Origin: Dolichospermum flos-aquae CCAP 1403/13F
GTDB lineage: Bacteria; Cyanobacteriota; Cyanobacteriia; Cyanobacteriales; Nostocaceae
Length of the DNA stretch: 64,000 bases
Direction: 5' to 3'
Assembly (NCBI RefSeq): GCF_012516395.1
Contig: NZ_CP051206.1
Span: 3,206,501 to 3,270,500 of the forward strand
In this document: piece by piece, positions 1-64,000 of the stretch
Numbering within the stretch: the stretch's first letter is position 1
Layout: the number at the start of each line of letters is the position of its first letter
The notes under the pieces: generated by a model
What the model saw: the letters and a program-made list of their open reading frames with translations, nothing else
The model's database searches: none
Told to the model about the DNA's origin: nothing
Made by a program: the position numbers and the translations under genes

Positions 1-153
1 AGCTGCTTCGCACAAAAGTTGTAAAACACCATTCACAAAAACTGCTCTAGTTCTGACACTAGACATAACTAGCCTTTCATTCAAGACTTGAATAATTGCC
101 GCAACGCTACCCTGATGAGCTTGCCAAGCGATATCATTTATCCGATCTACCAT
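1..153 (-). CDS. Conserved cyanobacterial protein, N-terminal part (runs off the left edge)
   Basis: An open frame on the minus strand starts at the ATG at 153 and is still open at the window edge, giving 51 codons. The peptide contains DRINDIAWQAHQGSVAAI, then VLNERL and a stretch ending in VNGVLQLLCEAA. I recall this as the start of a family of large cyanobacterial proteins of unknown function, sometimes tagged DUF1574, but cannot name a role. An in-frame stop lies upstream of the ATG, which fixes the start region. The call as a real gene is fairly firm, the family label is from memory. Confidence 0.5.
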   Translation of the reverse strand, partial: MVDRINDIAWQAHQGSVAAIIQVLNERLVMSSVRTRAVFVNGVLQLLCEAA

Positions 154-307
154 TTGATATTTAGTGATAGCTCTTACACCCTGACCTGTGAAATAACATA
201 ACCCAAGTTGCTAGTTATCTAATTTTAGGCAGGGAAAAAGGTAATTGGTAACTACTTTTGCCTTTTTGCCTATTCTCTCTTCCCTTTTACCTCTTGCCTT
301 TTTCCAA

Positions 308-475
308 CTAGCAATTTAAATATACATTCAATTTGCATATATCAATGTAAATTTGACCAACTCTATATTCTATTTGCTCAAGTGCAAATTGCCACATTTG
401 ATATCCTGCTAGGGATAAATGTAATCCATCTGTAGTTAATTCAGAATGCAAGTTACCATTAATATACGTAATTTA
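308..475 (-). pseudogene. C-terminal remnant of an SGNH/GDSL-type esterase
   Basis: The minus strand reads SELTTDGLHLSLAGYQMW and runs on to a stop at 308. The DGLHL..AGY block resembles the last catalytic block (Asp-x-x-His) of SGNH/GDSL hydrolases. There is a stop directly upstream at 473-475 and no catalytic Gly-Asp-Ser block anywhere near, so only the last 50 or so codons survive. It is a decayed or truncated gene, not a functional esterase. Confidence 0.6.
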
Positions 476-1268
476 ACTTATCGTTGTTTTGTTCCTTGTG
501 CGTATTCACTACTTTTTCTGATGACAGCGTTAACTAAGTGAATTCAGGAAGATTTCGATTTCTGTCTATTTTGCTAGTTCACAATATTTAATATTATTAA
601 GCAATACAACGCTATTAAATCCTATTAATCGTTAAAAATATTCTCCCGTCAGGATTAATCAACACTAAAATTTGGGATTATTGAATTTATACAGCTTGCT
701 GTATAAGCTTTACAGCTTTTTACATATTCATTTGTAACATCATTTTTTAATGTCTTATCCCTTGATGAGCCACTAAATTTTGAGTCTCATACTTTTGGTA
801 GATGACAATTATGAATGGTTTGTGATGTAAGTTGTAAGGAAAATTAATAAATAATTATATCAGCATCAATTTTTGTTCATAAGAAAATAGAAGTAAACCG
901 CTAGAAAGTCTACTGAATAAGGTTAAAATAGCATATTCTTTTTTTTTTATAAATATGTTTATTTATACCTACTTATGAAAATATTTTACTATTAACACAA
1001 ATGAAAAATACGTAATTTTATTGCGTGATTGTAGTAACATGACTATGTGCAGCAAAGTAAGTAAGCCGTGAAATGCTTGCTACATAAGGGTTATGCTCGT
1101 AGTTTAAAAGTTAGATTTGCAGAATTATTGAGTCTGTTTGCTATTTATAGTCTGGATTAGACATATAAAGATTTATCGAAACCAAAGTAGATCAATTCCG
1201 GGGATGTAGAATAACCTTGCAAAAAGTGCTAAGATTTATCCGAAGTCTTTAATGTTTCCTTTTATAAC
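476..1268. other. AT-rich stretch without a recognisable gene
   Basis: About 790 bases of strongly AT-rich sequence with homopolymer runs (for example a T run near 940-950). I see no coding frame with a recognisable domain, no tRNA and no clear IS end. It may hold the promoter of the small gene at 1269 but no convincing -35/-10 pair can be pointed out. Confidence 0.4.
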
Positions 1269-1463
1269 GTGGCTAGAGCTAGTACAGCAATCGGTGTATC
1301 TCCCATCATTAAGGAGATTGTGCAAAAACAGGCACATTCAACTCGCTTAACTTTAAAAGAAGTTATTCTCATGGGAATGTTGGCAATTGATAAGTTAGAT
1401 GACCAAAATTGTCAAGAATTGGCAGATCAAGTTCATCAAATGCAGGTTAATGGTGAAATCTAA
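1269..1463 (+). CDS. Small hypothetical protein (64 aa)
   Basis: The frame begins with GTG at 1269 (MARASTAIGVSPIIKE) and ends at 1463. The protein is rich in helix-forming residues, with no membrane segment and no motif I recognise; the N-terminal half could be a small DNA-binding fold, but that is a guess. It lies alone between an AT-rich gap and a bidirectional terminator at 1672-1702, which fits a short independently transcribed gene. No ATG start is available and the ribosome binding site is weak, so it could also be a chance frame. Confidence 0.35.
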   Translation: MARASTAIGVSPIIKEIVQKQAHSTRLTLKEVILMGMLAIDKLDDQNCQELADQVHQMQVNGEI

Positions 1464-1671
1464 AACTGCTGGCAAGAGTCTAAAATTCAAAGTCTCAAGC
1501 CTCCAGTTCTCAAGCTAAAGTTAGTTGCAAGGGTAGTTGTGTGATTTATCAAATTTCTACTCTTGACTAAAAAAATAGCAACTTCCCATTCAGTAATTCT
1601 CAATCAGTTCAAAATCTAACTTGTAGTATTGCTAAAAATTAGTAATAAGTTGCGTTATGTTAGAAACAATA

Positions 1672-1702
1672 AGGGGGATCTAGTTTTAGATCCCCTTTAT
1701 TT
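1672..1702. terminator. Bidirectional rho-independent terminator
   Basis: An inverted repeat GGGGGATCTA / TAGATCCCC closes on a short loop (gttt) and is followed by TTTATTTG on the plus strand and by a T-rich run on the minus strand. It sits between the plus-strand gene ending at 1463 and the minus-strand gene ending at 1723, so it can stop both convergent transcripts. Confidence 0.7.
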
Positions 1703-1722
1703 GTTCAGAAGTGCATAGAAAT

Positions 1723-2448
1723 TTAAAATAATGCCATTATCCCAGCGGGAGAACCAGAACCTCCGCTCAACCTGAGAATCCCAATGATTAAGGTAGTACC
1801 TTGGGGTGGTAACTGATCTAAATTGGTGAGATTTTCGATCACAATTAGCGATCGCTCCAGCAGCAAACGATTAATAGTAAAATTGGTATCCTGCCCAGAA
1901 TCTACACCGTGAGTATCAATGCCCACTCCGGTAATTCGCCTATGTGTAATTAAAAACTCAGTTGCATCATAGCTAAAACCGGGAAAGTGCATTTTGCCAT
2001 ATTTATCTTGGTTAAAAAACGCTTTTTGATTTAACCATTTTTCTTGCCAACCAGTATATAGTATCACTAAACTACCTGGGGGAATTTCCCCAAATTCAGT
2101 TTCCCAAGTTTGAATATCGCTAATAGTCAAGACATAATCAGCATTCACTGCCGCTTGTTTGCAAATATTGATAACTACAGCAGGTAATATTAAGGATGAT
2201 GCTGGATACTGGTCAATACTTGTACCGTTACTATAAAAACTATTGGGGGCATTAATATGAGTGGCACTATGTTCTCCCAATGCAAAGCGTCGTAAGTAAT
2301 AACCATCATCTTGAATTTTTGCAACACTGGTAAATTCTACGGAAGGATCACCAGTCCATGTGGGTATATTTGTATCAATTCGATGGCTGAGATGGATAAC
2401 GCGAGAGTAACTAATATTACTTAATTGTTGGGGATTTTTGCTGGTCAA
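1723..2448 (-). CDS. Cyclase-family (kynurenine formamidase-like) metal-dependent hydrolase
   Basis: A 241-aa protein of the PF04199 cyclase family. It begins the domain with IHLSHRIDTNIPTWTGDP, carries GEHSATHINAP (residues about 78-88) where the family has its metal-binding His-x-x-x-His-x-Asp type block, and has GVGIDTHGVDSGQD near residue 175, the second conserved block. Family members hydrolyse amides or lactones such as N-formylkynurenine; the true substrate cannot be told from sequence. The Asp usually found after the second His is Asn here (HINAP), a possible change in metal binding. The gene is monocistronic and ends at the shared terminator at 1672-1702. Confidence 0.75.
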   Translation of the reverse strand: MTSKNPQQLSNISYSRVIHLSHRIDTNIPTWTGDPSVEFTSVAKIQDDGYYLRRFALGEHSATHINAPNSFYSNGTSIDQYPASSLILPAVVINICKQAAVNADYVLTISDIQTWETEFGEIPPGSLVILYTGWQEKWLNQKAFFNQDKYGKMHFPGFSYDATEFLITHRRITGVGIDTHGVDSGQDTNFTINRLLLERSLIVIENLTNLDQLPPQGTTLIIGILRLSGGSGSPAGIMALF

Positions 2449-2624
2449 AGGATTTATTCCTAAGTTTAGGATATTTTAACAAATAATCCCCCAAGCCTTT
2501 TCACTTCAAGGTAATGGGGGGTAATTTTAATGTTGCAGCAAAAAGTGAATTTAATTTCAGTGAACAGCAAAAAAGTTAAGTTTTGAATAAGGAAGAGTTA
2601 ATTTTACATAAACTTTCTAGAGAG

Positions 2625-2773
2625 TAAGTAGGTTGGCGTTAAAAATTGTCGTTATGACAAGGGAACTCTTAACTGGGGACAGGGAAAAGGTTTTAGGCAA
2701 CTTTACTTTTAGTTACATATTACTCTTCGAGAAGCCGCTCCGCGTCTACGGTTTTTTTCCGTTCACCTACTTA
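2625..2773. repeat. MITE-like element, copy 1 (TAAGTAGGT ends)
   Basis: The element starts TAAGTAGGTTGGCGTT and ends GTTCACCTACTTA, so TAAGTAGGT and ACCTACTTA form terminal inverted repeats. A second copy with the same ends and the same internal phrase (AAAATTGTCGTTATG) lies at 39466-39618. The insides differ: this copy contains a palindromic piece (gagaagccgctccgcg), the other a heptamer array. It is about 150 bp and encodes nothing, which fits a non-autonomous mobile repeat. Confidence 0.65.
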
Positions 2774-3016
2774 GGACTAAGTTGTTACGCATTCACTTTT
2801 TTCTTCAAAGGCCTTACTACAAGGACTTTAGGCTGCAAAATATTCAATTTAGCTGCGTAACAGCTTATAACTAAAGCCATCAACTTTGGATAAAGTGTAA
2901 AGATTTGTAAAACATCAGGTAACTTCTCGTAATTCAATTGAGAAACAAAAGAACGGATACTTCCAAGCACTGTTGTTAAATCCAAAATCCTCCACTTAAT
3001 CTGCAAAAAACCAAGT
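2774..3016. other. Gap with a degraded frame of unknown origin
   Basis: The minus strand has an open stretch of about 70 codons here (from KWRILDLTTVLGSIRSF to a stop near 2787) which I cannot assign. It may be the tail of a lost transposase or another gene. There is no start codon context, and it overlaps the start of the symporter remnant on the plus strand. Confidence 0.3.
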
Positions 3017-3962
3017 ATGAGTAAATTTACGTTGAAAAAATACAAATCATGGAAACAGATTCCCTTAGCATTACAGATTGTCATTTCTATCATTTTGGCA
3101 GCAAGCGTGGGGACTAATCCAAGATATTGTTCCTGATTCTATCCTCAAACCTTTAGTTGATAACAACGTCATTCAACTAATTTTTATTGCTTTAGCTTTT
3201 GGGGTAGTTTTACGGGCTTTGAAAGCACAGCAGATATCTGAAGGTAAAACAGATTACGAAGCTATTGAGAGAGTAATTACAATCTTATTTGAAGCAGTAA
3301 TCCGTATTCTGCACTGGATTATTGCTTTAGTCCCGCTGGCAGTTTTTGGTATCGTTGCTAAAACCGTTGCCCTTCAAGGTTTTGCACCATTTAAAGCTTT
3401 GGGTGCGTTTATTGTGTCTGTGCTATTAGCTTTGTTTTTACAAGCCTGTTATTACTTGCTGCGGGTGAAATTTGGTTCTTGGGTAAAGCCAACTGACTTT
3501 TTACGTGGGGGTTCAGAGGCTTTGTTAACGGCCTTTTCTACGGCTTCTTCCACAGCCACAACACCAATTACTTTTGAGGCTTTGCTGCAAAAAATTGGTT
3601 TGCGAGAATCTTCTGCTTCTCTAGGGGCGTTAGTGGGGAGTAATTTTAACAATGATGGTACTGCTCTGTATGAGGCTATGTCAGCATTATTTATTGCCCA
3701 AGTGTTGGATTTACATCTTTCTTTACCACAACAGTTAATTGTAATACTGACATCTATTTTCGCTTCTGTCGGTGCAGCAGGTATCCCAGAAGCGGGTTTG
3801 GTGACGATGACCCTTGTATTCACTTCCGTGGGTTTGCCTACTCAATATATTGCTTTGTTAGTCACAGTGGACTGGTTTCTTGATCGTTGTCGCACTGCTA
3901 TTAATGTAATGGGTGATATGACTGTTAGTTGTTTACTTGATGGTAAGCAGCGGCGGGTTTAG
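3017..3962 (+). pseudogene. Na+/H+-dicarboxylate (glutamate) symporter, internally deleted
   Basis: The plus strand starts at ATG 3017 with the symporter's N-terminus, reading LALQIVISIILAASVG as the first membrane helix. Near 3105 it jumps into another frame that reads on as the C-terminal two thirds of the SDF family (DAACS). That part includes LRGGSEALLTAFSTASSTAT (the serine-rich re-entrant loop) and, later, SNFNNDGTALYEA and CRTAINVMGD, the substrate- and Na+-binding blocks. Family members are about 400-430 residues. Roughly 100-130 codons between helix 1 and the middle of the protein are missing, and the two ends are out of frame. An ORF from 3078 (294 aa) looks intact on its own but lacks the first helices, so it is unlikely to transport. 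Confidence 0.75.
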
Positions 3963-4126
3963 TGACTCAATAATTTCCTAATTGATTCGGTTTTACCTGA
4001 GTTTAACTCGCACTTTTCTTTTCCTTAAACTCTTATTTATAGCTGTTTATTTCTAAAAATAGCTATAAATGATTAAAATTGCTATATAATGGGTTACATA
4101 TAAACACTAAATTATTAATTACACCA

Positions 4127-4507
4127 ATGTATAACAAAGAACCTTGGCTTGCAGTCAATTTATCAAGAATATTCCCTGGATTAGGACAAATATATTCTGG
4201 AAAGAAACAGAAAGGATATTTGCTAATATTTCTAACCATTGCTATAAGTATAGTTAGCTTTTGGTTTATCCTCAGTCCTGATGGAGATATATTAGTTGGG
4301 ATTGGGTGTTTAATTGGTAATTTAATTTTTTCATTCTGGAATCTTTTTGATGCTTATGCAAGTGCTAAAAGTAATAACAGCCAAGAATTTGAGGAATTAC
4401 GCAAACAGAATAAAGACCCTTGGCTGGCGATGTTTCTTTCACAGCTATTTTTAGGAGTTGGTAACTTTTACATTGGTAAATGGTTGTTTGGTATTTTACA
4501 GGGTTAG
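4127..4507 (+). CDS. TM2-domain membrane protein, C-terminus cut by an IS
   Basis: The start is taken at ATG 4127 (MYNKEPWLAVNLSRIFPGLG) instead of an upstream TTG, because the TM2 motif begins at once. The protein carries two copies of the TM2-like pattern, PWLAVNLSRIFPGLGQIYSG and PWLAMFLSQLFLGVGNFYIG, separated by two hydrophobic helices. TM2 proteins are small membrane proteins of unknown function. The last codons and the stop (GGGTTAG) belong to the ISAs1-type element that begins at 4499, so the natural C-terminus, probably the final helix, is lost. Confidence 0.65.
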   Translation: MYNKEPWLAVNLSRIFPGLGQIYSGKKQKGYLLIFLTIAISIVSFWFILSPDGDILVGIGCLIGNLIFSFWNLFDAYASAKSNNSQEFEELRKQNKDPWLAMFLSQLFLGVGNFYIGKWLFGILQG

Positions 4508-5594
4508 CGCATCTCAAACCCTATTGACAAGGGGATTTATTTGATATGTGGGAGGATGTTCAAGTGACACAACTCAAGGTAAGTTAATATATAACCCATC
4601 TAGCCGCTGTATCTAAGTAATGTCAACAGGATTTAAGAAGAAGTGCAAAACCAGAACATCTGTTACACCCAGTGTAGACAGTAAAGAGATTACCAGTAAC
4701 TTTCTGCAACACTTTACGGGAATAAAAGACCCTAGAGCAGAAAGAACTCGATTGCATTTACTCACCGATATTATGACCATTTCCTTACAGTGAGTGCATG
4801 GGCAAGTGAACATCGGTTAATTTTAGGGCAAACAAAGGTCAGTTGTAAATCAAATGAAATCACCGCAATTCCAGCACTATTAGAGACTCTGGACTTATCT
4901 GGCTGTATTATCACTATTGATGCAATGGGTACACAAAAATCAATTGCCGAACAAATCATAGCTGGAAATGCTGATTATATTTTAAGCCTAAAAGATAATC
5001 ATCCCACCCTACATCAACAAGTGAAAAATTGGTTTAAAACAGCACAATCTCTAAACTTTAAGGGTGTTGATGTTAGTATTAGTCAACGGGTGGAAAAAGG
5101 ACATCACCGCATCGAAAATCGGACAGTTTATACTGTTCCAATTTCACAATTACCAGCACTTTATGAACAAAACCAATGGGCAGGATTAACAACAGTAGTC
5201 ATGGTAGTTCGTAAGGTTCAGCATTGGAATAAAACTACCCATGAAATTCAATTTTATATTACTAGTCTTGATAGTGATGCTAACAAAATTGGTAGTGCAA
5301 TTCGACAGCATTGGGGGATTGAAAACTCTGTTCATTGGACATTGGATGTCACTTTCCATGAAGATGAATGTCGAATTCGTTCCATGCACAGTCCACAAAA
5401 CTTTGCCTTACTACGTCGTATTGCCCTCAATGCCTTAGACAGAGAACCAACTTTTCGTCGCAGTATTCGACAAAAATCACGACGAGCTGCCATGAATGAT
5501 CAATACATGGTTTCTGTGTTAGCAGCATCCATAGCAAACTATTCTCCTCTACTGTAATTCTTCTGTCAATAGCGTTTGAGATGCGCTAACCCTG
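4499..5594 (+). mobile_element. ISAs1-family insertion sequence, internally deleted
   Basis: The element is bounded by inverted repeats that start CAGGGTTAGCGCATCTCAAA at 4499 and end with the complement at 5594; about 28 bp match with one mismatch. CAGGG ends are typical of ISAs1-family elements. The length is 1,096 bp, shorter than the 1.2-1.4 kb of full members, which agrees with the gap seen in its transposase. No direct repeat of 8-10 bp is visible at the borders (gtatttta on the left, caattaga on the right), so the present junctions probably come from a deletion or recombination after insertion. Confidence 0.8.
4620..5557 (+). pseudogene. ISAs1-family transposase with internal deletion
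   Basis: The N-terminal part reads from ATG 4620 (MSTGFKKKCKTRTSVTPSVD) through HFTGIKDPRAERTRLH and stops at TISLQ* near 4793. A second frame then carries VSAWASEHRLILGQTKV, the typical block ITIDAMGTQKSIAEQI with a catalytic Asp, and the C-terminal signature RQHWGIENSVHWTLDVTFHE with the DDE glutamate. Full ISAs1 transposases have about 100 more residues between these halves, including the first catalytic Asp (the DGKT region), which is absent here. Loss of that Asp and the frame break make it inactive; it could move only if another copy acted in trans on its ends. Confidence 0.85.
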
Positions 5595-6497
5595 CAATTA
5601 GATGCCACAAAAACAGCATTAGCATCTAATCATCAAAATTTAGGAGTGATTGACCACCTTAAACATAAACAAGATGGTGAAGGTTACTGGTTTAAGGATA
5701 ATCGCGGTACTAATAAATACATGAATCACGATGCTTTATTTGCGATAGGTTCACCTTATCAGGATATAGGGGCTGTAGCTTCTAAATACGCAACTTTAAC
5801 AGGGGATTACGACACTAGTAAAGATAATCCCCAATTTCAGGAGTATATAGAGCATTTAGTGAAAGCAGAGATTATTCAGATGGGAGGAAGACTACGAGCA
5901 AACCGTCGCACTGATGAAGCACTAACAATTTATCTCACCAGTGATGACGATTTAAGTTACCTACTAGATTATTACCCCGGTGCAACCTTAACCAAAACCA
6001 CTGCTTTTGAGATTACACCAACAGCAGGTGATAGAGAACAGGTAAGCAGATATTATCTATTAGAAGCATTTAAGCAATGTATAGACACAGGAATTAAATG
6101 TACACAAAAAGCCGTTGCTAAAATAAGCAAATTATCACAGCCCTATATTTCTAAAATAGCTAGTAAATTTGGTGGGTTCAATGCCCTCAAAAAAATATTA
6201 CTAGTCCTAATAGAAGCTCTATATAGGGGTAGTAATAATTTTTCTGGACTCTCAGAAGATGAAAAATTCTTAGTCAATGACTATTTACCTCTAATCAAAG
6301 ATAGTCCACCTCCAGAAGTTGTTCAGGAATTGCTAGAAGTGGCTAAAGCTATTGGTTATCAGGCATTTAGCAGGATTACTAGGGAATTAGCACCGGATAT
6401 TCTAGGGGCGTTTATTGGAGCAATAGTAGAGATAGCTATCGTGAAAGATGGGAGGGATGCCTTCCATACTGAAATTTATCGCTATCCCTTCTCTTAA
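5595..6497 (+). pseudogene. 5'-truncated plasmid-replication-like protein (possible CyRepA1 C-terminus)
   Basis: Directly after the IS the frame is open from 5595 (QLDATKTALAS...), with no start codon of its own except a GTG at 5646. The protein contains HKQDGEGYWF, then FAIGSPYQDIGAVASKYATL and LRANRRTDEALTIYL, a pattern I associate with the helicase-like C-terminal part of cyanobacterial plasmid replication proteins (CyRepA1 type). A helix-turn-helix-like stretch (TQKAVAKISKLSQPYISKI) follows. The N-terminal bulk of the gene has been removed at the IS border. The family call is from memory and moderate; the truncation is directly visible. Confidence 0.45.
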
Positions 6498-6498
6498 A

Positions 6499-6834
6499 TT
6501 ATATAACTGCATAATCCGTATATTGCCGCATTTCCGGAGCTTGAAACCCCAACACAATATCTTCCTTTGCTACCCCCAGATCCACAAGTTCTTGGGCTAC
6601 TCTCATTTCCGTCATATTTTGCTCAATCCAAATCTTTCCTTGCTTAATATCCAAATGTAAAACACAACCATATACCCGCCGATGGCCATCCCATCCCACA
6701 TTCATGACCTGGTAATGGTCTTGTTTCGGATCAAAAACAGTGTAGCAATCTATCGACCCATTAGCGATGGGGATAGCAGCGTAATCTGTCAACAACGACT
6801 GAATTATATGCCGATAAGACTTTATGGTATCCAT
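6499..6834 (-). CDS. xisI: XisI-family protein
   Basis: A 111-aa protein matching the XisI family (named from the fdxN element excision controlling factor of Nostoc): IQSLLTDYAAIP, HYQVMNVGWDGHRRVYGC, VLHLDIKQGKIWIEQN and GFQAPEMRQYTDYAV are the usual blocks. It overlaps the upstream xisH by 13 bp, so the two are translated as a pair. There is no fdxN gene or recombinase nearby, so the name reflects family only. Pairs like this are very common in filamentous cyanobacteria and are suspected to act as a toxin-antitoxin or nuclease module. A second pair is at 40527-41266. Confidence 0.9.
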   Translation of the reverse strand: MDTIKSYRHIIQSLLTDYAAIPIANGSIDCYTVFDPKQDHYQVMNVGWDGHRRVYGCVLHLDIKQGKIWIEQNMTEMRVAQELVDLGVAKEDIVLGFQAPEMRQYTDYAVI

Positions 6835-7238
6835 TGTACAATTACCTCTTGAATCGGGTCATAAATAATTTGTTTAATTTGATATCTTTCTAATGAAATT
6901 TGGGCAAATTCCCGCTTAAAAAAAGTTTCATAAGCAACTACAGGCACAGCTAAATAGAGAATACGAGTTGGATCACTGATTTCTAAGGCCAGCCGATAAT
7001 TCAAAAACTGTCCTAACGCAGCATGGTAATCGGTTAGTGGTGAATCACTCAAAAAAGTTTTAATCTCAACTGCAATTTTTTCTTGGTCTCGCTCTGCTGC
7101 CAATAGTTGCTGGGCACCTAAGTCAATTTCAAACTTTGTTCCGCCTACTTCGAGTCGCAGGGGATCATCGGTTATCTGCCACTGCTCCTTTTCCAAAGCA
7201 ATTCTAACCACAGCATGAAATCTATCTTTAGCTGCCAT
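6822..7238 (-). CDS. xisH: XisH-family protein, PD-(D/E)XK nuclease-like
   Basis: A 138-aa protein of the XisH family, first gene of the xisH-xisI pair. The middle reads FEIDLGAQQLLAAERDQEKI followed by AVEIKTFL: Asp at about residue 59 and the Glu-x-Lys at about 77-79 have the spacing of a PD-(D/E)XK nuclease core. The C-terminus has YDPIQEVIVQWIP, conserved in the family. The second copy in the window (40850-41266) has the same core residues with many substitutions, so the two pairs are old paralogues and not a recent duplication. Confidence 0.88.
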   Translation of the reverse strand: MAAKDRFHAVVRIALEKEQWQITDDPLRLEVGGTKFEIDLGAQQLLAAERDQEKIAVEIKTFLSDSPLTDYHAALGQFLNYRLALEISDPTRILYLAVPVVAYETFFKREFAQISLERYQIKQIIYDPIQEVIVQWIP

Positions 7239-7271
7239 CGTTATCTTTCTCTAATTTACTTGCAATTATAT

Positions 7272-7955
7272 AGGATTCCTATTTGATTTCTGAACAAGAC
7301 TAAGAGAGAATACGGTGAGGTATACAAGTCTAACAAGGAACAATGATAAGTCAGCATTCAGAAACTGCAACACAGACAGTAAAAGTATCGCAGGAAGAGG
7401 CGATAGCTGAACTACAAGATTTTATAGATATGCGTCCAGATGCGCGTGAGGTAAGGAAAGCACTGGCAGTTAAGCTGATTTATCAAGGTTACTTGTACGA
7501 TGAAATTCAAACAATTTTAGATGTATCACGAGGGTCAATAACAGGTTGGAAACAAGCTTATGAGGAACATGGAATTGACGGACTGCGGCTGAACTATCAA
7601 GGAAGAAAGGGCTATCTTTCGAGTGGACAACGAGAAGAAGTATTGAGTTGGCTGCAAACTAAGGATATTTGGGAGCTTGGGGAACTCGAATATAAATTAG
7701 CTTTTGAGTACGACGTGGTTTATGAGTCAAAACAAAGTTACTATAACTTATTTGAGGAGGCGGGAATCAGTTGGAAAAAAACCACAAAATTGAATCCTAA
7801 AGCCAATCCAGATGCTGTTGCGGAAAAAAAAAAGAGATTGAAACATTATTGGCAAACCACCGCGTTGAAATTGAGACAGGAAAGTTAAGAGTATTGCTGC
7901 TTGATGAGTGTCATTTAATGTGGGGAGACTTAAGTGGCTATGTTTGGGGGAAAAC
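7272..7955 (+). mobile_element. 5' fragment of an IS630-type element
   Basis: The left end reads ATTCCTATTTGATTTCTGAA; a related solo end (CTATTTGATTTTTGAACAAG) recurs at about 9353-9373. The element carries the N-terminal HTH half of an IS630-type transposase and is cut off at 7955 by a small CAGGG-ended repeat. No catalytic C-terminal half or right end remains. Confidence 0.55.
7343..7955 (+). pseudogene. IS630-type transposase, truncated, with A10 frameshift site
   Basis: ATG 7343 opens a 181-codon frame with two helix-turn-helix units (IYQGYLYDEIQTILDVSRGS is the first) and the usual ISKK-type end before the catalytic domain. A run of ten A follows at about 7822-7833 (gcggAAAAAAAAAAgag). 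Shifting frame there continues the protein as RVLLLDECHLMWGDLSGY, which is the first catalytic Asp block (DECH) of IS630 transposases. This layout is the well-known programmed frameshift of the family. After WGKT the coding sequence breaks at the repeat at 7956, so two catalytic acids are missing. Confidence 0.7.
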
Positions 7956-8081
7956 CAGGGCAAACGCACCTAAATTCTGTAATCCATGCCCAGCAAGGGT
8001 TTCAACCTTTAGTTACAAAAATTAACAATCGTCAAAACCTTTGTCCAGTAAGCATTCTAAAAATAAGATGCGCTTGCCCTG
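7956..8081. repeat. 126-bp MITE with CAGGGCAARCGC ends
   Basis: Starts CAGGGCAAACGCACCTAA and ends TAAGATGCGCTTGCCCTG; the two ends are inverted repeats of about 17-18 bp with a few mismatches. The CAGGG start and GCGCATCT core resemble the ends of the ISAs1-type element at 4499-5594, so it may be mobilised by a related transposase. It carries no gene. No clear target duplication is seen. Confidence 0.65.
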
Positions 8082-8083
8082 CT

Positions 8084-9103
8084 CTATCTCATATTCTGCT
8101 TTTTCTCGGCTTTAGGATCACGATTGGCTACAGCGGCTAATTCAGCATCCATTAAGGTTTTGCCGGTGGCAGCTAGGTAGACATCATCTAAACTAGGACG
8201 AGATTGGGCAATGCCAAAAATTGGTAAATTGGCATTATTTAACGCCTGTTGAATAGTTATTAAAACGTCATTTTGCGGTGTAACTACCAAATTTAGGGAG
8301 TTACCCTGGGCGCTATTGATGATAATTTCTTGCACAAAAGGTAAAGCTGCTAAGAGGTTTTTGGCGGTTTCGGCCTCTTCTGGAGGTGAAAATTCGCGGA
8401 TTCTTAAAGTGATGCGATCGCCACCTACCTGATCTTTTAACTGAGATGGTGTACCATTAGCAATAACCAAACCTCTATCTATAATTGCCACTCTATCGGC
8501 TAAAGCGTCAACTTCTTCTAAATAATGGCTGGTAATCACAACGGTAGTTCCCGCAGTGCGTAATTGACGCAAGAAATCCCACACCACAACCCGGCTTTCA
8601 ATATCTAATCCTACCGTTGGTTCATCTAATACTAAAACATCGGGCGCGTGGAGTAAACCAGCAGCCAAATCTAGCCGCTTGCGTAAACCACCGGAATAAG
8701 TGCCAGTTTTTTTATCTGCGTATTCTTGTAAACCCAGTAAATCCAAAATAGTGTTAATTCGCTGTTTAATCAGCGCACCGGGAAGATGATAAAGTGCGGC
8801 TTGTAATTGTAGTAACTCCCGGCCAGTTAGGACTTTATCTAAAGCTACTTCCTGGGCGACATAACCCAGCTTTTGCCGGGCTAATTTGGGGTGATCTAAG
8901 ACCGAAATGCCGGAAACTTCAATTTTGCCAGCATCAGGCGTTGTCAGGGTACACAAAGCCCGGAGAGTGGTTGTTTTTCCAGCCCCGTTGGGGCCAAGTA
9001 AACCAAATATTTCTCCGGGTTGGACTTGAAAGGAAACATCCTGAACTGCAACTACATTACCGTAGCTTTTTTTGAGATTTTCGATGAAAACAGCGGCAGC
9101 CAT
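8084..9103 (-). CDS. ABC transporter ATP-binding protein (DrrA/NatA type)
   Basis: A 339-aa ATPase subunit. Walker A is GPNGAGKTTT (about residues 37-46), the signature is YSGGLRKRLDLAAGLL, Walker B is VLVLDEPTVGLD and the switch His is in ITSHYLEE. A C-terminal accessory domain of about 100 residues (from DRITLRIREFS) and the ending SRPSLDDVYLAATGK are typical of the daunorubicin-resistance (DrrA) subgroup, which exports drugs, lipids or antibiotics. Its permease partner would normally follow, but downstream lies the MITE and IS debris, so it is an orphan here; the permease may be elsewhere or lost. Confidence 0.88.
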   Translation of the reverse strand: MAAAVFIENLKKSYGNVVAVQDVSFQVQPGEIFGLLGPNGAGKTTTLRALCTLTTPDAGKIEVSGISVLDHPKLARQKLGYVAQEVALDKVLTGRELLQLQAALYHLPGALIKQRINTILDLLGLQEYADKKTGTYSGGLRKRLDLAAGLLHAPDVLVLDEPTVGLDIESRVVVWDFLRQLRTAGTTVVITSHYLEEVDALADRVAIIDRGLVIANGTPSQLKDQVGGDRITLRIREFSPPEEAETAKNLLAALPFVQEIIINSAQGNSLNLVVTPQNDVLITIQQALNNANLPIFGIAQSRPSLDDVYLAATGKTLMDAELAAVANRDPKAEKKQNMR

Positions 9104-9710
9104 AACAGCTATAATCCTTAACTATACAATTCGCAATAATCTATCTTTTATTGTACAAGTTGGGCGATCGCTGTGATGAGTTAGATATTTCATTTTGGGA
9201 TAATTTTCAGGACAGATTTAGTCAAATGATTGATTTTATAGACATCTATGAAGTTAAGTTTGGTTGTGTTTCCTATGATAGTGATAGGTTAAAAAAATTC
9301 CAGTTGTTCAGGATTAATACCAGATTTCATATTAATTTAATATCTATAGGGCTACTATTTGATTTTTGAACAAGCTGTAAACCGTAAACCCCATCGAATC
9401 AACGATTGAGTCTCAGTATAATGAACAACAATCAAACCGGATTCCTATAGAACAGGATAAACAACTATTTAATAGTGCTTTAGAAGAAGATAACTTCGAC
9501 ATAATTATCAACTTATTCGCGTGAAGGTATTATGATAAATTCTATACAAATATTTAACCTTTAGAAGTTCACTTTGTAAAATAATCTCGTAGTCAGCACG
9601 TCAGTTAAAGTATCTACTACGAACCCAAAATTAATTCTATTCTTTTCTAGCCTGACAAAAATATGCTACATTAAATGTAAATAGTAAAATACTAATCCTA
9701 TATAAACAAA
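9104..9710. other. Gap with IS-end debris
   Basis: Contains one short frame from a TTG at 9151 (72 codons, including ELDISFWDNFQDRFSQMIDF) which has no recognisable domain or good start and may be a gene fragment. The phrase CTATTTGATTTTTGAACAAG at 9353-9373 resembles the left end of the IS630-type element at 7272. Two further pieces (ggattcctatagaac near 9440) look like the same end again. The last 150 bases are AT-rich and probably hold the promoter of the toxin-antitoxin pair. Confidence 0.35.
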
Positions 9711-9914
9711 ATGCAAACTAATCAATATCCCTTCGCTCAAGAATTGATTACTGATATTGAAGGTAATATCAAAAAAGTGGTCATGGATTTTCACGACTAT
9801 CTAAGGTTGCTAGAAGCTATAGAAGATGAAGGACTTATTCTAGCCATGAAAGAAGTAGAAAATGAGACACCATTACATTTAAATGAAGCTTTAGCGGAAT
9901 TAGAAGAAGAGTGA
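9711..9914 (+). CDS. Type II antitoxin of a RelBE/ParDE-like pair
   Basis: A 67-aa acidic protein (MQTNQYPFAQELITDIEG...) with a Glu-rich C-terminus (ALAELEEE). It is followed by a RelE-like toxin whose GTG start overlaps its stop codon (GTGA at 9911-9914). Size, charge and coupling are those of an antitoxin that wraps the toxin and represses the shared promoter. The N-terminal DNA-binding fold is not obvious, so the exact antitoxin family is left open. Confidence 0.7.
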   Translation: MQTNQYPFAQELITDIEGNIKKVVMDFHDYLRLLEAIEDEGLILAMKEVENETPLHLNEALAELEEE

Positions 9915-10183
9915 ACACCCAGTATCTACCAAGTTTTATTAAAGATTTGAAAGCACTCAAAAGTACACCTTACTATGAGTCTATTAAGAAATTTGCTTTT
10001 GAAGAAATAATCGAAATATCAAATTTTGCAGAAATCACAAATATCAAAAAACTTCAGGGATATGATAATGCTTATCGGATTCGCATAGGTGATTATCGTC
10101 TTGGTATTATTTTTGATGGTGAAACATTAATTTTTGAAAGGGTTTTACACCGGAAAGAAATTTATCGCTATTTTCCCAAATAG
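9911..10183 (+). CDS. RelE/ParE-family toxin
   Basis: A 90-aa basic protein with the RelE fold pattern: FIKDLKALKSTPYYESIKKF at the start, KKLQGYDNAYRIRIGDYRLG in the central strands and FERVLHRKEIYRYFPK at the end. RelE toxins cut ribosome-bound mRNA; ParE relatives poison gyrase, and sequence alone does not separate them. It begins with GTG overlapping the antitoxin stop by four bases, so translation is coupled. The pair sits between IS debris and a mobile remnant, a common place for such modules. Confidence 0.85.
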   Translation: MNTQYLPSFIKDLKALKSTPYYESIKKFAFEEIIEISNFAEITNIKKLQGYDNAYRIRIGDYRLGIIFDGETLIFERVLHRKEIYRYFPK

Positions 10184-10237
10184 ATGATTCCACAATAATT
10201 ATACAAATACATGAATAAGGGTTTAGCAATGTTCATT

Positions 10238-10471
10238 GGTGTCAACTTAACGTAAAACCCTTAATAAATAAGGAGGAGAACAAGAGCGATGGCGCGGAAT
10301 GAACTGCTATAGGGGATTATCGCTCTTGTTCAAGAGGGTGATGTGCCTAGCTCACCGATTTAGTCCAACGAGCAAAATTATTTGGTTTAGTCAAAGCTAT
10401 CAGGAAACGACATCGAGAAGCACAACAAATCAGAGAACAAATTTGGGGGGCTGTACCGTTAAGTTGACACC
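10238..10471. mobile_element. Deleted insertion element, ends GGTGTCAACTTAACG
   Basis: Bounded by GGTGTCAACTTAACG at 10238 and CGTTAAGTTGACACC at 10471, 234 bp. The similarity extends outward on both sides (TTTAGCAATG... on the left, complement of it on the right), so the true ends are a little wider. Inside, the plus strand reads KAIRKRHREAQQIREQIWGA just before a stop in the right end, which looks like the tail of a lost transposase. Another element with the same ends is at 39646-39842. Confidence 0.5.
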
Positions 10472-10624
10472 AATGAAGCTCTTGCTTTACCCCTACTATA
10501 GAATCAAACGATTAAGCTGTTTTAAATATAACTTAGTCAGTAAGTTGCCCAAACTTACCCAGGTTTACATATAATTTATTATAATAACAGTATCAAATTA
10601 ACATCACAAAAATTACCTAAAGTT

Positions 10625-11266
10625 ATGAAACAAAGGTTATTTAGTCAAGGGTGGATAGGGTTGACGCAAATTGTTATTCTCGCGTCCCTGACAGCATTAA
10701 CGACAATTGCGACTACCAACCAACCCAGCCACGCTGAAGGAACTCTGGTTGAGAACCAAAATTTTAAACTTGATATTGATTTTGATAAGATCAATACCTC
10801 TAGTGCGACTGTAAAATCTGGAAGAAATTCCGGTATTCCTATTAATATTTTAATTCAACTGTCTCAAGGTTTATCTGAACCACCAAAGACGACAAAACAA
10901 AAAGCTGATGATTTCTTAGTTCAGGCTGCGGATAAGTATGAAATAGGAGATTATCGCGGGGCAATATTAGCTTATGACGAAGTAATTCGCCTTACTCCTA
11001 ATAATTCTGAAGCTTTATTCTATCGCGGTATGGCTTATTATAATTTAGGAGATAATCAAGCAGCGATACAAGATTACAACCAAGTTCTCAAAATTAATCC
11101 TAACGATGCCATAGCCTACTACAACCGGGGAAACGTATACGCCACTTTAGGAGACAAATTTCAAGCGATATCTGATTTTCAACAAGCAGCAAAAATATAT
11201 CAACAACAGGACAAAAATGAAAATTATCAGGATGCTTTGAATAGAATTAGGGAATTACAACAATAG
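10625..11266 (+). CDS. TPR protein with signal peptide
   Basis: A 213-aa protein. Residues 1-37 form an export signal (basic start, hydrophobic core VILASLTALTTIATT, cleavage expected near PSHAEG). From residue about 98 there are three tetratricopeptide repeats, for example AILAYDEVIRLTPNNSEALF and AIQDYNQVLKINPNDAIAYY. TPRs mediate protein contacts; the protein is expected in the periplasm or at the thylakoid lumen side. ATG 10625 is the only sensible start. No neighbours in operon; function unknown. Confidence 0.8.
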   Translation: MKQRLFSQGWIGLTQIVILASLTALTTIATTNQPSHAEGTLVENQNFKLDIDFDKINTSSATVKSGRNSGIPINILIQLSQGLSEPPKTTKQKADDFLVQAADKYEIGDYRGAILAYDEVIRLTPNNSEALFYRGMAYYNLGDNQAAIQDYNQVLKINPNDAIAYYNRGNVYATLGDKFQAISDFQQAAKIYQQQDKNENYQDALNRIRELQQ

Positions 11267-11273
11267 TATTTTT

Positions 11274-11495
11274 GTCAGAATCAGGATATCCAGGATTTAA
11301 GGATCAACAGGATGTTTGATTGTAATTAAATGATGAGATTTTGAGAATTTTTTATTATTCTCACAGTTACTTTCTTCTTTGCGTCTTTGCTCCTTTGCCA
11401 CTTTGCGCGAAACATAAAACACAGGAACACACGAAGAAGATGTTAATTTCATCCTGAAAATCCAATCTGGTTTTGGAGATTAGTGATTGGCAAAA
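11274..11495. repeat. Gap filled by two dispersed repeats
   Basis: Begins with one copy of the dispersed 'tcctggatatcctgattc' repeat (GTCAGAATCAGGATATCCAG) and contains a 'gcgcaaag' repeat near 11377-11412 (tttgcgtctttgctcc...ttgcgcgaaac). Related copies of the second type are at 21135-21172, 46905-46970 and 50773. No gene. Confidence 0.6.
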
Positions 11496-12110
11496 TTAAC
11501 TTTCATAATTCATAGCGCCTAAATATTTAGTTAAAAAAGGCGAAAAAACCTCATAAATCAAAGTTAGCGGTTGTCCATGATGCCAAAACAAATAATGGCG
11601 ACCCCAAAAAGGCCCCTTTTCTTGAAAACCTGACTCTAACGCTTCTGAGTTACCATAATAAATACCTTGAACATCTCTATACAACTCAGTCCGTAACCGC
11701 GCTAAACTTGCCCAAATTGGCAAAGACTTATTTTGTAAATACTCATCTACATGACTTGCTTCCCACCAAGAAGCAGCATAATATAACCGCTGACCGGAAG
11801 CAGTTCGCACCCAAACCTGTCGGCGCACTCTTGGACCCGGTAGCATCTGCATCATAGTTGGTGCATTATCAGTATTCATGCCAATTGCTGACATATCAAT
11901 TACATCTACCTCCGTTGGTTCACCAGTAAGTAGTTGGACGTGTCGAGTCGGAGAACCATCACCCAAAAGCAATAATTGCCAAGTAGGAGCTAACTGACTG
12001 TGAGGTAAACCGCGTTTAATAGCTTCCTCCCCACCTTGCCAAATGGGAGTTAGACAATGCCAAGCGCTGGGTAAGATTAAATCATTTGTGGGATTAAAAG
12101 TAGTAGTCAA
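11496..12110 (-). CDS. Chorismate lyase, cyanobacterial (DUF98) type
   Basis: A 204-aa protein with LLLLGDGSPTRHVQLLTGEP and VIDMSAIGM, then RRQVWVRTASGQRLYYAASW and IWASLARLRTELYRDVQGIY: the pattern of the UbiC/DUF98 family. Cyanobacterial members convert chorismate to 4-hydroxybenzoate and pyruvate, the entry step of plastoquinone biosynthesis. The conserved Arg (PRVRRQVW) and the C-terminal Glu (LIYEVFSP) are in place. Soluble and cytosolic. It stands alone, facing away from the tRNA gene. Confidence 0.8.
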   Translation of the reverse strand: MTTTFNPTNDLILPSAWHCLTPIWQGGEEAIKRGLPHSQLAPTWQLLLLGDGSPTRHVQLLTGEPTEVDVIDMSAIGMNTDNAPTMMQMLPGPRVRRQVWVRTASGQRLYYAASWWEASHVDEYLQNKSLPIWASLARLRTELYRDVQGIYYGNSEALESGFQEKGPFWGRHYLFWHHGQPLTLIYEVFSPFLTKYLGAMNYES

Positions 12111-12216
12111 TGTTCTTTACAAAAGTTTATATATATTTCTATCAATAGCACAAAAACCAGCATCACTAAAGAAGCTGGCAAAGAATCAAAAATATGGATT
12201 TTTATTAAAAAATGTA

Positions 12217-12262
12217 AACCCGCTGCTATAATCATGTTTCTTAAATAGCAGCGGGTTATTTA
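12217..12262 (-). terminator. Terminator of the tRNA-Leu gene
   Basis: AACCCGCTGCTAT and ATAGCAGCGGGTT form a perfect 13-bp stem with a 17-nt or so loop, followed on the minus strand by TTTACATTTTTT. It lies directly downstream of the minus-strand tRNA gene. Confidence 0.8.
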
Positions 12263-12272
12263 CATTCAAAAA

Positions 12273-12355
12273 TGCGGATGGCGAGACTCGAACTCGCAAG
12301 GGCTATGCCCACACGCACCTCAAGCGTGCGCGTATACCAATTCCGCCACATCCGC
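12273..12355 (-). tRNA. tRNA-Leu (anticodon GAG)
   Basis: On the minus strand the acceptor stem is GCGGATG / CATCCGC with discriminator A; the CCA is not encoded. The anticodon stem is CACGC / GCGTG with loop TTGAGGT, which puts U at position 33 and GAG at 34-36. The long variable arm (GGGC ATA GCCC) is the class II mark of tRNA-Leu, and the T arm is GCGAG TTCGAGT CTCGC. Length 83 nt. A strong terminator follows at 12217-12262. Confidence 0.93.
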
Positions 12356-12636
12356 GCGGTTTTGAACACAGATTACAGTATAACATAAAAAAATCTCTCA
12401 AATACAATATTTTTCCAATATTTCCCAAATATTTTTTGAATGGGTATGAGACTAACAGAAATATAGTTACAGCACAAGTCATATTAAGAGGTCTAGCAAA
12501 GATGCCACATAATCCAATAGTCTGCTAAGAATGAGGTTTGGGAATCTCCTGTCGCGATTTGCAGTAATGCAACCGCTTTATGTCAACAGGATGGGAGAAA
12601 ATGTGAATCTACTGGTACTGATATCGTAACTAGAAA

Positions 12637-13983
12637 ATGAAATTTGATAAAATATTAATTGCCAATCGAGGAGAAATAGCCCTTCGCATTCTCCGTGCCT
12701 GTGAAGAAATGGGAATTGCCACAGTTGCTGTTCACTCCACTGTTGACAGAAACGCGCTGCACGTCCAACTTGCAGATGAAGCCGTTTGCATTGGTGAACC
12801 TGCCAGCAGTAAAAGTTATTTGAATATTCCCAATATTATTGCTGCTGCATTAACGCGCAATGCCGGTGCCATTCATCCTGGGTATGGTTTTTTATCAGAG
12901 AATGCCAGATTTGCTGAAATTTGTGCGGATCATCATATCGCTTTTATTGGACCTACGCCCGAATCTATCAGGCTGATGGGGGATAAGTCCACCGCTAAAG
13001 AAACTATGCAAAAAGCTGGTGTTCCCACAGTTCCCGGTAGTGAAGGGTTAGTAGAATCAGAAGCAGAAGGATTAGCGATCGCTCAAAAAATTGGTTATCC
13101 TGTAATGGTTAAAGCTACCGCCGGTGGTGGTGGTAGAGGAATGCGGCTTGTCCGCTCCGAAGATGAGTTTGTGAGACTATTCCTCGCGGCTCAAGGGGAA
13201 GCAGGAGCAGCTTTTGGTAATTCAGGCGTTTATATAGAAAAATTTATTGAACGTCCCCGGCACATTGAATTTCAGATTTTAGCGGATAACTACGGTAACG
13301 TTATCCATTTAGGTGAAAGAGATTGTTCAATTCAGCGTCGTAACCAAAAACTCCTAGAAGAAGCCCCTAGTCCGGCTCTTGATCCAGATTTACGGCAAAA
13401 AATGGGAAAGGCTGCCGTTAAAGCTGCCCAGTCTATTAACTACAGCGGTGCTGGAACTATCGAATTTCTTCTAGACAAATTCGGTAAATTCTATTTCATG
13501 GAAATGAATACCCGCATCCAAGTTGAGCATCCAGTGACAGAGATGATTACTGGTATAGATTTAGTAGTTGAACAAATTCGCATTGCTCAAGGGGAAAGAC
13601 TAAAGCTGACACAAAAAGAAGTGGTTCTTCGAGGACATTCTATTGAATGTCGCATTAACGCCGAAGATCCAGATCATGATTTTCGCCCAGCCCCCGGTAA
13701 AATTACTGGTTATCTGCCACCTGGAGGACCAGGAGTGCGGATTGATTCCCACGTATACACGGATTACAACATTCCCCCTTATTACGACTCCCTGATTGGT
13801 AAATTAATTGTCTGGGGACCAGATCGAGCTACAGCAATTACCCGCATGAAACGCGCATTGAGAGAATGTGCCATTACTGGAGTCCCGACAACCATTCCCT
13901 TTCATCAAAAAATTATGGAAAACTCCCAATTTTTGCAGGGTAATATTTACACCAGTTTTGTTCAGGATATGAAAATGCAATAA
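12637..13983 (+). CDS. accC: Acetyl-CoA carboxylase, biotin carboxylase subunit
   Basis: A 448-aa protein, full length for AccC. It starts [20 protein letters not shown], carries the ATP-grasp glycine loop [14 protein letters not shown] (about residues 158-171), and has [20 protein letters not shown] near residue 290 with the catalytic Glu and Arg. AccC uses ATP and bicarbonate to carboxylate biotin on AccB, the first step of fatty acid synthesis. In cyanobacteria acc genes are scattered, so the lack of accB next door is normal. Downstream are ycf19 and psbX, an arrangement I recall from other Nostocales. Confidence 0.97.
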
Positions 13984-13984
13984 T

Positions 13985-14290
<306 letters not shown>

Positions 14291-14299
14291 TCAATCCTA

Positions 14300-14587
14300 T
14301 TACCTATATAACATGGTCAGTAACCCTTGCTGACCTAGTAAAATTTCCCGAATAAAACTAAAAATCGCTACTAAGATAATCGGGGTAATATCTACACCAC
14401 CAATAGGTTGTACTAACTTCCGCAACGGGATTAAGAAGGGTTCAGTCGGCCAAGCGATCAGACTAAAAGGTAAACGGTTGAGATGGAATTGGGGATACCA
14501 GGTCAGAATAATGCGGAAAATAAATAAAAACGTCATCACTCCCAAAAATGGGCCAAGAATCCAAGTAGTCAAGTTAACACCAGTCAT
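14300..14587 (-). CDS. ycf19: YggT/Ycf19-family membrane protein
   Basis: A 95-aa protein with two membrane helices (GPFLGVMTFLFIFRIILTWY and PIILVAIFSFIREILL) and the family loop WPTEPFLIPLRKLVQPIGGV. Ycf19 homologues are present in cyanobacteria and plastids; they have been linked to membrane insertion and assembly of photosynthetic complexes, but the exact role is unsettled. ATG 14587 is the only suitable start. It is transcribed towards accC, convergent with it. Confidence 0.88.
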   Translation of the reverse strand: MTGVNLTTWILGPFLGVMTFLFIFRIILTWYPQFHLNRLPFSLIAWPTEPFLIPLRKLVQPIGGVDITPIILVAIFSFIREILLGQQGLLTMLYR

Positions 14588-14839
14588 TTTGTTTAGCTAA
14601 TATTTGTGAGAACATCCTCAACTTAGACCTAAGTTGAGAAATTTTAAGTTTTGTAACGCATTCTTTTTTAATTTTAACTAAATGGTGTCATTTTATTGTG
14701 AGAATGGAAAAACAAAGTTATTGACTTGGGATCATCAATCAAGTAGATACCAAGTTGGATAGATAATCCTGTTCTACTTTTCAAGAAAGTAATCCAGGAT
14801 TAAAATGAGAATAAACTGTGTAAAAAAAGGTTGAGAACT

Positions 14840-14959
14840 ATGACACCCTCTTTAGCAAATTTTCTTTGGAGTTTGGTTTTTGGGACTGCGATTGTGGTTA
14901 TCCCTGCTACCATTGGTCTAATTTTCATTAGCCAAAAAGATAAAATCCAACGTTTTTAA
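14840..14959 (+). CDS. psbX: Photosystem II reaction centre protein PsbX
   Basis: A 39-codon gene: MTPSLANFLWSLVFGTAIVV then a second part ending SQKDKIQRF. A single membrane helix with an N-terminal SLANFLWSL and a C-terminal SQKDK-type basic tail is characteristic of PsbX, a low-molecular-mass PSII subunit near the QB site. A GGTTGAG box precedes the ATG by a few bases. ycf66 follows 150 bp downstream on the same strand, the usual neighbour in cyanobacteria. Confidence 0.95.
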   Translation: MTPSLANFLWSLVFGTAIVVIPATIGLIFISQKDKIQRF

Positions 14960-15110
14960 TTTTTAGGGACTGGGGACTGGGGAAGAATTGTCTTCTCCTT
15001 TCTCCTGGACTTCTGAACTCCAGTATTCTTCTTCTACAATATTATGACTGGTTAAAATAGTGATGGTAAGTGTAACTCGTTAATATAGATTTGATATTAG
15101 GAAAACGCCA

Positions 15111-16058
15111 ATGGTTAATTTTGGGCTGAACTCAGCCAGTGTTTTAGCTCAGGTAAATTTTGGAGCGAACTCAGCCAGTATTCTCGGAATTTTCCTGGCT
15201 GTAGCTGGAGCAGCACTGTACTTTCTTAGGACTGTCCGGCCAGAACTGTCAAGAGATCAAGACATCTTTTTTGCAGCGGTTGGCTTATTATGCGGCTTTA
15301 TTCTTGTCTTCCAAGGATGGCGACTTGATCCAATTTTACAATTTGGTCAGTTGCTTTTGGTAGGTTCTACGGTATTTTTTGCGGTTGAAAGTATTCGTCT
15401 GCGGAGTATCGCTACTCAACAAGCTAAACGCAATACTCCCATTGTGGACGATGAACGCGAGGTTAGCAGGAAATATTCTTATTCTGAGCGGCGCAATTAT
15501 CAAGCTGAGATGGATGCAGATTTAGAACCGCTACCTTATGAAGAAGAGGAAGAAGCTCCTCAACGTCCGAGAATTCGCGGTAGTCGAGATGAACGTTCTT
15601 CCCGTGATGACTATTACGAAGAACAACCACCACGCAGTTCACCAAACCCACGGAACAGGGAAAGACCAGATTCAGGAGAAAGAAAGCGTCGTCCTAATTC
15701 TGGGCGTTCAGTCGGTCGTCCCAGCGAGAGTAATACAGATGAAAATTGGGGTTCTGCTCCCAGACAAGTTGATGATTGGGAAGGTGCAAATTCTCAAGAT
15801 GAAGTAAGAAAACCACCACGTCGCAATAATAGCGGTAATAACAGTAATAGCGGTAATAATCGCCCCCAACGCCCAGAAAGCCGAGAGGATGATGTTGCTC
15901 CTACTCCTAGACCCAGAAAACGTCGTCCTCCCAGAGACTCAGTTCCGCCTAGAAGACAGGATGATGATGAGGCTATACCAACGGATTATGTACCATACAA
16001 TCCCATTAATAAGCCCAATAATGAGCCGGATAATTCCGATTTTGATGACGATATTTAA
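15111..16058 (+). CDS. ycf66: Ycf66-family protein
   Basis: A 315-aa protein. The first 110 residues hold three hydrophobic segments (ASILGIFLAVAGAALYFL, FFAAVGLLCGFILVFQGW, LLLVGSTVFFAVESIRL), which is the Ycf66 domain. The remaining 200 residues are a highly charged, low-complexity tail rich in Arg, Asp, Pro and Asn (for example NNSGNNSNSGNN), likely disordered and cytoplasmic. Ycf66 is conserved in cyanobacteria and some plastids without a settled function. Follows psbX. Confidence 0.88.
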   Translation: MVNFGLNSASVLAQVNFGANSASILGIFLAVAGAALYFLRTVRPELSRDQDIFFAAVGLLCGFILVFQGWRLDPILQFGQLLLVGSTVFFAVESIRLRSIATQQAKRNTPIVDDEREVSRKYSYSERRNYQAEMDADLEPLPYEEEEEAPQRPRIRGSRDERSSRDDYYEEQPPRSSPNPRNRERPDSGERKRRPNSGRSVGRPSESNTDENWGSAPRQVDDWEGANSQDEVRKPPRRNNSGNNSNSGNNRPQRPESREDDVAPTPRPRKRRPPRDSVPPRRQDDDEAIPTDYVPYNPINKPNNEPDNSDFDDDI

Positions 16059-16090
16059 AACATTTGGGGTGGACGACGGAAAACAGTAAT

Positions 16091-16648
16091 GTGAAAACAT
16101 TTACACCTAGCTTCTGGCTCCAACAGTCTATTTATTGGAGCCTAATTTTTGGACTGACAAGTTTACTAATATCTTGTGCTGCTGATAATATCCCCATGGG
16201 AGTAACTTCTCTGAATAGCCGATATACTGAAGAACAACCGGCAATGAGTGGTAATGGCCGTTTTTTGGCTTTTATTTCCAATCGTTCTCGTCGTCAGCAG
16301 TTGTTAGTATACGATTTAGAAAATCAAAGTTTTATGCCCACACCGGGCTTAAACCGACAATCTGTAATTGCGGAAAGTCCTAGTTTGAGTTATACAGGAC
16401 GCTACATTTGTTATATTACCAGTGATCAAGGTAGACCAGTTGTAGCACTCTATGATCGGGCTTCGCAAAATTCACAAATTCTGACTCCCACTTTTCGTGG
16501 TTGGGTGAGAAATCCTACTATTAGTCCTGACGGGCGTTATGTTGCGTTTGAATCTGCTGGTCGTGGACAATGGGATATTGAAGTTCTCGATAGGGGTCCA
16601 ACTATTGAGTTAGATATTCCTAATGGTGCAACGGTGAATAGCAATTAA
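16091..16648 (+). CDS. TolB-like beta-propeller lipoprotein (paralogue 1)
   Basis: The start is set at GTG 16091 (MKTFTPSFWLQQ), since an upstream TTG frame would run into the end of ycf66 with no ribosome site. A hydrophobic segment ends in SLLISC, a lipobox that would place Cys about 28 at a lipid anchor. The mature part has TolB/WD40-like blades, such as GNGRFLAFISNRSRRQQLLV, then ISPDGRYVAFESAGRGQWDI. Only about four blades are present, fewer than a closed propeller. The next gene encodes a clear paralogue. Role unknown. Confidence 0.7.
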   Translation: MKTFTPSFWLQQSIYWSLIFGLTSLLISCAADNIPMGVTSLNSRYTEEQPAMSGNGRFLAFISNRSRRQQLLVYDLENQSFMPTPGLNRQSVIAESPSLSYTGRYICYITSDQGRPVVALYDRASQNSQILTPTFRGWVRNPTISPDGRYVAFESAGRGQWDIEVLDRGPTIELDIPNGATVNSN

Positions 16649-16757
16649 AATTTATTTTGTCTGAATCAGGATGTCCAGGATTTAAGGATTTTCAGGATTG
16701 GTAATTGGTTTGTTTATTAACCCTTTCTGCTTTTGTTCTCTGTTCCTTGTTCTCTAA

Positions 16758-17282
16758 ATGAATTATAAATTATCAATTATTTTAATTTTATGCTCAACTC
16801 TATTAACTGGGTGTTTTGGCTATCCGCGTTTACTCAGTTACCCATTTGATTCTGGGGGTAGGAGTCTTAATAGTTTTTCATCGGAGTTAAATCCGCAAAT
16901 TTCGGGGAGATATATGGTGTTTACGAGCGATCGCCGAGGCAGTCAAGATGTATATATGTTTGATACGGTGACTCGGAATTTGGTGGATTTACCGGGTTTA
17001 AATTCTTTTGATACGATTGCTTCCCATCCTGCATCATCTGATAATGGTAAATTCATTGTTTTTGCTGCTAGTCGTCAAGGACGAACACAAATTGTTTTTT
17101 ATGATCGAGATGTGCGTCAATTACGAAATTTAGCTGGTGATATCCAAGGAGAAGTCCGCAATCCTACTATTAGTGCTGATGGTAGTAGAATTGCGTTTGA
17201 ATATAGCAATAATGGACAATGGGATATTTTAGTTTATGACCGTTTTGGGCGAAAATTGAATATTCCTCAAGATCCCAGTTAG
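16758..17282 (+). CDS. TolB-like beta-propeller lipoprotein (paralogue 2)
   Basis: A 174-aa protein starting MNYKLSIILILCSTLLTGCF, a classic lipoprotein signal with lipobox LTGC. It continues with blades like SGRYMVFTSDRRGSQDVYMF and ISADGSRIAFEYSNNGQWDI. The ending NGQWDI-x-V-x-DR is shared with the upstream paralogue (RGQWDIEVLDR), so the two come from a tandem duplication. They are 110 bp apart, the gap being one dispersed repeat. Neither has enough blades for a full ring alone, so they may pair. Confidence 0.75.
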   Translation: MNYKLSIILILCSTLLTGCFGYPRLLSYPFDSGGRSLNSFSSELNPQISGRYMVFTSDRRGSQDVYMFDTVTRNLVDLPGLNSFDTIASHPASSDNGKFIVFAASRQGRTQIVFYDRDVRQLRNLAGDIQGEVRNPTISADGSRIAFEYSNNGQWDILVYDRFGRKLNIPQDPS

Positions 17283-17326
17283 TCAGAGGTGCAGAGGAAA
17301 GAAATATTCTTTTGCAACTGACAACT

Positions 17327-17400
17327 GTACGGGCGAAGCATTTGGAGAACTATTTTTGGCAATGAGCGATAATTTATCTTCCAAATGCTTCGCCCCTACT
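17327..17400. repeat. 74-bp palindromic repeat, copy 1
   Basis: Starts GTACGGGCGAAGCATTTGG and ends CCAAATGCTTCGCCCCTACT; the arms are a near-perfect 15-bp inverted repeat around about 40 bases. Copies 2 and 3 at 29290-29363 and 29378-29451 have exactly the same length and differ by only a few bases. All three lie next to 'acaactgac' tandem motifs. Confidence 0.8.
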
Positions 17401-17409
17401 AACAACTGA

Positions 17410-18405
17410 CTAATCAGTATTTTGCACAGATTCGATGAGCGATCGCACTTCCTCAGTACCCTGGGATGGTTCAAAGGAAAGGGGAAATTTGCCTTTGACT
17501 AGCATTCTTAAACCTAAAGGTGCAAGACTAAGTAATCCTTGTAAATCGCGCAAATAATTACCAACTACTTGCATCCCAAATTGACGTTCATCAATCCAAC
17601 CACCTTGTTTGACTAAATCTACTAAAACTTTACGGTGACGAATTGCTCGACTATCACTCGCTTCTTTGCGTTCCAGAATTTCCTGTTTAATTTTGGTGAT
17701 TTGCTCTAATGGGGCAACTTCCATAGGACAAACTGAATCACAATATAGACAACGAGTACAACCCCAAACTCCTTGAGTTCCTGCGCTATAGTTTTCTAAT
17801 CGTTCTTCTGTATTACTATCGCGGGAATCTGCCACCATGCGATAGGCTTTAGCTAAGGCATGGGGACCAACAAAGTCAGGATTGACTTCCAGAGCATTAC
17901 ATTCAGAATAACAAGCCCCACACATAATACAATTGCCCGTTTGATCAAGAAGCGATCGCTCTTGAGGCGTTTGTAAGAACTCTCTTTCGGGAACTTGTCT
18001 ACTTGCTGTACTTACATAAGGGGCAACTTTCTGCAAATTATTCCAAAAACCATTCATATCCACAACCAAATCTTTAATTACAGGCATATTCCCCAAAGGT
18101 GCAACTGTAATTTCTGGAGTAGCCTGAGACTGATTTGCCAATGATGATATTTTCTCCAGTCTAGCCAGTTCACTCCCCACATTTTCCTTACAAGCCAAAG
18201 CAGAACGCCCATTAATCCGCACAGCACAACTACCACAAATTGTATTGCGGCAATTTTTGCGAAATGCTAAAGTTCCATCTTGTTCCCACTTAATCTGATT
18301 GAGACAATCCAGGATAGTATTCCCTGGTTCTACCTCCAAAACGTAGGATTTGAAAACAGGGTGAGAATTTTCTTGTTGTCGAGTAATCTTAAAAATAACT
18401 TCCAT
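17410..18405 (-). CDS. sdhB: Succinate dehydrogenase/fumarate reductase iron-sulfur subunit
   Basis: The ATG at 18405 (MEVIFKITRQQENSHPVFKS) is chosen over a longer frame because the ferredoxin domain begins there; this gives 331 aa, usual for cyanobacterial SdhB. Cys 52, 57, 60 and 72 (NCRNTICGSC...ALAC) bind the 2Fe-2S cluster; GNCIMCGACYSECNAL and GCTRCLYCDSVCPMEV bind the other two clusters. SdhB passes electrons from succinate oxidation to the plastoquinone pool of the thylakoid membrane. The C-terminal 90 residues beyond the usual bacterial end are a cyanobacterial feature. sdhA is not adjacent, as is normal in this group. Confidence 0.92.
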   Translation of the reverse strand: MEVIFKITRQQENSHPVFKSYVLEVEPGNTILDCLNQIKWEQDGTLAFRKNCRNTICGSCAVRINGRSALACKENVGSELARLEKISSLANQSQATPEITVAPLGNMPVIKDLVVDMNGFWNNLQKVAPYVSTASRQVPEREFLQTPQERSLLDQTGNCIMCGACYSECNALEVNPDFVGPHALAKAYRMVADSRDSNTEERLENYSAGTQGVWGCTRCLYCDSVCPMEVAPLEQITKIKQEILERKEASDSRAIRHRKVLVDLVKQGGWIDERQFGMQVVGNYLRDLQGLLSLAPLGLRMLVKGKFPLSFEPSQGTEEVRSLIESVQNTD

Positions 18406-18549
18406 TATTATCAATCCAAATCTTGGGTTCAAATCTTCTCTATGCCTTACCCACCTCAAAATCATGAAGCTAGGGAGGGATGAAGTCCAAAGCATGAAGT
18501 ATAAACAGACATTTTCTCTTATGCTTGACTTGACCGCAGCCTTCACCCT

Positions 18550-18960
18550 TAATCCTTTACACTTAATACTTCTTTCGTCAAGCCCTAGTTATCAAAATTC
18601 TACATCTTTAAATATATAGAAGTGTTAAAGCAAGTGAAAATCTTTCCTCATGGCTATCAAATACCCAATAGATGTGGTAAATTTATTCTTCCCCTAGACA
18701 GACGTAGATAATCTGACGAGAGCTTTGAATCTGACGGTGATCAATAATGGGGATTTTCCACCCCGGTTTTTGTTTCTAGTCACTGATAGCTGGCGTAGCG
18801 AAGCCATAGAAACTCTATAATTTAACTGATTCACTCCAAGAAAGCTAGTCGGAATTAGATTAACTTTCATAAAAGTCTTGACATTCTCCTCCTGACAGTA
18901 TGAAGCCTTGGGAAAATCTCTACTGCATTTTACCTCCTCAACTCCAGCGCGTGAGATCAA
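18550..18960 (-). pseudogene. Possible degraded tnpB tail
   Basis: The minus strand has an open stretch of 88 codons reading SRAGVEEVKCSRDFPKASYC and later RNKNRGGKSPLLIT. The block RDFPK...CQEE resembles the C-terminal tail I associate with cyanobacterial IS200/IS605 TnpB proteins, but without the zinc finger or catalytic residues. A palindromic phrase (TGGCGTAGCGAAGCCA) interrupts it at 18790-18806. Low confidence; it may be only chance. Confidence 0.25.
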
Positions 18961-19639
18961 AATTTAACCGAAATATGAATTTTAAATTCAAAAAATATTT
19001 TGCTATTATTATTTCATGCTAGTATTTAATAGAAAATTACGAACTAACAAAATTAGAGACAATAACCGCATAAGCGCGGCTAACACTTCTAAGTTTACTC
19101 GTAATGTAGAGACTGGAAAATTCATGTCTCTACTGGCAGAATAAAAGGGTGTATGTTCGTTAGACCACATACAAATACTAGGCTATCTTCAGCTAAAGAA
19201 GAGAATTAGGTGCAAGCCGATAACTCAAAAGCAAGTAAGATTGGCAGTGAATGTGAAAAACCTGTAATTTATTGGCTCTACGACTTTTTTGGAGTAGAAC
19301 TAACCTGATTTGTAAAGGTGGCTTGAAGTTACACTGATACAACAGCGCCCAAAGAGAAAATAATTTAATTTCTGATGGCCAATGATGGTTAAAAGCGCAG
19401 TAAAATTACTGAAATAAATGTTTGTGGTAACTATGACTTAGAAACCTATTATAGATAACTATGATAGAGTCATTCGTTGCTTCCATATCAGCAGGAATTC
19501 ACCCATCACCCTCATGTTTTGTTTATTTCTGAAGTCCAGTTGCGCTGATTGCTCAATACTGGACTCACAAGAAAATTTTTAAATGGCTAACGCCATGCTA
19601 CGCTATCAATTTGAAGAGATTAAGGAAAATTAGAACATA
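18961..19639. promoter_or_regulatory. Long leader region upstream of the cyAbrB gene
   Basis: About 680 bases without a coding frame. It contains a perfect 8-bp hairpin GTAGAGAC...GTCTCTAC at 19106-19133, and a palindromic phrase GGCTAACGCCATGCTACGC near 19586. The length suggests a distant promoter, a long 5' leader or an unrecognised small RNA for the downstream regulator. I cannot point to a firm promoter box. Confidence 0.35.
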
Positions 19640-20065
19640 ATGGCTGAAACCGCAACTGCCCCATTAACTGGAAAAACATTACTAGCGAAAGTTAAAGAAC
19701 TTTCCACTTTACCACGTCGGGAAAGAGCAAAGCAATGTGGTTATTACACCGTTACTAAAAATAGCCAAGTTCGGGTTAATTTAACAGACTTTTATGATGC
19801 TTTATTGTCAGCTAGAGGCATTCCCCTCAGCCCAGAAGCACCAAAAGATGGACGTGGCCGCGAACCGACATACCGGGTTAGTGTTCATCAAAATGGTCAA
19901 ATTGTGATTGGTGCAACTTACACCAAAGCGATGAACCTAAAGCCCGGTGATGAATTTGAAATTAGACTAGGTTACAAACATATTCACTTGATTCAACTTG
20001 GTGAAGGTGACAAACAATTAACCCAGTCAGATGATGGTGCTGATGAATCAGACGCAGAAGAATAA
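19640..20065 (+). CDS. cyAbrB-family transcriptional regulator
   Basis: A 141-aa protein. The N-terminal part PLTGKTLLAKVKELSTLPRR is the cyanobacterium-specific extension, followed by CGYYTVTKNSQVRVNLTDFY; the AbrB-like DNA-binding domain is C-terminal (YRVSVHQNGQIVIGATYTKA then KPGDEFEIRLGYKHIHLIQL). This domain order is reversed compared with Bacillus AbrB and defines the cyAbrB group, which includes CalA of Anabaena. Such proteins control carbon/nitrogen balance, hydrogenase and redox genes. The acidic tail (DDGADESDAEE) may modulate DNA binding. Which of the two cyAbrB clades it belongs to is not decided here. Confidence 0.9.
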   Translation: MAETATAPLTGKTLLAKVKELSTLPRRERAKQCGYYTVTKNSQVRVNLTDFYDALLSARGIPLSPEAPKDGRGREPTYRVSVHQNGQIVIGATYTKAMNLKPGDEFEIRLGYKHIHLIQLGEGDKQLTQSDDGADESDAEE

Positions 20066-20223
20066 ATTTTTTCACCTATCAGGGCTAGTTTTTCCGTTAA
20101 TGCTGAAAAATTTATCCCTAAAGCTACCGCTAATTAGTAGCTGTAGTTAAATAATTTCAGTGGCATAAGACATAAAAAACGTTTTGGCCTCTTCCATTAG
20201 TCACAAATTCTAGTAGAGTCTTG

Positions 20224-21132
20224 ATGAATAATCAAGAAATCTGTTGTTGCAGGAAGTTAGTCATGTTTTTTATGTCTATTGCGCTGTCATTTTTAGAGTT
20301 ATCGGCCAATCCTTTGCTGGAGTTTCTCAAAGATACACCAGTATTTTTGGTCATGGCTTTTTTTATTGTTTGGATAGGTTGCTGGTTGCCATTGGTAGCA
20401 ATTTTAGCCATTACCTTAAATTGGCAAATACATAAATCTTTACAACCTGAGCAAAAAATTCCTTTATTAGTATCTCTCTATTTATTAGTACCCCTAATTC
20501 TCTGGGGATTCCAATGGTTGAAATTGGGTTCTTTCCCTGATTATGGATTAGTAGGGGAAGTTTCTATTTTCGCTTCTTTATTGCTAGGTTTTGGCTTGGG
20601 TGTTTTCAGTCTAGCTATCGTATTTCTTGGGCAAATTTGCGCTGGTTGGTGCTATTTAGAAAAATCTCATATTAAGTTAATACCATCTAGTTTATTGACA
20701 ATTTCCCTAGTGGCTTTGTTTGTGGGGGGAATCGAAGAACTGGTATTTCGGGGATTTATATTCACTCAATTAGAACAAAATTATTCAATTTGGTTAGCTG
20801 CAATTATTTCTAGCTCGATTTTTGCTGTCTTACATTTGGTCTGGGAACAAACAGAAACTCTTCCTCAACTGCCTGGATTATGGCTCATGGGTATGGTATT
20901 GGTATTAGCCAGATTAGCTGATGGGCATAATTTAGGGATAGCTTGGGGACTTCATGCTGGTTGGGTATGGGCGATCGCTACTATAGATACAGCAGGATTA
21001 ATCACCTATACAGATAAAGTTTCTGCATGGGTGACAGGTATCAATAAAAAACCCCTCGCGGGGTTAACAGGAATTATGTGTGTTTCGGCGACGGGGGGAG
21101 TGCTTTTATGGGTATCTGGAATTTTTAACTAG
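20224..21132 (+). CDS. CPBP-family intramembrane metalloprotease
   Basis: ATG 20224 is preferred over the TTG three bases upstream. A membrane protein with about eight hydrophobic helices. The CPBP (CAAX protease/bacteriocin-processing) motifs are present: EELVFRGFIF (two glutamates and Arg), FAVLHLVW (His) and WGLHAGWVWA (second His). These form the glutamate-protease active site of Rce1-type enzymes. In cyanobacteria such proteins are of unknown substrate. The gene stands alone; a 'gcgcaaag' repeat follows it. Confidence 0.85.
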   Translation: MNNQEICCCRKLVMFFMSIALSFLELSANPLLEFLKDTPVFLVMAFFIVWIGCWLPLVAILAITLNWQIHKSLQPEQKIPLLVSLYLLVPLILWGFQWLKLGSFPDYGLVGEVSIFASLLLGFGLGVFSLAIVFLGQICAGWCYLEKSHIKLIPSSLLTISLVALFVGGIEELVFRGFIFTQLEQNYSIWLAAIISSSIFAVLHLVWEQTETLPQLPGLWLMGMVLVLARLADGHNLGIAWGLHAGWVWAIATIDTAGLITYTDKVSAWVTGINKKPLAGLTGIMCVSATGGVLLWVSGIFN

Positions 21133-21182
21133 TGTTTTTCGCGCAAAGTCGCAAAGAAGCAAAGGCGCAAAGAATAGAAGAA

Positions 21183-21566
21183 TTACTTGATTGTGGTTAA
21201 GAATTGGCGTAAGCTGACTAAGCTCAGGGTTTGTCCTAAGTTTAGGGGTAGGATGGATATGCCTTCTAATCGGGATTGTATCCAGCCTTCTCCCCAGTAC
21301 CATTCGTGAAAGCCGTCAATGCCTCCACTCAGTAGTAAGCGCAGGCAATTGGGTTTTACTACGTCTACTCGATGATGAATGGATATGGGCCCTGTGTGAG
21401 TAGTAAATTCAAATCCTGACGGTAATTCTGTGGGCATTTCTGGGGGGAAACTTTGCCCCAATAGCCATTTTTTTAGTTGTGCAGGATGCAAAATACTGTC
21501 ATGAATGGCATTGGCTGATGCTGCGATTTCAATACGGATTTGGCTTTGTTGAAATGTACCTAGCAT
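21183..21566 (-). CDS. SRPBCC-fold-like hypothetical protein
   Basis: The start is set at ATG 21566 (MLGTFQQSQIRIEIAASANA), as the longer frame upstream is simply translated tandem repeat. The 127-aa protein begins with a strand-helix pattern like START/SRPBCC proteins, with HPAQLKKWLLGQSFPPEMP and HEWYWGEGWIQSRLEGISIL. These proteins bind hydrophobic ligands. No catalytic motif is seen. The gene is divergent from hslO, with the repeat block between them. Confidence 0.6.
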   Translation of the reverse strand: MLGTFQQSQIRIEIAASANAIHDSILHPAQLKKWLLGQSFPPEMPTELPSGFEFTTHTGPISIHHRVDVVKPNCLRLLLSGGIDGFHEWYWGEGWIQSRLEGISILPLNLGQTLSLVSLRQFLTTIK

Positions 21567-21568
21567 AG

Positions 21569-21712
21569 TAATTAGTAATTGGTAATTGGTAATTGGTAAT
21601 TGGTAATTGGTAATTGGGTAATTTCCTTCTTCCTTCCTTCCTTCTTCCTTCTTTCTTCCTCCTCTCCTGACTCCTGACTCCTGACTCCTTCTTCCTTCTT
21701 CTGACTCGAAAC
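21569..21712. repeat. Heptamer and pyrimidine tandem repeats
   Basis: About six units of TTGGTAA (21575-21620), followed by CTTCCTT pyrimidine runs and by GACTCCT units near 21666-21690. It lies between the divergent gene pair at 21183 and 21759 and so within or near both promoters. Same repeat types as at 13985-14098. Confidence 0.8.
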
Positions 21713-21758
21713 AACTTAGAATATAAAAGTCATCTTGTAAAGAATTGTAAGGTTTTTC

Positions 21759-22664
21759 ATGGCAGATCAATTGATTCGTGCGACTGCGGCGGATGGTGGT
21801 ATTAAGGCTGTAGGCGTGATTACCACCCGGTTAACAGAAGAGGCTAGACAACGCCATAAATTATCTTATGTGGCTACAGCAGCTTTGGGAAGAAGTATGG
21901 CGGCTGGTTTGTTGATGGCTTCCAGTATGAAACGGGTCGGTTCTAGGGTAAATGTGCGAGTTAAGGGCGATGGTCTTTTAGGTGGTATATTGGCAGATGC
22001 GGGCTTAGATGGCACTGTTAGGGGCTATGTTGGTAATCCCTCTGTGGAATTGCCTCCCAATGATCAGGGTAAACTAGATGTTGGGGGGGCAGTGGGTACA
22101 GGTTTTCTTTATGTAGTCCGCGATATTGGCCATGGCTTTCCTTACTCTAGTACGGTAGAACTTGTTTCTGGGGAAATAGGTGACGATGTTGCTCACTATT
22201 TAGCAAATTCTGAACAAACTCCTTCCGCTTTAGTTTTGGGTGTGTTTGTGGGAGAACAGGGTGTGACGGCTGCCGGAGGAATATTGATACAGGTGTTACC
22301 GAAAGCTGCGAGGGATGAGGAGTTAGTGGCTACATTAGAATCACGGGTTTCGGCTTTATCCGGGTTTACGCCATTACTGCAAGCAGGTAAAACACTGATA
22401 GAAATTTTTAACGATTTGTTAGGAGATATGGGATTGAACATATTTCCGGAAACTCAGATGTTACGCTTTCATTGTGGCTGCTCTTTTGATCGGGTGCTAG
22501 GGGCGCTGAAAATATTGGGAGAAGCGGAACTACAAGACATGATTGTGAAAGATAATGGTGCAGAAGCAACTTGTGAGTTTTGCGGTAATATTTATCAAGC
22601 AAGTAGTGATGATTTAACCCAGTTAATTGGAGATTTGCAAAGAGAATCTGCAATTTCTGGTTAA
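21759..22664 (+). CDS. hslO: Hsp33 redox-regulated chaperone
   Basis: A 301-aa protein, full length. It starts ADQLIRATAADGGIKAVGVI, and the C-terminal zinc centre is FHCGCSFDRV (Cys-x-Cys) with EATCEFCGNIY (Cys-x-x-Cys). Under oxidative stress these Cys release zinc and form disulphides, turning Hsp33 into an active holdase in the cytoplasm. All four Cys are present. It is divergent from the SRPBCC-like gene. Confidence 0.95.
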   Translation: MADQLIRATAADGGIKAVGVITTRLTEEARQRHKLSYVATAALGRSMAAGLLMASSMKRVGSRVNVRVKGDGLLGGILADAGLDGTVRGYVGNPSVELPPNDQGKLDVGGAVGTGFLYVVRDIGHGFPYSSTVELVSGEIGDDVAHYLANSEQTPSALVLGVFVGEQGVTAAGGILIQVLPKAARDEELVATLESRVSALSGFTPLLQAGKTLIEIFNDLLGDMGLNIFPETQMLRFHCGCSFDRVLGALKILGEAELQDMIVKDNGAEATCEFCGNIYQASSDDLTQLIGDLQRESAISG

Positions 22665-22828
22665 TGTAACTAGTCACACTCAAACCAAAAAACAGTAATG
22701 TTATTGATGAGGGTGATGAATTTCTCGGATGGGTTTTTCTAGATGGGAAAGTTAGGATAGCAAACATAAAATTATCTATATTGATCTACCTACTTTCATA
22801 TCGCTATTCAATTAGTGTGGTGTGAGCA

Positions 22829-24904
22829 ATGACAGAGCGGGATATTCCAGATAATTGGTCTTCGGACCAAGCAGGAGAACCAATTGGGTTTGAACCCAAC
22901 TATATATCAAATAATCAAACTGCTGATACTGCTGCAATTGGTGCTAATTCTCAGTCCATGAAGAAAAGCAAAAAGCCAGATGGCACAGGTTTGGCGATAA
23001 ATGATAATTCAGAATCTACTTTTAATCTCAGTGTTTTAATTGAGAAATTGCCCCCTTGGACTAAAAATTGGGTAGTTTGGGCAGCAGTATTAACTTTAAT
23101 TCCTGGAAGTATGGGTTTTCTCGCTCTATCCATCCTGTTTAAGTTACCATCTGCCCCTAATTGTCCACAGATTTTCTGGCCTTTGGCTAGTGCGTCAGTG
23201 AGGGTACACTGCGCTCAGTTGGCGGCTTCTAAGCAAACTATTAATGATTTGCTGCAAGCGATTACTCTCGTCAAGCAATTACCAGAAAATCACCCACTAC
23301 GAGGCGAAATTAATCGTCTTTTGGAGGAATGGTCACGGGATATTTTAAAATTAGCTGATCAGAGTTTCCAAGGAGGGAATTTGGAGGAAGCGATCGCTAC
23401 AGCCCGAAAAATTCCTCCTGATGTCAAGGTTAGTGAACTGGTTGAAGAACAAATTCAAAAATGGCAAACGATTTGGTCAAAGGCTGAAGGAATTTACCAA
23501 GAAGCTGAAAAAGAATTGCGTCAACGACATTGGCAATCGGCTTTTATGCTCACAGCTAAATTACTGCGGGTAGATAATAAATACTGGGCAAGCACTAAAT
23601 ATGATCAATTAAATAACATTATTGTTACAGCGCGGGAAGATGGGGATAAACTTTACAAAGCAGAAGATTTAGCAAAGAGTCGCAATTTAGATAATTTACT
23701 CAAAGCTATTAAACTAGCTGAGGCGATTAAACCGGATAGTTATTTATATCAAAAAGCCAAAGAGTTAATATCAGGATTTGCTCGAAAAATGCTCACACTC
23801 GCACAAGCAAAGATGAAAGAGCGAAATGCGGATGCAGCATTGGAAATTGCCCGACAAATTCCGCCTATTCCTGAATTACAAGCGGAAGTTGATGATTTTA
23901 TGGTTTTGGGTGAAGCCCAAAGAAGTGCTTTTATTGGGACTGCGGCTGGGTTAGAAACTGCTATTTCTCAAGCTCAACAAATAGATGCTTCTAGGGATGT
24001 TTATAATGAGGCACAACAATTAATTGCGCGTTGGCAATTAGAAATTGAAGATGTTTCTCGGTTAGAAAAAGCCCGAAATCTCGCCAGTCAAGGCACGGTT
24101 AATGATTTAACAGCAGCTATTTCGGAAGTACAGCTAATTCCTGGGAATAATCCCCGTGGTACAGAAGCCCGTCAAGAAATTGGCCGTTGGCGTGGACAAG
24201 TGGAAACGATTGAAGATAGACCATATTTAGATCGGGCAGAACAAATAGCCATCGGTGAGGATGTTAACTCATTGCAAACAGCGATCGCTGAACTTAATCA
24301 AATTCGTTCTGGACGAGCATTATATCCAGAAGCCAGAAAAAAGATGAGGCTATGGACGGCTAAAATTGAGCGCATTCAAGATCAACCATATTTAGATCAA
24401 GCCAAGGCATTAGCCGACAGTGGTAATTTAACAACGGCTATTAGTGAAGCCCAAAAAATCGCCTCTTCAGGACGCGCTTTATCAAGTGAAGCCCAATCAT
24501 CTATAGATACTTGGCAAGACCAAATTCGCGCTAAAGACAGTTGGCAAAAGGCCAAGCAAGTTGCAGTTACTGGCACACCAGAAGCTTTAGTTCAAGCTAT
24601 CCAGTTGGCCAACCGTGTATCTAGTCGTAACAGTTTACGTTTAGATGTGAATATTGCTATTGACCAGTGGAGTCAACAGTTGTTAGAAATGGCACGTTCT
24701 CAAAGTGAAGTGGATGTCGCCAAAGCAATTGATACGGCTAAGTTAATCCCTCGTGGTAGTAGTGCTTATACTGATGCTGAAGAACAAATTAAGACTTGGC
24801 GGCAACTTATGATTCCCAAATCACCACCTAGTCCGTCTGTGGAATCTACACCAGAACAAACACCAACAATTCCAGAATCTCAGCCTTTAGCAAGTCCTAA
24901 TTAA
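22829..24904 (+). CDS. Large helical-repeat membrane protein, unknown function
   Basis: A 691-aa protein with a disordered N-terminus (residues 1-70), one membrane segment (VVWAAVLTLIPGSMGFLALS, about 85-108) and a long helical region to about residue 660. That region is built from repeats of about 60-65 residues ending in a Trp-containing phrase (INRLLEEWSRDI, EIGRWRGQVET, KMRLWTAKIER, SIDTWQDQIRA, AIDQWSQQLLE), each starting with something like A-x-x-A-x-x-I-x-x-A. The pattern is like TPR or Sel1 solenoids. A Pro-rich tail closes it. Topology suggests the solenoid faces the periplasm or lumen. Conserved in cyanobacteria as far as I recall; no function known. Confidence 0.75.
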   Translation: MTERDIPDNWSSDQAGEPIGFEPNYISNNQTADTAAIGANSQSMKKSKKPDGTGLAINDNSESTFNLSVLIEKLPPWTKNWVVWAAVLTLIPGSMGFLALSILFKLPSAPNCPQIFWPLASASVRVHCAQLAASKQTINDLLQAITLVKQLPENHPLRGEINRLLEEWSRDILKLADQSFQGGNLEEAIATARKIPPDVKVSELVEEQIQKWQTIWSKAEGIYQEAEKELRQRHWQSAFMLTAKLLRVDNKYWASTKYDQLNNIIVTAREDGDKLYKAEDLAKSRNLDNLLKAIKLAEAIKPDSYLYQKAKELISGFARKMLTLAQAKMKERNADAALEIARQIPPIPELQAEVDDFMVLGEAQRSAFIGTAAGLETAISQAQQIDASRDVYNEAQQLIARWQLEIEDVSRLEKARNLASQGTVNDLTAAISEVQLIPGNNPRGTEARQEIGRWRGQVETIEDRPYLDRAEQIAIGEDVNSLQTAIAELNQIRSGRALYPEARKKMRLWTAKIERIQDQPYLDQAKALADSGNLTTAISEAQKIASSGRALSSEAQSSIDTWQDQIRAKDSWQKAKQVAVTGTPEALVQAIQLANRVSSRNSLRLDVNIAIDQWSQQLLEMARSQSEVDVAKAIDTAKLIPRGSSAYTDAEEQIKTWRQLMIPKSPPSPSVESTPEQTPTIPESQPLASPN

Positions 24905-25088
24905 TGGATAATTTTGCTAATTTTAAGTATAAATTAGTCTCACGCCAAGGCGCAAAGATTAAGATTGAGGAATCCTTGATTTTTCAATTTCATACTTAAA
25001 TTTAGCAACGTGTTGATTTTGAATCACTAACTATTCTGTGCGCTCTCTTATCCGCCTCTGGAGTGCCTCTGCGTGATAAAAAAGAATT

Positions 25089-26603
25089 CTACCCTTGAGC
25101 TTGAATTTGTCTAACTACCGTCAAAGCTGAATAACTAACTCCCGCAGTTCCTTCTCCAGGATGTGTAGAATCACCAACTAACCACAAATTATTAATGGGA
25201 GTCCGATTAGCAAAACCAAAGGGTCCAAAAGTAGGAATTCTTTGACCAATACCGCCCACAATTCCCTTTTCTCTGCCTGTATAATGAGCAAAGGTGCGAG
25301 GTGTGGCTGCTTCTACATAAATGATAGTTTCTGGCTTTAAATAGAAATATTCAGAAAGTTTGGATATTGCTTCTTGGGTGAATTTTTGCTTTAACTCTTC
25401 ATAATTTTGAGTTTCCCACCAGGTCGTAAAATCAACAAAGGAAGAAGCGATAATTGTGGCTTTTCCTAATGGTGCGCGGCCATCTCCTTCATGACTCACA
25501 GATACAAATAGAGAATTGTTTTCTCCAATGGGTTTATTTACATCATATAAAAATTGTAAATGCGGTGGACAATTATGAGGAATTGCACTTTTATCTACAC
25601 CTAAATAAACTACAAATGCACCGGAAGGAGGAGGTAATTTTTCTACTCTTTGTTTATATCCAGATGGCGCATTTTCTCCTAATAATTGGACTAAGTTTTG
25701 AACGGTGACATTACCAATGATATGATCTGCTGATTCTGTCCAAGTTTCCCCGGTTTTCTGATTTTTAATAACTACCGCTTTAGCTTGGTTATTTTCAACT
25801 TCGATTTTTTCGACCGTGTGGCGCATCAATAGTTTACCACTATCTCGTTCTAAAGATTCTACCAAGCGATCGCTCAATACTTGCATACTTCCTTGGAGAT
25901 GAAATAACCCTTGGGGTAATTGGGATACACTCAAAGCCGTTGCTGCATAAAGTAAAGCCGTTTCTTCCGCACTAACTTGAGAATATAACTTGAGTTGTAA
26001 ATCTAAAAATGTCCGCAGTCTTTGATCATTTCCTAAACCATATAATCGCAAAGCATCGCCAACAGTAAATAAGGTGAAAGGTGCAGTTATAAATGTACTC
26101 GGACGGACAGCTTTGATTAATTGTCCCAAATCCCATAAATTCCGGGGTGGTAAAACAGGGTCACGTCCTTGAAATTCCCAACTAGCATTAAATAAAGTGG
26201 TTAATAATTGCCAAAAAGGTTCACTTCCCGGAAACTGTTTTTGGCGTTCTGCTTGCCATTTTTGAGAATCACGCCAGACATTAATGGGTGTGGACTCTCC
26301 TGGAAGATATACAGCACAGGCTGGGTCGCAAGGTGTAGCTGCGGGTAATTCTATATTTAATTCTGAGAAAATGCGGTGATGAATTCCCCCAGGTTCTAAA
26401 CCTGCAACTTGCGTCGCACCAACATCAAAGGTAAATCCCTGACGTTTGAATGTGGAAGCGCAACCACCGGGAACTATGGCTTGGTCGAGGATAAGGACGT
26501 TATAACCTCTATGGGATAATAATGCCCCGGCTGTAAGTCCACCTATACCCGCACCGATGACGATAATGCGGGATTGACTTTTTGTGTGAGTAGGATTTGT
26601 CAT
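25089..26603 (-). CDS. crtD: C-3',4' carotenoid desaturase CrtD
   Basis: A 504-aa flavoprotein of the phytoene-desaturase family. The FAD-binding fold is IIVIGAGIGGLTAGALLSHR, followed by PGGCASTFKRQGFTFDVGAT; the C-terminal FAD motif is NLWLVGDSTHPGEGTAGVSY. Length and the sequence VAGLEPGGIHHRIF fit the cyanobacterial CrtD group, which desaturates the 3',4' bond on the way to myxol glycosides (myxoxanthophyll), more than the cis-carotene isomerase CrtH. The split between these two by eye is not absolute. Confidence 0.78.
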   Translation of the reverse strand: MTNPTHTKSQSRIIVIGAGIGGLTAGALLSHRGYNVLILDQAIVPGGCASTFKRQGFTFDVGATQVAGLEPGGIHHRIFSELNIELPAATPCDPACAVYLPGESTPINVWRDSQKWQAERQKQFPGSEPFWQLLTTLFNASWEFQGRDPVLPPRNLWDLGQLIKAVRPSTFITAPFTLFTVGDALRLYGLGNDQRLRTFLDLQLKLYSQVSAEETALLYAATALSVSQLPQGLFHLQGSMQVLSDRLVESLERDSGKLLMRHTVEKIEVENNQAKAVVIKNQKTGETWTESADHIIGNVTVQNLVQLLGENAPSGYKQRVEKLPPPSGAFVVYLGVDKSAIPHNCPPHLQFLYDVNKPIGENNSLFVSVSHEGDGRAPLGKATIIASSFVDFTTWWETQNYEELKQKFTQEAISKLSEYFYLKPETIIYVEAATPRTFAHYTGREKGIVGGIGQRIPTFGPFGFANRTPINNLWLVGDSTHPGEGTAGVSYSALTVVRQIQAQG

Positions 26604-26665
26604 AATTCTTAATATTACTAATTATTAGTTTACAATAAATCAATCTCTAAAGCTAAAAGTTAGAT

Positions 26666-26698
26666 TCCCTACTTCTCCAAGAAGTAGAGAATCTGGAC
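26666..26698. terminator. Hairpin of the 'ccccgacttct' type
   Basis: GATTCCCTACTTCT and AGAAGTAGAGAATC pair around a CCA loop with one mismatch. The same kind of hairpin recurs at 31705-31737 and 50546-50612. It lies between crtD's start and the next gene, so it is more likely a dispersed repeat than a true terminator. Confidence 0.4.
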
Positions 26699-26840
26699 AA
26701 TTGTTAATTAAGTATAAGCACTGTATACTCAGGTTGATTACTGATTATTTAGATCAATAATTACAAATACGTTACTTTTCACTTATACTAGATTGGACAG
26801 TGTTTATACTGTTAATCAATTCAGCCATAACCAGAAGTGT

Positions 26841-27548
26841 ATGAGTAATAGTTTACAACTCACAGAAATAGCAATTTCTCTCGTAGCGAAAAATCTCAAT
26901 CCCGCAGTTCTCAACCCAGATTTCCTCAAATATACAGGGATTATTCCTTCAGACTGGGAACTAGCAAATCAACCAGTTTACAATAATAATTTAGTTCAGT
27001 TGGTTTATAAAAACGGTGTGGGAATCATTGTTCAACCTAACCGACTGAATGTGTTAGAGATGATAGCAGGGAAACCACCAGCAGAAATTCAACTTGCCAC
27101 AGTTGCACGACAATTGGTTGAAAAATTATCCCAAGTAGAGTATCAAGCAGTAGGAATTAACCCCAAAGCAGTTGTCGGTTTTACATCAGAAGCAGATGCT
27201 TATCAATATATATGCGGTAAACTTCTAGCCCCAGGTTCTTGGCAGGAATTTGGAGGAAGTAAAGTCAATGCTGGATTAGAGTTAAGTTATCCCTTAAAAC
27301 GGGGAGTTCTGAATTTAGCTATTAATCAAGTAAATGTCCAGTTTGGGGAACAGGTAACACCAGCTATTTTATTTTCTGGTAACTTGAATTATCCTCTCAC
27401 CGGAAATACCGTTGCGGAAAGAATACAAGACTTACAACAAATAATTGCTAATTGGCAAAATGATGTCAACATTTTCCAGCAATTGTTAGTCGAGAAATTC
27501 TTATCATCTTCCCCAGCACAACAAATCAGTGCTTCAGTATTTTCATAA
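26841..27548 (+). CDS. Conserved hypothetical protein (235 aa)
   Basis: ATG 26841 (MSNSLQLTEIAISLVAKNLN) is chosen because a ribosome-site-like AGAAGTG precedes it and homology-like hydrophobic pattern starts there. The protein has alternating strand patterns (LVQLVYKNGVGIIVQPNRLN; VQFGEQVTPAILFSGNLNYP) and no membrane segment. It may be related to uncharacterised TIGR04255-like proteins, but this is a guess. Divergent from crtD. No function can be given. Confidence 0.65.
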   Translation: MSNSLQLTEIAISLVAKNLNPAVLNPDFLKYTGIIPSDWELANQPVYNNNLVQLVYKNGVGIIVQPNRLNVLEMIAGKPPAEIQLATVARQLVEKLSQVEYQAVGINPKAVVGFTSEADAYQYICGKLLAPGSWQEFGGSKVNAGLELSYPLKRGVLNLAINQVNVQFGEQVTPAILFSGNLNYPLTGNTVAERIQDLQQIIANWQNDVNIFQQLLVEKFLSSSPAQQISASVFS

Positions 27549-27634
27549 TGAATAAATAAGTAGTGTAGAGACATTTCTTATTTTTCTATTGTGTGGGTTG
27601 GGCATTTGTCCCAACCTAATTATTCTTGAATAAA

Positions 27635-27731
27635 TTTAGGACTTACGCAAAACATCTCTCCAATCCTCATTTCTCCGTGACCTCTGTGCCTCTGTGGTTC
27701 GTTATTCCATGAGTCTTGCGTAAGTCCTAAA
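27635..27731. repeat. 97-bp MITE with TTTAGGACTTACGCAA ends
   Basis: Starts TTTAGGACTTACGCAA and ends TTGCGTAAGTCCTAAA, a perfect 16-bp inverted repeat. The inside holds a 'cctctgtgcctctgtggttcg' dispersed repeat, which also occurs near 25050-25070, 43846, 45225 and 55877. AGGACTTACGCA ends are common in small cyanobacterial insertion elements. The rest of the gap 27549-27957 holds no gene. Confidence 0.75.
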
Positions 27732-27957
27732 ATTAATTATTAATTAGGCATGATAAATGATAAGTTAGTTTCGGAGAATCCAGGGAATAATACTTACTAT
27801 ATACAACAATTTATAGAGAAAATAAATGAGGTTTGAGACTAAGGAAAAAACTAATCAATAAGATTCTTAACTTCTTTCAAAAGTCTTGACAATGTTTACA
27901 CCATCAAGAAAGTTGTAAGATATAGGAAGTAACAAAGCTCTTCACTCACCACAAGCA

Positions 27958-29235
27958 ATGACATCAACTCTGCTAAATTTTCCGCGTCTTAACGCACCCA
28001 CTTTGCACCATCTGCCAAATGGTTTAACCATTATCGCCGAACAAATGCCAATAGACGCGGTTAATCTCAATTTATGGGTCAAAACCGGTTCAGCAATGGA
28101 GTCAGATGCGATTAATGGCATGGCTCACTTTTTAGAACACATGATTTTTAAGGGTACACAGAAGTTAATTAGTGGTGAATTTGAGCGCCGGATTGAAGAG
28201 CGCGGTGCTGTCACTAATGCTGCCACCAGCCAAGATTATACACACTATTATACCACAACTGCCCCTAAAGATTTTGCCGAATTAGCACCTTTACAAATAG
28301 ATGTTGTTTGTAATCCTAGTATTCCTGATGATGCTTTTGAACGAGAACGTTTAGTAGTTTTAGAAGAAATTAGACGTTCTGAGGATAACCCCCGGCGGCG
28401 AATTTCTCGTCATGTCATGGAAACCGCTTTTGATTCCTTACCCTATCGTCGTCCCGTACTTGGACCAGAAGCAGTTGTTGCTCAAGTTAAACCGCAACAA
28501 ATGCGAGATTTTCATGCTCATTGGTATCAACCTCAGTCAATTACAGCAGTCGCTGTGGGTAATTTACCAGTAGAAGAATTAGTAGAAATTATCGCCGAAG
28601 AATTTAGTAAAAATTATCAACAAACAACCAACAAACTAACATCAATAGCAGCAATTCCTGAACCTGCATTTACAGAAATAGTCCGCAGGGAAGTTGTTGA
28701 TGAAACTCTTCAACAAGCCAGACTAGTAATGATGTGGCGAGTACCTGGATTGATGGAATTAGATGAAACTTATGCACTTGATGTTTTAGCAGGAATTTTA
28801 GGACATGGGAGAACATCTAGATTAGTGCGAGATTTACGGGAAGAACGGGGATTAGTATCTTCAATTTCTGTGAGTAATATGAGTAATTTATTGCAAGGTG
28901 TGTTTTCGATTTCTGCTAAATGTGATGTCGAAAATTTAGCGGTTGTGGAAGCAGGTATTATTCAACATCTTCGCACATTACAAACAGAATTTGTCAAAGA
29001 ATCAGAAATTGCCCGTGTTCAACAACGTGTAGCCAATCGGTTTATATTTGGGAATGAAACACCAAGTGATCGCGCTGGGTTGTATGGTTATTATCAGTCA
29101 TTAATTGGTGATTTAGAACCAGCTTTTAATTATCCCCAATATATTCAAGCACAGGCAGCAACTGATTTAATCCAAGCTGCAAAAGATTATCTTTCCCCAG
29201 ATGCTTATGGTGTTGTTGTCATTAAACCTATTTAA
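27958..29235 (+). CDS. M16-family zinc peptidase (processing peptidase-like)
   Basis: A 425-aa protein with the inverted zinc motif HFLEH (His57, Glu60, His61) in NGMAHFLEHMIFKGT, and the more distant Glu in VVLEEIRR. The C-terminal M16 domain (LARLVMMWRVPGL, RTSRLVRDLREERGLVSSIS) lacks the zinc motif, as usual. Homologues of the mitochondrial processing peptidase beta family. The neighbouring gene of the M16 pair is not in this window. A soluble protein of unknown substrate. Confidence 0.9.
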   Translation: MTSTLLNFPRLNAPTLHHLPNGLTIIAEQMPIDAVNLNLWVKTGSAMESDAINGMAHFLEHMIFKGTQKLISGEFERRIEERGAVTNAATSQDYTHYYTTTAPKDFAELAPLQIDVVCNPSIPDDAFERERLVVLEEIRRSEDNPRRRISRHVMETAFDSLPYRRPVLGPEAVVAQVKPQQMRDFHAHWYQPQSITAVAVGNLPVEELVEIIAEEFSKNYQQTTNKLTSIAAIPEPAFTEIVRREVVDETLQQARLVMMWRVPGLMELDETYALDVLAGILGHGRTSRLVRDLREERGLVSSISVSNMSNLLQGVFSISAKCDVENLAVVEAGIIQHLRTLQTEFVKESEIARVQQRVANRFIFGNETPSDRAGLYGYYQSLIGDLEPAFNYPQYIQAQAATDLIQAAKDYLSPDAYGVVVIKPI

Positions 29236-29289
29236 TGATTTGTCATTTGTCATTAGTCATTGGTAATCTGTTCTTAACAACTGACAACT

Positions 29290-29363
29290 GTACGGGCGAA
29301 GCATTTGGAGAACTATTTTTGGCAATGACCGATAATTTATCTTGCAAATGCTTCGCCCCTACT
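29290..29363. repeat. 74-bp palindromic repeat, copy 2
   Basis: Same 74-bp unit as at 17327, with arms GGGCGAAGCATTTGG and CAAATGCTTCGCCC. It lies 15 bp from copy 3, and both are in the gap between the M16 peptidase gene and ffh. Confidence 0.8.
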
Positions 29364-29377
29364 GACAACTAACCACT

Positions 29378-29451
29378 GTACGGGCGAAGCATTTGGAGGA
29401 CTATTTTTGGCAATGACCGATAATTTATCTTCCAAATGCTTCGCCCCTACT
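29378..29451. repeat. 74-bp palindromic repeat, copy 3
   Basis: Direct tandem of copy 2, differing by a few bases (GGAGGAC for GGAGAAC, TTCCAAA for TTGCAAA). It ends 31 bp before the ffh start codon, so it is probably in the ffh leader and could fold in the mRNA. Confidence 0.8.
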
Positions 29452-29482
29452 GACAACAGACTAACTACGTTGTAACTGAATT

Positions 29483-30931
29483 ATGTTTGATGCACTATCT
29501 GACCGTTTAGAATCCGCCTGGAAAAAACTGCGAGGACAGGATAAAATCTCCCAATCCAATATACAAGACGCTTTGCGGGAAGTGCGTCGGGCTTTATTGG
29601 AAGCAGATGTTAACCTCCAGGTAGTCAAAGATTTTATTAGCGAAGTCGAAACCAAGGCCCAGGGGGCTGAAGTTATCGCTGGTGTACGTCCTGACCAACA
29701 ATTCATCAAAATTGTTTATGATGAATTAGTGCAGGTGATGGGGGAAGAAAATGTTCCCCTCGCAGAAGTTGCGGGGAAAACCACCGTTGTGTTAATGGCT
29801 GGTTTGCAAGGAACCGGTAAAACCACAGCTACCGCAAAATTAGCCTTGCATTTACGCAAACAAGACCGTAGTTGCTTATTAGTGGCTACAGACATCTATC
29901 GTCCCGCAGCTATTGACCAATTAATTACCCTTGGTAAGCAAATTGATGTCCCCGTATTTGAACTGGGAATTGCAGCAGACCCCGTAGAAATTGCCCGTCA
30001 AGGTGTGGAACGCGCCAGAGCCGAAGGCATAAATACAGTAATTATTGATACTGCCGGACGCTTGCAAATAGATGAAGATATGATGGCGGAATTAGCCCGC
30101 ATCAAAGAAGTAGTCCAGCCCGATGAAACCCTGTTAGTTGTGGATGCAATGACCGGGCAAGAGGCAGCAAATCTCACGCGCACCTTCCATAACCAAATCG
30201 GCATTACTGGGGCAATCCTGACCAAAATGGATGGGGATAGCCGAGGTGGTGCGGCGTTGTCAGTGCGGCAAATTTCCGGTGCGCCGATTAAATTTGTGGG
30301 TGTGGGGGAAAAAGTCGAGGCTCTACAACCGTTTTATCCTGACCGGATGGCTTCGCGGATTTTGGGGATGGGGGATGTTCTTACTTTAGTAGAAAAAGCC
30401 CAAGAAGAGATAGATTTGGCAGATGCGGAGCAAATGCAGGAGAAAATCCTGTCAGCAAAATTTGATTTTACTGACTTTCTCAAGCAAATGCGGTTGTTGA
30501 AAAACATGGGTTCTTTGGGCGGAATTATGAAGATGATTCCGGGCATGAACAAGCTTTCTGATGACCAGTTAAAGCATGGAGAAACCCAGCTAAAACGCTG
30601 TGAAGCCATGATCAATTCCATGACGGGTAAAGAACGCCGTGACCCAGATTTATTATCGAGTTCTCCCAGTCGCCGCCGTCGAATTGCTTCTGGCTCTGGG
30701 TATAGAGAAGCGGATGTAAGCAAACTGGTAGCGGACTTCCAAAAAATGCGATCGCTCATGCAGCAAATGGGACAGGGTGGCATTCCCGGTATGGGAGGAA
30801 TGTTTGGCGGTGGTAATCCCTTAGCAGCAGGTGGTAATCGTCCTTCACCCGGCTGGCGCGGTTATCCCGGTGGCGCACCACCAGCTAAGAAAAAGAAAGA
30901 GAAAAAGAAAAAAGGTTTTGGGACTCTTTAA
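29483..30931 (+). CDS. ffh: Signal recognition particle protein Ffh (SRP54)
   Basis: A 482-aa GTPase. The N domain starts FDALSDRLESAWKKLRGQDK; the P-loop is GLQGTGKTTATAKLA (about 108-122); DTAGRLQIDEDMMAEL and TKMDGDSRGGAAL are G3 and G4; the M domain is Met-rich (KQMRLLKNMGSLGGIMKMIP) with a Gly-rich and a Lys-rich tail. Ffh binds 4.5S/SRP RNA and signal sequences and delivers ribosomes to FtsY. The Lys-rich end (KKKKEKKKKGFG) is longer than in E. coli, typical of cyanobacteria. Confidence 0.97.
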   Translation: MFDALSDRLESAWKKLRGQDKISQSNIQDALREVRRALLEADVNLQVVKDFISEVETKAQGAEVIAGVRPDQQFIKIVYDELVQVMGEENVPLAEVAGKTTVVLMAGLQGTGKTTATAKLALHLRKQDRSCLLVATDIYRPAAIDQLITLGKQIDVPVFELGIAADPVEIARQGVERARAEGINTVIIDTAGRLQIDEDMMAELARIKEVVQPDETLLVVDAMTGQEAANLTRTFHNQIGITGAILTKMDGDSRGGAALSVRQISGAPIKFVGVGEKVEALQPFYPDRMASRILGMGDVLTLVEKAQEEIDLADAEQMQEKILSAKFDFTDFLKQMRLLKNMGSLGGIMKMIPGMNKLSDDQLKHGETQLKRCEAMINSMTGKERRDPDLLSSSPSRRRRIASGSGYREADVSKLVADFQKMRSLMQQMGQGGIPGMGGMFGGGNPLAAGGNRPSPGWRGYPGGAPPAKKKKEKKKKGFGTL

Positions 30932-31121
30932 AATTTAAGCACAAAATCCCGGATTTATTCCATAAATTCGGGATTTGCCAAATGCAATAACTACGGTGTT
31001 TGTGCAGGGTTTCAAAAACGCAAAGCGATCGCAAATCACTATAATAATTGTGAATATATTCATCAGTGCCACTGCTTGTGTTCAAAACTTTATTTACCTT
31101 TGGTAAAATGGAGCAAGATAT

Positions 31122-31700
31122 ATGACTACAATTCAGGTTAAAAGCTTCACCCTAGAAGAATATCACGAACTCATTGAAATTGGCTTTTTAAAAGAAGATG
31201 ATCACATTCAACTAATTAACGGAGAATTGGTAGAAATGGTATCAAAAGGTACGGCACATGAAACTTGTTTAAGAAAGCTATTAAAGGAACTTCCAAAACT
31301 TATAGAAGATAGAGTAATTCTGCAATCTCAAGCCCCCATTAGTATACCACCCAAAAGCGAACCAGAACCAGATTTTGCCATTGTCAAAAACCGTGATGAT
31401 GATTATTTTTCATCTCACCCACAAGGGAGCGATATATTGTTAGTCATAGAAGTTGCAGATTCTTCCATAGACTATGACCAAAAGGTGAAAATACCTCTTT
31501 ATGCGAAAGCGGGAATACCTGATTATTGGATATTTAATTTATTAGATAATTGCTTGGAATGTTACAGTGAACCATATCAAAATAAACAGGGGATATTTGG
31601 GTATACAAATAAGCGAATTGTTTTACCTACTCAGGTTATATCTTTACCTTGGTTTACTGATTTACAGCTTGATTTAAGTAAAGTGTTTCCTGTGTATTAA
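31122..31700 (+). CDS. Uma2-family endonuclease-like protein (DUF820)
   Basis: A 192-aa protein of the Uma2/DUF820 family, which has a PD-(D/E)XK nuclease-like fold: FTLEEYHELIEIGFLKEDDH at the start, IQLINGELVEMVSKG, EPEPDFAIVKNRDDDY (Asp) and ILLVIEVADSSIDYDQKVKI (Glu). These are extremely abundant in cyanobacteria with no proven function. It borders the cyanobactin cluster and is convergent with acyC. Other Uma2 genes or pieces lie at 37546, 38785 and 62232. Confidence 0.88.
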   Translation: MTTIQVKSFTLEEYHELIEIGFLKEDDHIQLINGELVEMVSKGTAHETCLRKLLKELPKLIEDRVILQSQAPISIPPKSEPEPDFAIVKNRDDDYFSSHPQGSDILLVIEVADSSIDYDQKVKIPLYAKAGIPDYWIFNLLDNCLECYSEPYQNKQGIFGYTNKRIVLPTQVISLPWFTDLQLDLSKVFPVY

Positions 31701-31704
31701 TTAA

Positions 31705-31737
31705 TATCCCCAACTTCTCAAAGAAGTCGGGGATATG
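31705..31737. terminator. Hairpin between convergent Uma2 and acyC
   Basis: ATATCCCCAACTTCT and AGAAGTCGGGGATAT pair around CAA with one mismatch. It lies between the plus-strand Uma2 gene end and the minus-strand acyC end and could stop both, although there is no strong T run. It belongs to the same family as 50546-50612. Confidence 0.5.
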
Positions 31738-31750
31738 AAAACCGCACCAA

Positions 31751-31939
31751 CTAACACCAAATCCGACCACGACGGAAAGGTTTATCAGGTTCAGTTTGTT
31801 GGGCTTTTTGTCTAGCCATTTCCTGCGACCAAAAACCATAATCTTCCAAACCAGTTGACAAAATATTACGTTTAATTTCTGCTGTTTGTTCGGGTTCTGG
31901 TTGACTCGAATTTGCGGGGGTTTTCTTTTGTTTACTCAT
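31751..31939 (-). CDS. acyC: Cyanobactin small protein, PatC/AcyC-like
   Basis: A 62-aa protein starting at ATG 31939 (MSKQKKTPANSSQPEPEQTA), with AGGAGTT as ribosome site a few bases upstream. It carries ILSTGLEDYGFWSQEMARQK and ends RRGRIWC. Small basic proteins in the third place of cyanobactin clusters are called PatC/TenC/TruC or AcyC; they are not needed for peptide production in known clusters. The assignment rests on order (A-B-C), size and a GLEDY-type phrase I recall from that family. Confidence 0.6.
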   Translation of the reverse strand: MSKQKKTPANSSQPEPEQTAEIKRNILSTGLEDYGFWSQEMARQKAQQTEPDKPFRRGRIWC

Positions 31940-31953
31940 AATTTTGATAACTC

Positions 31954-32157
31954 CTAAATTACACAACTGCAAGAAGATTTAATTTGCTGATAACTACGAT
32001 TTTGAAATGCAGCGGGGTCATTATAATTAGCACCATGTAATAAGTCCATGCGAATGCTAACTAAGTCCTCGACTCTACCATGAATGACATCAACAGAACG
32101 ATGAGGATAAATAATATCTGGTCTTTTTACCGGGGGGGAAAGTTTGGGTAATCTCAT
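31954..32157 (-). CDS. acyB: Cyanobactin small protein, PatB/AcyB-like
   Basis: Start at ATG 32157 (MRLPKLSPPVKRPDIIYPHR), two codons inside the TTG-initiated frame. The 67-aa product has a Pro-rich N-terminus with PPVKRP, a central VDVIHGRVEDLVSIRMDLLH and a C-terminus with two Cys (SSCSCVI). PatB/AcyB/McaB proteins are about this size and lie second in the cluster. Function unknown, conserved but dispensable in the patellamide system. It is 14 bp upstream of acyC and 225 bp downstream of acyA, a gap holding a repeat. Confidence 0.6.
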   Translation of the reverse strand: MRLPKLSPPVKRPDIIYPHRSVDVIHGRVEDLVSIRMDLLHGANYNDPAAFQNRSYQQIKSSCSCVI

Positions 32158-32216
32158 AATCAATTTTAGATTGTAGATTTTGGAAATTGATTTCTCATTT
32201 CCTCGTTTTTCGCGTT

Positions 32217-32325
32217 TCTCGTTCCCATACTCCGTATGGGAATGAATTCTAGAAGGCTCTGCCTTCTATTAAAGCAGAGTCAGAGCCTCTGTAACCGCAT
32301 TCCCAGTCAGAGACTGGGAACGAGA
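32217..32325. repeat. 109-bp dispersed palindromic repeat, intergenic copy
   Basis: Starts TCTCGTTCCCATACTCCG and ends AGACTGGGAACGAGA; inner palindromes surround GAAGGCTCTGCCTTC. The same repeat, 110 bp, sits inside the acyG coding region at 42454-42563 and is translated there. This copy separates acyA from acyB. Confidence 0.8.
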
Positions 32326-32382
32326 TAAACGAGATAAAAGACTTTGTTGGGTTGCGCTGTTGCTTAACCCAACCTACCACTA

Positions 32383-34359
32383 TTAATAAGGAGTAGACCA
32401 AGAACGGACTTCGCCCAAAGTAACAGGAATAATATCACTCACATCAATTGTAAACCGGAATAGCTTCTTCGCCCGACGACTATTTTCAGGGTCAAAGAAC
32501 TTCAATTTTACATCCCAACAATCGCTATCTAAACGACAGAAAGGACTTTTTTCTACTGTAATACTATCCAACTCCATACCCGTAGCCACAGCTTCCGCAA
32601 AGGTGGAAGCCGCTTGAAAAGCATTCGTAGAGGCAAAATTCAACGCCCTATCTTGGGAAGTTGTCCCCAAGTTGCGTAAATCATAATAAATGCGGCTGAG
32701 GAAACTACCCAAAGTCCGACGAATAGACTCTTCTTGGGCTTCTGTCGCTTGCGCTTGCACTGTCTGAATAGCAGCTTGAACTAAGGTGTTAACCTTCCAA
32801 CCATACATTCCCCGAATGTTGGGAACTTCAATTACTGGCACAACTTGACCAGAAAATAGTTTCACACTGCGTCCTGATAAAATACCGGGAATACTGACTC
32901 TCTCTACATAATTCTCGCTGTCTTCTGCTTGAATTTGTCCCGATAATAATTGTTGTAAAATAGCATAGACATCTCTGGCAAAAGCCCCACCTGGTTCTAT
33001 TGCATAGATAGGAGTTAATTCTAAATTCAATGTCCAAATTAAGGACTTAGCCTCAGAAAGATTATCTCCTAAATAATCTACCATCTGCCGCGCATCATAA
33101 GGGTTAGCGGGAATCGCTGTTCCGTCTATTTGTACCCCTGGCATTAATTGTTTAAAGGAGTCTCTTCTGGCTTCTGAACCAAAATCATAACCCAGTGTAC
33201 CTAAAGCATACACTAAGTTAACTTCAGCGAGATCGCTGGGTGCTTGACTAGCAGTAATGTAATTAGATGTACGATTTGACATGGTAGTAGATTGAGAATT
33301 GGATGAATTTGTGAAAGGTGCGGAAGTTGTCACAGCAGGAACTACTGGGAAAAATTCAGGGGGTATAAATTCCTCCGGGCTGGGTTCTGGTTCAGCACTA
33401 TTTGTAATCTCTGCACAACCGCAACCAGCAGCTTCAATACTGTCAACGGTTTCTACTGTATCTAATTCTTCGGACATTGTTCCTCCTGTAAAATATTGCA
33501 ATGCACCAGAAATATTTAATTTACCTAATAAACAGCGACTAATATCGTCTGTATCCTTATCTGTGCAAGGTATAGCAGTTTCTAATAAAACCGCTCTCAC
33601 CTTAGCGGGGTCGGGTGTTTCACCACGCTGAACTTGCAGACTTAGGAGTAAAGCAGCGACACCGGAAACAATAGGAGTAGCAAAGCTAGTACCACTGAGT
33701 TTTTGTGTCCCTCCCCCCGGTTTTGCCCCTAAGATGTGTTCTCCCGGTGCAAGAATGCCTTGGTTTTGATAGCTTTCTCCCCAGTTACTAAAGTCTATGG
33801 GTTTACCTTGGTCATTCATTGCCCCTACTGCTAATACGGTGGGTAAAGATGCGGGAACGTGCAAACATTCGCAACCATCATTACCAGCAGCAGCCACAAT
33901 TAAAACATTGTGATCTTTGCATAGTTGCACAGCCCTATCTAACCAGCCTTCTGCTTCACCATTATCAGTGAGTTGTCCAGCACTGACATTGATAATATGC
34001 GCTCCAGCATTGACGGCTTGTTCTATGGCGCGAGCTAGATCTAGTTGAGAAAGTTTCCTATTATTGTCACCAAAAATAGGGACGATTAACCCTCGACATT
34101 GGGGAGCTATTCCCCGTAATTCTGAAGAATTATGTTGACCAAATATGATGCTTGCTACATGAGTTCCATGTCCAGACATAGATCCATTAGCTGTCGCTTC
34201 TCCCTGAATAAGTGTTGGCAATCTTGTTAAATTTGCTGCATTAAAGCAATTATGAGATTGATCAACCAATCCGTCGAGTATAGCTACACATATTTGTGAA
34301 TCACCCTGTGTCAAGTTCCATAATTTGTGTATTTCCGTTTCAATTGAGGATTTTGGCAT
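32383..34359 (-). CDS. acyA: Cyanobactin maturation protease AcyA (PatA-like)
   Basis: A 658-aa protein. Residues 1-265 are a subtilisin-like domain with Asp29 (CVAILDGLVD), His64 (SGHGTHVAS), oxyanion Asn160 and Ser225 (LSGTSFATP). The spacing between Asp and His is compact, as in PatA. A Cys- and Pro-rich linker (about 290-370) joins the C-terminal cyanobactin domain (about 380-658; LVYALGTLGYDFGSEARRD to VTLGEVRSWSTPY), shared with AcyG. PatA-type proteases cut between leader and core of the precursor. Start ATG 34359. It heads a minus-strand unit acyA-acyB-acyC pointing away from the precursors. Confidence 0.92.
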   Translation of the reverse strand: MPKSSIETEIHKLWNLTQGDSQICVAILDGLVDQSHNCFNAANLTRLPTLIQGEATANGSMSGHGTHVASIIFGQHNSSELRGIAPQCRGLIVPIFGDNNRKLSQLDLARAIEQAVNAGAHIINVSAGQLTDNGEAEGWLDRAVQLCKDHNVLIVAAAGNDGCECLHVPASLPTVLAVGAMNDQGKPIDFSNWGESYQNQGILAPGEHILGAKPGGGTQKLSGTSFATPIVSGVAALLLSLQVQRGETPDPAKVRAVLLETAIPCTDKDTDDISRCLLGKLNISGALQYFTGGTMSEELDTVETVDSIEAAGCGCAEITNSAEPEPSPEEFIPPEFFPVVPAVTTSAPFTNSSNSQSTTMSNRTSNYITASQAPSDLAEVNLVYALGTLGYDFGSEARRDSFKQLMPGVQIDGTAIPANPYDARQMVDYLGDNLSEAKSLIWTLNLELTPIYAIEPGGAFARDVYAILQQLLSGQIQAEDSENYVERVSIPGILSGRSVKLFSGQVVPVIEVPNIRGMYGWKVNTLVQAAIQTVQAQATEAQEESIRRTLGSFLSRIYYDLRNLGTTSQDRALNFASTNAFQAASTFAEAVATGMELDSITVEKSPFCRLDSDCWDVKLKFFDPENSRRAKKLFRFTIDVSDIIPVTLGEVRSWSTPY

Positions 34360-34843
34360 TTAATTTGCTAATTATCTGCTTAAACATCTATTTTGCGCCA
34401 TAAATATATATTTTATGACATTTTTATTACGATTGTGCTTCTAGAACACAAAAGTAATTGTTATATTATTCGGCTGAAATGTCAACTCAATTTACATATT
34501 TTAACGGATATAATTTTTTCTTATGTCAAAAAAAAAAACGGTTTTAGTAAGTGTTTATTTTCTCCTGTGCTGTGGATGAAAATCAGTATTTACAAATACT
34601 TGACGGGAGGAGATAGTGATTTCCGCTTCACGGAAATATCAAGCATACAGGAGTGTTAACAACCTGATTTACTATAAGTAATTTTTATTAATAAGGTCTT
34701 GCGTTGAATCATAATTGGCTGTACTATCAGAATCAGGGTAGCTTCACTTAGCCTACTGATTAGTAATTGCACTTTTTATCATCTCATGGTAAGTAGTTGC
34801 ATTGATTATTCTGAAAAATTCACATTAGTTAATACTAAAACTC
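34360..34843. promoter_or_regulatory. Spacer between acyA and the precursor repeat units
   Basis: About 480 AT-rich bases between divergently read acyA and acyE1. One frame of 88 codons exists but it has no start context or recognisable content and is discarded. The hairpin-like phrase GATTTCCGCTTCACGGAAATC occurs at 34617-34637. Promoters for acyA and for acyE must lie in or beside this zone. Confidence 0.4.
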
Positions 34844-35015
34844 TACCTCTCCCTAACCCTCTCCTAAGAGGAGAGGGAACAGGAAAAAAACTTGAGAATT
34901 TAAAGAGTTTAAAGCCTCTCTCCTTGTAGGAGAGAGGTTTTATATAAAGCTTCTGGTGAATCACAACTCGTTAAATTACCCTTCAACACCAATTTAACGC
35001 CTTCACCAAACCAGT

Positions 35016-35034
35016 CTTCTTCATCAGGAAGAAG
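35016..35034 (+). promoter_or_regulatory. 5' leader hairpin of acyE1
   Basis: CTTCTTC and GAAGAAG pair around loop ATCAG, 31 bases before the start codon. Unit 2 keeps the stem exactly while its loop reads ATAAT (35527-35545). Conserved stem with variable loop points to an RNA structure in the leader. The Shine-Dalgarno AAAGGAAA follows. Confidence 0.55.
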
Positions 35035-35065
35035 TTAAACGAACAAACAAAAAGGAAAACACACC

Positions 35066-35221
35066 ATGACTAAGAAGAACATCCGCCCCCAACAAGTTGC
35101 TCCCGTAGAACGCGAAACCATCTCTACTGCCAAGGATCAAAGCGGTCAGGTTACAGCCCGTTCATGGAGAGATCCAAGTGAGGATACGTTCGCTCCTTTT
35201 GCGGGCGACGACGCGGAGTAA
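35066..35221 (+). CDS. acyE: Anacyclamide-type cyanobactin precursor 1
   Basis: A 51-aa peptide too short for most gene callers. Leader residues 1-29 (MTKKNIRPQQVAPVERE then ISTAKDQSGQV), a short N-terminal recognition piece TAR, a predicted core SWRDPSEDTFAP (residues 33-44) and the follower FAGDDAE. Anacyclamide precursors have this leader, a core ending in Pro, and FAGDDAE at the end. The predicted product is a 12-residue macrocycle. The core has Trp but no Cys, so no thiazole is expected; Ser and Thr stay unmodified since the cluster lacks a heterocyclase. Ribosome site AAAGGAAA lies at the right distance. Confidence 0.93.
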   Translation: MTKKNIRPQQVAPVERETISTAKDQSGQVTARSWRDPSEDTFAPFAGDDAE

Positions 35222-35254
35222 GTCACCCCATTCTACCACTCACCTCAAAAAATA

Positions 35255-35350
35255 TCAAAAGTCTATTTCTACATCCCTTGGCGCACGGTTTGCCTCGATG
35301 AATTGACGGACAACCCTTGTCAGTTCGGGGGTTTATCACTGGCACGGGGG
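35255..35350 (-). pseudogene. Duplicated 3' tail of the RAYT transposase gene
   Basis: The minus strand reads PELTRVVRQFIEANRAPRDV then EIDF and a stop, matching the C-terminus of the transposase at 35752-36543 (EVTEVVRQFIAANRAPRDV-EIDF). Only about 30 codons are present because the tandem duplication ended inside the gene. It marks the right border of unit 1. Confidence 0.9.
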
Positions 35351-35526
35351 ATATGAATTAAGATACCTCTCCCTAACCCTTTCCTAAGAGGAGAGGGAAC
35401 AGGAAAAAAAATTGAGAATTTAAAGCCTCTCTCCTACAAGGAGACAGGTTTTATATAAAGCTTCTGGTGAATCACAACTCGTTAAATTACCCTTCAACGC
35501 CAATTTAACGCCTTCACCAAACCAGT

Positions 35527-35545
35527 CTTCTTCATAATGAAGAAG
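35527..35545 (+). promoter_or_regulatory. 5' leader hairpin of acyE2
   Basis: CTTCTTC and GAAGAAG with loop ATAAT, the counterpart of 35016-35034. The stem is identical to unit 1 while the loop has changed. It lies 32 bases before the ATG. Confidence 0.55.
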
Positions 35546-35577
35546 TTAAACGAACAAACAAAAAGGAAAAACACACC

Positions 35578-35718
35578 ATGACTAAGAAGAACATCCGCCC
35601 CCAACAAGTTGCCCCCGTAGAACGCGAAATCATCTCCACTGCCAAGGATCAAAGCGGTCAAGTGGAAGCCCAGCTGTTCTGGTTTAGTCCTCCTTTTGCG
35701 GGCGACGACGCAGAGTAA
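35578..35718 (+). CDS. acyE: Anacyclamide-type cyanobactin precursor 2
   Basis: A 46-aa peptide with almost the same leader (EIIS for ETIS), recognition piece EAQ, predicted core LFWFSPP (residues 33-39) and follower FAGDDAE. The core is seven residues and ends in Pro, at the short end of the range known for anacyclamides. It is very hydrophobic, in contrast with the charged 12-residue core of precursor 1. The border between EAQ and the core follows the usual leader end (AQ); one residue either side cannot be excluded. Its 3' end faces the end of the RAYT gene 33 bp away. Confidence 0.93.
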   Translation: MTKKNIRPQQVAPVEREIISTAKDQSGQVEAQLFWFSPPFAGDDAE

Positions 35719-35751
35719 GTCACCTCATTCTACCACTCACCTCAAAAAAGG

Positions 35752-36543
35752 TCAAAAGTCTATTTCTACATCCCTTGGCGCACGGTTCGCAGCGATGAAT
35801 TGACGGACAACCTCTGTCACTTCGGGGGTTTCGGATACCTGGCACGGGGGGGGTGGCGGAAAACCGGACTTAGATTTTTTGGGGTTGGTGGTTGAACCCT
35901 GATTTGTGAGATGAACCCCAGCCAACAGCTTACTACCCCAGTGGTATTGGGTTGGGGTCTTCTCCTTGGGTTTATACTTTTGGCAGAAGCCTTTATACTT
36001 TTTGGCACATTCTTCTAAGCTGTTTCCCAGTCGTAAAAAAGCCGGATGCCATTGAGTTAAACCATCATCAGTTAAGCGTTCATAACTGCCATAATTGCTG
36101 AAGTCATAGAAAAAACTCTGGCGCATTTTGGCAGCTTTAGGATTAGCGTGAATGTAGCGTAAAGTATTTAATGCTCTTTCTTTGTCTGAAGCAGGAAACC
36201 CATCACAGTAATATCGTTTCTCCCAAAAGCTTGTGGTGAGCGAAGTCGAACCATGTCCCGTTCTTCTTAACATCCGATTGAAACACATCGCCGTGTACCA
36301 ATTCAGGAAGTGCATAATTTTGGGTAACTCTTCTGGCTGTTTAGGTGCAATCAAATAATGAACATGATTTGACATAATGCACAAAGCATAAAGCTGGAAA
36401 TTGTATTTATCCAAAGCCTTTTTTATCGCATAAAGAAACACTTCCCGACATTCACGCCGTGATAGCTTAAATTCACGGTTATTGCAACGGGTTGTTATGT
36501 GATAAGAGTATCCGGGTTTGATATTTCGAGGTTTTCTGGGCAT
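35752..36543 (-). CDS. RAYT (REP-associated tyrosine transposase, TnpA_REP)
   Basis: Start at ATG 36543 (MPRKPRNIKPGYSYHITTRC); the frame 24 bases longer has a poorer start. The protein has the HUH pair in IMSNHVHYLIAP, and the catalytic Tyr in FLNWYTAMCFNRMLRR. FWEKRYYCDGF and LRYIHANPKAAKM are family blocks. These single-copy enzymes act on REP-like palindromes. A segment HGSTSLTT in front of FWEKRYY comes from a dispersed 'ggttcgacttcgctcacc' repeat inserted in frame. The last 30 codons are duplicated at 35255. It lies between acyE2 and acyF, on the opposite strand. Confidence 0.88.
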   Translation of the reverse strand: MPRKPRNIKPGYSYHITTRCNNREFKLSRRECREVFLYAIKKALDKYNFQLYALCIMSNHVHYLIAPKQPEELPKIMHFLNWYTAMCFNRMLRRTGHGSTSLTTSFWEKRYYCDGFPASDKERALNTLRYIHANPKAAKMRQSFFYDFSNYGSYERLTDDGLTQWHPAFLRLGNSLEECAKKYKGFCQKYKPKEKTPTQYHWGSKLLAGVHLTNQGSTTNPKKSKSGFPPPPPCQVSETPEVTEVVRQFIAANRAPRDVEIDF

Positions 36544-36587
36544 AAAAAACTTTAAATAAACAGGCATAAGGAACTTTAAATAAACAA

Positions 36588-37457
36588 ATGATTACCTACG
36601 ATAATTTCGTCACTGACAGTGAAATTAACCTAACTCATATTGGCAAGCACAAGCAAGTTTTTGAGATAGAAGACTATCTTTTTCCTTTAGGGCATTTTGA
36701 AAAATTAGTTCAAGGACAAAAAGATGCCATAATTGACTGTGCTTGTAAAATTGATCATGATAGACTTCATGCTGCTAGGTTCACTCTGACATGGACAAAA
36801 CCAGACGCTAAAAGCCAAATCAATGCAGCACTAAATTTTTTTAATGCTGTGGCTGCAAGAGTTGAAGTGAAGTTAAATTATCAGCTACTACATAAATTTT
36901 TAGGCAATAATTTCGACTTCAGTAAAGTTATTAAAGTGTTGATAGGAGTAGATGCCAGAAGAGAAGTCAAAGATTCACGTTTGAAACTGTTTATTTGGAT
37001 TGATAATTATTTAGAAAAAACAGAAACAGCAATTTCTTTGTGCGGTAACAGCCCAGAATTGCGATCAATCTTAACTAATAATAACTTGTTAATTGGTTTT
37101 GATTTTAGCTTGAATGGTAGTCATGAGATTGAAGTTTATCCAACTCTTTCTGCTGAGGAATTTGTCAGGGAAAATGTGCAGATACGACTTGCCAAAATAT
37201 TGCCTGCAAAGGCTTTAGAATTTCTAAAAGTCTGTCATTTGTTGCAAATTGGTTTTAGCCAAGCGAATGAGAGCAAAATTCTCTATTTTCATCCCACTGA
37301 TCACAATTACTTCGTTGATAATTTAGGAAATCATTTAGCTGATAGAGTTCATGCTTATTATAGACATCAAGCAGTGAGAGCTTTAGTAGTGTGTATTCCT
37401 GAAAGCGAGTTAATCAAAAGTTCAATTCAGAAATTAAATATGTATTATAATACCTAA
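36588..37457 (+). CDS. acyF: Cyanobactin prenyltransferase AcyF (PatF/LynF family)
   Basis: A 289-aa protein of the cyanobactin ABBA-type prenyltransferase family: LKVIKVLIGVDARREVKDSR-type centre (KVLIGVDARREVKDSRLKLF), LIGFDFSLNGSHEIEVYP, and a C-terminal DRVHAYYRHQAVRALVVCIP. Members add dimethylallyl or longer groups to Tyr, Ser, Thr or Trp of the macrocycle; AcyF of the anacyclamide pathway has been described as acting on the Trp indole nitrogen. Both predicted cores contain Trp and neither has Tyr, which fits. It starts 44 bp from the RAYT gene in the divergent direction. Full length. Confidence 0.9.
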   Translation: MITYDNFVTDSEINLTHIGKHKQVFEIEDYLFPLGHFEKLVQGQKDAIIDCACKIDHDRLHAARFTLTWTKPDAKSQINAALNFFNAVAARVEVKLNYQLLHKFLGNNFDFSKVIKVLIGVDARREVKDSRLKLFIWIDNYLEKTETAISLCGNSPELRSILTNNNLLIGFDFSLNGSHEIEVYPTLSAEEFVRENVQIRLAKILPAKALEFLKVCHLLQIGFSQANESKILYFHPTDHNYFVDNLGNHLADRVHAYYRHQAVRALVVCIPESELIKSSIQKLNMYYNT

Positions 37458-37467
37458 ATTCCTCATA

Positions 37468-37510
37468 TAACATCCTGTAAATCCTGAAGTCCTGGACATC
37501 CTGATTGGTG
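37468..37510. repeat. Dispersed 'CCTGGACATCCTGATTC' repeat (representative)
   Basis: About 40 bp of the form ATCCTGTAAATCC-TTAAATCCTGG-ATATCCTGATTCTGAC. I count about 13 copies in either orientation: near 11274, 16658, 37468, 37736, 38709, 39619 (cut), 43684, 43975, 47144, 47218, 48121 (deleted), 48189 and 50496. All are intergenic and most lie between 37 and 51 kb. It is imperfectly self-complementary (TCCAGGAT/ATCCTGGA). Confidence 0.8.
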
Positions 37511-37545
37511 ACAATTTCATTTTCTGCAAAATTTGAGCAAATTTT

Positions 37546-37661
37546 ATGATATCTACTACTGCAATTTCTCCCATCTTAACTATTCCTCCCCTAGAAAACG
37601 GCGACAAATTAACCCGTCATGAAATAGTAGAAATTGCTGCTTCTAGTGATGATATCTATAG
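37546..37661 (+). pseudogene. Uma2 gene remnant, internally deleted
   Basis: The first 26 codons (MISTTAISPILTIPPLENGD...LTRHE) are the same as the start of the Uma2 gene at 38785. The frame then jumps to IVEIAASS, which is found about 120 codons later in that gene. The remainder has been replaced by a 'ttgggttaagcg' dispersed repeat. The 5' flank is duplicated as well (about 150 bp), so this is one end of a direct repeat around the HNH pair. Confidence 0.85.
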
Positions 37662-37846
37662 GTTAGATGTAGGTTGGGTTAAGCGACAGCGCAACCCAAC
37701 AACATTAAATCACAAAATCACCGAAATGTTGGGTAACATCCTGTAAATCCTTAAATCCTGGAAATCCTGATTCAGACAAAAAAATAACAAAGAAATTCAT
37801 CCCAAACATCATCTAAACTATAATTGTAATAAAGAATTTTATTTTT

Positions 37847-38242
37847 ATGACAATTCCCATAACTATTAACTTACCCGAAAGTTTAGCTGCTTCTGTCGAA
37901 CGTCTTGGAGAAGCAACAGCGCGAGAGATATCAGATGTTTTACTTGACACCCTAGAAATAGTATTACCTACCTTAGATAATCTCTCAGAAATGAGCATTA
38001 ATTCAAGCATTCCTGATATTTCCGATCAGGAAGTTCTAGAATTAGCTAATTTAAAAATGGATGTAGTGCAAAATCAACGCTTGGGAGAACTACAAGCTAA
38101 AGGAAAAAATACCGGTTTAACAGCAGGAGAACGTTATGAATTATTAATTTTAATGTCCCTTTATCAAATGGGACAATTAAGAAAATCTGAAGGTTTAGCC
38201 GAAGCTGTTAAACGGGGAATAAAAATTCCTTTATCACCATGA
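37847..38242 (+). CDS. Hypothetical partner of the HNH protein (antitoxin-like)
   Basis: A 131-aa acidic protein (MTIPITINLPESLAASVERL...) ending in KRGIKIPLSP. Its stop overlaps the ATG of the HNH gene by four bases (ATGA), so they are co-translated. The N-terminal strand followed by helices resembles ribbon-helix-helix antitoxins. No known domain is sure. The context suggests a two-gene unit, but nothing in sequence proves toxin or antitoxin roles. Confidence 0.6.
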   Translation: MTIPITINLPESLAASVERLGEATAREISDVLLDTLEIVLPTLDNLSEMSINSSIPDISDQEVLELANLKMDVVQNQRLGELQAKGKNTGLTAGERYELLILMSLYQMGQLRKSEGLAEAVKRGIKIPLSP

Positions 38243-38658
38243 GTTCTCTATCTGAAACCATACGCCAAAAAGTGAGAGAACGGGCAGAAAATCGCTGTGA
38301 GTATTGCCTTAGTCATCAAGATTATATTATGGGTAGATTGCAAATTGACCATATCCAACCTGTAGCTAAAGGAGGAGATGATACAGAAGATAATCTCTGT
38401 TTAGCGTGTGAATTATGTAATCAATACAAATGGACACAAACTGAGAATTTAGATCCTAAATCTGGTGAAATAGTTTCTCTATTTAATCCTCGTCAACAAC
38501 AATGGCAAAAACATTTTACTTGGAGTCCAGAGGGGACAGAAATTATCGGTCTGACAGCCTGTGGTCGTGCTACAATCGGGGCGTTGAGATTGAATAATAG
38601 TTTAGCTGTTACTGTGCGTAAAAATTGGGTTAAAGCAGGTTGGCATCCACCAAATTAA
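38239..38658 (+). CDS. HNH endonuclease
   Basis: A 139-aa protein with a complete HNH zinc fold: CEYCLSHQDYIMGRLQIDHI (first Cys pair and the Asp-His), KGGDDTEDNLCLACELCNQY (Asn and second Cys pair). HNH proteins cut DNA or nick it; roles range from restriction and homing to toxin action. It overlaps the preceding small gene by four bases. Similar small HNH proteins are widespread in filamentous cyanobacteria without a proven function. Confidence 0.88.
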   Translation: MSSLSETIRQKVRERAENRCEYCLSHQDYIMGRLQIDHIQPVAKGGDDTEDNLCLACELCNQYKWTQTENLDPKSGEIVSLFNPRQQQWQKHFTWSPEGTEIIGLTACGRATIGALRLNNSLAVTVRKNWVKAGWHPPN

Positions 38659-38784
38659 TCGCAATCAATTATGAGCAAAAGTTATCATCCAAACCCAAAT
38701 TACCCATATAACATCCTGTAAATCCTTAAATCCTGGACATCCTGATTCTGACAATTTCATTTTCTGCAAAATTCGAGCAAATTT

Positions 38785-39468
38785 ATGATATCTACTACTG
38801 CAATTTCTCCCATCTTAACTATTCCTCCCCTAGAAAACGGCGACAAATTAACCCGTCATGAATTTGAACGGCGTTATCATGCCATGCCGAATCTCAAAAA
38901 AGCCGAATTAATTGAAGGAGTAGTTTACGTGGCATCACCATTAAGAATCAAAAGTCATGGAGAACCCCATGCTTATATTATGACTTGGCTGGGAGTTTAT
39001 AAAGCAGCTACACCGGGCATAGGTTTCGCCGATAATGCCACAGTGCTAATAGATACAGATAACGAACCACAACCGGATGCTTTATTAAGAATTGAAACAG
39101 GAGGACAATCAAGAATAAATAAAGATGATTATGTAGAAGGTGCGCCAGAATTAATAGTAGAAATTGCTGCTTCTAGTGCTTCCTATGATTTACATGAAAA
39201 ACTCAAAGTTTATCGTCGTAATCAAGTCCAAGAATATTTAATCTGGCGAGTTTATGACCATCAATTTGATTGGTTTAGATTACAACAAGGGGAGTATATT
39301 CAACTTCAAGCCAATGCAGATAATATAATTTGTTCCCAAATATTCCCCGGTTTATGGTTAGATAAAATAGCATTATTAGGAGGAGATTTAGGTACAGTAT
39401 TAGCTGTTTTGCAGCAGGGTTTAGCAAGTCCAGAACATGAGAATTTTATTAGTAGATTATCTAGTTAA
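38785..39468 (+). CDS. Uma2-family endonuclease-like protein
   Basis: A 227-aa Uma2/DUF820 protein with LTRHEFERRYHAMPNLKKAE, LIEGVVYVASPLR, the acidic blocks EPQPDALLRI and APELIVEIAASSASYDLHEK, and ending PEHENFISRLSS. Predicted PD-(D/E)XK-like fold. It is close to the Uma2 at 62232 (similar length and blocks) and its start is duplicated at 37546. The stop codon lies within the end of a MITE (39466-39618), so the MITE's TAA supplies the stop. Confidence 0.88.
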   Translation: MISTTAISPILTIPPLENGDKLTRHEFERRYHAMPNLKKAELIEGVVYVASPLRIKSHGEPHAYIMTWLGVYKAATPGIGFADNATVLIDTDNEPQPDALLRIETGGQSRINKDDYVEGAPELIVEIAASSASYDLHEKLKVYRRNQVQEYLIWRVYDHQFDWFRLQQGEYIQLQANADNIICSQIFPGLWLDKIALLGGDLGTVLAVLQQGLASPEHENFISRLSS

Positions 39469-39618
39469 GTAGGTTGGCGTTGAAAATTGTCGTTATGGCA
39501 AGAGGCAAGAGGCAAGAGGCAAGAGGCAAGAGGCAAGAGGCAAGAGGCAAGAGTGAAGAGGGTTTGGGCGATTTTACGTTTCTTTACACAGTTTGGTTTT
39601 ATTGTGTTCACCTACTTA
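39466..39618. repeat. MITE-like element, copy 2, with heptamer array
   Basis: Same ends as 2625-2773 (TAAGTAGGT / ACCTACTTA). Inside are seven or so units of GCAAGAG starting near 39499. It overlaps the stop codon of the Uma2 gene. Confidence 0.7.
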
Positions 39619-39645
39619 GTCAGAATCAGGATATCCAGGATTTTT

Positions 39646-39842
39646 GGTGTCAACTTAACGTAAAACCCATAGCCCGACTGGGAATGAATTCCCAGTCTCA
39701 TAGCAAAAGTCATCTAAAGATGACTAAATAACCCAGAAAATTTTCAGTAAACTTTAGTTTAGTTTCGCTATTAGCCCGTAAATTCATTTCTGGGCGGGTT
39801 TGTCAGCCAACAGATAAGACATTTTTAGCCTAAGTTGACACC
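39646..39842. mobile_element. Deleted element with GGTGTCAACTTAACG ends
   Basis: Starts GGTGTCAACTTAACG and ends TAAGTTGACACC, like the element at 10238-10471. Its inside (about 39668-39808) is a different repeat, whose inverted copy lies at 61515-61670 with the phrase GTCATCTTTAGATGAC in both. It has no coding capacity. Confidence 0.55.
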
Positions 39843-39878
39843 TATGAGCATTGCTAAACCCCTATTGGTGACAATTAT

Positions 39879-40484
39879 CTAGTTAGCAGCAGTTACCATC
39901 CAAACTAAAATTCCTAAAATGACATCAACAGGAGGAAGGGGATAATCTGTAAAATCAATTGTTACAGTTTGTTCCGTTAATTGTAGAAATCGCCAAACAG
40001 TACCATTAGTGACGCTACCATAAATTGTAGGAATGGGTTGATTATTAATTTCATTGAATTTTTGAGCAGCAATCATTTCCGCAATACACTGGCCAATACC
40101 CGGATTTAAGTCTGATTTTTTGGCTTCCACAATCATAACTGCTGGTGCTTCCACTTCTAACTGTTCCGTTGAACGACTCAGAACAAAATCACAGACTCCA
40201 TTCAATCCTAAAGCCGAATCTACAGTAAAATCTGTACCAGAAAATAAACTAATTTTTCTTTGTAAAATCTTACGAACCTCTAGTAAAACCGGACTAATGA
40301 TTAACTCAGAACGTGCTTTTTCACTTCCTGTCGCTATAGCTAATGGTAAACTTTCTGCTAAAAAATCAGTCAGGGTTGCACTAGCAGCAATTGGTTGGAT
40401 TTCTGGCAGAAACTTTTTATTTTCAACGGTATTTATGCCAAAGGTTTGCTTAACTTTTTTGAGAGTAAAATCACTATATGACAT
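39879..40484 (-). CDS. PD-(D/E)XK nuclease-like protein
   Basis: A 201-aa protein with LGLNGVCDFVLSRS followed by APAVMIVEAKKSDLNPGIGQ: an Asp and an Glu-Ala-Lys separated as in PD-(D/E)XK nucleases. Upstream RSELIISPVLLEVRKIL is the helix preceding the core in such folds. Similar proteins without a fixed name are common in cyanobacteria. The gene is followed on the same strand by another xisH/xisI pair upstream, all reading away from acyG. Confidence 0.6.
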   Translation of the reverse strand: MSYSDFTLKKVKQTFGINTVENKKFLPEIQPIAASATLTDFLAESLPLAIATGSEKARSELIISPVLLEVRKILQRKISLFSGTDFTVDSALGLNGVCDFVLSRSTEQLEVEAPAVMIVEAKKSDLNPGIGQCIAEMIAAQKFNEINNQPIPTIYGSVTNGTVWRFLQLTEQTVTIDFTDYPLPPVDVILGILVWMVTAAN

Positions 40485-40526
40485 AATGTAAATATTTCCA
40501 AAAATGATGTAAAATCTATGTGAAAA

Positions 40527-40862
40527 TCAACCAACAGCAAAATCTGTATATTGTCTCACCAAAGGTTCATGAAATGCTAAAACAATATCTGATTTTGGCA
40601 CTCCTAATTTAACTAACTCATCTGCTATACCAATTTCAGTTCCATCATGTTGTATCCAAATTTTCTGATCTTTAATATCCAAATGCAAAACACAACCATG
40701 CTGCCGTTTTCTGTTTTTCCAACCCACATACATCAATTGATAATGATCACCAAAACTATCAAAAATCAATTGTTGTTCAATTTCATCTTTAGCTGAACCT
40801 AATTGAGCATATTCTGTGATCACTTGTTTGACATAATTGCGATATTGTTCTAGTTTTTCCAT
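40527..40862 (-). CDS. xisI: XisI-family protein, second copy
   Basis: A 111-aa XisI homologue: YVKQVITEYAQLG, DHYQLMYVGWKNRKRQHGCV, LHLDIKQ-type DIKDQKIWIQHD and AFHEPLVRQYTDFAVG. It overlaps its xisH by 13 bp as in the first pair. It diverges strongly from the copy at 6499 although the block order is the same. Confidence 0.9.
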   Translation of the reverse strand: MEKLEQYRNYVKQVITEYAQLGSAKDEIEQQLIFDSFGDHYQLMYVGWKNRKRQHGCVLHLDIKDQKIWIQHDGTEIGIADELVKLGVPKSDIVLAFHEPLVRQYTDFAVG

Positions 40863-41266
40863 GCTACAATTACCTCCTGAACTGGATCATAAATCATGAT
40901 TTTAAGTTGGGAACGCTGAACAACTGTTTTAATAAACTGCAATTGAAAGAAAGAGTAATAAATTCCTGAAGGAATAGCTAAATATAAAACTCGTTCTGGT
41001 TGTTGTTCTTCTAATGCCAAATGATAATTAAAAAATTGTCCAATGGCTTGATGAAATTGAGAAATATTAGATGTACCAATAAAACTCTTAATTTCCACCG
41101 CTATTTTTTCTCCTTCTCTTTCAGCAGCTAAAACTTGTTCCGCACCGAGATCAATATACATTTCCACATCACCAACTTCTATCCTTAAAGGATCATCTGT
41201 AATTACCCAACCTTCTTTTTCTAACCCTATCCTAACAGCATCATGAAAAACATCTTTAGCTGGCAT
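40850..41266 (-). CDS. xisH: XisH-family protein, second copy
   Basis: A 138-aa XisH homologue with MYIDLGAEQVLAAEREGEKI then AVEIKSFIG: Asp, Glu-x-Lys core of a PD-(D/E)XK fold, and YDPVQEVIVAWKN at the end. It starts 68 bp from the divergent acyG gene, so the two share a short promoter region. Its presence inside the cyanobactin locus is probably incidental cargo. Confidence 0.88.
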   Translation of the reverse strand: MPAKDVFHDAVRIGLEKEGWVITDDPLRIEVGDVEMYIDLGAEQVLAAEREGEKIAVEIKSFIGTSNISQFHQAIGQFFNYHLALEEQQPERVLYLAIPSGIYYSFFQLQFIKTVVQRSQLKIMIYDPVQEVIVAWKN

Positions 41267-41334
41267 TAACTTGATAAAAAATTAGACTTTTCACCCACAA
41301 TTATAACATCAATTACAACAACACAATCAAAACC

Positions 41335-43452
41335 ATGCCTAACCTTACCGACATCCCCGGAATTTCCCAAATTTGGACACGCACAAAAGGCGACCCCCGC
41401 ATTAAAATTGCTATCCTTGATGGTGCAGCCGACTTAGAACGTAGTTGTTTTCAAGGGGCAAAATTTAGTCAATTTAAACCCTATTGGGCAGAAGATATTG
41501 AACTTAACGAAGAATACTATTATTATCTCAATTTATCTTTAGAATTTAACCAACAACAAAAAGACAAAAAAGACGACCCCGACCACGATAAAGAAGAATC
41601 AAAAAAAGAACGAGAGGCATTTTTTGCACCTTTCCCTCCAGCTATTAGACAACGCATTGAATTATCCAGTCATGCTACTCACATTTCTAGCACTATCTTA
41701 GGACAACACGGTACACCAGCCCCTGGTATTGCCCCTTTATGTACAGCATTAAATATTCCTATTTCCTTCGCTAATGATGATTTTATTTCCCCTATCAACC
41801 TTACCCACGCTATTAATACCGCTTGGCAATGGGGAGCGAATATTATCCATATCGCTGCTTGTCACCCTACCCAAACCGGAGTAGCACCAGATTTATTTGC
41901 CCGTGCTGTGAAACAATGCCAAGATAATAATATGTTAATTGTTGCCCCAGGTGGTAACGATAAAGGTGAATGTTGGTGTATTCCCTCTCTTCTTCCTGGT
42001 GTGATTACAGTGGGTGCAATGCGAGATGATGGCCAACCGTTTAAATTTAGTAATTATGGCGGAGAATATCAACATAAAGGGGTAATGGCTAACGGTGAAA
42101 ATATTTTAGGCGCCCAACCGGGAACAGAAGAACCTATCAGACAAAAAGGGACTAGTTGCGCTGCACCCATTGTCACAGGTATTTCTGCTTTATTAATGAG
42201 TCTGCAATTGCAACGAGGAGAACAACCCAACGCTGAAGCAGTGCGGGAAGCGATTTTAAATAGTGCTATTCCCTGTAACCCGGAAGAAGTGGAAGAACCA
42301 GAACGCTGTTTATTAGGTAAGTTGAATATTCCCGGTGCGTTTCAATTATTGACGGGAGAAAAGTTAGAACCTCACCTCCAGCCCCTCTCCTATCAGGGAG
42401 TACAACAACCTCACCCCCAACCCCTCTCCTATGAGGAGAGGGGAGTAGGAATCTCTCGTTCCCAGGTTCTACCTGGGAATGCTACATTAGAGGCTCTGCC
42501 TCTCACTATACCGTCAGGCAGAGCCTTGGAGACGGCATTCCCAGTCGGAGACTGGGAACGAGAAATTCAAAGAAGTGAAATAACTCAAGGTGTCACCCCT
42601 AGTGCGGCTTCTAAATTGGTATATGCTTTAGGAACAATTGGTTATGATTTTGGTAATGAAGCCAGAAGGGACTCGTTTAAACAATTAATGCCAGCAGTGA
42701 ATATGGACGGGGCAATTATCCCTGCTAATCCCTATGATAGCCGACAAATGGTTGATTACTTGTCAGTAAATCCTACGGAAGCTAAACCTTTAATTTGGAC
42801 TCTCAACCAAGAATTAACTCCTATTTATGCTTTAGAGCCTGTAAGCGGTTTTGCCGCAGATATCTATGAAATCCTGATTTTGATGTTACAGGGACAAATT
42901 CAACCAGAAAACAGTGATGATTTTGTGGAACGGGTAAGTATACCTGCAAGGTTAACAGATAGAACTGTGGAGTTATTTTCTGGTCAGGTTGTGCCTGTAA
43001 TTAGTCTTACGAATACTAGGGGAATGTATGGCTGGAAAGTCAACAGTTTGGTAGATGCGGCTTTGCAAACTGTAATTACGGGAGAAACTGCACCAGCCCA
43101 AGAAATAGCTATGAGAAAGGCTTTGAGTAGTTTCTTAAATCGAGTATACTATGATTTGCAAAATTTAGGACAATTGGCAAAAGATCGAGCGTTGAATTTT
43201 TCTGTAACTAATGCTTTCCAAGCTGCTTCTAGTTTTTCTCAAGCTATTTCTACAGGGATGCAGCTTGATAGTATTGAAGTGGAAAAAAGTCCTTTTTGTC
43301 GGATTAATAGTGATTGTTGGGATGTGAAATTAAAGTTTTTTGACCCAGAAAATGGTCGCAGGGCTAAAAAGGTGTTTTTGTTTACCATTGATGTTAGTGA
43401 CAGAATTCCTGTGACTCTAGGTCAAGTCCGCTCTTGGTCTGTGCGGAAATAA
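41335..43452 (+). CDS. acyG: Cyanobactin macrocyclase-type protease AcyG (PatG-like)
   Basis: A 705-aa protein. The subtilisin-like domain has Asp29 (IKIAILDGAAD), His113 (LSSHATHISS), oxyanion Asn208 (PGGND) and Ser274 (KGTSCAAP). Compared with AcyA, there are about 50 extra residues between Asp and His, including a Lys/Glu/Asp-rich helical stretch. Such an insert (capping helices) marks the macrocyclase domain of PatG and sets its specificity for the follower. Residues about 343-412 are encoded by dispersed repeats; then comes the C-terminal cyanobactin domain (KLVYALGTIGYDFGNEARRD on). The N-terminal oxidase of some PatG proteins is absent, in line with no azoline-forming enzyme. Confidence 0.92.
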   Translation: MPNLTDIPGISQIWTRTKGDPRIKIAILDGAADLERSCFQGAKFSQFKPYWAEDIELNEEYYYYLNLSLEFNQQQKDKKDDPDHDKEESKKEREAFFAPFPPAIRQRIELSSHATHISSTILGQHGTPAPGIAPLCTALNIPISFANDDFISPINLTHAINTAWQWGANIIHIAACHPTQTGVAPDLFARAVKQCQDNNMLIVAPGGNDKGECWCIPSLLPGVITVGAMRDDGQPFKFSNYGGEYQHKGVMANGENILGAQPGTEEPIRQKGTSCAAPIVTGISALLMSLQLQRGEQPNAEAVREAILNSAIPCNPEEVEEPERCLLGKLNIPGAFQLLTGEKLEPHLQPLSYQGVQQPHPQPLSYEERGVGISRSQVLPGNATLEALPLTIPSGRALETAFPVGDWEREIQRSEITQGVTPSAASKLVYALGTIGYDFGNEARRDSFKQLMPAVNMDGAIIPANPYDSRQMVDYLSVNPTEAKPLIWTLNQELTPIYALEPVSGFAADIYEILILMLQGQIQPENSDDFVERVSIPARLTDRTVELFSGQVVPVISLTNTRGMYGWKVNSLVDAALQTVITGETAPAQEIAMRKALSSFLNRVYYDLQNLGQLAKDRALNFSVTNAFQAASSFSQAISTGMQLDSIEVEKSPFCRINSDCWDVKLKFFDPENGRRAKKVFLFTIDVSDRIPVTLGQVRSWSVRK
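42370..42450 (+). repeat. CCCCTCTCCTATGAGGAGAGGG repeats inside acyG
   Basis: Two adjoining copies of a 'cctcacccccaacccctctcc' type repeat are translated in frame as PHLQPLSYQGVQQPHPQPLS followed by YEERGVG. A related palindrome (CCCTCTCCTAAGAGGAGAGG) stands in front of both precursor genes. They form the first half of the repeat-derived linker. Confidence 0.8.
42454..42563 (+). repeat. 110-bp dispersed repeat translated inside acyG
   Basis: Copy of the repeat at 32217-32325 with ends TCTCGTTCCCAGG and GACTGGGAACGAGA. Within acyG it is read as SRSQVLPGNATLEALPLTIP through WEREIQ. Its length is not a multiple of three (110), so neighbouring sequence has adjusted the frame, and no stop codon occurs in the used frame. 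Confidence 0.85.
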
Positions 43453-44106
43453 GCACGTAGTCTATGCTCTGATCAATAATTTATCAAAATTGTTTATAAG
43501 AGCATCCGGTAAGCGTAAAACGAGCGCGGCTTGGCTCCCTGAGATATAAGCGACACGAGGGATTTTAATCCCTGTGGTATGTTAGAATTAAATTGTGAGT
43601 AAGAACAAAAAACATCCGTCAGCATAGTGCATTTTTTGCGTCTTGTCAAGTCTTAAAATGTTTCACTGGTAAAAATAATTTTTTGTCTGAATCAGGATGT
43701 CCAGGATTTAAGGATTTACAGGATGTTGTTTGAATTTTGATTGTCCATCTTTATCTGCGTTTATCTGCGTTTATCTGCGTACCCTTCGGGAAGCAAGCTA
43801 CAATTATTCTTGATATTACTGTTAAATTACTAATTTTTTTAAACGAACCACAGAGGACACAGAGGACACGGAGAAAAAATATCAGTTATCTTTGTGTGGG
43901 AAGGGAGTAATTTTCTCGTTCATCTAATTAATTATGTTTAGAAGTCGGGGATCTTTGACTACAAAATAAAATCGTGTAAATCCTTAAATCCTGGATATCC
44001 TAATTCTGACAATTAACCCTCCTCAAAAACATACCCCACACCTCAGACAGATGAAAAGGTATAGACTCGGCATCTAAAATATCAAAGCCCGATTGATACC
44101 AAAAGT
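43453..44106. other. Repeat-filled gap after acyG
   Basis: Holds a small hairpin AGGGATTTTAATCCCT (43558-43573), a phrase TTTTGCGTCTTGTCAAGTCT which recurs near 50706, two copies of the dispersed 'tcctgattc' repeat (43684, 43975), a 'tttatctgcgtttatctgcg' tandem near 43748-43778 and a 'ccacagaggacacagagg' repeat at 43845. No gene seen. Confidence 0.5.
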
Positions 44107-45525
<1,419 letters not shown>

Positions 45526-46089
45526 TAATCATTTTCTTGTTTTTATAAATTAGTGCGAATTTACCAAAAATTATTACCAATACACTACAAATTCAGCAGG
45601 ATATATTGTCTTGAATAAGTTAAAAATGTGTTCCTGGTCACAAAAATTAACCAATTGTGAGGGGATCATGATATGAATTGCTCACTATTCATAAAAACTT
45701 ATATAAATTAAGATTGCGATATATATACTTTAGGGAAACGACTGATCAGAAATCCTGATTAAAAAATATTGCAATAACTTGATTTAGTTGCTAATGTGTG
45801 TAGGTACGACAGCACTGGTGAATGCTCGGAGCAAATAGAGAGGTAAAATCAATGAGCTTTATCCATCCTGCCAACAGTCTTTTATGTTGATTATTCCCAT
45901 CCTGACAACGAGGAATTTCTGCTATCGAGAAGCAATAAAGGGGTATTGCAGATGAGCAGAAAAAGTATCTTCGTTCCTGTCGCTGAATTGAAATTTGATT
46001 TTTGTTTACCGTTCATCAATCGTCTTCCCTGTTGATTGCAAAGAAGGCAAAAGGAAGATGAAAAATGAAGAATTTGGAGGTGAAAACCG
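45526..46089. other. Gap without recognised gene
   Basis: About 560 bases. No trace of the missing ATPase half is seen. Near 45950 there is a short open frame (ATGAGCAGAAAAAGTATC) without recognisable content. A GGAGGTG ribosome site at 46076-46082 belongs to the following SDR gene. Confidence 0.4.
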
Positions 46090-46881
46090 ATGAAGATTCA
46101 AGGAAAAGTTGCACTAATTACCGGGGCTTCCCGTGGCATTGGTAAAGCGATCGCATTAGAATTAGCCAAACAAGGCATGAAAAGGTTAATATTAGTAGCA
46201 CGCGATCGCCAAAAGTTAGCCGAAGTAGCCGCCCAAATCGAAGCTTTGGGCGTAGAAACTACAATTATGGCCTTAGACTTAACTCACTCAATCAACGTCA
46301 ACATAGCCGTAGCCCAACTTTGGCGCAGTTATGGACCCATTCATCTCCTCGTAAATTGTGCCGGAGTCGCACATCAAAACTCATTTCTGCAATCAAAACT
46401 CCCCCAACTGCAAGAAGAACTCTCCGTCAATTTGATGGGAATGTACACCCTCACCAGCTTGATAGCCAAACGCATGGTTAGTCAGAAAAGGGGGATCATT
46501 GTCAATGTCTCCAGTTTAATGGGGAAAGTTGCCGCCCCGACAATGGCCACATATTCCGCCACTAAGTTTGCCATTGTCGGATTTACCCAGGCACTACGTC
46601 AAGAACTTGCCCAACACAATGTCCGTGTTATCGCCTTACTCCCTTCCCTCACCGAAACAGACATGGTGCGTGACTTGCAATCATTCCGAGGAGTGATCCC
46701 CATGACACCCGAACAAGTCGCCCAAGCCCTCGTCATCGGCATAGAAAACGATACCGCAGAAATCCTAGTCGGCTGGCAATCTCACTTAGCCGTATTATGC
46801 CAACGTCTCGCCCCTTGGTTACTAGAAATCATCCTGCAACTAGCAACACCGAAAAAACCATTACCTGATGCTGCGGGATAA
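46090..46881 (+). CDS. Short-chain dehydrogenase/reductase
   Basis: A 263-aa classical SDR. The cofactor motif TGASRGIG is at residues 12-19, NCAG (LLVNCAGVAHQN) near 89-92, catalytic Ser in VNVSSLMG and Tyr-x-x-x-Lys in TYSATKFAIVG. The Arg after the first strand end (VARDRQKL) favours NADP(H). The C-terminal 30 residues are hydrophobic (LAPWLLEIILQLA), suggesting membrane association. A strong GGAGGTG site lies 8 bases upstream. Substrate unknown; fatty-acyl or sterol-like ketones are possible by analogy only. Confidence 0.88.
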   Translation: MKIQGKVALITGASRGIGKAIALELAKQGMKRLILVARDRQKLAEVAAQIEALGVETTIMALDLTHSINVNIAVAQLWRSYGPIHLLVNCAGVAHQNSFLQSKLPQLQEELSVNLMGMYTLTSLIAKRMVSQKRGIIVNVSSLMGKVAAPTMATYSATKFAIVGFTQALRQELAQHNVRVIALLPSLTETDMVRDLQSFRGVIPMTPEQVAQALVIGIENDTAEILVGWQSHLAVLCQRLAPWLLEIILQLATPKKPLPDAAG

Positions 46882-47143
46882 CATTCAATCTAGTTAAGTT
46901 TTGTTTCGCGCAAAGACGCAAAGGGGCAAAGGCGCAAAGTGTTTTCTGTGTCTTTGCGTAAAGTAAAGTTAAAAAATGGTAGGTTGGGTTAAGCGAAAGC
47001 GCAACCCAACTAAAAATTTGATAATGATAAGGAAGAAATGACACCATCACTAACCCTGTAATAATAGTGCAGAATCATAATTGATCTTACTGTAGCGATC
47101 GCTTGATAATCAAAATAGTTGCTACGAAATAAATATATTATTG
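46882..47143. repeat. Dispersed repeats after the SDR gene
   Basis: Contains a 'gcgcaaag' repeat (TTCGCGCAAAGACGCAAAGG at 46907) with an inverted arm (ctgtgtctttgcgtaaag), and the palindromic phrase GGTTGGGTTAAGCGAAAGCG then CAACCCAAC at 46982, also found near 32345 and 37672. No gene. Confidence 0.6.
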
Positions 47144-47183
47144 TCTGAATCAGGATATCCAGGATTTTAGGATTAACAGGATT

Positions 47184-47317
47184 TTGATTTTATTTGTGGT
47201 GTACTAATATTTTAATTTGTCAGAATCAGGATGTCCAGGATTTTAGGATTTACAGGATGTTGTTTGAAAGTATCATGTTTTGATTTTTGATTGTCCATCT
47301 TTATCTGTGTTTATCTG
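47184..47317. repeat. 134-bp direct repeat, left copy, beside the MNT/HEPN pair
   Basis: Starts TTGATTTTATTTGTGGTGTA and includes one dispersed 'tcctgattc' unit and the phrase GATTGTCCATCTTTATCTG. The copy at 48155-48288 appears identical over 134 bases. Together they bracket the MNT/HEPN genes. A partial third copy is at 43684-43780. Confidence 0.85.
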
Positions 47318-47382
47318 TGTTCGATTATTTTTGATATTACTGTTACATTACCATTATTTATTTAACCATTGATTTATTTGAA

Positions 47383-47760
47383 TTAGCAAGATGATAGATA
47401 GTTTACTAATTCTAGGAACTCTTCGGTTCTTTCAATCAGTAGTTTTGCATCTTCAGCAGTTAAACGTTCAGAACGATCATAATCTCCCTTTAAACGTATC
47501 TGTTCTGCATCAATTAGATAACGGTGAAATTTAGGATCAATTTTACCAGTTCTGGCAAAAAGTTCGCCAAATTTACTAATTACAGCGGAGTGTTTGCTAA
47601 AACTGAGATTTTCACTTACCAGGAATGCTTCAGCTATATAAAACATGGCATAATAGGCACGAGAGGCAGCAAAATCAGCTAGATTTTCACCAGCTAAAAT
47701 TTTAGCTGCACGCAGACTATCTTGAGATTTTTGCACTAGAAACTCTTGTTCTTTGTTCAT
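47383..47760 (-). CDS. HEPN-domain protein (toxin of an MNT/HEPN pair)
   Basis: A 125-aa helical protein: LVQKSQDSLRAAKILAGENL, then ADFAASRAYYAMFYIAEAFL, the typical HEPN signature, and SFSKHSAVISKFGE with a conserved His. HEPN proteins are RNases or, in this subgroup, partners whose activity is controlled by the paired nucleotidyltransferase. The gene overlaps the MNT gene by 44 bp. Second gene of the unit. Confidence 0.85.
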   Translation of the reverse strand: MNKEQEFLVQKSQDSLRAAKILAGENLADFAASRAYYAMFYIAEAFLVSENLSFSKHSAVISKFGELFARTGKIDPKFHRYLIDAEQIRLKGDYDRSERLTAEDAKLLIERTEEFLELVNYLSSC

Positions 47761-48082
47761 AAAAATAAATACCTTCTTTTTTGATATTTTGGATTAGCAT
47801 TGTTTGTTCTTTTTCAAAACGACTGAGGGAGTAAAACAGGTTAGAAATTACTACACTATATTTTAAACAAAGGGGACTAAGAAAAAAGCCAATTTTTTCA
47901 ATTTCTTTGGTTGCTTGCACTAAATCCTTCAGTATAACTAATACATCAAAATCTGAATCAGGAGTAGCATCACCACGCGCTTGAGAACCAAAAAGAATCA
48001 CTGCAATTAGTTGATCTTGGTATGTTTCAAGCAAGTTATTACACAATTCCTGCATAATTTCTTCTAGTTTTGGGTGTCTCAT
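47717..48082 (-). CDS. MNT-domain nucleotidyltransferase (antitoxin of the pair)
   Basis: A 121-aa protein with the minimal nucleotidyltransferase motif GSQARGDATPDSDFDVLVIL (Gly-Ser and the Asp-x-Asp). In MNT/HEPN modules this enzyme adds AMP to the HEPN partner and silences it. The C-terminal end is extended by overlap with the HEPN start, so the last 15 residues may be poorly conserved. First gene of the unit. Confidence 0.87.
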   Translation of the reverse strand: MRHPKLEEIMQELCNNLLETYQDQLIAVILFGSQARGDATPDSDFDVLVILKDLVQATKEIEKIGFFLSPLCLKYSVVISNLFYSLSRFEKEQTMLIQNIKKEGIYFYEQRTRVSSAKISR

Positions 48083-48154
48083 CGTTTAGTAATATTTTCT
48101 ACTTGGAGATATAGCATTTTTTGTCAGAATCAGGATTTTAGGATTTACGGGATG

Positions 48155-48288
48155 TTGATTTTATTTGTGGTGTACTAATATTTTAATTTGTCAGAATCAG
48201 GATGTCCAGGATTTTAGGATTTACAGGATGTTGTTTGAAAGTATCATGTTTTGATTTTTGATTGTCCATCTTTATCTGTGTTTATCTG
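48155..48288. repeat. 134-bp direct repeat, right copy
   Basis: Matches 47184-47317 throughout as far as I can see. Just before it is a deleted copy of the dispersed repeat (48121-48150). Confidence 0.85.
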
Positions 48289-48572
48289 CGTTCAATTATT
48301 TTTGATACAGCATATTTCATTGCTATGAGGTACAAATCATAATCATAAAACTCTTGTGGGGTGGGCATCTTGCCCGCCAATAGTGTACCTTATTACACCG
48401 TAAATTGCTGTATTTTTTAAACAATATCATTATGGTGAGAAAAGTTGAGTATGAATGACCGCACAGAGTTCTATAACAAGCATCAGGAAGTTAGATTTTT
48501 GTCAAGGGGTGGGGAAAATATTTTTTAGATAATAATTCATTCGGAAAATACAAAATCTCCAAATTTTTATAT
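48289..48572. other. Gap without recognised gene
   Basis: Downstream of the DUF262-AlbA_2 gene. Contains the palindromic phrase TGGGGTGGGCATCTTGCCC at 48357 and AT-rich sequence. Nothing else of note. Confidence 0.4.
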
Positions 48573-50363
48573 TTATTTAGAAAACCGTTTGAAAAGCTCC
48601 GCGTATTCGTCAACTTTAATTTCTTCAATATTTGCACCAATACGTTGATAAAATTTTCCATCGTATGATACCGGCTTTTCTCCAGCTTTTAAACAAAATA
48701 TCAGTACACTTTTATCGTAATAATCAATTATTCTAATCTCTCTACCTATAGTATCTTTAACTGTTTGATGAATAGGTTGTGATTTAATTTGTTGAATTAT
48801 CCAGCGATAAAAATTATCAATATTTCCCTGTAATCTCTTTGCTTCATGTTCTATTCCTGTTATCTTAAAATTTCTATACTCTACTGGTTCAATTTTATAT
48901 AAAATTTTTATTCTTTTTGCTGTGTCATCATTATCTGCTACTCCAACACAAACATAACCAGTTGCACCAGGTGAATGATTTGCCATAGCAGTTAAAGTTA
49001 GAATTATTTTACTAAAACTTTCTTGATCAAATTGTCCTCTTCCATCTAGTTGTGTAAAACCTTGTTTAAAATCATATAAAGTTTGTTCTGTTTTTGATTG
49101 AGTTAGTAGAGTTTCAAATTCTGTTAACCATGAATCTTTAGCAGGATCATTATTATCTCTGATTTTAAAAAATTCTCTAATAATCCCTTTAACCTTGTTA
49201 ATATTATTTTTTTTATTTTGATATGCCCATCTTGGACCACTAGGAGTTTTTATCTCATCATTAATATTTTTTAATGCTTTTATTAATCCATCATAATTAG
49301 CTATTTCCATTTTATCCCTAACAACTAAATCGTAAAAACTTAAAAATATTACTTGAAAAGGACGAGGCATATATTTCAAATTATTTAAACTAATTAATTC
49401 ACTAAAATTTCTTTTTGATTCTTGTAATATCTCACGAATATGATTATAAATAATCATAAATTGTTTTTTAATATATTCAGGCTGTTTTAATACCAATGAG
49501 GTTTCTATTTCTTTCGATTTTTTACCATCTTTAAAGCCATAATATTCATCTAATAAAGAAGCACTACTGGGTGTCTCAGGTAACAGTAAATATGCAAGAA
49601 TATCAGCAACAATTTGTTCATCTCTTGACTCTCTCAGCATTTCTTTTGTTAAAATTTTATTTTTTACCCAGAAAATATCATCAACTTTAATACCATATTC
49701 CAGTTCTTTATTAGTAATACTAATTTTTTTCATATCATTTAAAAGAACAACATCTGAAGCTGATGCGTCTGATCTTATTTCACTAGAAATTACTCTTACT
49801 AAATTGGCAAATTTAGAAGTTGCCCCTGCTGAACGTAATTCCTGTTTTGATAAATGTTTACCATTAGAATTAATTCTTCTAAAAACTTCGTCTACTTTAT
49901 CATTATCATCGAAAGAATAAACAGAAAGTGGAAGAATATAACTGCCTATTATTTCACAATATTTTCTTTCAAGAACAGGAGTTTTTTGTAATAACTGTTG
50001 TTGATCTAATCTAGATTTTGATTCTATCATTGTTTGCAAATCAAAATATTTACCTTGAATATCAAATTCTCCCTCAATAAAGGCAGTAATAGCATTTAAT
50101 CTTTGCATTCCATCTATAATTTCAAATACAGATTTATTATCTTTTTCTGTTTCTGCTAATAAGATTATAGGAACGGGAAAACCTTGTAAAATTGAATCTA
50201 TAAATTCTCTTTTTTCTTCTATAGTCCAAACTAACTTTCTTTGGTATCTCCTATTAGCATAAAAGAGATTATTTACATAAAAATTATAAATTCGTTGTAC
50301 ACTTTCACTCCTAATTGAAAGTTCTATTTGAACAGGAGATGATTGAATGTTGCTTGTACTCAT
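48573..50363 (-). CDS. DUF262 (GmrSD/ParB-like) - AlbA_2 (Schlafen-type) fusion protein
   Basis: A 596-aa protein. The N-terminal domain (about 20-190) has RRYQRKLVWTIEEKREFIDS, LQGFPVPIILL and IIDGMQRLNAITAF, the DUF262 pattern with a ParB-like NTP/DNA site (the DGxQR motif), then FRRINSNGKHLSKQELRSA. The middle is helical. From about residue 415 there is an AlbA_2-like domain: TEQTLYDFKQGFTQ, LTLTAMANHSPGATGYVCVG and FYQRIGANIEEI. DUF262 occurs in the GmrS part of type IV restriction enzymes and in several phage-defence genes; AlbA_2 is a nucleic-acid-binding domain. The joint occurrence suggests a one-gene defence factor. AT-rich, unlike its core neighbours. No HNH nuclease domain (GmrD) is present. 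Confidence 0.75.
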   Translation of the reverse strand: MSTSNIQSSPVQIELSIRSESVQRIYNFYVNNLFYANRRYQRKLVWTIEEKREFIDSILQGFPVPIILLAETEKDNKSVFEIIDGMQRLNAITAFIEGEFDIQGKYFDLQTMIESKSRLDQQQLLQKTPVLERKYCEIIGSYILPLSVYSFDDNDKVDEVFRRINSNGKHLSKQELRSAGATSKFANLVRVISSEIRSDASASDVVLLNDMKKISITNKELEYGIKVDDIFWVKNKILTKEMLRESRDEQIVADILAYLLLPETPSSASLLDEYYGFKDGKKSKEIETSLVLKQPEYIKKQFMIIYNHIREILQESKRNFSELISLNNLKYMPRPFQVIFLSFYDLVVRDKMEIANYDGLIKALKNINDEIKTPSGPRWAYQNKKNNINKVKGIIREFFKIRDNNDPAKDSWLTEFETLLTQSKTEQTLYDFKQGFTQLDGRGQFDQESFSKIILTLTAMANHSPGATGYVCVGVADNDDTAKRIKILYKIEPVEYRNFKITGIEHEAKRLQGNIDNFYRWIIQQIKSQPIHQTVKDTIGREIRIIDYYDKSVLIFCLKAGEKPVSYDGKFYQRIGANIEEIKVDEYAELFKRFSK

Positions 50364-50811
50364 AATTATTACCCTTCCGAAAAACTATTGTTTCTATTAT
50401 TTTTTGTAAAAATTTACAATCATGGCTTGTAAGTTAAATATACCAGATATCAGTTAAGCGATCGCTCTCAATATTAAATTATTAAATTAAATCAACATCC
50501 TGTAAATCCTCAAATCCTGGATATCCTGATTCAGACAAAATTCAGATCCCCGACTTCTTTGATCTAATCATCCTGTATCAAAATCAATTATCCTAGAAGT
50601 CGGGGATCTTTGTGATATGGGTAAAAATAATAATGTAAATAATACGAAATATTACTATATATGCGCGGACAGATTTCCACTTATAACATAAGTATAATGC
50701 AACTTTTGCGTCTTGTCAAGTCTTAAACTGTAAAATATTCAGATCCCCCACTTCTTTATAGTTGAGATTTGTTTCGCGCAAAGGAGGAAGATGAGATTTC
50801 TCTCCGCTAAT
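50364..50811. other. Repeat-filled gap upstream of the fusion gene
   Basis: Contains a HIP1 site near 50459, a copy of the dispersed 'tcctgattc' repeat at 50496-50538, a long hairpin at 50546-50612, and a 'tttgcgtcttgtcaag' phrase at 50706 shared with 43637. The promoter of the fusion gene should lie close to 50370-50450 but is not clear. Confidence 0.5.
50546..50612. terminator. Inverted repeat AGATCCCCGACTTCT / AGAAGTCGGGGATCT
   Basis: Perfect 15-bp arms around about 37 bases, followed by TTTGTG. It lies downstream of neither flanking gene's end exactly, so it may be a mobile palindrome more than a terminator. Relatives at 26666 and 31705, and a half copy at 43942. Confidence 0.45.
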
Positions 50812-52221
50812 TTATCTTTTTTTCTCCGGTAAATTGCGTGGGGGGATTATTCTCCCTTCATAAAACTCCCTTTCCAACTGACTTAATTTCCACCATCCTG
50901 CACCCAATAAAAGAGGAAAAAATGTTTCCACCATCACCAGTAAAATTGATTTTGTCTCCACCAAAAAAGTCAATAAAGGACTACTAGCCAAAGCAACAAT
51001 AGTCAGAACACCACACCAAAATTTTAACTGTTGAATCCTCCTTAAAGCCTGACGACAACTGGCACATTTTTCTGTGTGAGAATGATATCTTTCTAGTAGT
51101 GCTTCTTTATTCAATAAAAGTGGTGGGAAAGATTCTCCCGGAAATGTTTCCCCATGATATTGATTTACCCATTTACGTAACTCAGCCACAAAAGTATCTG
51201 CTTTTGTCGCCAGATAAAAGGCTTTATTAAAATTAGCACTACCACCTTTAGCAGCTAAATAACGTTCTTGATAATGGAGAAAAATTTGATCATCTTCTAA
51301 AACGCCATTTTGTCCAATATGGACATACCAACGAGGACGAATTTTAATAAAAAATCCTGGTAGTTTAGACTTGAAATTAAAAGGAAAACGGGCAATAATT
51401 CGACATTCACCTTTGCGAATGGGGACAGCATAAACAACAGTTAAAATTCTGCCTTTTTCCGCATTAATATCATGCCACATCAAACCAGGGGCAATAAATG
51501 TTGTGGAAAGTTTTCCCGATTGTCCCGCTTTTAATCCTTGTTTCCAAATCCCTTCAAAACCATGTTTTCCTGATTCAACTATTTCTAATTCTAAAGGTGC
51601 AGCATTGGCACGATTTCCCACTGTCAGATGATGGGTAAAGGCAATATGACTAGGATCAAGGATATTTTCTAATAATGTTAAAGCATCATAAGGAACATCT
51701 CGAAAAGTGTTCATAATTACCCAGCCTTCTGGCGCTGATTCTATGGGTTCAACTACAGGAACTTTGGTATTTATGGCATTTTCTGGATTACCAGCATAGA
51801 CAAATAATAATCCCTGTCTTTCTGTTGTTGGTAAAGATGGTACACAAGCCCTGGGAGAGGTTTCTGCTTTTCCACCTGCAACCTGTTGGGGAATTTTTTG
51901 ACAACTTCCATCTCCAGCAAATGTCCAACCATGATAAGGACATTCTAATAGTCCATCTTCATTAATTCTGCCTTCAGAAAGAGGTGCAAGACGGTGAGGA
52001 CATTGATCTATAAATACTTGCCAAGATGAGTTTTTCTGATCCCACCAAATCACAATATCTTTACCCAAAAGAGTGAAAGGTGTGGGTTTGGATTTGTCTA
52101 AATCTTGAAGGTAGTGAACTGGATACCATGCTTCTGCTAATTCAAAAGCATCTGGGTTACTCCCTCCAGGTAATATTTCTGTGATAGAATTATCGTTGAT
52201 CAGAGATTGTGTTTGCACCAT
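50812..52221 (-). CDS. Rieske oxygenase of the pheophorbide a oxygenase (Lls1/PaO) family
   Basis: A 469-aa protein. The Rieske centre is DQCPHRLAP (Cys74, His76) and LLECPYHGWTF (Cys94, His97). The mononuclear iron site is in LLENILDPSHIAFTHHLTVG (Asp and two His). The C-terminus has a CxxC (CASCRQALRR) and two membrane helices, as in chloroplast PaO, Tic55 and CAO relatives. The family opens or oxygenates chlorophyll-related rings; the cyanobacterial substrates are mostly unknown. Placed at the thylakoid or plasma membrane. It has no operon partner; crcB follows upstream. Confidence 0.88.
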   Translation of the reverse strand: MVQTQSLINDNSITEILPGGSNPDAFELAEAWYPVHYLQDLDKSKPTPFTLLGKDIVIWWDQKNSSWQVFIDQCPHRLAPLSEGRINEDGLLECPYHGWTFAGDGSCQKIPQQVAGGKAETSPRACVPSLPTTERQGLLFVYAGNPENAINTKVPVVEPIESAPEGWVIMNTFRDVPYDALTLLENILDPSHIAFTHHLTVGNRANAAPLELEIVESGKHGFEGIWKQGLKAGQSGKLSTTFIAPGLMWHDINAEKGRILTVVYAVPIRKGECRIIARFPFNFKSKLPGFFIKIRPRWYVHIGQNGVLEDDQIFLHYQERYLAAKGGSANFNKAFYLATKADTFVAELRKWVNQYHGETFPGESFPPLLLNKEALLERYHSHTEKCASCRQALRRIQQLKFWCGVLTIVALASSPLLTFLVETKSILLVMVETFFPLLLGAGWWKLSQLEREFYEGRIIPPRNLPEKKR

Positions 52222-52250
52222 TTTCTGTATTGATTAATTTCCCATAACTT

Positions 52251-52649
52251 CTAATTGAACATTCTAGCAAGAACCATCCCTAATTGAACACTGATAATTC
52301 CTAAAATTGTACTACCTGAAAAATAACCAGCAGCAGCTAACCAATTACCACGTTGTAACAAGCCAACTGTATCTAACCCAAAAGTAGAAAAAGTAGTATA
52401 TGCACCTAAAAATCCTGTAGCGGCAATCAACTTAACTTCTGGGGAAATCATCGCTGTTTTTTCCATAGCTAAAGTTGCGAAAAACCCCATTGCTAAACAA
52501 CCACTAATATTAATAAAAAAAGTTCCATAGGGAAAACCAAAACCAAAGCGGTTTGTCAACCACAAAGTTAAATAATAGCGACTTAAAGCCCCAGCTATTG
52601 CCCCTAAACTAATGGCAATGGGAACACGAATTTCTGTCTGTTGTAACAT
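52251..52649 (-). CDS. crcB: Fluoride ion channel CrcB/FluC
   Basis: A 132-aa protein with four membrane helices. Motifs are [11 protein letters not shown] near residue 20, [17 protein letters not shown] (the Asn and Gly-rich turn), and [17 protein letters not shown], the phenylalanine-lined pore block of Fluc channels. It lowers cytoplasmic fluoride by passive efflux as a dual-topology dimer. One gene suffices. I found no fluoride riboswitch in the 170 bp upstream. Confidence 0.92.
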
Positions 52650-52819
52650 TATTAGTCTTTTTTTGAATCAGCCTCAAACGGAAAACCGTACTTTGGTGAC
52701 AGGTTTTCATCACTGTACCTCAAAATTGAACTCGATACAATCAAGAGGTGGCTAAAAGGATGCTGTTGTCCAGACAAAGTTATAAAAATTAATACAGCAC
52801 AAGTAGGAGAGTTATCAAG

Positions 52820-53683
52820 ATGGGAAATCAACTGAAAACGGCTATTTTACTAGGGACTCTAAGTGGCTTATTGATAGCAATTAGTTACTGGGTAATTGGT
52901 GGTACGGGGGGCTTGATTATAGGAATTGGGTTAGCAGCAGCGACTAATTTATTCTCCTGGTATCAATCAGATAAGATTGCTTTAGCCGTATATAACGCCC
53001 AGCCTGTCACCGCAGCGGAAGCACCAGCACTGTATCGTATTGTCCAAAAATTATCTAGCCGTGCCAATATTCCCATGCCGGGAGTGTACATTGTTCCTAG
53101 TCCCACTGCCAACGCTTTTGCTACAGGACGAGATCCTGAACACGCGGCTGTGGCTGTCACCGCCGGGATTTTAGACATCCTCCCAGAGGATGAATTAGAA
53201 GGCGTAATTGCCCACGAACTTACCCACATTATTAATCGTGATACCTTAACTCAAGCGGTGGCGGCTACTGTGGCTGGGGCTGTTTCTTTCCTAGCACAAA
53301 TGCTCAGTTATAGTCTGTGGTTTGGTGGCGGTTCACGGGATAATGAAAGAGGTGGCAATCCTTTAGGTGTATTAGCTACAGTTATTTTTGCCCCTATGGC
53401 TGCAACAATTATTCAGTTAGCTATTTCCCGGACTAGAGAGTTTTCTGCTGATGCTGGTGCGGCAAAATTAACAGGTAATCCTCGCGCCTTAGCTAGGGCT
53501 TTACAAAGGTTAGAATCTACAGCTAGACAAATGCCTTTGAATGCTAATCCAGCTTTTGAACCATTATTAATTATTCATCCCATTTCTGGGCAGTTTTTGG
53601 GAAATCTTTTCTCTAGTCACCCAGCAACTGAAGCAAGAGTAGAAGCTTTACTACAATTAGAAAGGCAACTGATTAGTCGTTAA
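52820..53683 (+). CDS. htpX: HtpX-like zinc metalloprotease (M48)
   Basis: A 287-aa membrane protease. Two N-terminal helices (TAILLGTLSGLLIAISYWVI and GLIIGIGLAAATNLF) precede the zinc motif HELTH (AHELTHIINRDT), and the third ligand Glu is in REFSADAGAAKLTG. Two more helices lie between. HtpX takes part in quality control of membrane proteins along with FtsH. It is full length; ATG 52820 has AGGAGAG as ribosome site. Confidence 0.93.
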   Translation: MGNQLKTAILLGTLSGLLIAISYWVIGGTGGLIIGIGLAAATNLFSWYQSDKIALAVYNAQPVTAAEAPALYRIVQKLSSRANIPMPGVYIVPSPTANAFATGRDPEHAAVAVTAGILDILPEDELEGVIAHELTHIINRDTLTQAVAATVAGAVSFLAQMLSYSLWFGGGSRDNERGGNPLGVLATVIFAPMAATIIQLAISRTREFSADAGAAKLTGNPRALARALQRLESTARQMPLNANPAFEPLLIIHPISGQFLGNLFSSHPATEARVEALLQLERQLISR

Positions 53684-53802
53684 TAATCTATCTTTGGTCA
53701 TAAGTATATTTATAAATCCCCAATTGACTGATGACCAAATTATGATGATTACAGGTGCAATATTCATCCACAAGTAAACTTTACCAACAGGATGTGGCAA
53801 CT

Positions 53803-54177
53803 ATGACTACTAACAATATTGAATCTATAGAAATCGTAGAAATTAGTCTTCATACCAGCGAAAATGGGGAAATAGATGAAGTTAAGCAGGAAACTACAGC
53901 ATTATTAGAGGCGATTAAAAACCGCGCCCAAGCTGAAGCTGAATCGGCTGGAACTATTACCCGTGAAACCTATTTAAATGCTGTGCGTCAGGTACGAGAA
54001 GCTATTGAAAAAGACAAACTGATCGAAAGAGACCGCTTAGAATATTCTTGGGCTAAAATTCAAGAAGAATTGGAGCATAATTGGAACTTACTGCATAAGG
54101 ATGTCACAGATTTGGGCGACAGATTCCAAAATGCTGCTAAGGCTGCTTGGGAAGCTTTCAATGCCCCTCGTGATTAG
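53803..54177 (+). CDS. Conserved hypothetical helical protein (124 aa)
   Basis: ATG 53803 (MTTNNIESIEIVEISLHTSE) is preferred over ATG 53755, as the segment in between is unlike coding sequence. The protein is almost wholly helical and charged (LEYSWAKIQEELEHNWNLLH), with a predicted coiled coil in residues 25-110. No membrane segment. It may be a structural or stress-related protein of cyanobacteria. It follows htpX on the same strand, 119 bp away. Confidence 0.6.
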   Translation: MTTNNIESIEIVEISLHTSENGEIDEVKQETTALLEAIKNRAQAEAESAGTITRETYLNAVRQVREAIEKDKLIERDRLEYSWAKIQEELEHNWNLLHKDVTDLGDRFQNAAKAAWEAFNAPRD

Positions 54178-54368
54178 GATTGATAATAAAAACAAGTAGG
54201 GATATAGCATAACTGTATCCCTCATCAAAAATCGCATGGATAAGGATAGTCAAAATGTGATTATAATTATCTGCTTCTGATAAACCTGAAATCTCTCAAG
54301 TGATAAAAGAAGCAAATGGATTATTAATTTAACATCAATAATCACAAAAATCATCAAAATCCTAAAAA

Positions 54369-54830
54369 TCACAGTTTAGACATTTTATCTAACAAAACAC
54401 TAACCTTTTTAGCCCTTTCTGGTTGACGCTGTTTTTGCAATAATTCCTTTGCTTGAACTAAATTACTTTTCGCTTCTACTTCCTGTTGTTCCTGCATGAG
54501 AATATTCGCTAAACGTAAATAAGCATCAGGATTTTTGGGACTACTATCAATTACTCCACAAAATAACGCTTTTGCTTCGGCAATTTGTCCCTTCTGATTT
54601 AAAATATCTCCTAACAGCAAACGTACCATATCATTGGTAGAGTTGATAGCAATGACTTTTCTCAAAGCTATTTCAGCATTTTCAAAATCTTTAGCTTGAT
54701 AAAAATTGATGCCTTTTTGAAATAAATTAGAAGTAATCAATGTTTTGATACTTAAATAACCAAGAATGGCAAGACCAAAAATGACTACGGAAATGGCGAT
54801 AATATTGGCAGTAGGAAATGTTGCTAACAT
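54369..54830 (-). CDS. Membrane-anchored TPR protein
   Basis: A 153-aa protein with one N-terminal helix (IIAISVVIFGLAILGYLSI) and two or three tetratricopeptide repeats (KGINFYQAKDFENAEIALRK, NPDAYLRLANILMQEQQEVE). It starts 4 bp downstream of the homogentisate prenyltransferase gene on the same strand, so the two are likely one operon, though a link in function is not known. Confidence 0.8.
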   Translation of the reverse strand: MLATFPTANIIAISVVIFGLAILGYLSIKTLITSNLFQKGINFYQAKDFENAEIALRKVIAINSTNDMVRLLLGDILNQKGQIAEAKALFCGVIDSSPKNPDAYLRLANILMQEQQEVEAKSNLVQAKELLQKQRQPERAKKVSVLLDKMSKL

Positions 54831-54834
54831 GAGT

Positions 54835-55773
54835 TTAAGCTAATAAACAGGAAACAGGAAAAATTAGATATTCAATGAAAAACAATTTCCAGATAAATTG
54901 ATAGAAATTAGTAATGGCTTGTTTGTCTTGTAAATCAACTCCAGCACCTTGCCACCACATCACAATTAAAGCTACTGTATGAGTGATTAAGATGAAGATA
55001 GTGTTAACTTCCGCAAGATGGAATAACGCTACTAAAATCATACCTCCATAACAGATTGTTAATACCCAAAGTGCGAGACTAAATACTTTTTGTTGTCCGA
55101 GTTGGAGGGTGAAAGTTGTGATATTATAAAATCTATCTCCTTCCATATCAGGAATATCTTTGAAAATAGCGATCGCAAATGTAAATACCAAGATAAACAC
55201 CGTTAAAGCCCAAACTGCACCCGGAATCCCTTGGCTTCTTTGCAATACCCAACTAAAATGCAAAAATAAACCTAAATTAACAATCGTTCCCCGCACCGAA
55301 AAAATACATAAAGCAGCCCAAAATGGAAACTGTTTTAAACGAATTGGTGGTAAAGAATAAGCCGTACCAATTGCTAAACTTATCGTTACCATACCCATTA
55401 AAAATGGTCCCGTTAGCCATGCTAAAGCCAAAGCCACAATACCAGTAATAATAACAATTAATTGTCCTTGTCCTCTGGTAAATTCTCCCGACGCTAAAGG
55501 TAAATCTGGTTTATTGATTTTATCAATGTCAATATCTTCCAATTGATTCAAACCAACAATATAAATATTGCCACAGATACAAGCAATCCATGTTGCTAAA
55601 ATTTGACTAATATGCAAACCAGAAAACTTTGTCGAAGTGACACCCAGAGTAATTAAATATAAACCCAAAACACTCAAAGTTGTTCCCATAATTGTATGGG
55701 GACGGGAAAACTTCCAAAAAGAATAAAACCAACTTCCTGGAAAAATAGCAGAACTTTGTTTATAAAATTGATT
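54835..55773 (-). CDS. Homogentisate phytyltransferase (UbiA family)
   Basis: Start at ATG 55773 (MNQFYKQSSAIFPGSWFYSF), ten codons inside the longest frame. The 312-aa membrane protein has nine helices and the prenyl-diphosphate motif NQLEDIDIDKINKPDLPLAS, and a second acidic block FKDIPDMEGDRFYNITTF. This spacing is that of the homogentisate prenyltransferases (slr1736/VTE2) that join phytyl diphosphate to homogentisate in tocopherol synthesis. A tocopherol-type methyltransferase gene lies next upstream, which supports the call. Confidence 0.85.
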   Translation of the reverse strand, partial: NQFYKQSSAIFPGSWFYSFWKFSRPHTIMGTTLSVLGLYLITLGVTSTKFSGLHISQILATWIACICGNIYIVGLNQLEDIDIDKINKPDLPLASGEFTRGQGQLIVIITGIVALALAWLTGPFLMGMVTISLAIGTAYSLPPIRLKQFPFWAALCIFSVRGTIVNLGLFLHFSWVLQRSQGIPGAVWALTVFILVFTFAIAIFKDIPDMEGDRFYNITTFTLQLGQQKVFSLALWVLTICYGGMILVALFHLAEVNTIFILITHTVALIVMWWQGAGVDLQDKQAITNFYQFIWKLFFIEYLIFPVSCLLA

Positions 55774-55941
55774 CATTTTTTGCTCTTTTTTGTTCGTAAG
55801 CACCTAAAGGAATTGAACTTATACCATTTCTTTATGAAACTGCGCCGAATTTCCTAACCTTATCTTTTTCTTCTCTGTGTCCTCTGTGCCTCTGTGGTTC
55901 GTTTATCCTTAAATTGAGTACATCTTTAAACAGAATTGGAC

Positions 55942-56784
55942 TTATTTTGTCCCGCGTAATAATCCAAATCTAACTAATCCAGTTTCATAACCTCGACGCA
56001 TTAAACCTAAAGATAATGCCCCCTGAATTGTAGTCCAACCAGCCATTAATAAACCGATAAATGCTTGGGGTGTAAACGCTGAATCAATGACAACATTCCA
56101 AAAAGGTGCAACTGCGGTTGACCAATCAGCCGTGCGAATATTATTTAATGGTAATTGCCAAGCGATCGCTTCATACTCCGCTAAAGAAATCACATAAGGT
56201 AAACAATAGACTCGATAAATATCCTCTAAGTGCTTTTGCTCATCCGTTGTTAGTGGTGACTTATCCGTATTCCGATGACACCATGTCACCATAATCAAAG
56301 TTCCACCGGGCTTTAACACGCGATAACACTCTTGTAAAAACTTAGTTTTATCTGGCATATGTTCACCGCTTTCCAGTGACCAAACCAAATCAAAAGAATT
56401 ATCATCAAAGGGCATTTCTTGGGCATTGGCAACCATGAATCTAGTCTTTTGACTCAAACTCATTGCCAAAGACCTTTCGGTGGCTCTAGCGGCTTGTACA
56501 GGACTCAATGTAATTCCCGTAGCATTGGCCCCAAACTTATCAGCTAAGTATAAAGAACTACCACCAATTCCACAGCCGACATCAAGAATATTTTCAGCGC
56601 CCTTAACATCTGCCCATTTTAGCAACTCTTCAATTAAATCAATTTGTGCCTGACGGCGTTCTTTTACCTGTTTACCATCTACACCATAATAACCGTGGTG
56701 CATATGTTCTCCCCAAATCTGTTCCCACAGACTGGAAGAAGCATCGTAAAATTCCTGAATTTGTTTGTAAAGTATTTGACTCAT
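55942..56784 (-). CDS. Tocopherol O-methyltransferase-type SAM methyltransferase
   Basis: Start at ATG 56784 (MSQILYKQIQEFYDASSSLW); the 36 codons upstream lie in noncoding-like sequence. The 280-aa protein begins with the phrase FYDASSSLWEQIWGEHMHHG then YY, a hallmark of gamma-tocopherol and related methyltransferases. SAM motif I is ILDVGCGIGGSSLYLADKFG, and motif post-I to III follow (VWSLESGEHMPDK, LKPGGTLIMVTWCHR). It methylates ring carbons in tocopherol synthesis. No chloroplast-type transit. Same strand as the homogentisate prenyltransferase, 168 bp upstream of it. Confidence 0.85.
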   Translation of the reverse strand: MSQILYKQIQEFYDASSSLWEQIWGEHMHHGYYGVDGKQVKERRQAQIDLIEELLKWADVKGAENILDVGCGIGGSSLYLADKFGANATGITLSPVQAARATERSLAMSLSQKTRFMVANAQEMPFDDNSFDLVWSLESGEHMPDKTKFLQECYRVLKPGGTLIMVTWCHRNTDKSPLTTDEQKHLEDIYRVYCLPYVISLAEYEAIAWQLPLNNIRTADWSTAVAPFWNVVIDSAFTPQAFIGLLMAGWTTIQGALSLGLMRRGYETGLVRFGLLRGTK

Positions 56785-56965
56785 GAATTTAATAATTAAA
56801 AAATGACAGGAAATTGGAAAAAAACTTATTCTTAGGCTACCATCTATGTTTTTAATTAGATAGGGATATTTTTCTGCCTGGGAATAACTCATTAATTCTA
56901 CCTTGGTAAGATGTCAAAATAGCCTAATTGCACAAAGTTTATTTATTTTTCATTTTTAATTACTT

Positions 56966-58300
56966 ATGACTGTTGCGCGGACAATTTGTTTGGGCTTTGT
57001 CGCTGTCATTCTCTTGGGAGCAATTCTCTTGACAATGCCTTTCTCTACTGGTAATGGTAATTGGAATGACCCCATTGTTGCCCTATTTACTTCAACTTCG
57101 GCAGTTTGTGTCACAGGTTTAGCAGTGGTAGATACTGGTACTGATTTTTCGTTTTTAGGTCAGTTGTTTATTGCCTTATTAGCCCAAATTGGTGGTTTAG
57201 GTTATATGACAACTACCACATTTTTAATGTTATTAATTGGCAGAAAATTTGACCTGCGACAAAAAGTAGCAATTCAACAAGCTTTAGACCGTCCAGGCAT
57301 GAGTGGTAGCAGTCAAATTATCCGTTCTATTATTGCGACTACCTTATTATTTGAACTCACGGGAGTATTTTTATTAATGATAGTCTTTGTTCCCGAAAAA
57401 GGTTGGCAAGAAGGAACTTGGTTAGCAATTTTTCATAGTGTTAGTGCTTGGGATAATGCTGGATTTAGTTTATTCAAAGATAATTTAATTGGTTATCAAT
57501 CTTCTCCTTTAGTGATTATCACAATTGGCTGTTTAATTATCTTTGGAGGTATTGGTTATCAAGTAATTTTGGATATGTATTTGTGGTTACGTGACCGCAT
57601 AGTCAAAAAAACAAGTTGTTTAGTATTCTCTCTAGATTTCAAAGTTGCTACTAGCACAACTTTAATATTATTAGTGTTAGGAACAATTGCAATTCTCTTT
57701 GTAGAAATTAGAAACGATAGCGTCTTTGGACAATTAAGTTTATCTGATAAAATATTAGCCGCTTGGTTTCAGTCAGTTAGTACCAGAACCGCTGGTTTTA
57801 ATAGCATTGACATTGGGAAAATGACTAATGCCGGATTATTCATTATGATTGCTTTGATGTTTATTGGTGCAAGTCCTGGAGGTACAGGAGGAGGAATCAA
57901 AACAACTACTTTACGAGTGCTTACCAGTTGTACAAATGCAATTCTTCAAGGCAAAGAAGAGGTATTATTATATAATCGCAAAATTGCCATCTCATTAATT
58001 TTAAAAGCTGTTGGAGTGGTGTTTGGTTCACTAGCAACAGTGATTGTAGCTACGGTTTTAATTAGTATTACTGACCCCAAATTGGCTTTTATTCAAATTC
58101 TTTTTGAAGTAGTATCAGCCTTTGGTACAGTCGGACTCTCTACAGGAATTACAGGGACTGTTTCTATTGCAGCAAAATTAATTTTAATTCTCACAATGTA
58201 TATTGGTCGAGTTGGTGTTTTATTATTAATGTCATCTATATTAGGTGATCCTCGTCCTACCAGAATCCACTATCCCGAAGAAAATCTCCTTGTTGGATAA
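56966..58300 (+). CDS. ktrB: Potassium uptake protein KtrB (TrkH/NtpJ family)
   Basis: A 444-aa membrane protein with four M1-P-M2 modules. The four P-loops are STSAVCVTGLAV, VSAWDNAGFSL, STRTAGFNSID and VSAFGTVGLSTG; each has the filter glycine. The gating loop region in the third module is Gly-rich (GASPGGTGGGIKTTT). KtrB takes up K+ with Na+, controlled by the RCK subunit KtrA. ktrA begins at 63551, with a 5.2-kb insert between. Starts at ATG 56966. Confidence 0.92.
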   Translation: MTVARTICLGFVAVILLGAILLTMPFSTGNGNWNDPIVALFTSTSAVCVTGLAVVDTGTDFSFLGQLFIALLAQIGGLGYMTTTTFLMLLIGRKFDLRQKVAIQQALDRPGMSGSSQIIRSIIATTLLFELTGVFLLMIVFVPEKGWQEGTWLAIFHSVSAWDNAGFSLFKDNLIGYQSSPLVIITIGCLIIFGGIGYQVILDMYLWLRDRIVKKTSCLVFSLDFKVATSTTLILLVLGTIAILFVEIRNDSVFGQLSLSDKILAAWFQSVSTRTAGFNSIDIGKMTNAGLFIMIALMFIGASPGGTGGGIKTTTLRVLTSCTNAILQGKEEVLLYNRKIAISLILKAVGVVFGSLATVIVATVLISITDPKLAFIQILFEVVSAFGTVGLSTGITGTVSIAAKLILILTMYIGRVGVLLLMSSILGDPRPTRIHYPEENLLVG

Positions 58301-58556
58301 TCACCAATTACCAATTGATATCGAACTCAGGAAGAACGGGAATTAGATACCACCTTCCCCAGTTATTATACTCAAAACGGCTTGATTGTTTGATTCTAAA
58401 CGTAGGGGTTTAGCTCTTGCTTTACCCCTACACATCTGGGTTCTTTGTCATTTGGCAAAAGTTTAAATCTCACCCGTGTTTAGTATAACTTGCTGGTGGT
58501 GGTAGCGAAAATGTCAATAATCAACTAAAATTTAAGTTGAGTCTATAACTTTATCT
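58301..58556. other. Spacer with hairpin between ktrB and the ATPase gene
   Basis: Starts with ACCAATTACCAATT, a phrase that also stands just before ktrA (63519-63546). GTAGGGGTTTAGCTCTTGCT then TTACCCCTAC at 58402-58431 forms a hairpin with 8-bp perfect arms, related to the outer ends of the element at 10238. Confidence 0.5.
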
Positions 58557-59900
58557 ATGAATCAACCTAACTTTCAACGTGCAAATACTCTAAAATCTGC
58601 TTATAATGCTTGCACTTTAGAACCACTAGAACCTGCGGAAATTTCAAAATACTATGTTGATTTATCAGCAGTACGTAAATCTTCAGCCGTTGAGGGTGTA
58701 AGCACAATTTTAGAGTTTCAAGAATTAGGGGACTATACCACTATTTTATTTACTGGACATCGAGGTTCAGGTAAAAGTACAGAGTTAAAAAAGATTCAAA
58801 GTCAATGGGAACAAAATTATCATGTCATTTATTTAGAAGTAAATGAAGAAACAGATATTAATGATGCTAATTATACAGATTTATATTTAATTGTAATTAA
58901 GCAAGTTGAATTTACTTTACGGAAATTAGGGTTAAAGTTTGAACAAAAATTATTAAATAGTTTTGAGAATTGGTTTAAGGAAATTACAGAAGAAAATGAA
59001 GAAAGTGTAGAAAAATCCGTCAGTGTGGAATCAGAAGCCAGTTTAGAAGGTGGTGCGCCATTTATTGCGAAATTAATGGTGAAATTATTGGCACAAATCA
59101 AGGGTTCTGATAAACAAAAAACTACAATTCGCCAAACTTTAGAAAAGGATATTTCTCGACTCAAGGCAGATATCAACCTATTGCTAGATGACGCTTATGG
59201 TAAATTGAGAAAAAAATATCCAAACTCTAAGGGTTTATTAATTATTTTTGATAACTTAGATCGTGTTCCCCCTGCGGTTGCAGATCATTTATTTTTTGAC
59301 TATGCAGCCCAATTACAAGAACTGCACTGTACAATTATTTATACAGTTCCTATTTCTATTCTTTGTTCACCGAAAAAACCTCTAGCTTTATTTGATGGTG
59401 AACCGCACATTGTGCCAATGGTGAATATATACCAATTTGATCGAAATGTGCGTGATTTAAACTATAATCAAATTGGATTGGATGCAGTAGCAAGTTTAAT
59501 TGAAAAACGAGTAGATGTTAATGCTGTGTTTAATTCCCGTGCAGAATTGCTAGAATTAGCTAAAGCTAGTGGTGGTCATGTGCGTCAAATTATGCAAATG
59601 ATGAGGGCTACTTGCTTACGCGCCAGCACCAAAAATCATAGTAAGATTGAAGCTGAAGATGTTGTTTATGCTGTCAAACAACAACAATTTAGTTTTGAAA
59701 GATTTATTCCTGAAGAACATTATCCAGTTTTAGCGCAAGTTTACGTGAATAAAGATGTGAGTAAAGATGATATTGGCCAGTTAATGCTGTTTAATACTTC
59801 TGTTTTAGAATACAATGGCGATAACAGATGGAATTATCCTAACCCAGTGGTGAAGCAAAATGAATTCTTCCAAAAAGCACTGGCAGAAATTACAACATGA
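58557..59900 (+). CDS. ORC/STAND-like AAA ATPase
   Basis: A 447-aa P-loop ATPase. Walker A is GHRGSGKST (residues 67-75), Walker B is LLIIFDNLD (227-235). A sensor-2-like block SGGHVRQIMQMMRATCLRAS occurs near 345, followed by a winged-helix-like C-terminus with EAEDVVYAVKQQQFSFERFI. An acidic insert (about 140-190) separates the P-loop and Walker B. The layout resembles Orc1/Cdc6-type and STAND ATPases that switch on upon sensing a signal. Its 3' end overlaps the TPR gene by 41 bp, so they are one operon. No effector domain (nuclease, TIR, protease) is visible. Confidence 0.75.
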   Translation: MNQPNFQRANTLKSAYNACTLEPLEPAEISKYYVDLSAVRKSSAVEGVSTILEFQELGDYTTILFTGHRGSGKSTELKKIQSQWEQNYHVIYLEVNEETDINDANYTDLYLIVIKQVEFTLRKLGLKFEQKLLNSFENWFKEITEENEESVEKSVSVESEASLEGGAPFIAKLMVKLLAQIKGSDKQKTTIRQTLEKDISRLKADINLLLDDAYGKLRKKYPNSKGLLIIFDNLDRVPPAVADHLFFDYAAQLQELHCTIIYTVPISILCSPKKPLALFDGEPHIVPMVNIYQFDRNVRDLNYNQIGLDAVASLIEKRVDVNAVFNSRAELLELAKASGGHVRQIMQMMRATCLRASTKNHSKIEAEDVVYAVKQQQFSFERFIPEEHYPVLAQVYVNKDVSKDDIGQLMLFNTSVLEYNGDNRWNYPNPVVKQNEFFQKALAEITT

Positions 59901-61476
59901 TTTTAACGCCGAATTGGGGCAATTTGTCGCCCTGAATCAAGATATTTTGGCGGAATTATTGACCTTTATTGACTTTTCTGAAAAGTTTACTTTAGGATTT
60001 ATTGAGATTAATTTTCCTCCTGATGGAGAGTTATTAATTGAGGCATTAAAAACAAATTCCCAATGTGAGGAAATTCAATTTGTAATTCTCAAATTTGCTG
60101 ATCCTAATTTGCGCTTTTTGCGTGATGCTATTATTCATGAATTAGCAAATATTGAGAAAGAGGCAAATAAAAAGTTAGTATTAATTATTCAAGGTTTAGA
60201 AAAATCTATTGGTGTGTTTGGTGAATATCCGCCATTTTTACAAGATTTGAATTTTGTCAGGGATGCTTACAAAAAAACTGTCCCTTATCCTATTTTATTC
60301 ATTTTACCAGATTACGCTATTAACCGTTTAGCTAAATTTGCTCCTGATTTTTGGGCTTGGCGTTCTGGTGTGTTTAGATTTAAAACTTTAGAAAAAACTA
60401 GAGAAAATGCAATTGCTCAGACTTTAGAATCTCATATAGAAATTGACAGAGTAGAACCACAAGAAAAACAAGAACGAATTGAGATTTTACAAAGTTTATT
60501 GATGGAATATAAACCTACCTGTGAGCAAACTAATGATGGTAATTTACGCAGGTATAGTAATATTTTATTGGAGTTGGGAACAGCTTATATTAGTCAACAT
60601 CAAGCAAAAACAGCGAGGGAATATTTAGCTGAAGCTTTACAAATTGCTGACAAATTAGCAGATGTTAATTTTCAACTTCAGGTTTTGAATAAAATTGGTG
60701 ATGCTTTTGCTGAGGAAAGAAAATTTGAAACAGCTATTAATTATTATCGACAGGGTGTAGATATTGCCAAAGAACTAAAAAACCGTAATGGTGAAAGTTA
60801 TGCTTTGTTTAAATTAGGTAATGCTTATTTCGATTTACGGCAATTTTTAAAAGCCAAAGAATATTATCAACAGTGTTTAAAAATTTATCAGGAATTAGGG
60901 AAGAGAAATTCTCAAGCTGGAACATACCACCAGTTGGGATATGTAGCCCAAGAAATGCGGGAATATGCCCAAGCACGGGACTTTTATCAACAAGCTTTAT
61001 CTATCAAAATCGAATTTGGCGATGCCTTCGGCGGGCAAAGCCTACGCTTTTCTCAAGCTGGAACATACCACCAGTTGGGAAGAGTAGCCGAAGAAATGCG
61101 GGAATATGCCCAAGCACGGGACTTTTATCAACAAGCTTTATCTATCTTTATCGAATTTGGCGATGCCTTCGGCGGGCAAAGCCTACGCTTTTCTCAAGCT
61201 AAAACCTACCACCAGTTGGGAAGAGTAGCCGAAGAAATGCGGGAATATGCCCAAGCACGGGACTTTTATCAACTAGCTTTATCTATTAAAATCGAATTTG
61301 GCGATCGCTATTCTCAAGCTAGTACCTACCACTGTTTAGGCATACTTGCAGAGACGCAGGAAGATTATACAGAAGCAAGAGTAAATTTACAAACAGCCTT
61401 AGAGATATATGTTGAATATAAAGATGAATATTGGGGGAATATTGCGAGGGAGAATTTAGAGAGATTACCAGAGTGA
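59860..61476 (+). CDS. TPR-array protein with an NTPase-like N-terminal domain
   Basis: A 538-aa protein starting at ATG 59860 inside the end of the ATPase gene. Residues 1-205 form an alpha/beta domain (FIEINFPPDGELLIEAL, KKLVLIIQGLEKSIG, PYPILFILPDYAINRL) that looks like a P-loop fold without the Walker A Lys, perhaps a degenerate AAA partner. From about 220 to 535 there are about seven TPRs, with a near-identical block HQLGRVAEEMREYAQARDFY repeated three times. Two of the repeats carry an extra seven residues (DAFGGQSLRF in place of DRY). The pair may be a sensor-switch system. Confidence 0.75.
   Translation: MNSSKKHWQKLQHDFNAELGQFVALNQDILAELLTFIDFSEKFTLGFIEINFPPDGELLIEALKTNSQCEEIQFVILKFADPNLRFLRDAIIHELANIEKEANKKLVLIIQGLEKSIGVFGEYPPFLQDLNFVRDAYKKTVPYPILFILPDYAINRLAKFAPDFWAWRSGVFRFKTLEKTRENAIAQTLESHIEIDRVEPQEKQERIEILQSLLMEYKPTCEQTNDGNLRRYSNILLELGTAYISQHQAKTAREYLAEALQIADKLADVNFQLQVLNKIGDAFAEERKFETAINYYRQGVDIAKELKNRNGESYALFKLGNAYFDLRQFLKAKEYYQQCLKIYQELGKRNSQAGTYHQLGYVAQEMREYAQARDFYQQALSIKIEFGDAFGGQSLRFSQAGTYHQLGRVAEEMREYAQARDFYQQALSIFIEFGDAFGGQSLRFSQAKTYHQLGRVAEEMREYAQARDFYQLALSIKIEFGDRYSQASTYHCLGILAETQEDYTEARVNLQTALEIYVEYKDEYWGNIARENLERLPE
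60910..61311 (+). repeat. Tandem TPR-coding units (141, 141 and 120 bp)
   Basis: Three units begin TCTCAAGCT at 60910, 61051 and 61192. They are more than 90 percent alike. Units A and B are 141 bp, unit C 120 bp. The 21-bp difference lies at the HIP1 octamer: unit C has GCGATCGC, units A and B have GCGAT + 21 nt + CGC. Confidence 0.9.
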
Positions 61477-61514
61477 TAAAATAAATACGGTTGTTTTGTT
61501 TGCTTTCACAACCG

Positions 61515-61670
61515 CCCTGAAATGAATTATGGCTTACGCCACGCTTCGCTATCAGGGCTAATAGCCAAAGTAAACTAAAGTTTACTAAACAATTTTCAGG
61601 TTATTTAGTCATCTTTAGATGACTTTTGCTATGAGACTGGGAATTCATTCCCAGACGGGTTAAAGGTTTT
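61515..61670. repeat. Dispersed palindrome-rich repeat (inverted copy of 39668-39808)
   Basis: Contains AGTAAACTAAAGTTTACT, GTCATCTTTAGATGAC and CTGGGAATTCATTCCCAG, all palindromic. The reverse complement of this stretch matches the inside of the element at 39646-39842. This copy has an extra 27 bp (GGCTTACGCCACGCTTCGC). Confidence 0.75.
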
Positions 61671-61696
61671 GCGTTAAATAGAAAAATAATAAATTT

Positions 61697-61915
61697 TTAA
61701 AGCACTTCCCATTCATTTCTACTGATTTGAGCTTGTTTTAATATCTTTGCTAATAAGCTTTTGCTAATATCTCCTTCATGGGGATTAGGAATTATTAACC
61801 TCACATCATCTCTAACCATAAATTGATGTCTTGTCCCTGAATATGGACCATCAAAGCCAATTTGTTTCAGGTAATAAATTAAATCCCGGCGACTAATAGG
61901 TGCAAAGCTTGGCAT
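61697..61915 (-). CDS. hicA: HicA-family mRNA interferase toxin
   Basis: A 72-aa protein starting at ATG 61915 (MPSFAPISRRDLIYYLKQIG), whose A overlaps the hicB stop TGA. It has the dsRBD-like HicA fold with GFDGPYSGTRHQFMVRDDVR, containing the catalytic His, then IPNPHEGDISKSLLAKILKQ. HicA cuts mRNA when freed from HicB. Order is antitoxin first, the reverse of the E. coli hicAB but common elsewhere. Confidence 0.9.
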   Translation of the reverse strand: MPSFAPISRRDLIYYLKQIGFDGPYSGTRHQFMVRDDVRLIIPNPHEGDISKSLLAKILKQAQISRNEWEVL

Positions 61916-62157
61916 CAAGCTACATCCTTTTTCAAAGCAAGGTAAATACCATCTAACTCAGGTATATTATGTCCTAACTGCAATCCTAAAACAATCCATT
62001 CTTCTAAAGATTGTTTTAATTCTTCCCGACAATTTTCCAGTGTAGGTGCATTGGCATATAAACCTTGTAATTCAGGGACTTCAGCGTAAAAAGTACCATC
62101 TTCTAAAAGTTCATATTTAGCGCGTTTTAAGGCTGATTGAATGTAGTCTGTTATCAT
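61915..62157 (-). CDS. hicB: HicB-family antitoxin
   Basis: An 80-aa protein with the partial RNase H-like HicB fold: YELLEDGTFYAEVPELQGLY and ANAPTLENCREELKQSLEEW. It lacks a C-terminal DNA-binding extension, so autorepression may need other contacts. The stop overlaps the hicA start by one base. Confidence 0.88.
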   Translation of the reverse strand: MITDYIQSALKRAKYELLEDGTFYAEVPELQGLYANAPTLENCREELKQSLEEWIVLGLQLGHNIPELDGIYLALKKDVA

Positions 62158-62231
62158 TTGTTTTGTCTAATAAGCCTATTTCTCTGATTAAATTGTAATC
62201 TGAAAATCAAAATCCTACTTAAATTATATCA

Positions 62232-62924
62232 TCAACCTGATAAACGCCGTAAAAATTCCGTGTGTTCTGGTGAATTTAATCCTGTTTGCAATACTTCTAA
62301 AACTTTAACCATATCTCCTGCTAATAATGCCGTTACAGATAACCATAATCCCGGCATAACTTGACTTTTAATAATGCCCTCTGTATCAGGTTGCAGTAAT
62401 ATATATTCACTGTCATGTAACCCAAACCAATCTAATTTATTTTCTAAACTCTGCCAAACAAGATATTCTTGAATGCCGTTCCGTTTATAGGCTTTTTTCT
62501 TATCATATAAATCATAAGCTGCACTGCTGGCGGCAATTTCCGCGACTAATTCCGGTGCGCCTTCAATATAATCATCATCGGTAATTCGAGATTTTCCACC
62601 CAAACTTTCATCAATTAATAAAACTCCATCGGGTTGAGGTTCATTATCTTGATCTAATCTAATAGTGGGTTCTATTCCTAATTTAATTCCGGGGGTATAA
62701 ATTTGATAATTTCCTAACCAAATCATCAATTTAGCATGGGGTTCTGCATGACGTTGAAAGCGTAAAGGTGAAGCCACGTAAACTACTCCTTCGATTAATT
62801 CAGCTTTTTTAATATCGAGACTTTCAGTATAACGACGTTCAAATTCATGGCGTGATAAGCGATCGCCATTTTCTAATGGTAGAATTTGAGAAGTTGGGTT
62901 AGTTTGTGACCGCTGCATTACCAT
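62232..62924 (-). CDS. Uma2-family endonuclease-like protein
   Basis: A 230-aa Uma2/DUF820 protein very similar in layout to that at 38785: LSRHEFERRYTESLDIKKAE, LIEGVVYVASPLR, EPQPDGVLLIDESL and APELVAEIAASSAAYDLYDK. A GGAGG ribosome site lies 9 bases before ATG 62924. Predicted PD-(D/E)XK-like fold, function unknown. Its presence next to hicBA and the ATPase/TPR operon makes this whole stretch look like acquired cargo. Confidence 0.9.
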   Translation of the reverse strand: MVMQRSQTNPTSQILPLENGDRLSRHEFERRYTESLDIKKAELIEGVVYVASPLRFQRHAEPHAKLMIWLGNYQIYTPGIKLGIEPTIRLDQDNEPQPDGVLLIDESLGGKSRITDDDYIEGAPELVAEIAASSAAYDLYDKKKAYKRNGIQEYLVWQSLENKLDWFGLHDSEYILLQPDTEGIIKSQVMPGLWLSVTALLAGDMVKVLEVLQTGLNSPEHTEFLRRLSG

Positions 62925-62993
62925 TTGCTATACCTCCAAGAATTAATTGACACAATCAGCAGAGGACGGGAAAACCCGCCCCTACATCATAAA

Positions 62994-63443
62994 CTATTTG
63001 GCTGGGGGTAAAGTTCCACCACTAGCAGTCGGTGGTTCGGTGTAATCACAAAAGATATTTACCCCTATTTTGAGGATATATAAAACTATAACGGTCGCAA
63101 TGGCAGGATCAAGAGGTAAACCACTGGATGAAGCTAAACCCACTAAGGAAACTATAACACCAGTGAGTAAAGGAGAACTGCCCGGATTTCTGGTGTATTC
63201 TTTGAGTTGACCACGAAACCCATCATCGCCACAAAGTTCATTTCGCAAGGCTTTGAGGGTGATTTGTAAAAGTGATTTATCTCCCCCCATCATAGCTTGA
63301 CCATTTTTTTCTTGCCATAAATCTTGAAAAGCCGTTTCCATGTCGCCATTGTGCTTTTCTAAATGATCCATTGCTTCCAGTCCGGGGGTATAATCAGGCA
63401 TTAATTCCCGCATAGCTTTGATTTCGCTGTTAGTTATTTGCAT
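62994..63443 (-). CDS. Hypothetical protein with UBA-like N-terminus and one membrane segment
   Basis: Start at ATG 63443 (MQITNSEIKAMRELMPDYTP), 13 codons inside the longest frame. The 149-aa product begins with a three-helix pattern like a UBA/EF-Ts N domain (DHLEKHNGDMETAFQDLWQE), has a charged middle, then two hydrophobic stretches (SSPLLTGVIVSLVGLASSSG and AIATVIVLYILKIGVNIF) and a Pro-rich tail. No function can be assigned. Confidence 0.6.
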   Translation of the reverse strand: MQITNSEIKAMRELMPDYTPGLEAMDHLEKHNGDMETAFQDLWQEKNGQAMMGGDKSLLQITLKALRNELCGDDGFRGQLKEYTRNPGSSPLLTGVIVSLVGLASSSGLPLDPAIATVIVLYILKIGVNIFCDYTEPPTASGGTLPPAK

Positions 63444-63550
63444 AGCTAATTTAGGTGGTTTACTTAGTAGTATCAAAATCAACTACATTATGGACAGGGA
63501 TTATTCATTCCGTATTTAGTGTACCAATTACCAATTACCAATCACCAATT

Positions 63551-64000
63551 ATGAATCTTTCATCATTAAAATTTCTTCGCAGTTTACGTAAAGATAACCA
63601 CCAATTTGCTGTAATTGGGTTAGGTCGTTTTGGTCGTTCCGTTTGTTCAACACTGCATAATTTAGGTTATCAAGTGTTAGCTACAGATGTTGATGAAAAA
63701 CGGGTTTCCGAAGCCTTAAATGAAGAAATAGTTGGTCATGCTTTACAACTTGATTCAACCGAACCAGCAGCCCTGAAAGAAGCTGGAATTTTTGAATTTG
63801 ATACCGTAATTGTCGCAATTGGTAATTACGTTCAGGAAAGTATTATTACTACTTTAAATGTGAAAGAAGGTGGTGTACCTCACGTGGTGGCAAAAGCCTC
63901 TAGCGAAGTTCACCGCAAATTATTAAACCGAGTAGGAGCAGATCATGTAGTATTTCCTGAATACGAAGCTGGTTGTGCTTTAGCACGCACACTTACTAAA
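63551..64000 (+). CDS. ktrA: KtrA/TrkA-type K+ uptake regulator, N-terminal part
   Basis: The gene runs off the right edge; 150 codons are seen. It begins MNLSSLKFLRSLRKDNHQFA, then the RCK nucleotide-binding fold VIGLGRFGRSVCSTLHNLGY with the GxGxxG loop and Asp in ATDVDEKR. VIVAIGNYVQESIITTLNVK and VGADHVVFPEYEAG follow. KtrA forms the octameric ring gating KtrB, binding ATP/ADP or NAD. ktrB is at 56966-58300. Direct repeats of ACCAATTACC just before ATG 63551 match the spacer after ktrB. Confidence 0.92.
   Translation, partial: MNLSSLKFLRSLRKDNHQFAVIGLGRFGRSVCSTLHNLGYQVLATDVDEKRVSEALNEEIVGHALQLDSTEPAALKEAGIFEFDTVIVAIGNYVQESIITTLNVKEGGVPHVVAKASSEVHRKLLNRVGADHVVFPEYEAGCALARTLTK

Follow-up and report, generated by a model that had tools for sequence, protein, structure and literature searches.

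What can the cyanobactin locus at 31751..43452 of the window (the whole stretch of 64,000 nucleotides analysed) make, and how did its present precursor and prenyltransferase genes come together? We consider it very probable that two precursors are converted by AcyA and AcyG to macrocycles, that AcyF adds a C5 unit, likely to Trp, and that the arrangement arose via duplication with exchange of cores and of acyF. Judged by its genes, the locus, from a bloom-type cyanobacterium, is an intact anacyclamide-type cyanobactin cluster of a family already known, to which two predicted peptides are added.

Table 1. Features of the locus (positions within the window).
Feature	Position	Strand	Basis
acyC, PatC/TenC/TruC family (unknown function)	31751..31972	-	TIGR04447, 69.4 bits, cut-off 30
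acyB, PatB/AcyB/McaB family (unknown function)	31954..32163	-	TIGR04220, 135.8 bits, cut-off 55
acyA, leader-removing subtilisin protease, 658 aa	32383..34359	-	TIGR03895, 977.4 bits
Tandem unit 1: upstream stretch, acyE1, copy of RAYT gene 3' end	34844..35350	+	end-to-end alignment with unit 2
acyE1, precursor peptide, 51 aa	35066..35221	+	TIGR04446, 81.0 bits, cut-off 35
Predicted core 1, SWRDPSEDTFAP, residues 33-44	35162..35197	+	between 32-aa leader/recognition part and FAGDDAE (alignment)
Tandem unit 2: acyE2, RAYT 3' end	35364..35850	+	end-to-end alignment with unit 1
acyE2, precursor peptide, 46 aa	35578..35718	+	TIGR04446, 77.9 bits, cut-off 35
Predicted core 2, LFWFSPP, residues 33-39	35674..35694	+	between 32-aa leader/recognition part and FAGDDAE (alignment)
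RAYT/IS200-type transposase-like gene, between acyE2 and acyF	35752..36567	-	Y1_Tnp PF01797, 64.2 bits, cut-off 23
Variable prenyltransferase slot	36544..37467		no nucleotide-level counterpart in same-genus loci compared (blastn)
acyF, peptide prenyltransferase, 289 aa, GC 33.3%	36588..37457	+	TIGR04445, 287.7 bits, cut-off 140
acyG, macrocyclising subtilisin protease, 705 aa, no oxidase domain found	41335..43452	+	TIGR03895, 885.9 bits

The earlier note had named acyA, acyB, acyC, two acyE, acyF and acyG, and all were found intact where it had placed them, by NCBIfam profile search (each gene above its curated cut-off) and by their open frames; the interval runs from the outer end of acyC to that of acyG. 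The cyanobactin components present were A- and G-type subtilisin proteases with PF00082/PF18047/PF18065, the B and C proteins (TIGR04220, TIGR04447), an F-type prenyltransferase, and, for both acyE, a TIGR04446 leader, a single core ending in Pro and a FAGDDAE follower. AcyA carries the Pfam domains Peptidase_S8, PatG_D and PatG_C and, compared with solved structures, matches PatA-type proteases best (residues 10-305 align with the N-terminal cyanobactin protease 4h6w, E 7e-145); it has no internal stop and retains VAILDG, SGHGTH and GTSFA, the motifs which we take to hold the catalytic triad. AcyG, likewise free of internal stops, has IAILDG, SSHATH and GTSCA, and aligns over residues 7-341 with chains of the PatG protease (4h6x, E 2e-98; 4aks, E 4e-98) and over residues 423-703 with 4uvq; Pfam found only S8, PatG_D and PatG_C in it and no oxidase domain. 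No heterocyclase lies within the cluster. The genome's single YcaO match is at C1:4361597, 1.1 Mb off, beside ORFs which we take to be SagB-like and E1-like. A heterocyclised product was excluded on these grounds, since the cluster lacks PatD; the proposed assignment to the unheterocyclised anacyclamide family agrees with this gene content.

Seven further plausible genes, absent from the earlier note, lie in the interval (the RAYT-like transposase gene, a 131-aa ORF, HNH, Uma2, a 201-aa ORF, XisI and XisH); two more ORFs of at least 110 aa, one antisense to acyA and one to the 201-aa ORF, are probably not genes. The region 34400-37500 had no megablast match in the plasmid collection, and none of the viral contigs encodes a relative of the acyE precursor.

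Across the whole 5.22-Mb genome the anacyclamide/piricyclamide precursor profile TIGR04446 matched acyE1 and acyE2 only, and chance matches can be set aside because none of the 14 control genomes had a match. The core boundaries proposed before, SWRDPSEDTFAP and LFWFSPP ahead of FAGDDAE, were borne out by alignment and by length, since 32 aa of leader/recognition part, a 12- or 7-aa core and 7 aa of follower sum to 51 and 46 aa. For SphE of sphaerocyclamide, whose 8-aa core is backed by MS, NMR and E. coli expression (PMC6162287), adding up the parts likewise gives 47 aa (32 + 8 + 7). AcyA would cleave behind the leader, after ...VTAR in precursor 1 and ...VEAQ in precursor 2; AcyG would take off FAGDDAE and join the core ends, yielding cyclo(SWRDPSEDTFAP) and cyclo(LFWFSPP). 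The predicted [M+H]+ values of these macrocycles are 1389.607 and 875.445 unmodified and 1457.670 and 943.508 with one prenyl; for prenylated sphaerocyclamide the same arithmetic arrives at 918.472, against a reported m/z of 918 (PMC6162287). Neither core had a match in the full text of 5.39 million papers, a body of text that does not extend to supplements or figures, nor to the main paper on anacyclamides.

It could be that just one of the two precursors yields a product, and that acyE1, with its unusual VTAR site and charged core, is poorly processed or silent. Arg occupied P1 in just 1 of 17 precursors (Q in 7, L in 6; precursors hand-picked and boundaries hand-placed), and some of the copies read in the L082 array have no standard follower. 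We regard this as unlikely, however, as leader and follower are full in both copies, acyE1 and acyE2 share 96.4% identity across 84 nt of leader and 110 nt upstream, and P1 in relatives may also be Q, L, S, T or C. In the favoured reading both acyE1 and acyE2 would be translated to precursors.

The two genes sit in tandem units of about 500 bp, with an identity of 94.2% before the core and 92.2% after it (gaps excluded), and the present locus would derive from tandem duplication of an acyE unit. The positional counterpart of acyE2 in G004 has 150 identical downstream bases and a different core; because the flank is kept while the core differs, cores appear to have been swapped in place within the precursor units. 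The two different precursors of the earlier note are both present, but their multiplicity is ordinary: in an order-level survey 30 of 52 positive genomes had at least two precursor matches, and the arrangement was rejected as unique. For the strains known at that time, a review had described the acy cluster with a single precursor gene (PMC4663559).

A second, apparent kind of exchange, absent from the earlier note, concerns acyF. Most genes around it are 87-100% identical to those of same-genus loci (acyA 96-98%, acyB 98-100%, acyG 90-95%), whereas AcyF shares 39% identity with the F in the equivalent slot of L041 (D. circinale AWQC310F) and 35% with that of G011/G013; its nearest relative found, at 62%, is in L167, from another family of the order. 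By blastn, DNA homology breaks off about 45 bp 5' of acyF, at 36543 against L041 and at 36544 against L042, and is back at 37649 against L042 and collinear again near 37734 against L041 (the preceding L041 match, from 37468, is to the beginning of Uma2, which repeats the sequence from 38709 on). A third F type at the slot, PagF/PirF-like, is present in two same-genus strains, a further strain keeps a relic of it, and F is lost from the slot in two (F fragments of G002 and the second F fragment of G013 lay outside the comparison). The best solved relative of AcyF is 8ye0 (E 8e-94, 317 bits); its scores of 164 bits to PirF (6pgm) and 160-161 to PagF are too low for the PagF/PirF type, in contrast to the F of G011 (485 bits to PagF, 471 to PirF). 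Nor, at 39% to the L041 F, is it of the DciF type: the L041 F aligns with solved DciF (9vtc) over 283 aa with zero differences. The adjoining RAYT-like gene (61 bits to NF047646, under the cut-off of 80) also lies between E and F in L041, L046, L047, L048 and L050, and adjoins E in L042. At 33.3%, the GC content of acyF is below the 42-46% of acyA, the acyE units, RAYT and acyG; this argument for an exchanged acyF is weakened because the stretch from the 131-aa ORF to Uma2 (36.7%) and the whole window (38.1%) are also below the proteases.

Tailoring enzymes can outpace proteases in evolution, and the low identity of AcyF might reflect rapid divergence in place, the more so as its 6-row clade includes three genes (L143-L145, 45-47%) from different genera within the same family. 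This we hold to be very improbable: the nearest gene, that of L167, belongs to another family, the same-slot genes of D. circinale and G011/G013 fall in other supported clades, and the homology to L041 and L042 ends ahead of the gene. acyF is a distant allele, not the usual one of the genus, discordant with its neighbours, and appears exchanged; the prenyltransferase gene would have been swapped in a constant position next to the gene for the transposase. The known anacyclamide prenyltransferase is no sure guide here because this allele differs from those of other same-genus clusters.

We also asked which residue AcyF might modify. Since both predicted cores contain Trp and no Tyr, Trp, the sole indole/phenol residue common to both, is the likeliest acceptor of one C5 isoprene, and statistical support for it is mixed. 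In a tree of F (37 of 40 loci with F, best F per locus; L168, L172 and L173, with F in an open frame of more than 330 aa, were left out) AcyF falls in an 18-row clade with support 100/98. Each of the 9 clade loci with readable precursors has at least one Trp core, and loci with more Trp-containing than Tyr-only cores were 9/9 in the clade vs 4/11 outside (Fisher p 0.005), an association that is post hoc, the clade having been picked once the tree was known. The W/Y labels covered 20 of the 37 loci, with readable cores and unequal W and Y-only counts (in L090 the two were equal); precursors that were truncated or non-standard did not enter the counts, and one core each of L041 and L167, both W, was added by hand. 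Parsimony of this label on the whole F tree required 5 changes, which was not significant (113 of 500 shuffles needed no more changes than this), and L167, the nearest relative, has Trp in only 1 of the 4 cores read. The AcyF of the anacyclamide A8P pathway is described as a Trp-N1 prenyltransferase (PMC10946513); the AcyF of the window can be set beside it through core composition by F clade, with this mixed result.

AcyF may instead prenylate Ser or, in core 1 alone, Arg, or be inactive here, leaving unprenylated or non-Trp-prenylated product. Arg adjoins Trp in core 1 and Ser is in both cores; F enzymes for Arg, Ser and Thr are reported (PMC10946513), among them some that prenylate Arg (PMC9609003). 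Even the nearest relative found for AcyF has an identity of only 62%, the 8ye0 entry names no acceptor, and no acceptor specificity of 8ye0, DciF or SmiF was found among the papers listed, passages of PMC13290415 and the abstract of PMC12715784 included. Clusters with F can yield isoprene-free peptides, and isoprenoid is described as not found on the anacyclamide of Anabaena sp. 90, a strain with acyF (PMC3428304). We rather doubt this alternative nonetheless, Trp being the acceptor-type aromatic shared by both cores and occurring in every readable locus of the clade, and we retain Trp as the likeliest acceptor.

Among known systems the closest proven cluster is sph of Sphaerospermopsis sp. 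LEGE 00249, whose peptide was made in E. coli (PMC6162287). Like the window, it is described there as having A, B, C, E, F and G but neither heterocyclase nor oxidase; a transposase separates E from F, and Uma2, hypothetical and XisI ORFs sit between F and G. Its precursor length also fits the 32-aa leader part plus 7-aa follower; unlike the window, it has one precursor, with core AQGVSYFP. For SphF, 98% identity to an F from D. circinale AWQC131C is reported, and for its product prenylation on Tyr (PMC6162287), whereas AcyF is at 39% to the F of D. circinale AWQC310F (the F compared here) and the window cores are without Tyr. The acy cluster of Anabaena sp. 90, with the gene set of the window, is likewise described as bidirectional and without acyD, with cores of 7-20 aa and a conserved Pro, but with one acyE (PMC4663559, PMC3428304, PMC3542288); its AcyF is said to be very similar to PirF (PMC3428304), from which that of the window is far. 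Microcystis piricyclamide clusters resemble the window in having several precursors (there 1-4) for one enzyme set and cyclic cores without heterocycles, but have a PirF-type enzyme, for which geranylation is reported (PMC3428304). Planktothrix pag (prenylagaramide) also has several precursor genes (seven) and no heterocyclase, with Tyr O-prenylated products and other cores (PMC4663559).

Tentatively, and as something short of probable, the acy locus of the genus may be built for exchange at two levels, with cores changing in fixed units and at least three distant F types at the slot on the RAYT side, so that near-identical proteases would make differently lipidated rings; AcyF could then be a Trp-directed type not characterised before, paired with two cores that contain Trp but no Tyr. 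The two predicted ring peptides join a family of simple RiPPs expressible in E. coli, and the AcyF of the window is a candidate new peptide-prenylating biocatalyst. Near-alike loci whose prenyltransferases differ or are missing at a single site represent a natural experiment, and would allow a direct test of the acceptor choice of cyanobactin prenyltransferases against hypervariable cores.

The place beside the RAYT-like gene that is held by the cyanobactin peptide prenyltransferase gene (F; here acyF), the PRENYLTRANSFERASE slot, was compared with the same-genus loci L040-L044 by measuring the identities of its neighbours. To these loci acyA was 96-98%, acyB 98-100% and acyG 91-95% identical, the 131-aa and 201-aa ORFs o131 and o201 95-97%, the RAYT-like gene 87-92%, and Uma2 98% (L041, the locus of D. 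circinale AWQC310F); acyC (70-96%) and xisH and xisI (67-99%) varied more widely. The window acyF showed 39% identity to the same-slot gene of AWQC310F, which did not differ from solved DciF across 283 aa. DNA homology between these two loci stopped at 36543; behind acyF, the stretch from 37468 matched the Uma2 start, and collinear homology was back near 37734. The Uma2-start copy directly behind acyF is a truncated second copy (84 nt, 99%) with its upstream DNA, and is perhaps the trace of a rearrangement at the slot.

Three distant types of F, as genes or as relics, were spread over five of the seven same-genus loci; the remaining loci, two in number, had no F. Genome G011 held, in the same surroundings, an intact PagF/PirF-like F (485 bits to PagF, 471 to PirF) with 35% identity to the window AcyF; PirF is described as very similar to AcyF of Anabaena sp. 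90 (PMC3428304), in agreement with the PagF/PirF-like type being one resident of the slot. The match to the F of G013 started only at residue 58, and the slot of Dolichospermum sp. LEGE 00240 (G004) retained a 68-aa F piece, 98.5-100% identical to the F of G011 and G013. No F match was found genome-wide in G005 and G012, where homology to the window broke at identical positions, 36041 and 37665, at repeated sequence. The loci of G011 and G013 (L149 and L150) keep acyG, acyB, acyC and F, acyA and acyE not being seen in the stretch read of either, and are probably decayed clusters.

The simplest account of these alignments is that acyF was replaced by exchange; no published account of such an exchange was seen in the literature searched, a scope that left the main acy paper outside. 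The GC content of acyF was 33.3%, vs 42-46% for acyA, the acyE units, RAYT and acyG; that of o131-Uma2 was 36.7% and of the whole window 38.1%. The closest F found, at L167 in a genome from another family, was 62% identical to the window AcyF. The two fell in a fully supported clade of six rows together with L105 and with three genes that belong to the window's own family but not to its genus (45-47% identity to the window AcyF), a mix in which no single donor stands out.

Each of the two window cores has one Trp and no Tyr. Within an 18-row F clade that includes the window gene, Trp-containing cores outnumbered Tyr-only cores in 9/9 loci with readable precursors, against 4/11 outside it (Fisher p 0.005), the clade having been picked post hoc and 2/20 labels using hand-added cores; at L167 Trp occurred in 1/4 cores. 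A label-shuffle test over the whole tree was not significant (113/500). The AcyF of one anacyclamide pathway is a Trp-N1 prenyltransferase (PMC10946513). On balance we lean toward Trp as the residue prenylated by the window AcyF. Computed [M+H]+ values are 1389.607 (unmodified) and 1457.670 (mono-prenylated) for the SWRDPSEDTFAP ring, and 875.445 and 943.508 for the LFWFSPP ring; the same script gave 918.472 for prenylated sphaerocyclamide, published at m/z 918 (PMC6162287).

TIGR04446 matched only acyE1 and acyE2 in the whole genome. They lie in a tandem repeat whose copies are 94.2% identical before the core and 92.2% after it (gaps excluded), the cores themselves giving no sensible alignment; the repeat also covers the RAYT-like gene's 3' end, which is present a second time behind acyE1. 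Because the 32-aa and 7-aa flanks are fixed, the predicted cores are SWRDPSEDTFAP (acyE1) and LFWFSPP (acyE2); the sphaerocyclamide precursor has the same flank sum (PMC6162287), and the core boundaries proposed in the earlier note are supported. That note had called for a search for both cores, and no identical core turned up, either in literature full texts (figures, supplements and Leikoski 2010 being outside the scope) or among the precursors read in other genomes (the order being sampled, with each species represented by a single genome).

The RAYT-adjoining copy, acyE2 in the window and the second acyE in G004, shares the leader variant EREI...VEAQ and is identical at 150/150 bases downstream of the core; upstream and leader are 97.4% identical, a value equalled or exceeded by other pairs. 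Their cores are LFWFSPP vs SLQVVIYGGYIP. Nearest to the window acyE1 was copy c of G012 (99.5% upstream and leader, 98.7% downstream), with the unlike core INRRYLP. Such differing cores in near-identical flanks indicate replacement of the core while both flanks stay, apparently a swap in place; hypervariable cores are already known for this family (PMC4663559, PMC3428304). Anacyclamide-type precursors occurred in 5/16 same-genus genomes, with four copies in G012, two each in the window genome, G001 (AWQC310F; both at the ends of two contigs) and G004, and one in G005. Precursor matches were found in 13/217 genomes of the family and in 52/388 of an even sample of the order, 30 of these 52 having two or more, some of them fragments.

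Features of the window and its genome (window positions unless a contig is given)
Feature	Position	Remarks
Tandem repeat around acyE1, acyE2	34844-35350 and 35364-35850	copies align over their full length
Uma2-start repeat pair	37452-37623 and 38693-38862	
XisI/XisH gene pairs, two	40527-41266 and 6499-7238	PF08869, PF08814
Dispersed ~110-bp repeat	32215-32330 and 42454-42565	partly self-complementary; also elsewhere in genome
acyG	41335-43452	linker with PHPQPLSYEERG-like repeated residues
YcaO gene (L179)	G000:C1:4361597-4362589	neighbours interpreted as SagB-like and E1/ThiF-like
P-type ATPase ORF	44107-45525	472 aa; terminates inside Cation_ATPase domain match
596-aa protein	48573-50363	GmrSD N-terminal and Schlafen AlbA_2 domains together

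A 1250-bp query with the dispersed repeat gave 73 genome matches; most were to the repeat stretch, and in some places both strands were hit. One of the copies (76%) falls inside the acyG reading frame, at the linker that connects the protease domain to PatG_D. A 66-bp stretch that aligns with window 42366-42431 recurs in the acyG of L041, where its extra copies follow one another at steps of 39 bp. The XisI/XisH pair between acyF and acyG is also there in relatives. The P-type ATPase ORF is possibly truncated.

The host genome is 5.22 Mb in two contigs, with the window at C1:3206501-3270500. AcyA and AcyG, whose reading frames have no stop, both carry S8, PatG_D and PatG_C domains, and motifs found in both are presumably those of the catalytic triad. 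Solved PatG protease chains align with AcyG residues 7-341 and a solved N-terminal cyanobactin protease with AcyA residues 10-305. With PatA and PatG as the model for leader cleavage and cyclisation (PMC4663559), AcyA would by analogy remove the leader and AcyG close the ring. The domain search found no oxidase domain in AcyG, and the only YcaO (heterocyclase) match in the whole genome is 1.1 Mb from the acy cluster, where with its neighbours it is a possible separate azole-type RiPP cluster. The acy genes named in the earlier note are present where it placed them, each above its curated family cut-off, and gene content and family matches bear out its observation of an anacyclamide-type cyanobactin cluster. 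The cluster belongs to a known kind, and its point of interest is the prenyltransferase, which appears to have been exchanged.
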